From a virus, in IMG/VR virus record IMGVR_UViG_3300022822_000050, positions 1-35,666 of that record: a stretch of DNA of 35,666 nt; one strand, given 5' to 3'. Of this stretch, positions 1 to 35,666 are shown one piece after another. Position 1 is the first letter of the stretch; every line of letters begins with the position of its first letter. The notes below the pieces were generated by a model. It was not told the origin of the DNA, ran no database searches, and worked only from the letters and a program-made list of their open reading frames with translations. Both the position numbers and the translations under genes were made by a program.

Positions 1-203
1 TCATAAACTGGCATTACTCAGTACAAAACAACGAGCAGAAATTAACGCTGGTTGTTTTGCGTGAAGTGCAGGAAAAAGTTGTCAGACGGTTTGAGATTGA
101 ACAAGAGTATCAATACCGAGTGCTTGAGCTAATCGATAACGTTTATCATCAATCGCTATACAGTCACGCAGGCGAAGAATTACAAGATCAAACGCCAATA
201 CTA
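1..203. repeat. Terminal overlap, left copy
   Basis: Bases 1-203 match 35464-35666 except at position 76 (A here, C at 35539). The copy lies inside the portal coding sequence and the reading frame continues across the join. It is therefore best read as the overlap of a circular or circularly permuted genome rather than a genuine terminal repeat. Confidence 0.95.
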
Positions 204-902
204 GTAAACGGATTACTGTCTGACTCTATACCGTTTTATATGATTGAAGTTGGTGCAGAGAATAAGGCGATCATAAATGACTTGGTTGACGCTAACATAA
301 ATCATTATAGATTTTTTGCAGACTATGCAGCAAAAGAGCATTCAAGCGCATTTCCTGTGTTTTATGAAACAGGTGTGACTGGTGACGATGAAAATATCAT
401 TATCGGGCCTAATGCTAAGTGGTCAAGTGTCTCAGTAGATGCACAATTTGGCGTATTGCAGACACAAAGTGACGGCGGTTCAATGCGCCAGTATCTGCTG
501 GACATGGAGAATAGAATGGCGGCGCTAGGTGCTGAAATGCTAAAACCTAGAATCGCAGGTGCTGAAAGTGCGGAGGCTAAGAGTCTCGATCAAGTGGCTC
601 AAAACTCGACTACGGCTGATGTCGCTAGAACAGTGTCAGAAGCGTACACAAAGGCTATGAATTTTTGCGCTAGATGGTTAAACGCACCGGAAGAAGTGAT
701 TTATGAGCTAAACACCGATTACAACCCAAAATCGATGGATGCTCAGATGTTAACTGCACTGATTGCAGGGTGGCAGGGTAACGCAATATCCTACGACACA
801 TTTTATGAGAACTTACAGCGTGGCGAGATTGCAAGCACTAAGCGTACAGTGGAAGAAGAAAAAGCCATGATTGTAACCGACAGCACAGGAATGAATGAAT
901 AA
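1..902 (+). CDS. Portal protein, DUF4055 family (3' part)
   Basis: This is the C-terminal 300 codons of the portal gene whose start lies at 34935. Joining 34935-35463 to 1-902 gives one uninterrupted frame of 476 residues, the usual size of DUF4055 portal proteins. A portal forms the dodecameric ring at the capsid vertex through which terminase pumps DNA and to which the neck attaches. The segment here is mainly helical and acidic. The family call rests on overall resemblance and on its place after the large terminase and before the MuF-type head protein. The stop is one base into the next start (TAATG), so translation is probably coupled. A TTG at 57 is an in-frame internal codon, not a start. 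Confidence 0.85.
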   Translation, partial: INWHYSVQNNEQKLTLVVLREVQEKVVRRFEIEQEYQYRVLELIDNVYHQSLYSHAGEELQDQTPILVNGLLSDSIPFYMIEVGAENKAIINDLVDANINHYRFFADYAAKEHSSAFPVFYETGVTGDDENIIIGPNAKWSSVSVDAQFGVLQTQSDGGSMRQYLLDMENRMAALGAEMLKPRIAGAESAEAKSLDQVAQNSTTADVARTVSEAYTKAMNFCARWLNAPEEVIYELNTDYNPKSMDAQMLTALIAGWQGNAISYDTFYENLQRGEIASTKRTVEEEKAMIVTDSTGMNE

Positions 903-1993
903 TGTCTGATAACTTGGTTGAACAGTCAGCAAGACATGCAATATATACGCAACGATTTGCGGGGCATCTTGCTAACCTGTTCGACCCATATTCAGACAGA
1001 CTTAGAAAGCAGCTAAAAATCTTGCTCATGGATGCACCAGAAACAACGCAGAATCTAGCGACAATAAACAGGCTTATAACTGAGTATAGAAACCTGTCAT
1101 TGGCTGTATATGGTGAGTATAACGATAACGACATACTACCAGAGCTGGAGGACTTTACTGTAGCTGAAAGTCAGTGGGCGGCTAAGAGTTTATCTGCTGT
1201 AGTTGACTCAGCAACTATACAGTTAACAGTACCAGCAGCGGCGCAAGTCTGGGCAGGCGTTAGAGCTGCGCCACTCGTGATACCTGGTAGCAACGGTATT
1301 AATTTGCTAGAACCGTTTATAAAGAAATGGGAAGCAAAGCGGATAGAGGTTGTGGGCGACCAGATACGAACGGGATTTATGACGGGCCGCACTAACTCAC
1401 AAATAGCATCTGACATAGCCGGAAAGAATGGTTTTTTGGATAAGCAGAACAAGGCATCTATTAAAGCATTAGTGCGCACATCTACAAATCACGTCAGTAA
1501 CATTGCGCGACAAAAAACATACGACGATAACGGCGACATAGTAAAAGGTTACGAAATAATTGCCACGCTCGACGGCAGAACCAGTGACATATGCCGTGGC
1601 TATGATGGAAAGATTGTCAAGAATGGCGATGAGTTCAAGCCAATGCCGCCGTTTCATCCGAATTGTAGGACAAGTACAGCGCCAGTGCTAGATAAAAGAT
1701 TTAAACTAGACGACGGCGAAGGCACCAGAGCAAGCCGTGGAATTGAGGGAGGTCAGCAAGTGCCAGAGGAGCAAACCTATTACGACTGGCTAAGAGGTCA
1801 AGGCGCTCAAGGCGAGAATGGCAGAGCATTTGTATTTGACGTGCTAGGCGAGGAAAGAGGGAAATTATTCTTAGATGGTGGGTTGTCAGTAACCAAATTT
1901 AAACAGCTTACAATGGATGAGCTTTTTAGGCCCATACCATTAGATGTGCTGAGAAAGAAAACCAGCTTACAACTGGCATTTGATAAAATTTAA
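902..1993 (+). CDS. Minor head protein, SPP1 gp7/MuF-like
   Basis: Protein of 363 residues, likely incorporated into the procapsid next to the portal and acting in head assembly or DNA ejection. The C-terminal MuF-type domain is recognisable at about residues 180-260: a helix beginning VRTSTNHVSN, then DGRTSDICRGYDGKI, then HPNCRTSTAP with H252 and C255. The DGRT-C-H-C-R pattern is the family's conserved core. The N-terminal half is helical with no recognisable domain. It follows the portal with a TAATG overlap, the standard order portal-MuF-scaffold-capsid. About 100 residues follow the MuF core and are unassigned. Confidence 0.85.
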   Translation: MSDNLVEQSARHAIYTQRFAGHLANLFDPYSDRLRKQLKILLMDAPETTQNLATINRLITEYRNLSLAVYGEYNDNDILPELEDFTVAESQWAAKSLSAVVDSATIQLTVPAAAQVWAGVRAAPLVIPGSNGINLLEPFIKKWEAKRIEVVGDQIRTGFMTGRTNSQIASDIAGKNGFLDKQNKASIKALVRTSTNHVSNIARQKTYDDNGDIVKGYEIIATLDGRTSDICRGYDGKIVKNGDEFKPMPPFHPNCRTSTAPVLDKRFKLDDGEGTRASRGIEGGQQVPEEQTYYDWLRGQGAQGENGRAFVFDVLGEERGKLFLDGGLSVTKFKQLTMDELFRPIPLDVLRKKTSLQLAFDKI

Positions 1994-1995
1994 AA

Positions 1996-2037
1996 TTGCA
2001 AGAGTTTATACCATTTATTTATAAACAATGTTAAAAT
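1996..2037 (+). promoter_or_regulatory. Candidate promoter before scaffold/capsid genes
   Basis: The 84-bp gap before the scaffold gene is the only sizeable one in the head block. It holds TTGCAA (1996-2001) 18 bp ahead of TATAAA (2020-2025), and an extended -10 element TGTTAAAAT at 2029-2037. The string TGTTAAAATACA is repeated exactly at 31776-31787, before another late gene group. Either could fire; the case is by pattern only. Confidence 0.4.
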
Positions 2038-2077
2038 ACAATCAAGTCAAAGACTAACTAACCCAAAGGGTAATAAA

Positions 2078-2719
2078 ATGTTAAAGGGATTCGAGGAAGA
2101 TTTTGCTGGATTAGAATTATCAGACGAAATTAAAACACAACTAATAGACGCAGCCAACAAAAGAGCAGGCGGATTAGTTAGTAAAAATACAGAATTACTA
2201 GAAAAGTTGTCTCAGAACAAAAGCAGCTCGATGGAGAGTCAAGGTGCAGCGGAAGAATTGGCTGCACTCAAGGCATTAAGAGAGCAGCAAGAGCAAGAGT
2301 CAAAAAAGAATTACGACGCAGCTCTAAACTTAAATTCTGAAAAATATACCAAACAAATTAATGAATTGTCTGAGAAAGTCGGGCAGTTTGAAACGAAAGA
2401 GCGCAACACGGCGATTGGCAACAGCATTAACGATGCTCTAACCGAGGCTCGTGTTAATCCACTGTACAGTGACTTGGTAACTAACCAGTTCAAACAGCAG
2501 GCGCAACTAATTGATGGCAAAGTCATGGTTGGGGATGTCTCGTTAAGCGATGCAATAAAAACATGGTCTGAAACCGATCAGGGCAAAGCGGTCAGACTCG
2601 CACCAGAAAATAGCGGGGGAAACTCCAACGGTGGCACTAGTAAACCAGGTTCAGGTAACGGTAAAGATACCGCCTCTGATAAACGTGCCAACGACATCAA
2701 TAAACGATTCGGAAAATAA
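2078..2719 (+). CDS. Capsid scaffolding protein
   Basis: Protein of 213 residues immediately upstream of the major capsid gene, where tailed phages keep the scaffold. Residues about 30-115 are strongly helical and charged (coiled coil, rich in Glu, Lys and Gln). The C-terminus (about 175-213) is a Gly/Ser/Asn-rich flexible tail ending in a basic segment, KRANDINKRFGK, the kind of tail that contacts capsid subunits. No protease motif is visible, so a separate or host protease, or none, is implied. The ribosome site AAAGGG lies about 10 bases before the ATG. Function is inferred from position and architecture. Confidence 0.8.
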   Translation: MLKGFEEDFAGLELSDEIKTQLIDAANKRAGGLVSKNTELLEKLSQNKSSSMESQGAAEELAALKALREQQEQESKKNYDAALNLNSEKYTKQINELSEKVGQFETKERNTAIGNSINDALTEARVNPLYSDLVTNQFKQQAQLIDGKVMVGDVSLSDAIKTWSETDQGKAVRLAPENSGGNSNGGTSKPGSGNGKDTASDKRANDINKRFGK

Positions 2720-2731
2720 AAAGGTACAATC

Positions 2732-3700
2732 ATGGCTTTAGCAAATATGCAGGTATATAACGACGAAATTCTGGGTAACACTATTGAATTACTCGGTCAG
2801 AAAATTGATATGTTCAACGCTGCAAGTGGCGGAACAATCTTACTAAACTCAAACGCATTTCGCGGCGATTTTAGTAAAGAGTCATTCTTTAATCAGATTG
2901 CAGGCGCACAACGTCGAGTAGACCGATACGCCACTAACGGCGCACAGTCTGCCACGACTCTCCCACAGTCTGAGATGGTTGGCGTAAAAGTTGCTGGTGG
3001 ATTTGGCCCAGTATTGTTCGAACCTAGTCAGATGAGCTACTTACTCAAGAACCCAGGTGAGGCTATCACAGCTATTGCTGAGGGATTTGCGGATGCTCTA
3101 TTAGCTGACCAATTAAACACCGCTGTAGGTTGTGCGACTGCTGCTGTGGGTAACATTACTGCATTGACCAATGACGTATCCGGCTCTGCTGGCGTTACTC
3201 AGGGAGGACTAAACAACTCGCATCGCAAATTCGGTGATATGAGTTCAATGCTAGCGGCTGATGTTATGCGTGGTGATGTTTACCATCGTCTAGTAGCCGA
3301 GGCAATTACAAACAGTAATCGATTATTCCTATCGACCAATGTTCAGGTAGTTAATATTCTGGGTAAGTTGGTTATCATCTCTGATATTCCTGCATTGTTT
3401 TCCGCTGGTACGCCAGACAAAGACTTTGTATTATCTGTTGTTAGCGGTGGTGTAATCGTAGATAACTCAAGTGACATTGTTTCGAACCTTGAAACGACTA
3501 ACGGCAAGAATCGCATTGAAACCACGTTCCAAGCTGATTATACATTCGGCGTTAAGCTCAAGGGCTACTCGTGGGATACTGCTAACGGCGGCAAATCTCC
3601 AACTAATGCTGAGTTGTTTACAGGCACTAACTGGGACAAGACAGTCACCGAAAACAAGCATACATTAGGTACGTTACTAATCGGAAGTGCAGAAGCGTAA
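2732..3700 (+). CDS. Major capsid protein, HK97 fold
   Basis: Protein of 322 residues, expected to form the icosahedral shell. The N-terminus reads MALANMQVYNDEIL and is followed by a segment typical of major capsid proteins of DUF4055-portal phages (about residues 60-75, TNGAQSATTLPQSEMVGVK). The Gly/Ala/Val-rich middle and beta-rich C-terminal half fit the HK97 fold. It comes 12 bases after the scaffold stop and is followed by a hairpin terminator, as expected for a gene needing a high product dose. No family-specific motif proves the call; position, size and composition do. Confidence 0.85.
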   Translation: MALANMQVYNDEILGNTIELLGQKIDMFNAASGGTILLNSNAFRGDFSKESFFNQIAGAQRRVDRYATNGAQSATTLPQSEMVGVKVAGGFGPVLFEPSQMSYLLKNPGEAITAIAEGFADALLADQLNTAVGCATAAVGNITALTNDVSGSAGVTQGGLNNSHRKFGDMSSMLAADVMRGDVYHRLVAEAITNSNRLFLSTNVQVVNILGKLVIISDIPALFSAGTPDKDFVLSVVSGGVIVDNSSDIVSNLETTNGKNRIETTFQADYTFGVKLKGYSWDTANGGKSPTNAELFTGTNWDKTVTENKHTLGTLLIGSAEA

Positions 3701-3707
3701 ATAAATT

Positions 3708-3730
3708 GGGCGGCTTAGGTCGCCCTTTTA
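3708..3730 (+). terminator. Rho-independent terminator after capsid gene
   Basis: Stem GGGCG (3708-3712) pairs with CGCCC (3721-3725), with a possible extra G-T pair, an 8-base loop and a TTTT run at 3726-3729. It begins 8 bases after the capsid stop. Because the late genes continue on the same strand, it probably works as a partial terminator that raises capsid over neck/tail transcript. Confidence 0.75.
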
Positions 3731-3743
3731 CTGAGGGCGTGTT

Positions 3744-3902
3744 GTGAATATAAAATATCTAAAGCATCCAGTGACAATCGAAGAAAAACAAAGCTTAAAT
3801 AAGCATGGCTTTAAAATAATCGACATTAAATTCAAGCCAGTCGATGAAGTTGAAGAAGTCAAGCCAAAGCGGAAAGTATTATCTAAGGGTAAGCAGCTCT
3901 AA
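3744..3902 (+). CDS. Small basic protein after capsid gene
   Basis: A 52-codon frame starting with GTG and preceded by GAGGG about 7 bases upstream. The protein begins NIKYLKHPVTIEEK and ends in a Lys-rich tail (KPKRKVLSKGKQL). Small proteins at this position are common between the capsid and connector genes of siphoviruses. I do not recognise the family; a capsid-decorating or connector-associated role is only a guess. It starts just after the capsid terminator and ends in a TAATG overlap with the next small frame, which supports it being translated. Confidence 0.6.
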   Translation: MNIKYLKHPVTIEEKQSLNKHGFKIIDIKFKPVDEVEEVKPKRKVLSKGKQL

Positions 3903-3982
3903 TGTCATACTTGCCGATTGATATAATGACTGGCGAACGGCGAGCATATAGTCGGTTAAAAACCTTTAATGAGGATCCATAA
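3902..3982 (+). CDS. 26-residue micro-protein in neck block
   Basis: Frame MSYLPIDIMTGERRAYSRL plus seven more residues. Its ATG overlaps the stop of the preceding gene (TAATG) and its stop overlaps the start of the next gene (TAATG again), exactly the junction style used by its neighbours. The double coupling and the even spacing argue for a real gene or a coupling leader. There is no recognised family. Confidence 0.45.
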   Translation: MSYLPIDIMTGERRAYSRLKTFNEDP

Positions 3983-4488
3983 TGCCACTAATTATAGAAG
4001 ATGGCTCAATGGTAGCCAATGCCAATAGCTTCGCAACTGATGCGGAATTTTTAGCGTATGCAGCATTGCGAGGGTTTACTGTTCCTTCAACTGAATCAGA
4101 ACGGGTTGCCCTGCTGATTATGGCTATGGATTATCTTTTTAACGTTGAAAGCAAGCTAAGTGGTGACCGTGTAAGTGTTGATCAAGAATTACCATACCCA
4201 AGGGTTGGAGCGTGCGCTAAAAACTTTATTGTACCATCAACTGGAGCCAAATCTATACCAGAGGACATCAAAAAAGCTCAGATTGAATTAGCAATACAGG
4301 CCAATACATCAGACATTCTAATCAGCGGTACAAGCAATAATTTATCGTCGTTTAATGTTGACGGCGTATATTCAGAGTCGTATTTTAGCGGCGGTTCAAT
4401 ATCTACTGTCAGAGCTGACAGAGCAAACGCATACTTGAAGCCGTACATGATAAACGGTGGCAGCAAGAAACTAATGAGACGTGTATAA
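3982..4488 (+). CDS. Head-tail connector (DnaT-like) protein
   Basis: Protein of 168 residues resembling the phage family often labelled DnaT-like ssDNA-binding protein, which in this genomic slot is an adaptor docking on the portal ring. Characteristic features are the N-terminal MPLIIEDGSMVANANSF and, near residues 30-65, a helix pair with FTVPSTESERVALLIMAMDY. A central EDIKKAQIELAIQA helix also fits adaptor folds. It lies between capsid and neck genes, as expected for the first head-completion protein. The DnaT label of the family should not be read as a replication role. Confidence 0.75.
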   Translation: MPLIIEDGSMVANANSFATDAEFLAYAALRGFTVPSTESERVALLIMAMDYLFNVESKLSGDRVSVDQELPYPRVGACAKNFIVPSTGAKSIPEDIKKAQIELAIQANTSDILISGTSNNLSSFNVDGVYSESYFSGGSISTVRADRANAYLKPYMINGGSKKLMRRV

Positions 4489-4854
4489 ATGTCTAGCGCA
4501 AGCATACAGGCAAAGGTAAAACTTGGCTTATCTAAAGCATCGGCAGCGGTTGGCTCAGATACATCTACGCCTATTTATAGAGTTGTAAAATCACAGTCAG
4601 GCAACCCAACTGCACCAGCATCAAGCGAGGTTTCAACGCTGCTACCTAACGCAATATTTAAATCTTATGATAAAGGCTTGACAGACACGAGCATACAAAT
4701 GGGTGATAGAATGCTAGTTAGCGACTCAGACAACGCTATTACACAAAACGATATAATTAGGCAGGGCGAAAAAGATTACATTGTAGTGGCAGTTGATGAA
4801 AAATCACCGCGAGGTAATCCATTGGCTTACATATCACAAGTTAGGCAGCAATAA
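4489..4854 (+). CDS. Head-closure (stopper) protein, putative
   Basis: Protein of 121 residues directly abutting the adaptor stop and overlapping the next gene by one base (TAATG). The second half is beta-rich (MGDRMLVSDSD, NDIIRQGEKDYIVVAVDEKSP), like head-closure proteins that plug the portal channel. Position between adaptor and gp10-like genes supports this. I see no diagnostic motif, so the assignment is by order and fold impression. Confidence 0.6.
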   Translation: MSSASIQAKVKLGLSKASAAVGSDTSTPIYRVVKSQSGNPTAPASSEVSTLLPNAIFKSYDKGLTDTSIQMGDRMLVSDSDNAITQNDIIRQGEKDYIVVAVDEKSPRGNPLAYISQVRQQ

Positions 4855-5282
4855 TGCCACTAATCGGTTTAGACGGTGTTGAGCTTATGCTGCTTGAGAA
4901 TAGCAGACGATTAAACACGAGAATTAGAGGCGTGTTCTTATCCGGCTTATCGGCTGTAATTAAAGCAACTCCGGTTGACGAGGGCAGAGCAAGAAATAAC
5001 TGGTTTCTAACAACTGGCTCACCCTTCAACGGTGCGTTTAGTCGTGGCCCTAGCTCAAGCGGTGCAACATCATCATCAAGCCTAAATACAATGCCAGCGG
5101 AAGTTCTTAATCAGAAAGTTTATTTTACTAACAACCTGCCATACATTGAAACGCTAGAATATGGCGGTTATCCGAACCCAAGTTCTGGCACAAAGACATC
5201 CGGCGGATTTAGCAAACAGGCACCTGGCGGATTTGTCAGAAAACAAATCATCAGAATGAAAAACAAAATCAGGCGGTTGTAA
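4854..5282 (+). CDS. Neck/tail-completion protein, HK97 gp10-like
   Basis: Protein of 142 residues with the look of the HK97 gp10 family. There is an N-terminal helix, then TPVDEGRARNNW (residues about 40-51), the family's hallmark 'T-P-V-D-x-G-x-x-R-x-x-W' signature, then YIETLEYGGYPNP, matching the family's 'Y-a-x-x-l-E-y-G' strand. The C-terminus is basic. Such proteins join head and tail. One-base overlaps bind it to both neighbouring genes. Confidence 0.8.
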   Translation: MPLIGLDGVELMLLENSRRLNTRIRGVFLSGLSAVIKATPVDEGRARNNWFLTTGSPFNGAFSRGPSSSGATSSSSLNTMPAEVLNQKVYFTNNLPYIETLEYGGYPNPSSGTKTSGGFSKQAPGGFVRKQIIRMKNKIRRL

Positions 5283-5701
5283 TGTCATATTTAGACACAA
5301 AGCAGGCATTAATATCAAAGTTATTATCAACTTCAATTACTGGCATTACGTCTGCTGATATTCAATACGAAAACAGCGACTTTAACCCAATCGGCAAAGA
5401 TAAATACATTGGTTGTTATTTCATCCCGGCTACATCAGATACCACAGGTAAAGAAGCTGGCGCACCACAAGAGCAGCGAGGTATATTTCAGATAACAATA
5501 TACATAAAAGCAAACAGCGGAAACTACTCAAACGACCAGCTACAAATCGTGGACGATATATTGGCTGGTTTTGCGTATAACTCAAGTGCAGAGTACAATG
5601 GCAGAACAGTTAGAATTTTAGAATCATCGGTTAATTCAGGCGCAAACAATGGCGCTTGGTATAAACGTGATGTAAGTATAGATTATTTAATAATTATTTA
5701 G
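5282..5701 (+). CDS. Tail terminator, DUF4128-like
   Basis: Protein of 139 residues just before the tail tube gene, the usual place of the tail terminator that caps the tube and joins it to the neck. It carries a conserved-looking core IGCYFIPATSD ... GIFQITIYIKANSG ... QIVDDILAGF seen in DUF4128 and related minor tail proteins. Alternating strands and one helix fit the fold. It starts one base inside the previous stop (TAATG). Confidence 0.7.
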   Translation: MSYLDTKQALISKLLSTSITGITSADIQYENSDFNPIGKDKYIGCYFIPATSDTTGKEAGAPQEQRGIFQITIYIKANSGNYSNDQLQIVDDILAGFAYNSSAEYNGRTVRILESSVNSGANNGAWYKRDVSIDYLIII

Positions 5702-5710
5702 GGGTATAAA

Positions 5711-6121
5711 ATGGCAGGCTCGAACGACTACATATTTAAACTTGGCGCTGATGGTTCAGAGTCGTTAATTGCTGGACAACTTGACGGAACAATGACCGTT
5801 AACGGCGCACCTGTAGAAGTAACTAACAAAGCTAACGGTGGTAAAATTACATACTTAGACAACTTTGTTGCAGGTCAACAGGTTATGTTTGCTGGTACGT
5901 TTACACTGACTCAGGAAACAGTTCAAGACACTATTAAAGCGTCAATTGAATCAGGCGCTCAGTTAGCGGGAATTATTGAAACTGGCATAGGTGGCGAGAA
6001 ATGGCAATGCGATACATGGAGTATTTCAGGCCGTAGCGATTCTGCTGCTGTCAATGGCGTATCACAAATGTCAGTAACGTTTAGTACATCTGGCGATTAC
6101 ACGTATACAGCACCTATTTAA
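5711..6121 (+). CDS. Major tail tube protein
   Basis: Protein of 136 residues, expected to polymerise into the non-contractile tail tube. It begins MAGSNDYIFKLGADG and runs through short beta strands with many Gly, Thr and Ser residues, ending WSISGRSDSAAV ... VTFSTSGDYTYTAPI. This is the typical ending of the siphophage tube family. The ribosome site GGGGT lies about 7 bases upstream of the ATG. It sits immediately before the frameshifted tail chaperone, the order conserved from lambda V-G-T onward. Confidence 0.85.
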   Translation: MAGSNDYIFKLGADGSESLIAGQLDGTMTVNGAPVEVTNKANGGKITYLDNFVAGQQVMFAGTFTLTQETVQDTIKASIESGAQLAGIIETGIGGEKWQCDTWSISGRSDSAAVNGVSQMSVTFSTSGDYTYTAPI

Positions 6122-6558
6122 TGAAGTTTAAGCTATGCTATAAAGAATACGACTACAAAATAACATGGTCAGCTAAACGCGATTTTAAGCGCGAAACTGG
6201 GCGTGGGTTGTGGTCTTCTTTGCAAGGATTGCTTTTCATTGTGCAGGAGAATAAAGGCGGCTCTGTATTCAATTTAATGTCAGAGATGGGAAAACACATT
6301 GACGACGTTGAAGGGGCTATCCTACTGCATTCACTAGCTAAACAGTGCAATTCATCTCTGCAATTGTCAGAGATTGCAGACGCTTGCGATAGAGTGGGCT
6401 GGCGGCCCGTTAATGATGACAGTGATTATGCCCAGCCTTACACGTTGGTACTGTACTCTATGGTTTTAGATATAGATGCTATGTACCAACAGGAGGCCAT
6501 AAAAGCAAAAAAGGATTTATGCCCCTCCTCGGTCGGGCAAGACATAAAGACGAATTAG
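6121..6558 (+). CDS. Tail assembly chaperone (gpG-like)
   Basis: Zero-frame product of 145 residues. By position (tube, chaperone, tape measure) it is the analogue of lambda gpG, which coats the tape measure during tail assembly. Residues 10-60 hold KITWSAKRDFKRETGRGLW, and the rest is helical. Normal termination is at TAG 6556-6558. A slippery heptamer at 6507-6513 lets a fraction of ribosomes shift into the -1 frame and make a longer 209-residue protein (see the next two entries). It overlaps the tube stop by one base. Confidence 0.85.
   Translation: MKFKLCYKEYDYKITWSAKRDFKRETGRGLWSSLQGLLFIVQENKGGSVFNLMSEMGKHIDDVEGAILLHSLAKQCNSSLQLSEIADACDRVGWRPVNDDSDYAQPYTLVLYSMVLDIDAMYQQEAIKAKKDLCPSSVGQDIKTN
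6491..6538 (+). promoter_or_regulatory. Programmed -1 ribosomal frameshift signal
   Basis: All three elements of a bacterial -1 shift site are present in the correct spacing. The slippery heptamer A AAA AAG (6507-6513) is in the zero frame. A perfect internal Shine-Dalgarno AGGAGG (6491-6496) ends 10 bases upstream. A potential stem GCCC (6521-6524)/GGGC (6535-6538) begins 7 bases downstream. Heptamer, upstream SD and spacing are those of the E. coli dnaX shift site. The -1 frame is open from here to 6749. Confidence 0.9.
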
Positions 6559-6749
6559 AAATAGCCGACTTTGATTTTTACGCGTGGTGGAAAGCATTAA
6601 TCAAAGCTGGCGTTCAACCTTCCGAAGCGTGGGCAATGGATTTTATAGAAACAGCTCACGTATTAGAGTTAGAGCCGAAAAGAACAGATTTTACCCTTGC
6701 ACTCTATCACCAGCGCAGGCAGAACGGAGCCCCAGACATTGAGCACTGA
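6513..6749 (+). CDS. Frameshift extension of tail chaperone (gpGT-like)
   Basis: The -1 frame continues for 78 codons beyond the shift, giving a 131+78 residue fusion that corresponds to lambda gpGT, whose T domain recruits tube protein to the tape measure. The extension reads GFMPLLGRARHKDELEIADF and then WWKALIKAGVQPSEAWAMDF, a helical, Trp-rich domain like other T extensions. An ATG at 6519 exists, but the nearest SD is the frameshift stimulator 22 bases upstream, too far for independent initiation. It ends overlapping the tape measure start. Confidence 0.85.
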   Translation, partial: GFMPLLGRARHKDELEIADFDFYAWWKALIKAGVQPSEAWAMDFIETAHVLELEPKRTDFTLALYHQRRQNGAPDIEH

Positions 6750-8808
6750 ACAATTAATAGTCGAGTTAATAGCTCGAACAGACAACCTAGAGGCGGGGCT
6801 AAACGCATCTAACGAGGAGCTTCGCAGGCTTAGAGGTAACGTTGATGAAGCCGATAGCGGGTTGCGTAGATTCTCCGGTACTGCAAAAGCTGTAGGTGGC
6901 GCTGTAGTCAAAGCTGGGGCTGGTGTTATAGCTATGGGTACAGCAATCACAGCTATGGTTCTAAGCGCTGCTAGTGGTCGCAAAGAGCTAGAGCAGTTTG
7001 CTAGAATGGCTAAGACTACCGAGTCAGATTTTAAAGCCCTATCTTTTGCGACAAGTCAATTTGGAATTGAAGCGGATCAGATTGCTGATATAACAAAAGA
7101 CATATCAGATAAAATCGGTGAGTTTGTTACGGCTGGTACTGGCGCATTCCAAGATGTTGGTGACGTATTAAAGCTCACTACAGATGAAACCAGAGCGCTT
7201 GCATTAGAGTTTCAAAACCTAACTGGTGAGGAAGTAATATCAAGGTTAGCAAAAGACCTGGAAGAAGCTGGAGCATCAGGCGATCAAACAACCGCAGTAT
7301 TTGAAGCGTTAGGCAGCGACCTGTCAAAACTAAAGCCGTTATTTGCTGATAACTCTAAAGAGCTAATTAAGCTAAAAGCAAGGTTTGATGAAGTAAACGA
7401 CGCAATTAAGATTACAGACTTACAAGCGGAAAAACTGAAGGATGTATCTAAAACATTCAATTTACTTACATCAAGTTTGGGGAATGCGGCTACAGCGGTT
7501 AGCGCCACACTTGCCCCAGTCCTAGATGATTTTTTTAATGACATTATTGAAGTTGTGCCAGAAGCCACGCAAACACTAATAGATTTCATCAATAAATTTA
7601 AATCACTCGAAAACATAAACTCCACAGAGGCAGCATCAAAAATACTTGATGACGCAAAGTCCGAAGTTGAGCAGCTTAAAAAGGATTTAGAAAGCTCAAA
7701 GGCAAGGCGTTTAGCGACAGGTGGTAAATTTGATTCTAGTAGAGTCAACCAAAGAGCAATACAAGAAGATATAGACCAAGCAGAAATACAGGTTCAAAAA
7801 GCAAAAGAAAGGCTTGAGGTTCTTAAGGAAATAGAAGCAATTTCTGACGCAGAAACTAGAGAGGGCGGCAAAATAGGCGGCGCTACTGGCGACCCATTAG
7901 ACCCAGCATCTCCACTAGTCATGGCTGATGATGAAGCCGAAAGACTTGAAGCACTGAGAAAGTTTACGCAGACCAGAGCGGAATTACTTGATGCTCAGTT
8001 GCTTGACGATGTTAAAAGACTCGAAGAAGCTAAAGAAACTCTAGGCCTAAAAGATGAGGAATTATTTGCAAGAAGAATAGAGCTAGTTGAGGAATTTAAC
8101 GACCGCAAAGCTAGTCTTGAAGATGATCAGGGAGGTGACAGCGAACTTGATGCGCTTAGAGAGTTTACGCAGACCAGATCAGAAATACTTGATGCTCAAT
8201 TGCTTGATGACATTGAACGGCTGGAATTAGCGGCTGAAACCTTTGGCCTCAAAGACGAGGAGCTATACGCAAGAAGAATAGAGCTTGTTAAAGAGTTTAA
8301 CGACCGTAAAGCTAGTCTTGAAGACGATAATCTTGATAAGAAAGATGAGGACACAAAGACTGAAATGGGATGGGCAGAGTCTTCAATGAAGTCTCAGCTT
8401 GACCAAGGCACTAAATTACTTACATCGCTCGGCAATAACAGTAAAACGGCGCATAAAATAAAGCAAGGTTTAGCTATTGGTAATACAATAATGACAACCG
8501 CAGAAAATATCAATGAGCAATTTCCAAACCCAGTAGGAATGACACTTGCAGGTCTAACAGGGGCTGCTCAATTAGCTGCAATAACTTCGTCAACTTCAAA
8601 CGGTGGAGGGTCTCTGCCTTCTGCGACTTCTGCGCCACCACCACCAAGAGATGAACCTACTAAAAACTTTAACGACCAAGGCGCAACCATTACTGACATC
8701 AGCGACCAGCAGCAAACCAGCCAACGGTTAGTGATTGAATTTAACGATGAGGTCGTGGACGCTATTTCGAGACAGATACAAAAATCACAGAGCGATGGGC
8801 GCACATGA
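6739..8808 (+). CDS. Tape measure protein
   Basis: Protein of 689 residues that sets tail length and is ejected with the DNA. I place the start at TTG 6739 (MSTEQLIVELIARTDNLEAG), because GGAG at 6726-6729 lies 9 bases before it and the start falls inside the end of the chaperone frame. A longer frame to 6697 has no ribosome site. Residues 10-45 form a coiled coil, about 51-79 a hydrophobic Ala/Gly segment that may cross a membrane, and 95-340 extended helices. A 67-residue tandem duplication occupies 403-530, and the C-terminal part is Ser/Pro-rich with helical ends. Length would predict a tail of roughly 100 nm using the usual 0.15 nm per residue rule. Confidence 0.9.
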   Translation: MSTEQLIVELIARTDNLEAGLNASNEELRRLRGNVDEADSGLRRFSGTAKAVGGAVVKAGAGVIAMGTAITAMVLSAASGRKELEQFARMAKTTESDFKALSFATSQFGIEADQIADITKDISDKIGEFVTAGTGAFQDVGDVLKLTTDETRALALEFQNLTGEEVISRLAKDLEEAGASGDQTTAVFEALGSDLSKLKPLFADNSKELIKLKARFDEVNDAIKITDLQAEKLKDVSKTFNLLTSSLGNAATAVSATLAPVLDDFFNDIIEVVPEATQTLIDFINKFKSLENINSTEAASKILDDAKSEVEQLKKDLESSKARRLATGGKFDSSRVNQRAIQEDIDQAEIQVQKAKERLEVLKEIEAISDAETREGGKIGGATGDPLDPASPLVMADDEAERLEALRKFTQTRAELLDAQLLDDVKRLEEAKETLGLKDEELFARRIELVEEFNDRKASLEDDQGGDSELDALREFTQTRSEILDAQLLDDIERLELAAETFGLKDEELYARRIELVKEFNDRKASLEDDNLDKKDEDTKTEMGWAESSMKSQLDQGTKLLTSLGNNSKTAHKIKQGLAIGNTIMTTAENINEQFPNPVGMTLAGLTGAAQLAAITSSTSNGGGSLPSATSAPPPPRDEPTKNFNDQGATITDISDQQQTSQRLVIEFNDEVVDAISRQIQKSQSDGRT
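7945..8328 (+). repeat. Tandem 67-residue repeat in tape measure gene
   Basis: Two in-frame units start at 7945 and 8146 (period 201 bp). Over 61 aligned residues I count 50 identities, including FTQTR, LDAQLLDD, GLKDEEL, ARRIELV and EFNDRKASLED. This looks like an internal duplication that lengthened the tape measure by one unit. Confidence 0.9.
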
Positions 8809-9533
8809 TATTAAGCAAAAGCAATATTATATCAACAAACACTATAACTCTTGATGTCGGAACAATTTCAAGCGGCTCACTTAGCAACCTGCAAAACCCA
8901 GACTTTTCTAAGGTTCTTAGCAGCGATTCAACTATCCTTGAAATAACTATTGAATCTGTCGGTTTGTCTCAATTTGTTGCGTTGCATGGTCTTATATTAC
9001 CAATAGGTGCAGTCGTAACACTGACAGGTTCGGGCTATACAAAAACGTACACTATGACTAGGGATATAAAAAATCTAGTATTTTATGTGAGTACTGCTGT
9101 CACACCTGGAGACTTAACGATTGAGATTGATGGAGCTGGACAAAAAACAATTAGCTACATACAAGCTGGCGCTGTTACTGAAATTGATTGGGGCGTTAGT
9201 GCTGGGCAAAACTTACGCTATTTGTCACACAACAAAAAAAGCAGGATAACAACTAATAGTCGAGCAATGCCGACAAAGGCAGTTCAAGAAGAAGTTAGCC
9301 CCAAGTTAACTGTCAACTACACCAACGCACCTAAAGCATGGGCGAGGACTGATTTCTTAGAAGTTCTAAATCACTATGATACTAACAACATCGTTTCTAT
9401 GCTCGATTACGAAGGCGATAATAGGCCGGAAGAAAGTTACTGTTTGTTTGATTTAAACGGCGGTGATGTTACAGCTCATCCACAGACGCCACTATTAGTA
9501 AATGTATCAATGTCGTTCAGGGTTTCAGCATGA
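8805..9533 (+). CDS. Tail tip protein (distal tail type), putative
   Basis: Protein of 242 residues between tape measure and the large tip protein, overlapping both by four bases. It is almost entirely beta-strand in character (many Thr, Ser, Ile, Val). The middle reads AVTEIDWGVSAGQNLRYLSH, and the C-terminal half contains KAWARTDFLEVLNHYD and NVSMSFRVSA. A protein here is normally a distal tail/hub component. I do not recognise a named family, so the role comes from position. Confidence 0.6.
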   Translation: MILSKSNIISTNTITLDVGTISSGSLSNLQNPDFSKVLSSDSTILEITIESVGLSQFVALHGLILPIGAVVTLTGSGYTKTYTMTRDIKNLVFYVSTAVTPGDLTIEIDGAGQKTISYIQAGAVTEIDWGVSAGQNLRYLSHNKKSRITTNSRAMPTKAVQEEVSPKLTVNYTNAPKAWARTDFLEVLNHYDTNNIVSMLDYEGDNRPEESYCLFDLNGGDVTAHPQTPLLVNVSMSFRVSA

Positions 9534-11803
9534 GCCTATACCACTATTATATTGTTGAACTAGACTTGTTAGAGGTTAGCGGAGCTTGCACAAACAACGG
9601 CAACCCAGGTTATTCGACAACGCTAACATGCTCAGATCAATCAGGTTTTTCAACGGTAGTTAAGACACATAAATTCACTGATACAGGGCTAACATTATTC
9701 GAGTCAGGAGTACACAAATGTATCGTTAACCGTGGCGTAAAAGAAACCACGCCTAAGCTAAAGGCGGGTAATGGCGTAGCATCTAGGGCAACTTGTAGCA
9801 TTAATTTTAGCGACTTTGTAGGCGACCCCAACCTATCATCTCCAGCGTTAGTTGCAACGCCTAGCCTTGTCAATAACGGATCATTCTTTGGTAAACTAAA
9901 AGAGCGCAACATACTAACTAATCGCCCTTTACGTGTTAAGTATTATAAACGCGACAACGGCGTAACTAATCTTGTACAAACAAATAATTATATAGCAGTA
10001 GGATTTAAACAATCAAAATCAGGAATATGGACGCTGTCTTGCCAAGATATACTGTATAAAGCAGACAACAAAAAAAGTCAATTCCCACGCATAATAAAAG
10101 CCAGCCTAACGAGCGACATAACAGACGGAGCTACGAGCATTGTTATGAGCGCCGATATTGCAGATTGGTCTGATTTCGATGAGTACGCCGCTGTTATAGG
10201 TGACGATTTACTATTAATTACTAATGCGACAGGTAATTCAACGAGCGTAACGCTAACAGTCGTCAGGGCGTTAAACATAACACTAGGGTCAAGGCTAATA
10301 GAAAATACACCATCATCACACAACGCAGGTGACGAGGTATTTAGGGGGCGTAAATTTGTTAATGCTGATTTATCAGATGTTATAGAGGCCGTTTTTATAG
10401 ATGCTGATATGGCTGCCACTGACTACGATCAGTCAGCAATAGAAACAGAGCTGGCAACATGGATACCCAGCCTAAGTAATTCTATTGACGCAATATTTTA
10501 CGAATCCGATAACAGCAACGACGTGTTAGACGATTTATGCAAAGCTTTTATGGTTGATATATACACAGACACAAGCATAGGCAAGGCGACACTAAGAGCA
10601 ACATCACCATGGAATACTACAACAGCTACACTAACCGAGGGTAAAGAAATTACCTTTGACTCTGTTGATATTGATGAGCCTAGCGACCTATTCTACTCAC
10701 GAGCATTTTTACAATACGATAAAAGGCGCTTGCTCAGTAATGATGATGATGTAAACTTTAAACGGTCAAGCATTGCATTTAACACAGATTTAGAGGGCGC
10801 TAATTTTTACGGTGAAGAAAAGATAAAAAAGATGGGTAAATCTATAATTTTATCTAATAAATCTAATAACATAGAAGTGGCAGACCTAACGACTGTGCGC
10901 TATGCCCAGCGATTCAGTAACCGACCACAGACGATTGATTTTGAGATTGAAGAAGAGGATCTTAATTTTAAAATTGCAGACGTATTGGAGGTTGTAGCAT
11001 TTAAAAACCAAGACATGTCTGGCAATATAAAACTAGGCGTACGCTCCCAGGTAACACAGATAACACCGTCTTATAACATTGGTCGTAGCTATAAAATATC
11101 AACTGTAACATACAACCCATTTATAGGCGGCGCAGCGGGTTCTGATTTACCTGTAAACAGTGATTTCGATAATAATTTATTTACAATATCAGGCGGGCCA
11201 GTTTCTGCTGGTACATTTACATTTATTTTTGATAAAGATTTTTACGGTCAAAGTAATACAAATCAAGCTGTCACTAGCGGATCATTCCCATCTGGTTCGA
11301 CTATTAATATAGTACTGCTAAATGGAACTGTATTGATTGGTAAGGGCGGTGACGGAAGTTCGTCTAACGGACTTAACGGCGGTACGTCTTTGGCTGCAGC
11401 ATCAGGAATAAGTGTAAATGTTTATTTGAACGGCACGACTCCAGACTTTGGAAGCGGAACGTACTCTGCTGACGGCCGACTTTTAAGCGCTGGTGGTGGC
11501 GGGGGTGGTGCTGGACAGTTTACCGGTGGTGGTGGTGGGGCAGGCTACAACTTTAGTAGCGGCGGTGGCTCTGATGCTGCGTCCAGAGGTGATGCGGGCA
11601 CAGCTTTTGAAGGGGGTTCGGGCGTATTTGCAGGCAAGGGCGGTGACATAGGGCAGGACGGTGAGAGCGTGGACAATAGATTCCAAGGCGGTGACAAAGG
11701 AAAGGCGATTGTAAATAATGGGGCCACAATTAACATCATCACAAACGGCCAGACCACAAGATTTTTACAGGGTGGTGGTGATGCACCATCATCAATAAAC
11801 TAG
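9530..11803 (+). CDS. Tail tip/hub protein with Gly-rich C-terminus
   Basis: Protein of 757 residues. The first 550 residues look like a tip or hub subunit of the DUF2163-like kind: an early Cys-containing strand region (VHKCIVNRGVKETTPKLK), a segment FKQSKSGIWTLSCQDILYKA, then a long beta-rich body. From about residue 600 to the end the sequence is extremely Gly-rich, with runs GGGGGGAG, GGGGGAG and SGGGS, as in phage tip proteins that end in a polyglycine bundle. Such domains often mediate receptor contact or adhesin exchange. It is coupled to the gene before by a four-base overlap. A slight shift in local base use (GGTGGTGG runs) comes from the glycine codons. Confidence 0.65.
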   Translation: MSLYHYYIVELDLLEVSGACTNNGNPGYSTTLTCSDQSGFSTVVKTHKFTDTGLTLFESGVHKCIVNRGVKETTPKLKAGNGVASRATCSINFSDFVGDPNLSSPALVATPSLVNNGSFFGKLKERNILTNRPLRVKYYKRDNGVTNLVQTNNYIAVGFKQSKSGIWTLSCQDILYKADNKKSQFPRIIKASLTSDITDGATSIVMSADIADWSDFDEYAAVIGDDLLLITNATGNSTSVTLTVVRALNITLGSRLIENTPSSHNAGDEVFRGRKFVNADLSDVIEAVFIDADMAATDYDQSAIETELATWIPSLSNSIDAIFYESDNSNDVLDDLCKAFMVDIYTDTSIGKATLRATSPWNTTTATLTEGKEITFDSVDIDEPSDLFYSRAFLQYDKRRLLSNDDDVNFKRSSIAFNTDLEGANFYGEEKIKKMGKSIILSNKSNNIEVADLTTVRYAQRFSNRPQTIDFEIEEEDLNFKIADVLEVVAFKNQDMSGNIKLGVRSQVTQITPSYNIGRSYKISTVTYNPFIGGAAGSDLPVNSDFDNNLFTISGGPVSAGTFTFIFDKDFYGQSNTNQAVTSGSFPSGSTINIVLLNGTVLIGKGGDGSSSNGLNGGTSLAAASGISVNVYLNGTTPDFGSGTYSADGRLLSAGGGGGGAGQFTGGGGGAGYNFSSGGGSDAASRGDAGTAFEGGSGVFAGKGGDIGQDGESVDNRFQGGDKGKAIVNNGATINIITNGQTTRFLQGGGDAPSSIN

Positions 11804-11811
11804 GATAAAAA

Positions 11812-12126
11812 ATGTCTATTGATATGCAAGAGCAAATCGACCAACTACGGGCAAAAACTGACAGTCGGATCTCATCACTGAAAAAAGAGGTCAGAAACCT
11901 TGCTGAGTTAAATGGAAAGATGCAAATCGACCTTGAAAACTTGATGCGTGATACTGACAGCCGAATGAAATATAATGAAAGCATAATAGCTAAATTAAAA
12001 ATAGAATTATTAAAAAAACCATCTATAACGAACAATATAACTCATAGCAATGCATTTGATTTTGCATCAGAAATAAAACGTACAGTAGATATAAAGTTTA
12101 TAACAGAATTATACAGGAATAAGTAA
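11812..12126 (+). CDS. Small coiled-coil tail protein
   Basis: Protein of 104 residues. Residues 1-65 form a strong heptad coiled coil (QEQIDQLRAKTDSRISSLKK and onward), with the remainder basic and helical. Preceded by AGGATAAAA. It lies between the tip protein and the receptor-binding protein and could be a trimeric connector or chaperone for the fibre. There is no recognised family. Confidence 0.65.
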   Translation: MSIDMQEQIDQLRAKTDSRISSLKKEVRNLAELNGKMQIDLENLMRDTDSRMKYNESIIAKLKIELLKKPSITNNITHSNAFDFASEIKRTVDIKFITELYRNK

Positions 12127-12127
12127 C

Positions 12128-15100
12128 ATGGCGAGCATTACACTGACGGGTACACTTTTAGATCCCAACTCTGATCTGGCAGTGGGCGATCAAATCAGAT
12201 TCACTCACGCAAGCAGCACAGGCGAAACGCTAAGAGGTGCGGTGTCTCTTATTACCATTAATCCTGCTGGCACTTATTCCGTTATTTTGCAGTATGGCCT
12301 TGTGTTAGTTGAATACAAAGACGTTAGAAACCCGCATTTCAAAAACCTTGGTATAGCTACTGTAAACGCAACCAATACAGCTACTTCTATTCCTGAGCTG
12401 GTAAACGCACTTGTACCAGTATCATCTGCCGAATTGATAGAATTTCAAGCATTGCTCGCTGATTCAGTAGCAGCTAAGAACGCATCTCAAGCGGCGGCGG
12501 CTACAACTGCAGCCAGGAAAGATACATTTTCCAGCTTGGCAGCTTTGACGCCTACAGCTACTGGTAGTACTTTTGTTTGTCAAGAGCGGTTCAACGCACT
12601 CTACATCCTACAAGCGGCATCTTATACCGCTACATCTGGCGATGTCACTTTTGCTAACAACCGAGTAGGTAAATTTCAAATTAGCAGCACTGTGAAATTT
12701 TCACAACTTGGTGCAGTTGTCGGCGTTGATGCTAAAACAATATTTCTTTCTTTTGTTGATTCAACAGCAGACCTATTAGATTTAGAGGGTAAGACATGGG
12801 TTGCGCCTACGTTAGATTGCGACAACAGCGCAACACGATTAGCCCTAAAAAACAAAGTTTTTAACGGAACCTTGCTAGCCACAAACTCACTAAGCAACAC
12901 AACTAAGATACAAAATCTTACTGTTACTCAAGAGGATGCAGCGGGTTTAGTCGATACAAAAAGCCCGGTACTTAGCTGGGCCAATAAAAATGTGTTGTGG
13001 CTAGGTACATCAATTCCGCACCAAGGCGTTGGCGCTGACGGATACCCTGAACGATTTGGTGAGTTGCTGGAGTCAAACGTCTACAACCTTGCCTGGTCTG
13101 GCTCACACGCTTTTTATGATATAGGTGGTCCTTCAAATCAATCCGGTACAATACGTGCGTTAAGTATGACCGAAGCTGACAGGCTAGCAGGTTTAGCGGA
13201 GTACGGCTCTGGCTCTGCTTATTCTGACAGTTTTAACAACGTTACTATTGCATCAGAGCAGACAGCAGATTTTAGAATAGAGGCGCAATTTGTTGCTAAT
13301 GCTATGGACGTTGTCGTATTAGATCACAACCACAATGACCGCAAAAACGATGCAACATACACAGCAAACGACAAGACAATCACAGGCATTACAAAAGGCT
13401 CTACAACCGTATTTTCTGTCAATAATACAACTGGGTTAGCTGTTGGTAACGGTTGTTATGTACGCGTTTCAGGCATTGCTAAACTTGATTATATGGCGGG
13501 GAGAATATCAGCAGTATCAGGATCAAGCATAACAGTTGCATTTAACAGCACAGGATTCACGGGCACGTTTAGCTCTGGAACATTACATTTTGTTGATAGA
13601 AACACAATCAAAGGAAGTTTCGATTTTCTTATTGCTTTTACTAAAAATAGCTCAATACGTAATGGTGATGGTGATGTTAAAATTATACTTTGTAATGCCC
13701 CAAGCTACTACACAAACAACGTTGATCGTGATTTTGGAATTTGGCATGTTGGTAGAGCCATAAAGGATGTTGCAGATTTCTGGGATTTATCTTATTTTGA
13801 TGTTGCCCACGCTTTACGAGTTACATATCATGACCACCAGACCTATTTGACAGATGATGTTCATCCAGCTACACCCGAGACTAGATCTGTTTTTGCTAAC
13901 TACTGGACACAGTGGGCCCTGGGCGGGAAAAACAAAACTTATAACCCTAGCCTTGCATTACAGCGAAACACAACAGAATCACAGGCCAACAACTACCCAG
14001 CTACATACACAAAATACGATGATCAGTACGCAGCCAGAGCAACTGCATACGATAACGGCACTGATGTTATAAATGACGATTTTACTAGTGGACTAGGTGG
14101 TTGGACAAAGACTGGCGCAGGATCATCAATTGTCAATGCACCATGGGGTAACGGCGAAAAAGCTGTTGAATTTTCGGCAACTATTTCAAACGCTGTCGAA
14201 AAGCTAACGGCTGTTGTAGCGATTGGACAAAGACCAAGACTAGCTTTTGATTTTTACATCTCAGACGGCACTATAGCCAGCGGAGTTAGTAATCAGATAA
14301 CAATGGCATCTATACAAAATAGCAGCGGAAACATCGGATATTCTATTGGCTTAATACAGAGTATCGGCGGGGATATTAGGTTGGCTGCAAATGTTAATAG
14401 CTCAGGTTTTGGAGCAGCGCCGCTTGTACCGATTCCGTTTCCTACATTTATAATTTCAGCAAATACTAAATATAATATAGTTTTTGATATTGTTGATGGA
14501 TACGCATCGTTTGAAGTGAACGGGGTTGTTTTGTATGCTGGCAAAATAGTTAACAACTTATTAACAGCATCGGCACAAGTAGCAATCGGAACAATATTTT
14601 CTAACACATCAACAAACTATAATTTTTATATTGGCAACGTCATTGCAAAGAATAAAAGCGAGGTGGATTTACTTGCTTATAATGATATATCAACAAAATT
14701 AAATACGATCGCTGTAGGTGCAACTAATACAATTAACCCCTTAGATTTTGGTTTAGGAGGAACTACAAGCGATGTTAATATCGCGAGTGCATCTGATTTA
14801 AAATCAGGTCTTTACAGAAACTCAGGCGCAGGCACACCTGCTGGCACATCTAATTTACATTCTGTTTTTATGAGTCGCGTAGAAGACGCTCAAGCGGGTT
14901 TACTGCAAATACAGGATACTGGCAGTGATACACCTAGAGCATTTATATCTCACAGAAAAGGGAATGGCGTTTTTTCAAACGTTGGAGAGTTGTTTCATAC
15001 GGAAAACACTAACTTTAATGAGTGGTCTGTAACGTCAGGTAGAGCATTAACTATTAATGCGATTGCAATAAATAACAATACAGTTGTTGTAGAGTTGCCT

Positions 15101-15328
15101 ATCGTTTCAAAAGACCTACCAACAGGCTTTTCAAACGCTGGCTCTTTTCAGATTATAAGAGTTGCAGGGGGTCAAACTGTGGCGACAGGTATACAACCAA
15201 CTTTAGGCTCTGCATCAACATCACGCACAGCTCCCGCACTATTTGGGGACACTGGTTCTTTTGTCTCAGGAGAGCATTACCGAGTAATATCCGAATCTGA
15301 TAGCACAAAAATAACGGTGAACTTCTAA
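12128..15328 (+). CDS. Receptor-binding tail protein with SGNH hydrolase
   Basis: Protein of 1066 residues, the largest in the genome. Residues 1-110 (ITLTGTLLDPNSDLAVGDQI...) resemble the virion-anchoring end of prophage tail fibres, followed by an Ala-rich helix near 115-130. Around 288-600 lies an SGNH/GDSL hydrolase domain: block I LWLGTSIPHQG with nucleophile S295, block II near NLAWSGSH, block III as LDHNHND (399-404), block V as DDVHP with D576 and H579. Such domains deacetylate or de-esterify surface glycans. After about 640 (NDDFTSGLGGWTKTG) a lectin-like beta sandwich and a beta-rich tip follow. The natural partner is the DUF4376 gene just downstream. Catalytic motif spacing fits; the substrate is unknown. 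Confidence 0.8.
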   Translation: MASITLTGTLLDPNSDLAVGDQIRFTHASSTGETLRGAVSLITINPAGTYSVILQYGLVLVEYKDVRNPHFKNLGIATVNATNTATSIPELVNALVPVSSAELIEFQALLADSVAAKNASQAAAATTAARKDTFSSLAALTPTATGSTFVCQERFNALYILQAASYTATSGDVTFANNRVGKFQISSTVKFSQLGAVVGVDAKTIFLSFVDSTADLLDLEGKTWVAPTLDCDNSATRLALKNKVFNGTLLATNSLSNTTKIQNLTVTQEDAAGLVDTKSPVLSWANKNVLWLGTSIPHQGVGADGYPERFGELLESNVYNLAWSGSHAFYDIGGPSNQSGTIRALSMTEADRLAGLAEYGSGSAYSDSFNNVTIASEQTADFRIEAQFVANAMDVVVLDHNHNDRKNDATYTANDKTITGITKGSTTVFSVNNTTGLAVGNGCYVRVSGIAKLDYMAGRISAVSGSSITVAFNSTGFTGTFSSGTLHFVDRNTIKGSFDFLIAFTKNSSIRNGDGDVKIILCNAPSYYTNNVDRDFGIWHVGRAIKDVADFWDLSYFDVAHALRVTYHDHQTYLTDDVHPATPETRSVFANYWTQWALGGKNKTYNPSLALQRNTTESQANNYPATYTKYDDQYAARATAYDNGTDVINDDFTSGLGGWTKTGAGSSIVNAPWGNGEKAVEFSATISNAVEKLTAVVAIGQRPRLAFDFYISDGTIASGVSNQITMASIQNSSGNIGYSIGLIQSIGGDIRLAANVNSSGFGAAPLVPIPFPTFIISANTKYNIVFDIVDGYASFEVNGVVLYAGKIVNNLLTASAQVAIGTIFSNTSTNYNFYIGNVIAKNKSEVDLLAYNDISTKLNTIAVGATNTINPLDFGLGGTTSDVNIASASDLKSGLYRNSGAGTPAGTSNLHSVFMSRVEDAQAGLLQIQDTGSDTPRAFISHRKGNGVFSNVGELFHTENTNFNEWSVTSGRALTINAIAINNNTVVVELPIVSKDLPTGFSNAGSFQIIRVAGGQTVATGIQPTLGSASTSRTAPALFGDTGSFVSGEHYRVISESDSTKITVNF

Positions 15329-15888
15329 TGACTATATACAAACAGATTGACGCAGAAACAATTCAGTTCTTTGTTACTAACGAAGATGGCTCAGTCACTA
15401 ATGGGCCAATCGTCAAGGGCAGAACTCGCACAAGACAAGTACAAACTGGTACTCAGCAAGTTAAAGACGGTGATGTTAATGTTGATGAAAATGGTGAGTT
15501 TTTTTACAGAGAAGAACCCGTTTTCGAGACAGAAACCTACAGCCCTTGGGACGATTTGATGCTAACAGAGCCAACGATTGAGCCAATCCCACAGTCAGTT
15601 CTTGATGCAGAAGCAGTTGAAGCATTTAAACGCTCAAGACAAGATGCTATTGCCAACGCTATTGTGACAACTGATGCAGGTAATCAATATGATGCGGATG
15701 AAACTAGTGTAATCAGACTGGGCGGGGCGATTACTCGATACGCAGGTAAAGCAGGTACCACAAAAATTAGCTGGTCACTAGCTGACACAGCAACAGGTTT
15801 TATGTCCGAAGTGACGCTAGCGGATTTAAAAGAAGCTCACGCGTTAGCGGTGGATAACATAACAGCTATTTGGGGTGGCAATAAATGA
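15328..15888 (+). CDS. DUF4376-containing tail fibre accessory protein
   Basis: Protein of 186 residues following the receptor-binding protein with a one-base overlap. The C-terminal half (about 100-183) matches the DUF4376 pattern: an N-terminal helix with RSRQDAIANAIVTTDAG, a DETSVIRL turn, then ISWSLADTATGFMSEVTLADL and a closing helix ending NITAIWGGNK. Related proteins accompany tail fibres as assembly chaperones or small tip parts. The N-terminal half is a short beta domain. Which role applies cannot be decided from sequence. Confidence 0.7.
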   Translation: MTIYKQIDAETIQFFVTNEDGSVTNGPIVKGRTRTRQVQTGTQQVKDGDVNVDENGEFFYREEPVFETETYSPWDDLMLTEPTIEPIPQSVLDAEAVEAFKRSRQDAIANAIVTTDAGNQYDADETSVIRLGGAITRYAGKAGTTKISWSLADTATGFMSEVTLADLKEAHALAVDNITAIWGGNK

Positions 15889-15956
15889 AGAATAAACCTA
15901 AACCTAAACCTAAGCCAAAACCTAAGCCAAAACCCAAAAATTATGGACGGATTTAA
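15885..15956 (+). CDS. Lys-Pro repeat micro-protein
   Basis: A 23-residue frame that starts four bases inside the preceding stop (ATGA) and consists of MKN, seven uninterrupted Lys-Pro dipeptides, then KNYGRI. The Pro codons vary (CCT, CCA, CCC) and so do the Lys codons (AAA, AAG). Codon variation at constant Lys-Pro sequence suggests selection on the peptide rather than a DNA slippage repeat. Poly-KP rods span periplasmic distance in TonB. No membrane anchor is visible here. Confidence 0.55.
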   Translation: MKNKPKPKPKPKPKPKPKNYGRI

Positions 15957-16027
15957 ACTTTGGTTTAATACAATAAATCAACCTTAAATGTTATAGTGTG
16001 TTCAATAATCAATCAATTGAGCGCGCT

Positions 16028-16342
16028 ATGATTAACAACATCCACGAAGTAACTAGCATGAAACTACAAGGTTTTAAGATGCAAGATTTTTTCCTATTGA
16101 TCAGCGACGGAGGCAATGCTCTTGCTAGTAAATTTATTAATTTTTTTGGTATATCCGTGGGACTAGGTGGCGGCGCAGTCCAGATGGTTGCTGCTAAGAT
16201 GCCTGCCAACCCAATCATTGAAGCCTGTGTTCAAGCATCTCCGCACTGGCTGGCATACATACCAGCGGTTGCAGCTATAACACTATCAGTCAAACACATA
16301 GCGGACATGTATTACACATACAAAGACCGCAACCCGAAGTGA
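16028..16342 (+). CDS. Holin-like membrane protein
   Basis: Membrane protein of about 104 residues just before the lysis cassette. Two to three hydrophobic segments are visible: about FFLLISDG...FINFFGISVGLGG, AVQMVAAKM, and WLAYIPAVAAITLSVKHIA, followed by a short charged tail (YYTYKDRNPK), the typical holin layout. Start choice is open. ATG 16028 has only a weak GAG upstream, while ATG 16079 (MQDFF) has AAGG at good distance; the frame can be extended to GTG 15998. Two starts giving long and short forms, as in lambda S, are possible. It ends in a GTGA overlap with the next gene. Confidence 0.65.
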   Translation: MINNIHEVTSMKLQGFKMQDFFLLISDGGNALASKFINFFGISVGLGGGAVQMVAAKMPANPIIEACVQASPHWLAYIPAVAAITLSVKHIADMYYTYKDRNPK

Positions 16343-16683
16343 TTATACAGCGATTAAACTCACCATCAGACCGCACTAACGGCATATTGACGTTACCCGA
16401 CGGCACTGAGTTTAAGACGCTAGAACGAGCATGGGCAGATAACACGCCTAACATTAGTTGCATACCAGCAGGTCACTATAAATTCAAACGCGATACACAT
16501 GGACGATTTCAATGGTTTAGAGTGTTAGAAGTGCCTGATCGCTCTGCTATAGAGTTTCACGAAGGAACTAAACCGAGTCATAGCCAAGGTTGCATCTTAG
16601 TCAGTCATGATGCACTGACGGCAATGTTATGGTTTTACAGTGATACTGAATTAACTTATGTTTTGGAGATAAGAAAACCATGA
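16339..16683 (+). CDS. DUF5675 protein, lysis-cassette candidate
   Basis: Protein of 114 residues starting at GTG 16339, overlapping the preceding stop by four bases. The DUF5675 signature is clear: an N-terminal IIQRLNSPSDRTNGILTLPD, then FKTLERAW, IPAGHYKFK, and near residues 73-90 FHEGTKPSHSQGCILVS. The His-x-Gly ... Ser-x-x-Gly-Cys-Ile arrangement recalls the YkuD L,D-transpeptidase catalytic motif. It sits between two holin-like proteins and is the only candidate in the genome for a peptidoglycan-acting enzyme. Whether it cleaves or remodels cell wall is unproven. Confidence 0.75.
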   Translation: MIIQRLNSPSDRTNGILTLPDGTEFKTLERAWADNTPNISCIPAGHYKFKRDTHGRFQWFRVLEVPDRSAIEFHEGTKPSHSQGCILVSHDALTAMLWFYSDTELTYVLEIRKP

Positions 16684-17045
16684 TTAACTTTATTAAAACC
16701 CTGCTGACTGGCGGCGCTGTAAAATCAATTGAAAACATAGCGGCTGAGTGGATTGAGACTGAAATGGAAAGCGCAGAGGCTAAAGTTTTAATGGTTAAGA
16801 CACTTGATCCAAATGGCAAGATGCGCAGAGATTTATCTAGTAGAGTGACAGACTTATACACACTTTACATATTTGTGGCGTTGACGCTTTTAATACTAGA
16901 AAGCTTTGGCATAGGAAATGCCGTAGATTTGGCTCAGGCAACTGGTAAAGTTATTGAGTTGTTCACACCTATAACAACTTTATTCGGCGTTATAGTGAGT
17001 GCAAGCTTTGGTGTTAATTATGCAAATACAAAGGCGGGAAAGTAA
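16680..17045 (+). CDS. Second holin-like protein, 3-TM type
   Basis: Protein of 121 residues overlapping the DUF5675 gene by four bases (ATGA). An amphipathic N-terminal half (residues 1-55) is followed by two clear membrane segments, LYIFVALTLLILESFGIG and LFTPITTLFGVIVSASFGV, with a short basic tail. This matches the 'holin of 3TMs' family known from gene-transfer-agent and phage lysis loci. It could be the main holin, with the 16028 protein as antiholin, or the reverse. Confidence 0.7.
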   Translation: MINFIKTLLTGGAVKSIENIAAEWIETEMESAEAKVLMVKTLDPNGKMRRDLSSRVTDLYTLYIFVALTLLILESFGIGNAVDLAQATGKVIELFTPITTLFGVIVSASFGVNYANTKAGK

Positions 17046-17157
17046 CCCTAATCGCTCAAGCGGGTTAGTCTTGTTGTAGGGAATTTAAACCCTAGCTATA
17101 CGATCATTTATCATACTGAGCATACAAGATTTACAGAGATAAATAGCTAGCAGTATG
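17043..17157. other. Hairpin-rich convergent intergenic region
   Basis: The gap between the convergent late and early units holds no gene but many inverted repeats: TAACCC/GGGTTA (17043-17048/17062-17067, with inner CGCT/AGCG), TAGGG/CCCTA (17077/17090), CTAGCT (17092) plus ATTTATC (17106) against the continuous GATAAAT-AGCTAG (17138-17150), and CATACTG/CAGTATG (17112/17151). The last two share bases, so two folds compete. No T-run marks an ordinary terminator. It may end transcription from both sides or encode a structured RNA. Confidence 0.5.
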
Positions 17158-17191
17158 GATGTTTAACGCACTGGTGTAGATGCTGAAACAC

Positions 17192-17350
17192 TTACCTTTG
17201 AATCTGTCTTACGTAATAAATCAAGCACGCAGACCAGCCTGCAAACGCTTGAATATTAGCTTCAAGCGCAGCGAATATAATGTTAAGTATAATTATTATA
17301 GCTACTATAATTACAAACTTATCTAAAAATACTAAGTCATTAATCTTCAT
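17192..17350 (-). CDS. Small membrane protein ending the early operon
   Basis: Frame of 52 residues, last gene of the minus-strand operon, starting in an ATGA overlap with the gene before it. Residues about 11-28 form a very hydrophobic helix (KFVIIVAIIIILNIIFAAL), then a second, weaker hydrophobic stretch around FAGWSACLIYY and a basic end VRQIQR. Likely an inner-membrane protein of unknown role. Superinfection exclusion or host takeover would be typical jobs at this place, but nothing specific shows it. Confidence 0.65.
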   Translation of the reverse strand: MKINDLVFLDKFVIIVAIIIILNIIFAALEANIQAFAGWSACLIYYVRQIQR

Positions 17351-17517
17351 AAATACCCTTGGTTCTTTAGCAGTCTCTCGACTTTCTCACGGCTACAGTC
17401 AAAGCGAATAGCAATCTTACCTGTGCTTACCTGGTACTTATCATACATCATTATAGCCATAGCTTTATCTGATTGCTCCCAATAATCCGTCCTTTTGTTA
17501 AACGCCAATCTAGTCAT
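17347..17517 (-). CDS. Small HTH-like protein
   Basis: Frame of 56 residues (MTRLAFNKRTDYWEQSDKAM...). It overlaps the previous gene's stop by ATGA and is itself coupled to the following membrane protein gene by ATGA. The segment MYDKYQVSTGKIAIRFDCSR followed by KVERLLKNQGYL looks like a helix-turn-helix in which a new position is read by the second helix. It may regulate or simply bind DNA. I cannot name a family. Confidence 0.65.
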   Translation of the reverse strand: MTRLAFNKRTDYWEQSDKAMAIMMYDKYQVSTGKIAIRFDCSREKVERLLKNQGYL

Positions 17518-17732
17518 AAATCACCTAACGTAATTTTTAATTGATAACCGCAAGTGTTAATAACCGCTGCTAAAAGATGAATGCTTGGCTCATTCTTCCG
17601 TAATAGCCAGCGTTCAATAGCATTAATAGATACGCCTGATTTTCTTGCTACGTCTTTGCGACTCATGCCTTTGAGCTTTGCATTATCCATAGCCCGCTTT
17701 AAAATTATGTCGTAATTAATTGTAATAGTCAT
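17514..17732 (-). CDS. Xre-family HTH regulator
   Basis: Protein of 72 residues with a clear Cro/CI-type helix-turn-helix at about residues 20-50: GMSRKDVARKSGVSINAIERWL. It ends in GYQLKITLGDL, a C-terminal strand shared with the regulator at 22453. The start at ATG 17732 is supported by GAGG about 6 bases upstream. It overlaps the gene before it by 17 bases. Too small for a CI repressor with a cleavage domain; a Cro-like early regulator is most likely. Confidence 0.75.
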   Translation of the reverse strand: MTITINYDIILKRAMDNAKLKGMSRKDVARKSGVSINAIERWLLRKNEPSIHLLAAVINTCGYQLKITLGDL

Positions 17733-18018
17733 TTAGTGCCTCTGTCATTTCAGATTTAAGTTCACACTCTGCCATCTCAACCAAGTCCATCAAGAAGCCG
17801 CATGAAAGCTCGCTTATTCTATTGTATAACCCGTCATCTTTTATGCGGTCTAAAACTTCACGCATACATTCATCTTTACTTATTACACGCATCTCATCGT
17901 CACTGTGAAACGTTGTCTCGCCATGTTTGTGCATCTCTGCCCAATGATGCTCAGTGGCGCTTTCTAATAGCGTAGGCGCATCAAGGTTGATTAAATTATC
18001 TAGCATATTAATTAGCAT
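17716..18018 (-). CDS. Acidic protein behind operator A
   Basis: The frame is open up to a GTG at 18060, but that GTG lies inside the GTGTACAC operator. The true start is more likely ATG 18018 (MLINMLDNLINL), with GAGG seven bases upstream, giving 100 residues. The protein is acidic and helical (SDDEMRVISKDECMREVLDR, then LVEMAECELKSEM). No family is recognised. It is the first gene after regulatory element A and probably heads a separately controlled unit with the three genes downstream of it. Confidence 0.7.
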   Translation of the reverse strand: MLINMLDNLINLDAPTLLESATEHHWAEMHKHGETTFHSDDEMRVISKDECMREVLDRIKDDGLYNRISELSCGFLMDLVEMAECELKSEMTEALNDYYN

Positions 18019-18049
18019 ATTAATACCTCGGTTAGTTGACTTGACAAAA

Positions 18050-18092
18050 ACAGTGTACACCTAATCATGTGAGTGTACACCTTTATTTATAT
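18050..18092 (-). promoter_or_regulatory. Operator/promoter element A
   Basis: Read on the minus strand: TATAAATAAAGGTGTACAC, then 12 bases, then GTGTACAC and T. The two 8-bp palindromes lie at 18073-18080 and 18053-18060, exactly 20 bp apart. TATAAA just upstream may be a -10 box placing the start of transcription at the first palindrome. It sits between dUTPase and the acidic gene. See also elements B and C. Confidence 0.8.
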
Positions 18093-18524
18093 TTATTTTA
18101 ACCTAAGTTCAGTATCATTAATTCCAGCATTGCCCCTGTCAGTATTATCTAGATCTGCTACTTCAATAATACACATGCTAGTTTTATGATCTTGGATTAT
18201 CATCTGTGCAATTTTATCACCACGCCTTAGCTCTACTAATTTATGTCCGTGATTGATAACGCTGATCATAACTTCACCAGTGTAATCGCTATCAATGACG
18301 CCTCCGAGTACATCCAGACCCCATTTATTAGCCAGCTTTGACCGGGGCCAGATTAAACCAACTGTGCCAGGTGGCAAGCTGAATGCTAAACCAGTGCTTA
18401 ACAATGCTCTGCAACCTGGTAATATTTCCGCATTACTTTCGGTATGCAAATCAAGGCCCGCATCGTTCAAATTTGAGAGGGATGGTAATTTTGCTGTTTT
18501 AGTCAATCGTTTAATTTTTATCAT
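18093..18524 (-). CDS. dut: dUTP diphosphatase
   Basis: Protein of 143 residues of the trimeric dUTPase family, which hydrolyses dUTP to dUMP and pyrophosphate, keeping uracil out of phage DNA and supplying dTMP precursor. Motifs in order: DAGLDL (21-26), PRSKLA (about 60-65), GVIDSDYTGEV (about 75-85) with the catalytic Asp, GDKIAQM (about 102-108). The fifth, Gly-rich motif that closes over the substrate is degenerate (RGNAGINDTELR instead of RGxxGFGSTG), losing the Phe that stacks on uracil. It overlaps the upstream gene by 14 bases and is followed by operator A. Confidence 0.92.
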   Translation of the reverse strand: MIKIKRLTKTAKLPSLSNLNDAGLDLHTESNAEILPGCRALLSTGLAFSLPPGTVGLIWPRSKLANKWGLDVLGGVIDSDYTGEVMISVINHGHKLVELRRGDKIAQMIIQDHKTSMCIIEVADLDNTDRGNAGINDTELRLK

Positions 18525-18693
18525 TACTATTCGTTCCTGTTATCTCTGTTCTTATATAATTAGCATCTAGCAGGCAAGGCAAATCTTTTTCTATAACTCT
18601 AATTATATGCGCTGGCTTTAGTCGCCACACTTCAATCATATGCAGATAAAAAGAATCATAGCTTACGCTGCGGATTAACGGCAATTGATTCAC
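18511..18693 (-). CDS. Hypothetical 60-residue protein
   Basis: Starts four bases inside the stop of the MazG-like gene (ATGA) and ends 14 bases inside dUTPase, so it is translated in the same coupled series. Sequence MNQLPLIRSVSYDSFYLHMI then VWRLKPAHIIRVIEKDLP. No recognisable domain or membrane segment. Confidence 0.6.
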   Translation of the reverse strand: MNQLPLIRSVSYDSFYLHMIEVWRLKPAHIIRVIEKDLPCLLDANYIRTEITGTNSNDKN

Positions 18694-18968
18694 TTGTAAC
18701 CATCGTTACCGTTACTACCGATTATATCAATTCGATCCTCTGACTCAGGCCAAACGGGTTCTTCCGCATCAATCAGGAACTGTAAATATTCAGCCAGGTC
18801 GAGTGCTTCTTCTTTAGCATGCTGTAAACACTGTTTACGTGATAGCAGAGAGTCCTTTAGCAATACACCGTACTTTTTTAAGCCCATTGTACGACGCTGC
18901 TTTATCTCCTCACACAGACGGTCAGGGATAGCATTAGTCATTTTTAGTGATGTTGTTTCATGGCTCAT
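18690..18968 (-). CDS. MazG-like nucleotide pyrophosphohydrolase, putative
   Basis: Protein of 92 residues resembling small all-alpha NTP pyrophosphatases found in phages. Residues 17-35 read PDRLCEEIKQRRTMGLKKYG, followed by the metal-binding helix HAKEEALDLAEYLQFLIDAE (about 52-71), whose E-E-x-x-x-D pattern is the family hallmark. It lies three genes from SSB and one from dUTPase, fitting a nucleotide-pool cleaning role. ATGA overlaps join it to both neighbouring genes. The short length is normal for this subgroup. Confidence 0.65.
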   Translation of the reverse strand: MSHETTSLKMTNAIPDRLCEEIKQRRTMGLKKYGVLLKDSLLSRKQCLQHAKEEALDLAEYLQFLIDAEEPVWPESEDRIDIIGSNGNDGYK

Positions 18969-19135
18969 TTCTTGCTCGCTTGCTTTATCTTTTCAAATTG
19001 CCCTTTGTAAACTTCAACTTCCCCGTTAGTTGACTCCCTGGTGTTATGCTCTGGGCTTTTTTCGCAGTACTTAAACCATGAATCATTCTCGCAGTAAAAC
19101 CAATCTGACTCGCCTATTTCTTGCCATTGCCTCAT
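18965..19135 (-). CDS. Small aromatic/acidic protein
   Basis: Frame of 56 residues between the VRR-NUC and MazG-like genes, with four-base ATGA overlaps at both ends. It begins MRQWQEIGESDWFYCENDSW, with two closely spaced cysteines (15 and 24) and several Trp/Tyr/Phe, and ends in a Lys-rich helix. No family is recognised; the coupled junctions make the coding call sound. Confidence 0.65.
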   Translation of the reverse strand: MRQWQEIGESDWFYCENDSWFKYCEKSPEHNTRESTNGEVEVYKGQFEKIKQASKK

Positions 19136-19464
19136 AATTTACCCTCTAAATCGAATATATAATCTTTAGCTACATCAAAACCGTTTACAACTACAGCGAT
19201 GTACCCGCACTCATTCAGGTAATCAATCCATTCTTGTTGCTCTGCCGATAACTTGCCGCCCTTTACTCTCTTAAACTCTAGCCATAGTCGCCACTCAGGT
19301 ATAAAGATGTCAGGTACGCCTTTACGGACACCTTCGGCTTTTAGCATTGTGGCGGTGATAACATTTCTGTTACCACCATTGGGAATTGCGAATAACCTAA
19401 CTTTTGGATATTGCAATTCGAACCACGTTACAAAGAGCTTTTGCTCTTGGTGTTCAGTCAGCAT
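19132..19464 (-). CDS. VRR-NUC domain nuclease
   Basis: Protein of 110 residues made of a single VRR-NUC domain, a PD-(D/E)xK structure-specific nuclease fold. N-terminal HQEQKLFVTWFELQYP supplies the conserved Glu helix. GVRKGVPDIFIP (about 45-56) carries the catalytic Asp, and LWLEFKRVKGGKLSAEQQEW (about 59-79) carries the E-x-K and the Q-x-x-W helix. Phage versions probably resolve branched recombination or replication intermediates. It follows the SSB stop with no gap. Confidence 0.9.
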   Translation of the reverse strand: MLTEHQEQKLFVTWFELQYPKVRLFAIPNGGNRNVITATMLKAEGVRKGVPDIFIPEWRLWLEFKRVKGGKLSAEQQEWIDYLNECGYIAVVVNGFDVAKDYIFDLEGKL

Positions 19465-19938
19465 TTAAAAAGGCATTTCGCTGTCATAGTCAAAATTAGG
19501 CTCTTGTTGATGCTGCATTTGTTTGTTTTGCATTGCCTGCTGAGAACGCGGGTTTTGCTGCGGGGCTTGCTGCTGTTGGTTGCCTTGCTGTTGTGGCTGC
19601 TGTCTTTGTTGCTGCGGCTGATTTCCTGTGTGAACGTGTCCGAGTCTCGCGTTTAACATGTTTATAGATAACTGCAATCCGTTGTTACCCTGGTACTGCT
19701 CAATCATCTGCTTTTCACAAAACACCTCCACGACTGAACCCTCTACCAGTGAGTCAGCGTAAAACTGTATTTGTGCTGGTGATTTTGCGAATATTACAGC
19801 GGAGTAGTTACACCAATCATCCTGACGCGTTTTTGGGTCTTGATATTTAACACCTAAACGGATACCAAAACCTGTTGAATCGCCTGCTGTAAATTGTGTT
19901 GCTGCTTTGTTTAACTTGCCTGTAATCGTTGTGCTCAT
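19465..19938 (-). CDS. ssb: Single-stranded DNA-binding protein
   Basis: Protein of 157 residues. An OB-fold of about 105 residues (MSTTITGKLNKAATQFTAGD; DWCNYSAVIFAKSPAQIQFY; SVVEVFCEKQMIEQYQG) is followed by a Gln/Pro/Asn-rich linker and the acidic tip DYDSEMPF that in SSBs recruits partner enzymes. It coats ssDNA during replication and ERF annealing. The linker is unusually Gln-rich (more than 20 Gln in about 40 residues). It is preceded by a one-base TAATG overlap and followed immediately by the VRR-NUC gene. Confidence 0.92.
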   Translation of the reverse strand: MSTTITGKLNKAATQFTAGDSTGFGIRLGVKYQDPKTRQDDWCNYSAVIFAKSPAQIQFYADSLVEGSVVEVFCEKQMIEQYQGNNGLQLSINMLNARLGHVHTGNQPQQQRQQPQQQGNQQQQAPQQNPRSQQAMQNKQMQHQQEPNFDYDSEMPF

Positions 19939-20162
19939 TATAAACCCTTACTTAAATGATTAACTGCCCAAGTTCTTACTTCAACATCTATTTTGTTATT
20001 TATTTCTTCCAGCTCTATCTGGATGGAATTTGCAAAGTCAATTTGCTCTTGTGACATTTCAACAAATACCTCTTGCCATTTAGATTCATTACATTGATAT
20101 GTAAATCCACTAACTTCAATTCCATCAATCACTCTTATCTCAAAATCGTATCTGTCGCCCAT
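19938..20162 (-). CDS. Hypothetical 74-residue protein
   Basis: Begins MGDRYDFEIRVIDGIEVSGF and has an acidic helical centre (EMSQEQIDFANSIQIELEEI). No known domain. It has its own ribosome site (AGGA in TATTAGGAATAAGACA) closely similar to that of the next gene upstream, and is coupled to SSB downstream. Confidence 0.6.
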   Translation of the reverse strand: MGDRYDFEIRVIDGIEVSGFTYQCNESKWQEVFVEMSQEQIDFANSIQIELEEINNKIDVEVRTWAVNHLSKGL

Positions 20163-20179
20163 TGTCTTATTCCTAATAG

Positions 20180-20494
20180 TTAAACTAATAAATCTGAATT
20201 GAATTGAGGGAATGTAATTATTGCCTCACATACTTGAACCTTTCCGTTTTTGTAATACTCACACCATAAGTCTAGGCTTTCCTCTCCTTCGCCACTTATC
20301 TTAAATAGTGCTTCTGGATGCTTTAGTGAAAACGCTTTCATATCATCTTGATGTTTATACCATTTGCGCTCCTCGCTTGTGTCGCCGTTAGGTCGTATGG
20401 CGTAAGATGCTTCCTCACAGAACTCACGCAATTCTTGAATTAAATCATTACTGCCTTGCTGCATTTCTAACGTGTGACTTGTTCTATATCCCAT
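20180..20494 (-). CDS. Conserved phage protein of unknown function
   Basis: Protein of 104 residues with the pattern of a conserved phage family: YRTSHTLEM near the start, ASYAIRPNGDTSEERKWYKH (about 29-48), then FSLKHPEALFKISGEGEESL and DLWCEYYKNGKVQ. The family recurs near recombination genes of gammaproteobacterial phages. Its function is unknown. AGGA ribosome site about 8 bases upstream. Confidence 0.65.
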   Translation of the reverse strand: MGYRTSHTLEMQQGSNDLIQELREFCEEASYAIRPNGDTSEERKWYKHQDDMKAFSLKHPEALFKISGEGEESLDLWCEYYKNGKVQVCEAIITFPQFNSDLLV

Positions 20495-20503
20495 TATCTT
20501 ATC

Positions 20504-21193
20504 CTAATAGTTAATTTTAGTGTGTGGTATTTTATTTTTTGCAATCATCGTGACTACAAGTTTAGCTTGTTCGATACTTAGTCTGCATTGCCCAAAAAGC
20601 TCATAAACAATCCTCTGATTAACTGCTCTTAGATGCTCCTTGTTAGCCAGTCTATTTGCTGCATCCTGCTTAATCGCTGCGTCTGTTACTTCCTGCGCCC
20701 TCTTTGCCGCATCGTTAGCACGATTAGTGGCATCAACTCTGATAGCCTCGTCACGTTCTGCCTGTGCATTCTCAGCAGCTAATTTATCAGCTAAATAGCT
20801 TTTATCTAGCAGTATTGCATATTCGTGATCGTTCTCTTTATTGATTGCTGCTTCAATATCAGCCTTGCGCTGCTTCTCTGCGTCTAATACTAGCTTTCGC
20901 TCTGCATCATAATCATCAATTAGCAGCGTAAAAGGCTCGTTAGATTTCTCAAGCGATTCGATTATTTGCGACGCTTGGCCCTCAACATTAGTGCGATAAG
21001 CTTTCGGCAGATCAATACGTACCCGGTTAACAAGTTTAATCATATCCTTGATAGCTACGGCTTTATCTTTAACATACTTACGTTGTTTTGCGTCTGACAT
21101 ATCAACGTATAGACCGATGTAATTCTCTGACTCGCTAGCAATGTCTAGCAATGCTTGCTCTGTCGTTACTTCATTAAACAATGTGATATTCAT
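20504..21193 (-). CDS. Coiled-coil protein of recombination cluster
   Basis: Protein of 229 residues, overlapping the ERF stop by ATGA. Residues about 35-100 are helical with basic content (AVAIKDMIKLVNRVRIDLPK). About 95-190 form a long Ala/Glu/Lys/Arg coiled coil (AAENAQAERDEAIRVDATNR...). It resembles helical phage proteins such as DUF1351 that travel with ERF or Bet annealing proteins. A partner or modulator of the annealase is a reasonable inference; a Gam-like nuclease inhibitor cannot be excluded. Confidence 0.65.
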   Translation of the reverse strand: MNITLFNEVTTEQALLDIASESENYIGLYVDMSDAKQRKYVKDKAVAIKDMIKLVNRVRIDLPKAYRTNVEGQASQIIESLEKSNEPFTLLIDDYDAERKLVLDAEKQRKADIEAAINKENDHEYAILLDKSYLADKLAAENAQAERDEAIRVDATNRANDAAKRAQEVTDAAIKQDAANRLANKEHLRAVNQRIVYELFGQCRLSIEQAKLVVTMIAKNKIPHTKINY

Positions 21194-21765
21194 ATTAATT
21201 TATTAGCTCTTAGGTGGGCGGCACACGCTGCAAGGTCAGGTATGTCTTTAATTGATTTAATTCTATCGTCGTTAAATGATTCCACAACCTGCTGATTAGA
21301 CCAGCCACACTCCTTGGCGACTGCTGCTATGTCAATTGGTGCTTTATACTGACCCTTTGATGCTGGCTTATTGCTAGATGAGTCTTCAAAGCTATCAGCA
21401 TCTTTATTATCGTCTATGCAAAACATCCCAGAAAGTGCGTATTTTCTTGAATAAGATGAAGTCGCTCCAGTTAACTGGCTATCATCCATGCCCTTTTTGT
21501 TTAATGACTCTCTTGCGTATGCTGTGTTGCACAAAGAAGATTCACCGTCTGTCAGTGTCACCGTTGCTTTGACGTAGTAGCGGTCGCCTATCATTACAAT
21601 CTCATCACTAATAAACAATGCTAACTCACCTAAGAGCGGCTTTACCGCCTCTAAAATATCTTCACAATTACGGTACTTGTAATTGCCAAACTTATTAAGC
21701 TGACCCTTGGGTGCTTTAAGACTCTGCTGAATCAATGACAGTGACTTCACTATTGATTTATTCAT
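21190..21765 (-). CDS. erf: ERF-family ssDNA annealing protein
   Basis: Protein of 191 residues. The ERF domain spans about residues 5-130: IQQSLKAPKGQLNKFGNYKY at the start, then the signature QLTGATSSYSRKYALSGMF and IDDNKDAD that end the core. ERF proteins anneal complementary ssDNA for recombination and genome circularisation. The C-terminal 55 residues after a Ser/Asn linker (about 135-191) contain a helical motif around CGWSNQQVVESF. The four-base overlap with the coiled-coil gene and the nearby SSB place it in a complete annealing module. Confidence 0.9.
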   Translation of the reverse strand: MNKSIVKSLSLIQQSLKAPKGQLNKFGNYKYRNCEDILEAVKPLLGELALFISDEIVMIGDRYYVKATVTLTDGESSLCNTAYARESLNKKGMDDSQLTGATSSYSRKYALSGMFCIDDNKDADSFEDSSSNKPASKGQYKAPIDIAAVAKECGWSNQQVVESFNDDRIKSIKDIPDLAACAAHLRANKLI

Positions 21766-21895
21766 TACCGTACCTCACATCGTCTGCCGCTTCTTTGGCG
21801 TATGCTATTGACGCAAGAACCATTAAATCACTGTGAGAAATATAACCCTCAATGATGAGCGCCTTGATTTTTTCTATTGCTTGGATGTTGTCCAT
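21758..21895 (-). CDS. Small 45-residue protein upstream of ERF
   Basis: Frame MDNIQAIEKIKALIIEGYIS and onward, ending ADDVRYGNE. Its ATG overlaps the preceding stop by one base (TAATG on the minus strand) and its end overlaps the ERF start by eight bases. Helical; no known family. The tight junctions support translation. Confidence 0.6.
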   Translation of the reverse strand: MDNIQAIEKIKALIIEGYISHSDLMVLASIAYAKEAADDVRYGNE

Positions 21896-22314
21896 TACTT
21901 ACTCCAGTTAGATAAAGTTAATTTAAGTGCGTCAATCTTAGCCTGATGCTTATCAATTTTAGCTTGGGTTTTAATATCTGCTAGTTCTGATGGGTTCGGT
22001 ACTACTCTGTAGCCATATTGGGGAATAAATGTAGGGTTTAAATCAAGATACCATTGACCGTCATAGTCAATTCTAACATCAATATCAGCACCCTTAGCCC
22101 ACTCAATAATTACATCAGCGTGTGGGCGTGGTGGGTTAGGGTATTTAGGCTGGGCTAGCTCAAGAGCATCATGATTGTAAATTGCAATGTATCCTTCACC
22201 ACCTACCTCATAACGCCCATCTCTGCGCAATTTTGAAATTCTAATTGTCCTACCGCTTTCAAAATACACTCCGCTCTTCTTAACTACCAAGTCGCCTATT
22301 TTAAATTCTGACAT
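21895..22314 (-). CDS. First gene of early minus operon, unknown
   Basis: I prefer ATG 22314 (MSEFKIGDLVVKKSG, 139 residues), which has AAGG upstream; the frame extends to ATG 22356 (153 residues) without an SD. The N-terminal part resembles a small beta-barrel (SH3-like: GDLVVKKSGVYFESG, KLRRDGRYEVGGEGYIAI). The segment HADVIIEWAKGADIDVRIDY followed by QWYLDLNPTF and YGYRVVP matches a short module found in many phage hypothetical proteins ('I-x-x-W-A-x-G-A ... Y-R-x-x-P'). It is the first gene transcribed leftward from the divergent control region. Confidence 0.7.
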   Translation of the reverse strand: MSEFKIGDLVVKKSGVYFESGRTIRISKLRRDGRYEVGGEGYIAIYNHDALELAQPKYPNPPRPHADVIIEWAKGADIDVRIDYDGQWYLDLNPTFIPQYGYRVVPNPSELADIKTQAKIDKHQAKIDALKLTLSNWSK

Positions 22315-22356
22315 ATTGTTCTGCCTTGCCGTTGATTGAATCCTAACCTTACGCAT

Positions 22357-22452
22357 GTTTATTGATTAGTGCAACTACTAATGTGATAATAATTTGCAAC
22401 GTGCGTAAATAAATATTACAATCAGATTCTATTCACAACAACGGTAATAATA
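22357..22452. promoter_or_regulatory. Divergent early promoter/operator region
   Basis: The 96-bp gap separates leftward and rightward early operons. Rightward: TTGATT (22363-22368), a 16-bp spacer, then extended -10 TGTGATAAT (22382-22390). An inverted repeat ATTAGT-GCAACT-ACTAAT (22365-22382) fills exactly this spacer and would block the promoter if bound. A wider inverted pair TTACGC (22349)/GCGTAA (22403) flanks it. I could not settle the leftward promoter. The HTH protein encoded right after (22453) is the obvious candidate ligand. Confidence 0.65.
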
Positions 22453-22656
22453 ATGAACTTCGGAAATGAGCTTAAAAAAGCAATGGTTGACTGCAACATC
22501 AAGGGTGCTAGAGAGCTATCAATTAAGTCTGGCTTGTCGTATGGCAAGGTTATTAGGGCGCTTAATGGTGATGGTAGTTCACGCTATTGGGATGTTGCAA
22601 CACTGGCAGATACTGTTGGTCTGCGTATAGTTTTATTTAAAAAAGCTGTGCTGTAA
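22453..22656 (+). CDS. HTH regulator of divergent region, putative
   Basis: Protein of 67 residues with a helix-turn-helix at about 17-45: GARELSIKSGLSYGKVIRAL, followed by ATLADTVGLRIVLFKK, whose closing strand resembles that of the Xre protein at 17514. First gene rightward from the divergent region, the cro position. It ends in a TAATG overlap with the NinB gene. A Cro-like or early switch role is inferred; there is no cleavage or dimer domain as in CI. Confidence 0.7.
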   Translation: MNFGNELKKAMVDCNIKGARELSIKSGLSYGKVIRALNGDGSSRYWDVATLADTVGLRIVLFKKAVL

Positions 22657-23096
22657 TGGACAAGCGGACAATGCTAATACGCAAATCCACCAGCCAGGCT
22701 GACGGCAAGAAACTATGGGGCGAAATATCAGCGTTTCTAAAAGCCAGCGATACACCTGTTAAAATCACAATAGAGGAGGCAACAGACAACCGCAGACTAG
22801 CACAGAACAAGCTTAATTTTATGTGGTGCAATGAAGTGGCTAAACATGTCTTTACATCGCAGGGGCTTGTATGTAGCTCTGAGGACATACACGAACTGAT
22901 AGCCCGCAAATTATTACCGCTTCGAGTAGTGACTCTGAATAATGAAACCGTTATTTATAGGAGTGAGACTAAAACGCTATCCGTTAAAAAGTTTAGCGAG
23001 TATCTACAGCGTTTCGAGTACTACGCACTTGAGCAGCTTGGTGCAAAACTCACGCATCCGGATGATTTATATTTTAACGCAATAGGAAATAAATAA
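22656..23096 (+). CDS. ninB: NinB-like recombination protein
   Basis: Protein of 146 residues resembling lambda NinB (Orf), an ssDNA- and SSB-binding recombination mediator. Matching features are VKITIEEATDNRRLAQNKLN (about 35-54), corresponding to the lambda 'I-x-E-x-x-R-S-L-D-Q-N-R-K-L' block, a central helix region, and SVKKFSEYLQRFEYYALEQL near 110-130, matching the family's 'm-s-x-x-e-f-s-e-l-i-e-x-i' helix. The final DDLYFNAIGNK is unusual. Its coupling to a Cro-like gene and its proximity to a YbcO homologue reproduce part of the lambda nin region. Confidence 0.8.
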   Translation: MDKRTMLIRKSTSQADGKKLWGEISAFLKASDTPVKITIEEATDNRRLAQNKLNFMWCNEVAKHVFTSQGLVCSSEDIHELIARKLLPLRVVTLNNETVIYRSETKTLSVKKFSEYLQRFEYYALEQLGAKLTHPDDLYFNAIGNK

Positions 23097-23263
23097 TGAA
23101 AATGTATTACGTAATCGGAATAAGTGACACTCGAGGAGAGTTTTATCCAAGAGGTGTTACAGGCAGTAAGATAAAAGCCGAAAAATTTAAATTAAACTTA
23201 GCTAAAGGCTTGTCTCCAAATGCTAGGCAGTGGGCAGAAACTAGAGAAGTTAACGGCATTTAA
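23096..23263 (+). CDS. Small 55-residue protein
   Basis: Frame MKMYYVIGISDTRGEFYPRG and onward, started in a TAATG overlap with the NinB stop. Lys/Asn-rich with a beta-strand start; no known family. The coupling and open length make it likely real. Confidence 0.6.
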   Translation: MKMYYVIGISDTRGEFYPRGVTGSKIKAEKFKLNLAKGLSPNARQWAETREVNGI

Positions 23264-23278
23264 ATCAGGAATTAACCA

Positions 23279-23578
23279 ATGAAGTCTAAAAAAATACGCG
23301 ATTCAGCACGTAACGAAGAATGTCAGGTTCGCATACCTGGCATTTGCAACTTTAACGACGAAACCACAGTTGCCGCACACATTGGCAGCGGTGCTGGAAT
23401 GGGTCGCAAAGTTTCTGACTTAGAAATAGCATACTGCTGTAGCTCATGTCATGACGTGCTAGACGGTAGGGTCAGAGATAAGCATCACAGCTATGATGAT
23501 TTACTAATCATGGGCTACCAGGGCGCAGCTAGAACGAGAGAGATACTAGCCAGTAAACAACTAATAAACGTCAAGTAG
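23279..23578 (+). CDS. YbcO-like nuclease, DUF1364
   Basis: Protein of 99 residues matching E. coli YbcO/DUF1364, a small HNH-type metal-dependent nuclease of the lambda nin region. Near-identical landmarks: RDSARNEECQVRIPGICN (about 6-23), then VAAHIGSGAGMGRKVSDL with the conserved His, and CCSSCHDVLDGR with the C-x-x-C-H metal site. C16, C22, C50, C53 and H54 are candidate ligands. It is preceded by an AGGA ribosome site. It probably acts on branched DNA in recombination. Confidence 0.88.
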   Translation: MKSKKIRDSARNEECQVRIPGICNFNDETTVAAHIGSGAGMGRKVSDLEIAYCCSSCHDVLDGRVRDKHHSYDDLLIMGYQGAARTREILASKQLINVK

Positions 23579-23776
23579 ATGATTGATGTAGGGTTTACAA
23601 TATGCAAAAAACTCACGTTCTCGACCCGATCCCGTGCCAAACAGTTTCTAAAACGCATCGGTAAAACACATAAACAAAGAGCGTATAAATGCCCGTTCTG
23701 CCAGTACTTCCACAACACGTCAGTTGACAGTATTGGACGGCAGGATATAAAAGAAATCAACAGCAGGAAGAACTAG
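23579..23776 (+). CDS. Small zinc-ribbon-like protein
   Basis: Protein of 65 residues directly abutting the YbcO-like stop. The segment FSTRSRAKQFLKRIGKTHKQ then RAYKCPFCQYFHNTS follows a pattern common among small phage zinc-binding proteins ('k-A-Y-k-C-P-x-C-x-x-w-H-l-T-S'). The first two ligands are C38-x-x-C41 and H45 may be the third. C9 could be a fourth. The role is unknown; RNA or DNA binding is plausible. An upstream start alternative cannot be excluded. Confidence 0.65.
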   Translation: MIDVGFTICKKLTFSTRSRAKQFLKRIGKTHKQRAYKCPFCQYFHNTSVDSIGRQDIKEINSRKN

Positions 23777-23778
23777 TA

Positions 23779-24498
23779 ATGATAAAATTAATACATGGCG
23801 ATTGCCTAGAGAAGATGAAAGACATTGAGAGCGGATCAGTTGACATGATCCTAGCTGATCCGCCATACGGCACTACTCAATGTAAATGGGATTCAATTAT
23901 ACCGCTTGAACCGATGTGGGAGCAGCTTAAAAGGATTATAAAGCCTAACGGTGCAATAGTATTATTTGGGTCAGAGCCTTTTAGCAGTTTTTTAAGATGC
24001 AGCAACATAAAACAGTATAAGTATGATTGGATTTGGGAAAAAACCAGACCTACAGGCAGCATGTCAGCTAAAAAACAACCTTTACGAAATACCGAAAGTA
24101 TAATTGTTTTTTATAAAAAACAACCTTTATATAATCCACAGATGAATAGAGCTAAAATTGTTGTAGAAAAAAAAAGGACTGTAGATAAAGGCGAAGCTTT
24201 ACGAAATTTTAAATTAACTAGGGTTTTTAATAATAATGGACTTGCATATCCTAGAACCATTTTAAAATTTAATAATCCAAATTATAAAAGCTTACACCCA
24301 ACACAAAAACCAGTCGCACTGATGGAATACCTAATCAAAACCTACACCAACGAAAACGAAACAATTTTAGACTTTTCTATGGGCAGCGGCACAACAGGAG
24401 TTGCAGCAAAAAACCTAAACCGCAGCTTCATTGGTATTGAACTAGACGAAGTTTACTTTGCAGTAGCAGAGACGAGGATAAAAGGCGCTATAGAGTAG
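23779..24498 (+). CDS. DNA adenine/cytosine-N4 methyltransferase, beta class
   Basis: Protein of 239 residues that would transfer a methyl group from SAM to an exocyclic amine in DNA. The catalytic DPPYG is near the N-terminus (27-31). SAM-binding motif I, FSMGSGTTGVAAK, is at about 200-212 and followed by IGIELDEVYFAVA, giving the beta-class order. HPTQKPVALMEYLIK (about 173-187) is the usual motif before it. The target-recognition middle (24061-24300) is only about 26% GC against about 40% in the following line. No restriction enzyme is nearby, so it is probably a solitary anti-restriction or regulatory methylase. Confidence 0.9.
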   Translation: MIKLIHGDCLEKMKDIESGSVDMILADPPYGTTQCKWDSIIPLEPMWEQLKRIIKPNGAIVLFGSEPFSSFLRCSNIKQYKYDWIWEKTRPTGSMSAKKQPLRNTESIIVFYKKQPLYNPQMNRAKIVVEKKRTVDKGEALRNFKLTRVFNNNGLAYPRTILKFNNPNYKSLHPTQKPVALMEYLIKTYTNENETILDFSMGSGTTGVAAKNLNRSFIGIELDEVYFAVAETRIKGAIE

Positions 24499-24530
24499 GG
24501 TAATACAATTTAACTAACAGGATAAAACTA

Positions 24531-24887
24531 ATGAACAACGTAACTAACATAAGAGATTATTTAGGACGCAAACAAGACAACGAATTTAGAGTTTGCACTA
24601 TGGAGCAGTTCATAAACACAATGAATGGGCCAGCATATGATGACAGCGGTTATGTAGTTGAGCTGTTCAAGTATCCTTGCCCAGTTGATGGTGAGCTAAT
24701 AGGCTGGTGGATAATGTATTATAATCCAGAGGATCACATGAGATACGTAGTGGCTAATGATGATCACAACGGTATCAATGATTTTATATTAGACTACAGA
24801 TCAATTGAAGAAATAACCGACATACTATGCAGTCTTAAAGAGTGCGGTAGGGTAGTTAACCTAAACATATCAAGCCCACCAGTCTAA
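24531..24887 (+). CDS. Hypothetical protein ending + operon segment
   Basis: Protein of 118 residues, AGGA ribosome site upstream. Beginning MNNVTNIRDYLGRKQDNEFR; a central ELIGWWIMYYNPEDHMRYVV is rich in aromatic residues and acidic patches. No recognised family. It lies last before a strong terminator, so it closes the nin-like unit that begins at 22453. Confidence 0.65.
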   Translation: MNNVTNIRDYLGRKQDNEFRVCTMEQFINTMNGPAYDDSGYVVELFKYPCPVDGELIGWWIMYYNPEDHMRYVVANDDHNGINDFILDYRSIEEITDILCSLKECGRVVNLNISSPPV

Positions 24888-24895
24888 TAAACACC

Positions 24896-24918
24896 AGCCT
24901 CAGAAATGGGGCTTTTTT
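24896..24918 (+). terminator. Strong rho-independent terminator
   Basis: AGCCTC (24896-24901) pairs with GGGGCT (24908-24913), six base pairs including one T-G, with a six-base loop AGAAAT and a TTTTT run. Nine bases after the stop of the preceding gene. It ends the nin-like unit and isolates the KilA-N control region. Confidence 0.85.
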
Positions 24919-24987
24919 ATGCCTGCCATATGGCCTTAATCTTATTCTATAAATATTTACACAATATCATTAGCCGTTGGTTTACAT

Positions 24988-25144
24988 GGGCATTGAGGAT
25001 GCTTTATTAATCAAGCCTCCTCTTATATGTAATATTTAAACATCCTAAATGCCCGTTATTGGTATGTTAGTAATTTGCCTATGTAAAACAATGCTTTAGT
25101 TAAAGTTAAATGTTTAAATGCGTATTCATTTGTACATTACAAAT
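24988..25144. promoter_or_regulatory. Palindrome-rich control region before KilA-N gene
   Basis: The 238 bases between terminator and next gene hold no gene but two strong dyads: a 14-bp inverted pair GGGCATTGAGGATG (24988-25001)/CATCCTAAATGCCC (25041-25054) with one mismatch over a 39-bp AT-rich centre, and a tight palindrome ATTTGTA-CAT-TACAAAT (25128-25144) 12 bp before the first start codon. TTACA/TGTAA words recur between them. The region resembles an operator set or secondary origin; no certain promoter boxes were found. Confidence 0.6.
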
Positions 25145-25156
25145 TAAAGTGATACC

Positions 25157-25648
25157 ATGAGTTTTAATTACAAGATTAAGGTCAATATTATGAATGAAGG
25201 ATTTGTTTCTTTAACGGATATGCACAAGAAGCTTGGAGGCGAAATTCGCAAGCTTCCCAACAAGTTTACAGTAAGGTTTAAGGAGTTAATTGGTACAGAG
25301 ATATTAATCAAAAAGGGCAGGCATGGCGGCGGTACATGGGCATCACCAAGAATAGCTGAATATTATGAAAAGTGGGCGACAGAGTATTGCGATGAATTTC
25401 ATCTAAGGTCTTTTTGCCAAAGGGAAAGCGCAGCACTATTAACTATTGAGCAAATAAAGGGCATTACTTTAAATAGACAGTTTAGCGTTTTAGGTTACAG
25501 AGTTGACGGTTACGATGAGATAAATAACGTTGCTTATGAAATAGACGAAAACCACCACAAGAAAACGCAACATAGAGCTAAGGATGGTGATAGGCAAAGA
25601 GCAATCATCGCAGCTTTAAATTGTGATTTTATAAGAGTTAAGGTTTAA
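25157..25648 (+). CDS. KilA-N/nuclease fusion protein
   Basis: Protein of 163 residues (or 152 if started at ATG 25190, which alone has a good SD, TAAGGT). Residues 10-80 match a KilA-N-type DNA-binding domain: EGFVSLTDMHKKLGGEIRK at the start and GRHGGGTWASPRIAEYYEKW at the end. The C-terminus (about 110-163) looks like a PD-(D/E)xK nuclease of the Vsr-like sort: GYRVDGYDEINNVAYEIDE, a His-His pair, then DRQRAIIAALNCDFIRVKV. Such fusions are known from phage antirepressor-like and giant-virus proteins. It stands alone after a terminator and control region, so it is probably regulated apart from the nin-like genes. Confidence 0.75.
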   Translation: MSFNYKIKVNIMNEGFVSLTDMHKKLGGEIRKLPNKFTVRFKELIGTEILIKKGRHGGGTWASPRIAEYYEKWATEYCDEFHLRSFCQRESAALLTIEQIKGITLNRQFSVLGYRVDGYDEINNVAYEIDENHHKKTQHRAKDGDRQRAIIAALNCDFIRVKV

Positions 25649-25651
25649 GCA

Positions 25652-26353
25652 ATGAGTGCAAAATACACTTATAGGTCGCTGGCGTATAACGCTGGCAACC
25701 CTATCAAAAAACTTATATTGATAATGATGTCAAACATTGCTGATGATAACGGCGTCTGTTTTCCTAGTCATAAAACAATAGCCATTAGATGCGGCGTATC
25801 TTCTAGCACTACACGTAAGCACATTGATGATCTTATTAACGCGGGGATCATAGTTAAGCAAAATAGATTTAACGATAAAGGCCAGACATCAAACACGTAT
25901 AAAATATGTCTTCCAATGACTGAATGGGAAACATCTACCCCCATGCCTAGAGACGGCACCCCCCCTGCCGTTAAAAAGCAGGGCCCCCTGCCGTTATCCG
26001 GCGACGAATCTACTCAGTTAGAATCTACTCAGTTAAATATAAAAGATAATGTTGGTCAAGACCAACGCGATGTTATTAACAAAGCATTCGAACATGTCTG
26101 GAAAGTTTGGAGCAAGACTAAAAAAGAGATTGGCACGAATGATAACTCTATAAAAAAGGATGCTAAGAATCTTGCTTGGATAAAAACATTTAATGCTAGT
26201 TACTTTAAAAATAACGATGTAGATTATTTCAAAGAGGAAGTTAACGCTATTGCTAAAAATATCAGCTCGACACATAAGACTGACGGGTTCAACAGTTACA
26301 CAAACATGCACTTTGTTAACTACCTTAAAAAAACACCTTGGAGAAAAGATTAA
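25652..26353 (+). CDS. Replication initiator, phage O-like HTH protein
   Basis: Protein of 233 residues. Residues 1-90 are a winged helix-turn-helix of the HTH_36/O-protein type: YRSLAYNAGNPIKKLILIMM, NGVCFPSHKTIAIRCGVSSS, TTRKHIDDLINAGIIVKQNR. A Pro/Gln/Ser linker follows (about 100-130), carrying the origin-like repeats, then a helical C-terminal domain ending TNMHFVNYLKKTPWRKD that probably loads the helicase. The DnaB gene lies two genes on. The layout equals lambda O with its origin inside the gene. It ends in a TAATG overlap. Confidence 0.8.
   Translation: MSAKYTYRSLAYNAGNPIKKLILIMMSNIADDNGVCFPSHKTIAIRCGVSSSTTRKHIDDLINAGIIVKQNRFNDKGQTSNTYKICLPMTEWETSTPMPRDGTPPAVKKQGPLPLSGDESTQLESTQLNIKDNVGQDQRDVINKAFEHVWKVWSKTKKEIGTNDNSIKKDAKNLAWIKTFNASYFKNNDVDYFKEEVNAIAKNISSTHKTDGFNSYTNMHFVNYLKKTPWRKD
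25961..26040 (+). other. Candidate replication origin within initiator gene
   Basis: In the linker-coding part of the initiator gene lie two direct repeats CCCCCTGCCGTTA (25961-25973 and 25984-25996, 23 bp apart). Between and within them is a dyad GCAGGG-CC-CCCTGC (25978-25991). Then come two tandem copies of GAATCTACTCAGTTA (26006-26020, 26021-26035), directly followed by an AT-rich stretch. GC-rich repeats beside an AT-rich tract inside the initiator gene is the lambda ori arrangement. Confidence 0.6.
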
Positions 26354-26556
26354 TGTTTAAGTGGATAAATGCAAAAACCGAATTACCTAACGACAGTGAT
26401 CACATAATCATGGTTGACGATAGCGATCAAATATATTCAGGCAGAGGCAGGGTATTTAATAATAGAATTAAAGTAAGAGAGTCAGGAGACGGGCGTTTTG
26501 ATGTTTGCACTCACTGGATGCTATTACCAGAACCACCAGTTAGGGATATAAAATGA
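26353..26556 (+). CDS. DUF551 protein
   Basis: Protein of 67 residues started at ATG 26353 in a TAATG overlap; a longer frame from TTG 26338 is unnecessary. It matches the small DUF551 pattern: FKWINAKTELPNDSDHIIMV at the start and the diagnostic THWMLLPEPP near the end. DUF551 proteins are common accessory phage proteins of unknown role. It is followed by a four-base overlap with the helicase gene. Confidence 0.75.
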   Translation: MFKWINAKTELPNDSDHIIMVDDSDQIYSGRGRVFNNRIKVRESGDGRFDVCTHWMLLPEPPVRDIK

Positions 26557-27872
26557 ATAATTTAAAAATACCACCTAACAGCTCTACTGCTGAACAATCT
26601 ATAATCGGTTCAATACTAGTAGACGAGAAAGTATTGAACGGCGTACTTGAAATACTGCGCCCTGAGCATTTCTACAACCATACTAACTCGATTATATTTA
26701 CAGCGATTAAAGAGCTTGCATCAAGAAAGACGGCAATAGACATTGTTACGTTAGGCGATTACCTAGAGAAAAAACATCAGACTGGCGAACATTTCCCATA
26801 TTTAATCCAGTTGAGCAAGGATACGCCCTCATCACGCAACGCAATAGCTTATTGTGAAGCCGTAATACGCCACTGGAACGGTAGAAAGATAATAGAGGCG
26901 TGTTACAAAGCCTCCGACGATATATACGCTAAGAATGGCTATGAGGAGACTAGGAGAACATTGTATGAGGATTTAGAGCCGTTGTTTCAGTCTAACGGCG
27001 AGGAGATTATACATGGAGTAGATGATTTATGCACTGACTTCATTGATGAAATGGAGCGACTAGCTAAAAGCGAGACTGGATTGTCTGGATTATCAACAGG
27101 TGATTATCACATTGATGAAGCTACCGGAGGATTCCATGCTGGCGATTATATTGGATTGGCTGCTAGGTCAGGCGGTGGTAAGACAACGAAGGCGCTTAAC
27201 ATTTTAGGCCATTACACTTTGCAGGGTAGGCGGTCACTGTTTTTCAGTATGGAGATGAAACGCCAGAAAGTCATGATGAAGTTAGTCTCAGACATCGGAA
27301 ACGTGCCATTCTCAGCGATTAAGAAGGGGCAACTAGAGGATCATCAGTGGAATGGGGTCAGCAATGCGATACAGCTAGTTAAGACTAGTAAATTGCATGT
27401 TGATGATTCAAGCGGATTGAGTATTGACGACATAGAGCGCAAATCCAGGCAGATAAAAGCCAAGTACGGGGAATTAGATTTAATCGTCATTGACTACATC
27501 CAGAGACTAAAAATTGACAGTGGCAATATGTACCAAGAGCTAACGAACGCATCTAACCGATTGAAGGATCTATTCATGGAATTAGGTTGCGCTGGAATCG
27601 TTCTGGCGCAGTTAAAAAAGAACTCGATAGGAGTGCCAAACGCTAGTGACTTGAGAGAAACCGGAGCGATTGAGAACGACAGTGATGCCTTGATATTCTT
27701 GCATACTCCGAGTGAGGACTTAAAACCCCATAAAGGGATGCTGACTATGGAAATATTTAACAAGGTTCGGTTTGGTGAAGCAGGCATTAAGATGTTGCGT
27801 AACGAGTTGGATTACCAGCGATTTGCTTGCTCAGATGATGATTACGTGGAAGCTAACGACAGTTTTAAATGA
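26553..27872 (+). CDS. dnaB: Replicative DNA helicase, DnaB family
   Basis: Protein of 439 residues that unwinds DNA ahead of the replication fork as a hexamer. The N-terminal DnaB domain (about 1-110) begins TAEQSIIGSILVDEKVLNGV. The RecA-type core follows: Walker A ARSGGGKTT with K210 (instead of the usual RPSMGKT), Walker B LIVIDYIQ with D314, then GCAGIVLAQL and DLRETGAIENDSDALIFL, the family motif that senses nucleotide. Length is close to that of bacterial DnaB (about 470). It overlaps both neighbouring genes by four bases. Confidence 0.92.
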   Translation: MNNLKIPPNSSTAEQSIIGSILVDEKVLNGVLEILRPEHFYNHTNSIIFTAIKELASRKTAIDIVTLGDYLEKKHQTGEHFPYLIQLSKDTPSSRNAIAYCEAVIRHWNGRKIIEACYKASDDIYAKNGYEETRRTLYEDLEPLFQSNGEEIIHGVDDLCTDFIDEMERLAKSETGLSGLSTGDYHIDEATGGFHAGDYIGLAARSGGGKTTKALNILGHYTLQGRRSLFFSMEMKRQKVMMKLVSDIGNVPFSAIKKGQLEDHQWNGVSNAIQLVKTSKLHVDDSSGLSIDDIERKSRQIKAKYGELDLIVIDYIQRLKIDSGNMYQELTNASNRLKDLFMELGCAGIVLAQLKKNSIGVPNASDLRETGAIENDSDALIFLHTPSEDLKPHKGMLTMEIFNKVRFGEAGIKMLRNELDYQRFACSDDDYVEANDSFK

Positions 27873-28066
27873 CACACAACATAACACCAGAGCAGCAAGT
27901 GGAGGAAAATAAAAACCTGGCAGCAGCTCGGTGGGCTTGGAAGATAATGACAAAACAGTTGCGTAATGCCCAGGCTAAGGCAGAAATATTTCAGTCTGAG
28001 TATGACCAATTTGACATGGAAGATAGGGTCAGGCGATACATTAAAGCGGGGCTAGTTAAGCGGTGA
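27869..28066 (+). CDS. Small helical protein after helicase
   Basis: Protein of 65 residues overlapping the helicase stop by ATGA. Helical and charged, beginning MTHNITPEQQVEENKNLAAA, with a basic end RYIKAGLVKR. No family is recognised. It closes the replication unit; operator B follows directly. Confidence 0.6.
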   Translation: MTHNITPEQQVEENKNLAAARWAWKIMTKQLRNAQAKAEIFQSEYDQFDMEDRVRRYIKAGLVKR

Positions 28067-28075
28067 TTTAAATTA

Positions 28076-28117
28076 ATTACAAATAAAGGTGTACACACAC
28101 AACATTAGGTGTACACT
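28076..28117 (+). promoter_or_regulatory. Operator/promoter element B
   Basis: TACAAATAAAGGTGTACAC with the first palindrome at 28089-28096, 12 bases, then GTGTACAC at 28109-28116 followed by T. The 20-bp repeat spacing is the same as in elements A and C. TACAAA just ahead may be a -10 box. Lies in the 95-bp gap before the acidic protein gene. Confidence 0.8.
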
Positions 28118-28161
28118 CTTTATATCGAAACAATGCAGACCAACCAACAAGAGTAAATAAC

Positions 28162-28656
28162 ATGACTAATCTAAAAGCAGCAACAGCAGCGATGGAAAGT
28201 GCAGTGTCAGAACTAGGCGGCATTGATTTAGCAATTGAGGCTTGCGACCGGATGTATAACGCCACTTTTCGATCTGAGCCTTTCACGTTATCTGATGAAG
28301 AAATTGCAGATCAAGAAAGCGCTTTAATCATTGAGTTGGCCGCCCATCTCTATATCTCCGAGACTGGCAACAAAGCGCCAGTGCCTCCGCAAGAATCTTA
28401 TAATTCTTATTGTGACGATGATTATGAATTAGAAAGTTATCATGCTTCGATGGAAGCCTTTGAAGAATTTGCGGAGGACTGGTTTGCCAATAAATATCCA
28501 GATTTTAAGATTACTAAAGATACGTTAGTAGTATGTTTTTGTAATTACAAAGGTGAGGGTGAGGGTCAAGACGGTTTATATGACTTGCACAAGCACCTTC
28601 CAGTTTTTGTAAGCAAAAGCCAATCTTTTAATGCAGTAAACCAAGAGAGTAAATAA
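28162..28656 (+). CDS. Strongly acidic protein behind operator B
   Basis: Protein of 164 residues. I count 31 Asp/Glu against 11 Lys/Arg, net about -20. Acidic patches include SDEEIADQE, CDDDYELES and FEEFAEDWF. It is helical with no recognised domain. Such charge is typical of DNA-mimic anti-restriction proteins, but also of many ordinary phage proteins. It is the first gene after regulatory element B, which makes it comparable to the acidic gene behind element A. Ribosome site GAG about 9 bases before the ATG. Confidence 0.75.
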   Translation: MTNLKAATAAMESAVSELGGIDLAIEACDRMYNATFRSEPFTLSDEEIADQESALIIELAAHLYISETGNKAPVPPQESYNSYCDDDYELESYHASMEAFEEFAEDWFANKYPDFKITKDTLVVCFCNYKGEGEGQDGLYDLHKHLPVFVSKSQSFNAVNQESK

Positions 28657-28657
28657 T

Positions 28658-28834
28658 ATGTTTTATCAAACACTAGAGCAGTCACTAAAAACAACTACAG
28701 CGGTAATTTTAAGCTCAGTTGTCTACATGCACAAAGGTCAGCCAAGAAACATAATAAAAGCAAGAAAGCTAAAGGGAAAAAAAGTATTTATGGTCGTGCA
28801 ATACACTGATGGTAGGTTTTCTACAGCAGTTTAA
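28658..28834 (+). CDS. Small basic protein
   Basis: Frame of 58 residues (MFYQTLEQSLKTTTAVILSS...). Basic centre KGQPRNIIKARKLKGKKVFM; beta-type end. It starts one base after the preceding stop. Unknown family. Likely real because of its place and coding length, though too small for a functional call. Confidence 0.6.
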   Translation: MFYQTLEQSLKTTTAVILSSVVYMHKGQPRNIIKARKLKGKKVFMVVQYTDGRFSTAV

Positions 28835-28839
28835 TCAGC

Positions 28840-28853
28840 AGCCCTACGGGGCT
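28840..28853 (+). other. UNCG-loop hairpin before RHH gene
   Basis: AGCCC-TACG-GGGCT, a five-base-pair GC stem closed by a TACG (UNCG type) tetraloop, one of the most stable small RNA hairpins. It lies five bases after a stop and 17 before the next ATG. No T-run follows, so it is more likely an mRNA-stabilising or translation-tuning element than a terminator. Confidence 0.6.
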
Positions 28854-28870
28854 ATAACCGAGGTTTAAAA

Positions 28871-29020
28871 ATGAAGCATCCAGAGAAGGCGATCGAACGA
28901 TTCAACATAGTGCTAACTATAACTCAGCGCAAAAACTTAACTAGGTTAGCGGCATTAAACAACATGAGCATGTCAGATTACATACGATACTGCTGTAAAT
29001 TAAACGGGGATAAAATATGA
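28871..29020 (+). CDS. Ribbon-helix-helix protein
   Basis: Frame of 49 residues that matches the Arc/CopG fold. A strand RFNIVLTIT is followed by helix QRKNLTRLAALNNM and helix SMSDYIRYCC, the 'S-x-S-x-x-I-R' turn being the family's usual mark. It probably binds DNA as a dimer. It overlaps the PAPS-reductase-like gene by ATGA and is preceded by the UNCG hairpin and an SD-like GAGG. Confidence 0.7.
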   Translation: MKHPEKAIERFNIVLTITQRKNLTRLAALNNMSMSDYIRYCCKLNGDKI

Positions 29021-29787
29021 GTAGAATAATTTGTTGGTTTAGTTGCGGGGCTGCTAGTGCAGTAGCTACAAAAATGGTTTTAGCGGATAAGGAGCTTAGA
29101 GAACAGTATGATGAAGTTGTAATCGCATATTGTAAAATAAAAGAAGAACACAAAGATAATGAAAGGTTCTTAAATGAGTGCCAAGAGTGGTTTAACTATC
29201 CAATCACTACAATAATTCATGAAGGTTATGAAGGTAGTATCTACAATGTATTCGAGAAAAATTACATGAGAACGCCAGCAGGTAGCCCTTGCACAAGAGC
29301 ACTAAAGAAGCAAGTTAGGACAAAGTTTCAAAGACATGATGATTTGCATGTGTTCGGGTACACAGTGGAAGAGGCCGATAGGGCTGATAAGTTCATTGAT
29401 GCAAATAACGAAATACTTACACACTGGCCCTTGATTGATGGAAATATAACAAAGGAGGCTACGTTGTCTATGATTGAACGTGCAGGTATAGAACTGCCAG
29501 AGATGTACAAGTTAGGGTATGAGCATAATAACTGCGTAGGTTGCGTCAAAGGTGGCATGGGATACTGGAACAAGATACGAGTAGACTTTCCTGATGAGTT
29601 TAAAAAGATGGCAGACTTTGAGAGGCGCAAAGGGTATACAGTACTAAAAGAGCCTAAAGGTGGTCAGCCTTTGTATTTGCATGACCTAGACCCAAAGAGA
29701 GGTAGACTAAAAGACGAGCCTAAAATCGAATGCGGAATATTTTGTGAGATGGCAGAAAGTAAATATAACCAAGGAAATAAAATATGA
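29017..29787 (+). CDS. PAPS-reductase-like (PP-loop) protein
   Basis: Protein of 256 residues of the adenine nucleotide alpha-hydrolase superfamily, as in phosphoadenosine phosphosulfate reductase and DndC. The PP-loop is WFSCGAASAVATK (about 6-18). Further landmarks are GSPCTRALKKQVR (about 89-101), VFGYTVEEADRADKF, and cysteine sites NNCVGCVKGGMGYW (about 171-184) and ECGIFCE near the end. The multiple Cys pairs suggest a metal or iron-sulfur site. Phage members are widespread and their reaction is unproven. ATGA overlaps bind it to the RHH gene before and the small gene after. Confidence 0.8.
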   Translation: MSRIICWFSCGAASAVATKMVLADKELREQYDEVVIAYCKIKEEHKDNERFLNECQEWFNYPITTIIHEGYEGSIYNVFEKNYMRTPAGSPCTRALKKQVRTKFQRHDDLHVFGYTVEEADRADKFIDANNEILTHWPLIDGNITKEATLSMIERAGIELPEMYKLGYEHNNCVGCVKGGMGYWNKIRVDFPDEFKKMADFERRKGYTVLKEPKGGQPLYLHDLDPKRGRLKDEPKIECGIFCEMAESKYNQGNKI

Positions 29788-29909
29788 GTGAATTTAAAAA
29801 AGTAACGCTGCCAAATTGGACTAATGACATGCCAGATAAAACGCTATTGAGCTACTCAGACGTTGCTTCAATGTTTGGTTACACATATGCTCAGATGGTC
29901 ATTGGGTAG
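29784..29909 (+). pseudogene. Amber-interrupted small HTH-like gene
   Basis: Frame of 41 residues, starting in an ATGA overlap and stopping at TAG 29907-29909. The sequence MSEFKKVTLPNWTNDMPDKT, LLSYSDVASMFGYTYAQMV looks like an excisionase-type winged helix that stops in its middle. The same frame continues after the TAG (PENFTGRAGVKRTFNGGWE) without another stop and joins the gene at 29967 in frame. It could be a nonsense mutation (TGG to TAG) or a true short gene. Confidence 0.5.
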
Positions 29910-29966
29910 CCTGAGAACTTTACAGGCAGAGCAGGAGTTAAACGAACTTTCAATGGGGGCTGGGAA

Positions 29967-30449
29967 ATGAGTAAGTTAGTTTTTAAAGCAAAAAGATTAC
30001 CGCTATCATGCACTGAAACTAACGATGCTGTTAAATTCCTAAAGTCAAAAAAATTAAAACCTAAAACAGCAGAGCTTTTTAATTATTTTCAAGTCGAGGT
30101 GGTGATAAACGACAGGGTTTTTATATACATACCTGTATCAAGAAAATTCAGAATGAAATTATACAGAGGGATAATGACATTTAGGGAGTCAAAAAGCTTA
30201 GAAGATTTTTTATGCCAAGCAACTAAATTAAGCGCAGATACGAACTCTAATAAACCGACCGAAAAACAGATTGATTTGATTATAAGGTTGTCAAATGAAC
30301 AAGGCGTAGGAATTGAAATTAGTGATATAAAATCCAAAAGAAAGGCCTGCGAAATAATCAAAGCTTTAATTAACAAAGTATTTTTAGATGAGCCGGATCA
30401 AGATGAAGAATTGCCAAGAAATGTGTTTTTAATAAGGCCTCGATCATGA
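29967..30449 (+). CDS. Hypothetical protein with DUF3072-like motif
   Basis: Protein of 160 residues beginning at ATG 29967, preceded by a G-rich SD-like stretch. The N-terminal 85 residues are basic and beta-type. Near 95-110 the segment KPTEKQIDLIIRLSNEQGVG resembles a short motif of DUF3072/phage helical proteins ('P-T-x-k-Q-x-x-l-i-x-x-L'). The frame is continuous upstream through the amber codon, so it may once have been the C-terminal part of a 221-residue protein. Overlaps the next gene by four bases. Confidence 0.65.
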   Translation: MSKLVFKAKRLPLSCTETNDAVKFLKSKKLKPKTAELFNYFQVEVVINDRVFIYIPVSRKFRMKLYRGIMTFRESKSLEDFLCQATKLSADTNSNKPTEKQIDLIIRLSNEQGVGIEISDIKSKRKACEIIKALINKVFLDEPDQDEELPRNVFLIRPRS

Positions 30450-30823
30450 GGCGTAGAAATAACTCAGTATTTGAAGGCATCAAAGATGAGCTGGTCAAGA
30501 TGATACAGCTTGGCATACCAGTTAAAATCATTGCCGCTAAACTTGGGTACACTCACAATCACTTATCATCAATAATGACCCGTAACGACTGTAGTGCGCT
30601 AGAGATACGCAGAGAGTACAAAGAAGCTAATCCTAGCCCAGTATATAAGGATAACGAGGCGCATTGTAAGGATGAGCGCAGGGGGCAGTTAAAGAGATTG
30701 GCTGGCATGGGTATGAGCGTGCAGGGTATGGCGAATGAATTTAACACGACGTATAGAGACATGGCTAGGCAATTGAGCGAGTTGAAAGTGGGCGTTATTG
30801 TTGAGCGGAACAAATTAATTTAA
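30446..30823 (+). CDS. Two-HTH DNA-binding protein
   Basis: Protein of 125 residues with two similar helix-turn-helix stretches: MIQLGIPVKIIAAKLGYTHN then HLSSIMTR (about 18-45), and LAGMGMSVQGMANEFNTTYR then DMARQLSEL (about 83-111). Both follow the 'L-x-x-x-G-x-s-v-x-x-I-A-x-x-l' pattern. It lies directly ahead of operator C and could bind phage promoters, but no target is evident. ATGA-coupled to the gene before. A late-gene regulator is an option. Confidence 0.65.
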   Translation: MRRRNNSVFEGIKDELVKMIQLGIPVKIIAAKLGYTHNHLSSIMTRNDCSALEIRREYKEANPSPVYKDNEAHCKDERRGQLKRLAGMGMSVQGMANEFNTTYRDMARQLSELKVGVIVERNKLI

Positions 30824-30864
30824 ATACAAATAAAGGTGTACACTTCAATATGTAGGTGTACACT
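30823..30864 (+). promoter_or_regulatory. Operator/promoter element C
   Basis: TACAAATAAAGGTGTACAC with palindrome one at 30836-30843, 12 bases, then GTGTACAC at 30856-30863 followed by T. Same spacing and flanks as elements A and B. It begins at the stop of the two-HTH gene and stands 33 bases before the RHH gene at 30896. Confidence 0.8.
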
Positions 30865-30895
30865 ATTAACTCAATAAAAAACTAGGAATTAATCA

Positions 30896-31042
30896 ATGAT
30901 TGAATCAAAAGAAAAACCAGAAGTAGCAAGCCAAAGAATAAGCATGAAAGTTACACGCACGATGAAAGCACAGTGGCAAGCAAAGGCTACGGCACAAGGG
31001 AAAACGCTGTCAGGATGGATTAAGGGGTTATGTAATGCTTAG
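30896..31042 (+). CDS. Ribbon-helix-helix protein behind operator C
   Basis: Frame of 48 residues (MIESKEKPEVASQRISMKVT...). The strand RISMKVT, helix RTMKAQWQAKATAQGK and helix TLSGWIKGLCN fit the RHH fold, similar to small mobilisation-type regulators. AGGA lies before the ATG. RHH proteins such as MetJ bind tandem 8-bp palindromes, matching the GTGTACAC pairs just upstream. Autoregulation through element C, and control of A and B, is therefore a natural inference. Its end overlaps the next gene by eight bases. Confidence 0.7.
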   Translation: MIESKEKPEVASQRISMKVTRTMKAQWQAKATAQGKTLSGWIKGLCNA

Positions 31043-31232
31043 TTTATCTTATTCAAAAGGTCACTTGATGCTATTGATGGGTCACGCGACATTATTCTTC
31101 GACTATTTTGAGATGCCAAATTATGAAAACGACTTCATAGGTACGGTACTGCTGTACAACAATGGGAATGTTGTAATGATATTATCTTTTAGTAAAAGCG
31201 ATGAGTTTATTAAATTGATGGGTGATTTATGA
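31035..31232 (+). CDS. Hypothetical 65-residue protein
   Basis: Begins MLSLSYSKGHLMLLMGHATL, a hydrophobic N-terminus that may be a membrane or signal-like segment, then beta-type TVLLYNNGNVVMILSFSKSD. No family. It overlaps the RHH gene end by eight bases and the next gene by four. Confidence 0.6.
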   Translation: MLSLSYSKGHLMLLMGHATLFFDYFEMPNYENDFIGTVLLYNNGNVVMILSFSKSDEFIKLMGDL

Positions 31233-31540
31233 GCCAAGAGCTAGCCATTTCAGTCAAAGGAATATGTCCAATAACTGGCGGTTTGTTAGTCAATATTGAT
31301 GATGTAAGAGCTGTTATACAGTCATACAAAAATCAGGTTGACACAATAGAACTTGAGATTTGCAGGCCCAAGGCAATGACAACATCAGATCGAGAAGATA
31401 AGGCAGACAAAGAAAAGGCGGCAGTCTGCGAAGATTTACTCATATCTTGCCTGGCTCATTTGGAAGGTGGACACTTATCATCGATACGTCATAATAGTTA
31501 TTTACATCGCAGCATTAAACGTCTGGTGGATAGTTTATGA
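31229..31540 (+). CDS. Hypothetical 103-residue protein
   Basis: ATGA-coupled to the gene before. It has a beta-type start (ISVKGICPITGGLLVNIDDV) with a coiled central helix (about 25-60) and an acidic Lys-rich segment TSDREDKADKEKAAVCEDLL. No recognised family. The C-terminus is His- and Arg-rich (HNSYLHRSIKRLVDSL). Confidence 0.6.
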   Translation: MSQELAISVKGICPITGGLLVNIDDVRAVIQSYKNQVDTIELEICRPKAMTTSDREDKADKEKAAVCEDLLISCLAHLEGGHLSSIRHNSYLHRSIKRLVDSL

Positions 31541-31581
31541 ATTATGACAATATCAACTTTTATTTAGGAGTAGGGTTATGA
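31537..31581 (+). CDS. 14-residue coupling ORF
   Basis: MNYDNINFYLGVGL, whose start overlaps the preceding stop (ATGA) and whose stop overlaps the next start (ATGA). The SD of the next gene, GGAG, lies inside it. Possibly only a translation relay between the neighbours; existence as a functional peptide is doubtful. Confidence 0.25.
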   Translation: MNYDNINFYLGVGL

Positions 31582-31751
31582 GTGAATATAAATGCTCATG
31601 TCACATAAGCGGCATAACATACGACATGACAACAGTTGAGTGCAAAAATATATATGACGCCTTTTCACAGTTTACTTACTATGTGAATAGCAAGGGAGGG
31701 TCTATTGAGGTTGCAGATGGGTTAGTAATGGATTTGATAGAAGTTGATTAA
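31578..31751 (+). CDS. Small 57-residue protein
   Basis: Frame MSEYKCSCHISGITYDMTTV and onward, ending VMDLIEVD, with GGAG about eight bases upstream. Two cysteines (6, 8) near the start; acidic end. No known family. It is the last gene before the late promoter candidate at 31776, thus the end of the accessory block. Confidence 0.65.
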   Translation: MSEYKCSCHISGITYDMTTVECKNIYDAFSQFTYYVNSKGGSIEVADGLVMDLIEVD

Positions 31752-31775
31752 AAAACAACTTGCATTGTAAATTTG

Positions 31776-31787
31776 TGTTAAAATACA
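31776..31787 (+). promoter_or_regulatory. Candidate late promoter (extended -10)
   Basis: TGTTAAAAT with TG at the extended position and TAAAAT as -10 (31779-31784), inside the 63-bp gap before the terminase block. The 12-mer TGTTAAAATACA recurs at 2029-2040 before the scaffold gene. No good -35 at 17 bp. Other late promoters were not found, so it may serve the whole late block. Confidence 0.4.
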
Positions 31788-31814
31788 GATACTAGCAATC
31801 AATGTTATGATGCA

Positions 31815-32045
31815 ATGAACGATACAATGATGATATTAACGAGGGCTGAATCTGCTAATCCGGACAGCCCTTTAGCCGTATTTAAGAAAGTCGGTAAATA
31901 CTCCACGCAAATATACTGTGTCTTTGCTAACACGTACGACTCTGCTAAACGTATCAGACTGGAAGACTCTAACCTAGTAGGAGTTTATGACATGAACACT
32001 AATCCTAAACAAATTCGTAAGGATATAAAAGGAGTTTTTGGGTGA
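31815..32045 (+). CDS. Hypothetical protein heading the terminase block
   Basis: Protein of 76 residues, the first gene of the late block. Beta-type with a charged end (KQIRKDIKGVFG). Starts MNDTMMILTRAESANPDSPL. No recognised family. It overlaps the metallophosphoesterase by four bases (GTGA). Confidence 0.55.
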   Translation: MNDTMMILTRAESANPDSPLAVFKKVGKYSTQIYCVFANTYDSAKRIRLEDSNLVGVYDMNTNPKQIRKDIKGVFG

Positions 32046-33214
32046 GCTTAATCGACGAAATAGACGATATAATCTACAGTTACGGCACTATAAGACAACG
32101 AGAGCTGATAGATGCAGTAAGAAAACATGGCGGCATAAAAGCAGCAGCCGACTTTTTTAGTATTAAGCCAGCAACAATATCAAGCAGTCTAAAAGGCTTA
32201 GTGTCCAGGGTAGCTAGAATAGGTTATGCACCTAATCATGACATGACTCACACAGCGCCCGACGGTTATCTAGTAAAAGGCACATCAACCCTATACGACG
32301 CTGACGGCGGTACGAAAATACAGTGGGTAAAAACATCGGTTGACGCTGAACGCCAGCACGAGATGATGTTAGAGGCTATAAAGTCAGCTTGCCAAGTTAT
32401 CCCAAGACTAAAACCTATTAGCTACAAAGGCTCGGCAAACACTGACTTGCTAAACATGTATACAATCACTGATTATCACATTGGTATGCTGGCATGGCAT
32501 GAGGAAGGCGGGGACAATTGGAATATAAAAATAGCTGAGAACACATTGATCGGCGCATTTAGCCACATGATAGCAAATAGCCCGAATGCTGATAGATGTG
32601 TGATAAATCAAATGGGCGACTTTTTACATTTTGACGGTCATAAAGCAGTCACACCAGGTCACGGTCATGTATTGGATGCTGATAGCAGATTTCACAAAAT
32701 GATAAGAGTAGCTATAAAATGCCTGAGAGCATTAGTTGACATGGCATTAACTAAACATAAATCTGTCCACCTAATTTGTGCTGAGGGTAATCATGACATC
32801 GCAAGCGCACACTGGTTGCAAGAAATATTCTATACGCTGTATGAGAATGACCCTCGTGTTACTATTGATAATTCACCTAAGCCGTATTATTGCGTTGTAC
32901 ATGGCAGCACGATGCTGGCGTTTCACCATGGACACGTTAAAGGGCAAGACAGTCTCCTAAGTATAGTCCCAAGCATGTTTCCGAAACAGTGGGGCGCAAC
33001 TGAGTATAGATACAGTCATGAGGGGCATATGCATCACAAACAGGTGAAAGAAAACGCAGGCATGATACGAGAGATGCACCAGACACTTGCCGCTGCTGAT
33101 GCTCATGCGTCACGAGGTGGCTACATATCAGAGCGTGGTACAACTTGCATCACTTACAGCAAAAAATACGGTGAAGTATCACGAATAACAGTTAGACCGA
33201 GCATGTTATTATAA
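32042..33214 (+). CDS. Calcineurin-like metallophosphoesterase with N-terminal HTH
   Basis: Protein of 390 residues starting at GTG 32042. Residues 1-60 include an HTH-like segment (LIDAVRKHGGIKAAADFFSI then KPATISSSLKGL). A calcineurin-type phosphoesterase core follows, with metal-binding motifs in order: DYHIG (D144, H146), GDFLHFD (D193), GNHDIA (N250, H251), FHHGH near 297, and EGHMHH near 330. Such enzymes hydrolyse phosphodiesters with two metals. Members of this type sit beside small-terminase genes in many siphophages. The substrate is unknown; the HTH suggests DNA. Confidence 0.85.
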   Translation: MSLIDEIDDIIYSYGTIRQRELIDAVRKHGGIKAAADFFSIKPATISSSLKGLVSRVARIGYAPNHDMTHTAPDGYLVKGTSTLYDADGGTKIQWVKTSVDAERQHEMMLEAIKSACQVIPRLKPISYKGSANTDLLNMYTITDYHIGMLAWHEEGGDNWNIKIAENTLIGAFSHMIANSPNADRCVINQMGDFLHFDGHKAVTPGHGHVLDADSRFHKMIRVAIKCLRALVDMALTKHKSVHLICAEGNHDIASAHWLQEIFYTLYENDPRVTIDNSPKPYYCVVHGSTMLAFHHGHVKGQDSLLSIVPSMFPKQWGATEYRYSHEGHMHHKQVKENAGMIREMHQTLAAADAHASRGGYISERGTTCITYSKKYGEVSRITVRPSMLL

Positions 33215-33236
33215 ACGTATCTAAAGAGTATTAATT

Positions 33237-33692
33237 ATGCCAAAGGCAGTAAAAAAAGGCAGGCCAAAAAAGTATCTCGATGTCTATAACGAGCAAGCAA
33301 GAAAGTTAGGTTTGCTCGGCTATACAGATAAAGAAATGGCTGCGTTTTTTTGCGTGGCTGAGTCAACTTTTAACTTATGGAAAAAGCAATATCCGATTTT
33401 TTCGGAGTCCTTAAAGGCTGGTAAAGACCTAGCAGACATGGAAGTTACAGCAAGCTTATACGAAAGAGCTAAAGGCTACTCGCATAAAGAGACAAAAGTC
33501 TTTAATCATCAGGGAGAAATAATCACACATGATGTGACGCGAATGTATCCACCTGATCCGATGGCTATAAAATACTGGTTGAACAACAGGCAGCCGAAAC
33601 GCTGGAGAGAAAAGGTCGAGCATGAAGAATCCAGCGCAGTTGATAGCTTAACTAAGGTTTTAATTGAGGTCGTAGGTGCAAGTAAAGATTAG
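33237..33692 (+). CDS. terS: Terminase small subunit
   Basis: Protein of 151 residues. The N-terminal basic stretch (KAVKKGRPKKYLD) leads into an HTH (DKEMAAFFCVAESTFNLWKK, about 36-55) that recognises the packaging site. A middle helical region (LADMEVTASLYERAKGYSHK) fits oligomerisation, and YPPDPMAIKYWLNNRQPKRW near 103-122 is the pattern shared with many phage small terminases. It overlaps the large subunit by 17 bases. Confidence 0.85.
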   Translation: MPKAVKKGRPKKYLDVYNEQARKLGLLGYTDKEMAAFFCVAESTFNLWKKQYPIFSESLKAGKDLADMEVTASLYERAKGYSHKETKVFNHQGEIITHDVTRMYPPDPMAIKYWLNNRQPKRWREKVEHEESSAVDSLTKVLIEVVGASKD

Positions 33693-34938
33693 TTTAACAG
33701 CACCACAGAAACAACTATTGGACTTGACCTGCAAGTATCCAGCATTCGTGGCTGGCTTCGGAACGGGCAAGAGTGAAATTATGTGTGTGTCTGCATTACT
33801 TGACTCATTAGAAGGCGGTAGTGACTCACTGATAGCTATGTATGAGCCTACTTATGATTTGGTTAGATTAATACTTGCGCCACGCATGGAAGAAAAGCTT
33901 ATTGATTGGGGCGTTAGATATAAATATAACAAGTCTGAGAACGTAATTTACACATCATCAAGCCAGTTCGGTGACTTTGTTCTTAGGACTTTAGATAACC
34001 CATCCAGAATAATAGGTTATGAATCGTTTAGGTCTAAGATTGATGAGCTGGATACATTGCCAGCAGACAAAGCAAAAGAGGCGTGGATTAAGATAATTGC
34101 ACGTAACAGACAAGTGCCATCAACTTACATTAAAACGACAGCCAAGCCTATGAACACAGTAGCAGTATTTACTACGCCAGAGGGCTTTAAATTTGTCCAT
34201 GAGCGATGGAAAAAAGATAAATTCATAGGTCATGAAATGGTTCAAGCATCAACTAGAAGTAATCCATACTTGCCAGAGGATTATATACAGACTTTAATTG
34301 ATAGTTATCCAGACAATCTTATTAACGCTTACATAGACGGCGACTTTGTTAACCTAACAAGCGGCACTGTTTACAAAGACTTTGATAGGGTAGAAAATAA
34401 CACTGACGTAGAATGGGATGGTAAAGAGCCGATTCATGTGGGGATGGATTTCAACGTATGCAACATGAGTTCAGTTATATCTGTTATCAGGAATAAAAAA
34501 GTCTATGACGTTGGCGAAATAATAGGCGGATATGATACGCCTTCAATGATTGACTCTATACAAGGCAAGTATCAGCAATGCCAGATTAACGTTTACCCGG
34601 ACGCAAGCGGAAAGAATCGAAACGCACAATCGGCAAGTGAATCAAGTGTACAATTGCTCAGGTCTGCAAAGTTTAACGTATACGCACCAAGCAAGAACCC
34701 ATTTGTAAAAGACCGCGTGATAGCTATGAATCAGTCGTTTAATAACGGCGCACACTTTGTCAATGTTAAGCTGTGCCCCACGCATAGTGCAAACTTAGAG
34801 CAGCAGACGTATAATAAAGCAGGTGAGCCAGATAAGAGCGCTGGTAACGACCATACAAACGACGCTAATGGGTACCTTATTAGCTATAAATTCCCTGTGG
34901 TTAAGCCATCGGTTAAACGTACAAGGCTTATATCATGA
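33676..34938 (+). CDS. terL: Terminase large subunit
   Basis: Protein of 420 residues, the ATP-driven DNA packaging motor and nuclease. Started at GTG 33676, with GAGG 6 bases before. Walker A AGFGTGKS (26-33) is followed by a Walker B-like strand SLIAMYEP. The RNase-H-type nuclease half has its three acidic residues in MDFN (D258), YPDASG (D309) and NDHTNDANGY (D396). Length is that of compact large terminases. It overlaps the portal start by four bases (ATGA). Confidence 0.93.
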   Translation: MQVKISLTAPQKQLLDLTCKYPAFVAGFGTGKSEIMCVSALLDSLEGGSDSLIAMYEPTYDLVRLILAPRMEEKLIDWGVRYKYNKSENVIYTSSSQFGDFVLRTLDNPSRIIGYESFRSKIDELDTLPADKAKEAWIKIIARNRQVPSTYIKTTAKPMNTVAVFTTPEGFKFVHERWKKDKFIGHEMVQASTRSNPYLPEDYIQTLIDSYPDNLINAYIDGDFVNLTSGTVYKDFDRVENNTDVEWDGKEPIHVGMDFNVCNMSSVISVIRNKKVYDVGEIIGGYDTPSMIDSIQGKYQQCQINVYPDASGKNRNAQSASESSVQLLRSAKFNVYAPSKNPFVKDRVIAMNQSFNNGAHFVNVKLCPTHSANLEQQTYNKAGEPDKSAGNDHTNDANGYLISYKFPVVKPSVKRTRLIS

Positions 34939-35666
34939 CAATGTCAGTAACAACACCAAGAATAGGATACGACGATTTATTAAAAGACGTATTCAGAAAC
35001 CGGACAGCAGTAGCGGGCGAACGAGCAATTAAGAAAGAGGAAGAAGTATTTTTACCGCCTTTGCCTTCGATGTGCTGCACTACTTACGGTGACGATCAAA
35101 ACGGTTACAACGTAATACGGTCTAACAACGTAACGCTAGAAGGCCGAGCTAGTTACAATATATATTTATCACTGGCATATTTTTACGGCGCATCCGGTCG
35201 CACTGTTGACGGTCTAAGCGGGCTAATATTCAGTAAATCCGCAGTATGTGAAATACCACCAGCCATTGAGTATCTAAAAACAAATTCAAACGGTCGTGGT
35301 AATAGTCTAAGAGACTCAGCCAAAGAAGCCGTGAAAGATGCAATGATAACGCCACGCTCTGGCTTGCTGGTAGACTATCCGAACACTACAGGCAGGGTGT
35401 CAATATTAGATGAACAGGCAAGAAACCTACGCCCTAAAATATTGCATTACCCTTATGAATCAATCATAAACTGGCATTACTCAGTACAAAACAACGAGCA
35501 GAAATTAACGCTGGTTGTTTTGCGTGAAGTGCAGGAAACAGTTGTCAGACGGTTTGAGATTGAACAAGAGTATCAATACCGAGTGCTTGAGCTAATCGAT
35601 AACGTTTATCATCAATCGCTATACAGTCACGCAGGCGAAGAATTACAAGATCAAACGCCAATACTA
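34935..35666 (+). CDS. Portal protein, DUF4055 family (5' part)
   Basis: The N-terminal 244 codons, open to the window end; continues at position 204 of the left end after removing the 203-bp overlap. It starts ATG 34935 in an ATGA overlap with terminase; ATG 34941 is a possible alternative. Residues around 60-110 (NVTLEGRASYNIYLSLAYFY, GLIFSKSAVCEIP) and DAMITPRSGLLVDYPN match the DUF4055 portal pattern. Full product 476 residues. Confidence 0.88.
   Translation, partial: MTMSVTTPRIGYDDLLKDVFRNRTAVAGERAIKKEEEVFLPPLPSMCCTTYGDDQNGYNVIRSNNVTLEGRASYNIYLSLAYFYGASGRTVDGLSGLIFSKSAVCEIPPAIEYLKTNSNGRGNSLRDSAKEAVKDAMITPRSGLLVDYPNTTGRVSILDEQARNLRPKILHYPYESIINWHYSVQNNEQKLTLVVLREVQETVVRRFEIEQEYQYRVLELIDNVYHQSLYSHAGEELQDQTPIL
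35464..35666. repeat. Terminal overlap, right copy
   Basis: Duplicate of bases 1-203 with one difference, C at 35539 for A at 76. In the portal frame this changes a Thr codon (ACA, here) to Lys (AAA, left copy). Removing one copy leaves a circle of about 35,463 bp. Confidence 0.95.

Follow-up and report, generated by a model that had tools for sequence, protein, structure and literature searches.

In phage lambda, OR1 and OR2 are two cooperative sites that lie about two helical turns apart across a promoter. Operators can also be dispersed: C1 of phage P1 has operators dispersed over the genome and represses lytic genes from adjacent operators (PMC8546580), and mycobacteriophage L5 (Cluster A) carries dispersed operators and stoperators that are oriented with transcription and whose sequences diverge, along with the repressor, from one related phage to another (PMC6550527). 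The YefM-YoeB and Axe-Txe operator consists of paired palindromes with a TGTACA core that overlap the promoter (PMC7730913). The phage genome described here likewise holds one site at several places, oriented to genes, in three paired elements (Table 1).

The window, that is, the whole stretch of DNA analysed, is an entire IMG/VR virus record of 35,666 bases. The opening 203 bases recur unchanged at the end, which makes a complete assembly (about 35.46 kb) probable. Identity between the terminase and its counterpart in Guernseyvirinae-like phages is 62% (Guernseyvirinae include Kagunavirus, for example), and no tyrosine integrase was found in the genome. The leftward genes (17347-22356) comprise those for an Erf-like annealing protein, SSB, a phrog_824 protein with additional weaker resolvase-like matches, and dUTPase, followed by 17716-17514-17347. 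The rightward genes (22453-34938) encode NinB, HNH, a methyltransferase, an O-like initiator, DnaB, accessory proteins, exonuclease and terminase. The methyltransferase-like gene (23779-24498) matches the DNA adenine methyltransferases DpnA, CcrM and MboIIA, and GATC is under-represented in the window (59 occurrences, ratio 0.47). An imperfect inverted repeat at 24988-25054, with 22-nt arms that are 82% complementary and 23 nt apart, lies within 270 bp of A/T-rich sequence devoid of genes, ahead of a KilA-N-like gene and the gene for the O-like initiator; it folds better than shuffles (z -3.1) and is a possible origin or regulatory hairpin. The tape measure gene holds two 184-nt copies that are 80% identical at an offset of 201 bp (7944-8328), and the accessory block between elements 2 and 3 includes a gene for a PAPS-reductase-like phage protein (29017-29787; phrog_424, 1.5e-42). 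Rfam and tRNA searches found nothing.

Over the whole window, GTGTACAC occurs six times in the 35.7-kb genome against 0.43 expected, always within one of three pairs at a pitch of 20 bp, and none of 100 shuffles reached six. The pattern TAYAAATAAAGGTGTACAC-N12-GTGTACAC has exactly three matches (strands -, + and +), a number unchanged with three mismatches permitted. When all 8-bp palindromes were scanned at pitches of 9-40, GTGTACAC at pitch 20 was the sole pair in the genome, found three times; the same scan of 300 Markov shuffles gave a mean of 0.14 pairs and never a repeated pair. The TGTACA core is present in all six boxes but is not enriched by itself (13 versus 10), the enrichment being limited to paired GTGTACAC. 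Thus the preliminary description, which had reported three GTGTACAC pairs exactly 20 bp apart with none elsewhere, each reading toward the next gene, was correct on both points. Across the three copies the identical columns read TA.AAATAAAGGTGTACAC....A....TAGGTGTACACT, and these invariant columns define AGGTGTACAC as the repeated unit and TAGGTGTACACT as the second unit. The spacers between the boxes share 2-7 of 10 positions pairwise and differ at 3-8, whereas the 20 repeat positions are identical. This combination of invariant repeats and variable spacers shows that recent duplication does not simply explain the identity. Iterons were rejected, as the boxes occur only in pairs, dispersed and at gene starts, and a methylation switch was unsupported, GTAC being neither avoided nor enriched (87 versus 98).

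Table 1. Elements, genes behind them and boxes aligned with those of related phages
Feature	Position	Strand	Description
Element 1	18052-18101	-	A/T tract (UP-like), TATAAATAAAGG, box 1 GTGTACAC (18073-18080), spacer, box 2 GTGTACAC (18053-18060), T (18052); pair 18053-18080; proposed -35 TGTACA and -10 TACACT within boxes; faces 17716 (-); syntenic with L009 (699-736) and L011 (2106-2134)
Element 2	28068-28117	+	A/T tract, TACAAATAAAGG, boxes 28089-28096 and 28109-28116, T 28117; pair 28089-28116; immediately 3' of dnaB and gene 27869; faces 28162 (+); syntenic with L009 (7863-7900) and L013 (about 252-282)
Element 3	30815-30864	+	A/T tract, TACAAATAAAGG, boxes 30836-30843 and 30856-30863, T 30864; pair 30836-30863; precedes and faces RHH-like gene 30896 (+)
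Gene 17716	17716-18015	-	Acidic 99-aa protein (D+E 23, K+R 10); first gene behind element 1
Gene 17514	17514-17732	-	XRE (HTH_3) protein, candidate repressor; gene 2 of element-1 operon; Pfam HTH_3 8.5e-8
Gene 17347	17347-17517	-	Small HTH-like protein; gene 3 of element-1 operon; weak HTH_23 / UPF0175 matches
Gene 28162	28162-28656	+	Acidic 164-aa orphan protein (D+E 31, K+R 11); behind element 2
Gene 28871	28871-29020	+	49-aa NikA-like RHH candidate; element-2 operon; Pfam NikA-like 2.4e-4, below cut-off
Gene 30896	30896-31042	+	48-aa RHH-like protein, candidate autorepressor; behind element 3; sequence pattern only
Aligned boxes, window			GTGTACAC..GTGTACACT
Aligned boxes, L009			GTGTTTACAT..GTGTTTTATTAT and CTGTTTACAT..GTGTTTTAAGGT
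Aligned boxes, L013			GTGTTTACAT..ATGTAATATTAT; second copy GTGTATACAT..ATGTAATTAT, pitch 22
Aligned boxes, L011			TACTTTACAT..GTGTACTATCGT

Close relatives recognised by DnaB were L009 (88%), L010 and L011 (86%), L012 (67%) and the fragment L013; a DnaB profile search gave no further close ones. The preliminary description had named recurrence of the same pair in relatives as one check, and this was borne out in part: GTGTACAC, and hence its pair, is absent from all five records, but L009 carries a direct repeat of pitch 20 with other letters at both corresponding places. These ACAAAAGTGTTT pairs stand after dnaB (ACAAAACTGTTTACATCAATACAAAAGTGTTTTAAGGT) and after the dUTPase gene (ACAAAAGTGTTTACATTGATACAGAAGTGTTTTATTAT), and a blind scan of the full 32,958-bp L009 record for direct repeats matching at 12 or more of 14 positions at pitch 20 returned those two places only. 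In L013, a similar element pair with a shared leader is found after dnaB and at a reverse-strand accessory gene between structural genes. The latter gene (8796-9160) encodes an acidic 72-aa protein and carries a copy of the after-dnaB promoter plus the same leader. In L011, TACTTTACATGTAATTAAATGTGTACTATCGT precedes the counterpart of gene 17716, and this element has loose boxes only. L010 and L011 are without an element after dnaB and have a TTGACA-16-TATAGT promoter there instead. L009 and L011 both retain the operon 17716-17514 behind their corresponding element.

The five elements of the relatives were aligned with the three of the window, taking the left box as position 0 and the right one as position 20. 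This revealed (R)TGT boxes at pitch 20 throughout, except in one L013 copy with a pitch of 22, and an A/T content of 82-91% over the 22 bp upstream of all eight elements. In the relatives, the A/T tract is followed by a -35 (TTTACA) within the left box, the right box 20 bp further and then the -10. Their promoters (TTTACA-17-TATTAT, TAAGGT or TATCGT) are each the best of their stretch, with scores of 6.5-9.4, and the pitch-22 copy of L013 has a weaker one (2.6-3.5). A search of nine records with TTTACA-N12-TGTNNTANNNT hit exactly four places, each belonging to these elements; the chance expectation, for four of the nine records, is about 0.08, a significance that is overstated because the pattern derives from the elements themselves, whose places were fixed first by synteny. 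Judged by these alignments, related phages appear to have retained a comparable two-box switch at corresponding places while its letters changed. The three-copy regulon of the preliminary description is thus well supported as an operator-bearing promoter set, its 20-bp pitch recurring syntenically in relatives.

On balance, we favour the interpretation that the elements are dispersed early promoters under one phage-encoded repressor, which would bind two tandem boxes on one face of the DNA; being two helical turns apart, the boxes would lie on the same face. Each promoter would be read by the main (sigma-70-like) RNA polymerase of the host and would consist of an A/T-rich UP-like tract, a -35 for which the first palindrome supplies its core (TGTACA), and a -10 (TACACT) that starts inside the second. 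A small phage-encoded DNA-binding protein would occupy both boxes, perhaps cooperatively, and cover both polymerase contact sites, whereby the three dispersed accessory operons would be repressed jointly. The repressor (17514, 30896 or 28871) is probably itself a product of at least one of these operons, which would create negative feedback. Shared on/off control of accessory gene groups is the most likely role of the three-site switch.

The main repressor candidates are the XRE protein 17514, behind site 1, and the RHH-like protein 30896, behind site 3. Homologues of 17514 are present behind the corresponding L009 and L011 elements with a different recognition helix in each, and such helix divergence together with changed boxes is expected if operator and repressor co-diverge. 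Counting against 17514, an 8-bp palindrome is short for a canonical XRE dimer. L011 also contains an ORF similar to 17347. RHH proteins read such short palindromes, as MetJ does. That the protein behind the third element is an RHH protein, as had been claimed, held for the RHH-like sequence of 30896 but gained no confirmation from libraries or fold: the protein had no significant match in Pfam, PHROGs or PDB and a weak one in NCBIfam (E 0.028), AF2 on the single sequence gave an all-helical model in which the RHH fold was not confirmed, and a search in phages returned three insignificant Gordonia matches. A homologue search with 28871 gave no match, and no counterpart of either protein was found in the relatives. 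The two other downstream proteins, 17716 and 28162, are indeed strongly acidic, as had been noted. For 17716, the AF2 model has a pLDDT of 75, a PDB fold search gave no match and a profile search returned L009 and L011 alone; relatives sought via 28162 were confined to the same phage. We tentatively put forward 17514 as the binder and, just as tentatively, one of the RHH proteins (30896 or 28871); a host protein seems unlikely.

The XRE protein 22453, which had been among the HTH proteins suggested for binding tests on the three sites, was set aside as an unlikely binder: L011 has the same recognition helix, SYGKVIRALN, yet contains no GTGTACAC. Another motif, GTGCAACTANTA, is conserved at the divergent early promoter region (window 22357-22452, L009 about 4396-4486, L011 about 4591-4722). 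As the helix of 22453 is identical in the window and L011, this region is likely its operator, and GTGCAACTANTA near 22.4 kb would probably be a more natural site for 22453 than the GTGTACAC boxes.

The boxes might instead be sites of a host regulator exploited by the phage, for example a Phd/YefM-type antitoxin, so that the promoters sense the state of the host. YefM and Axe operators are also paired TGTACA-core palindromes over a promoter (PMC7730913, PMC4803016), and the phage offers candidate binders only. However, YefM pairs are spaced 12 bp centre to centre versus 20 here, a search of the genome for PF02604 at E up to 10 revealed no Phd/YefM gene and the box letters differ among related phages. 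Furthermore, 84,980 bacterial and archaeal genomes contain a single copy of the exact element (in a Magnetococcales MAG), about as many as chance predicts, and thus gave no sign of a host regulon built on this pair. We therefore regard this explanation as improbable. Phage records gave no match to the exact element, and IMG/VR gave five against about one by chance: one represents the same phage (L003, 100% over 13.6 kb), whereas the remaining four showed no blastn similarity to the window. The IMG/VR contigs L001 and L005 each contain five GTGTACAC within about 120 bp, where GAGTGTACACCTGAG-like units repeat, probably as a coding repeat; they have no detected DNA similarity to the window.

Where the promoter lies bears on two further explanations. 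Promoters were scored with hexamer frequencies that follow published compilations. The sole hexamer pair common to the three window copies at a matching place is TGTACA-16-TACACT, whose score of 4.5 is below the median (5.3) of the best scores that random 140-bp stretches reach. With this pair as the equivalent window promoter, the palindromes fall on -35 and -10; if it is correct, palindrome 1 would be centred on -35 and palindrome 2 would overlap -10. The predicted overlap of promoter and site is evident from the sequences of L009, L011 and one L013 copy, and weak in the window. Since the relatives' promoter reaches from the first box to slightly beyond the second, the A/T stretch is at the position of an UP element. 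An A/T tract adjoining -35 fits the proximal subsite of an UP element, which could compensate for the weak window hexamers.

The preliminary description had instead taken TAyAAA as the -10, with the start at the first palindrome and a repressor occluding the start and downstream DNA. TAYAAAT is kept in all three copies, and TTGAGC-18-TACAAA scores 4.7 at site 3, but the best -35 scores only 2.1 and 1.9 at sites 1 and 2, the block 5' of the A/T tract is coding sequence that lacks conservation, and the extent of the relatives' promoter contradicts this assignment, which we consider quite improbable. The low window score, in turn, implies a promoter that is weak or needs help, so the boxes could be activator sites at which a phage middle-gene activator, MotA-type, aids polymerase at poor hexamers. 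The window hexamers are poor and yet the boxes are perfectly conserved; most corresponding promoters of the relatives, however, score well unaided, and a protein seated on -35 and -10 blocks rather than recruits, with few exceptions, which leaves activation with a similarly slim chance. Recent copying of one promoter without a dedicated regulator, by cassette duplication or as recombination homology, is very improbable, because duplication would not protect the boxes alone and L009 retains pitch 20 with different letters, even though all three elements drive accessory genes and the L013 copy of promoter and leader drives a reverse-strand moron between structural genes.

If repression from two boxes is the true explanation, the elements provide a compact marker (two boxes, 20-bp pitch, on -35 and -10) for locating accessory genes that switch together in an uncultured group of Guernseyvirinae relatives, and would allow a test of how operator and repressor co-diverge with geometry and location fixed. 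They would also represent lysogeny-style dispersed repression in a phage that, on the search for a tyrosine integrase, shows no sign of lysogeny. More speculatively, and with rather low confidence, an integrase-less lineage may maintain one cassette of fixed 20-bp two-box geometry at syntenic places and at insertable accessory genes, its copies co-changing with a small autoregulated repressor. The result would be a private, perhaps counter-defence, switch that can be blind to the switches of relatives. Nothing already known is overturned by the three elements.

Compared with the described systems, the elements share TGTACA-core paired palindromes with the YefM operator, and probably also the overlap with a promoter. 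YefM-YoeB is a single autoregulated operon with 12-bp spacing and a Phd/YefM protein; given the spacing of 20 and the lack of such a protein, the elements are not YefM operators. Lambda uses long operators bound by a CI or Cro dimer in a single divergent control region, whereas here short palindromes serve three dispersed operons. P1 C1 is the known repressor of a temperate phage and has 22 asymmetric 17-bp operators, versus three paired 8-bp palindromes, no tyrosine integrase found and candidate repressors only in the present phage. The L5 sites are single, asymmetric and mostly away from promoters; here, all are paired and at gene starts. By analogy, the working mode may resemble that of the dispersed operators of P1 C1 and L5, with candidates for the repressor. 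Dispersed operators are thus already known in phages, and the geometry found here is unusual and conserved in position.
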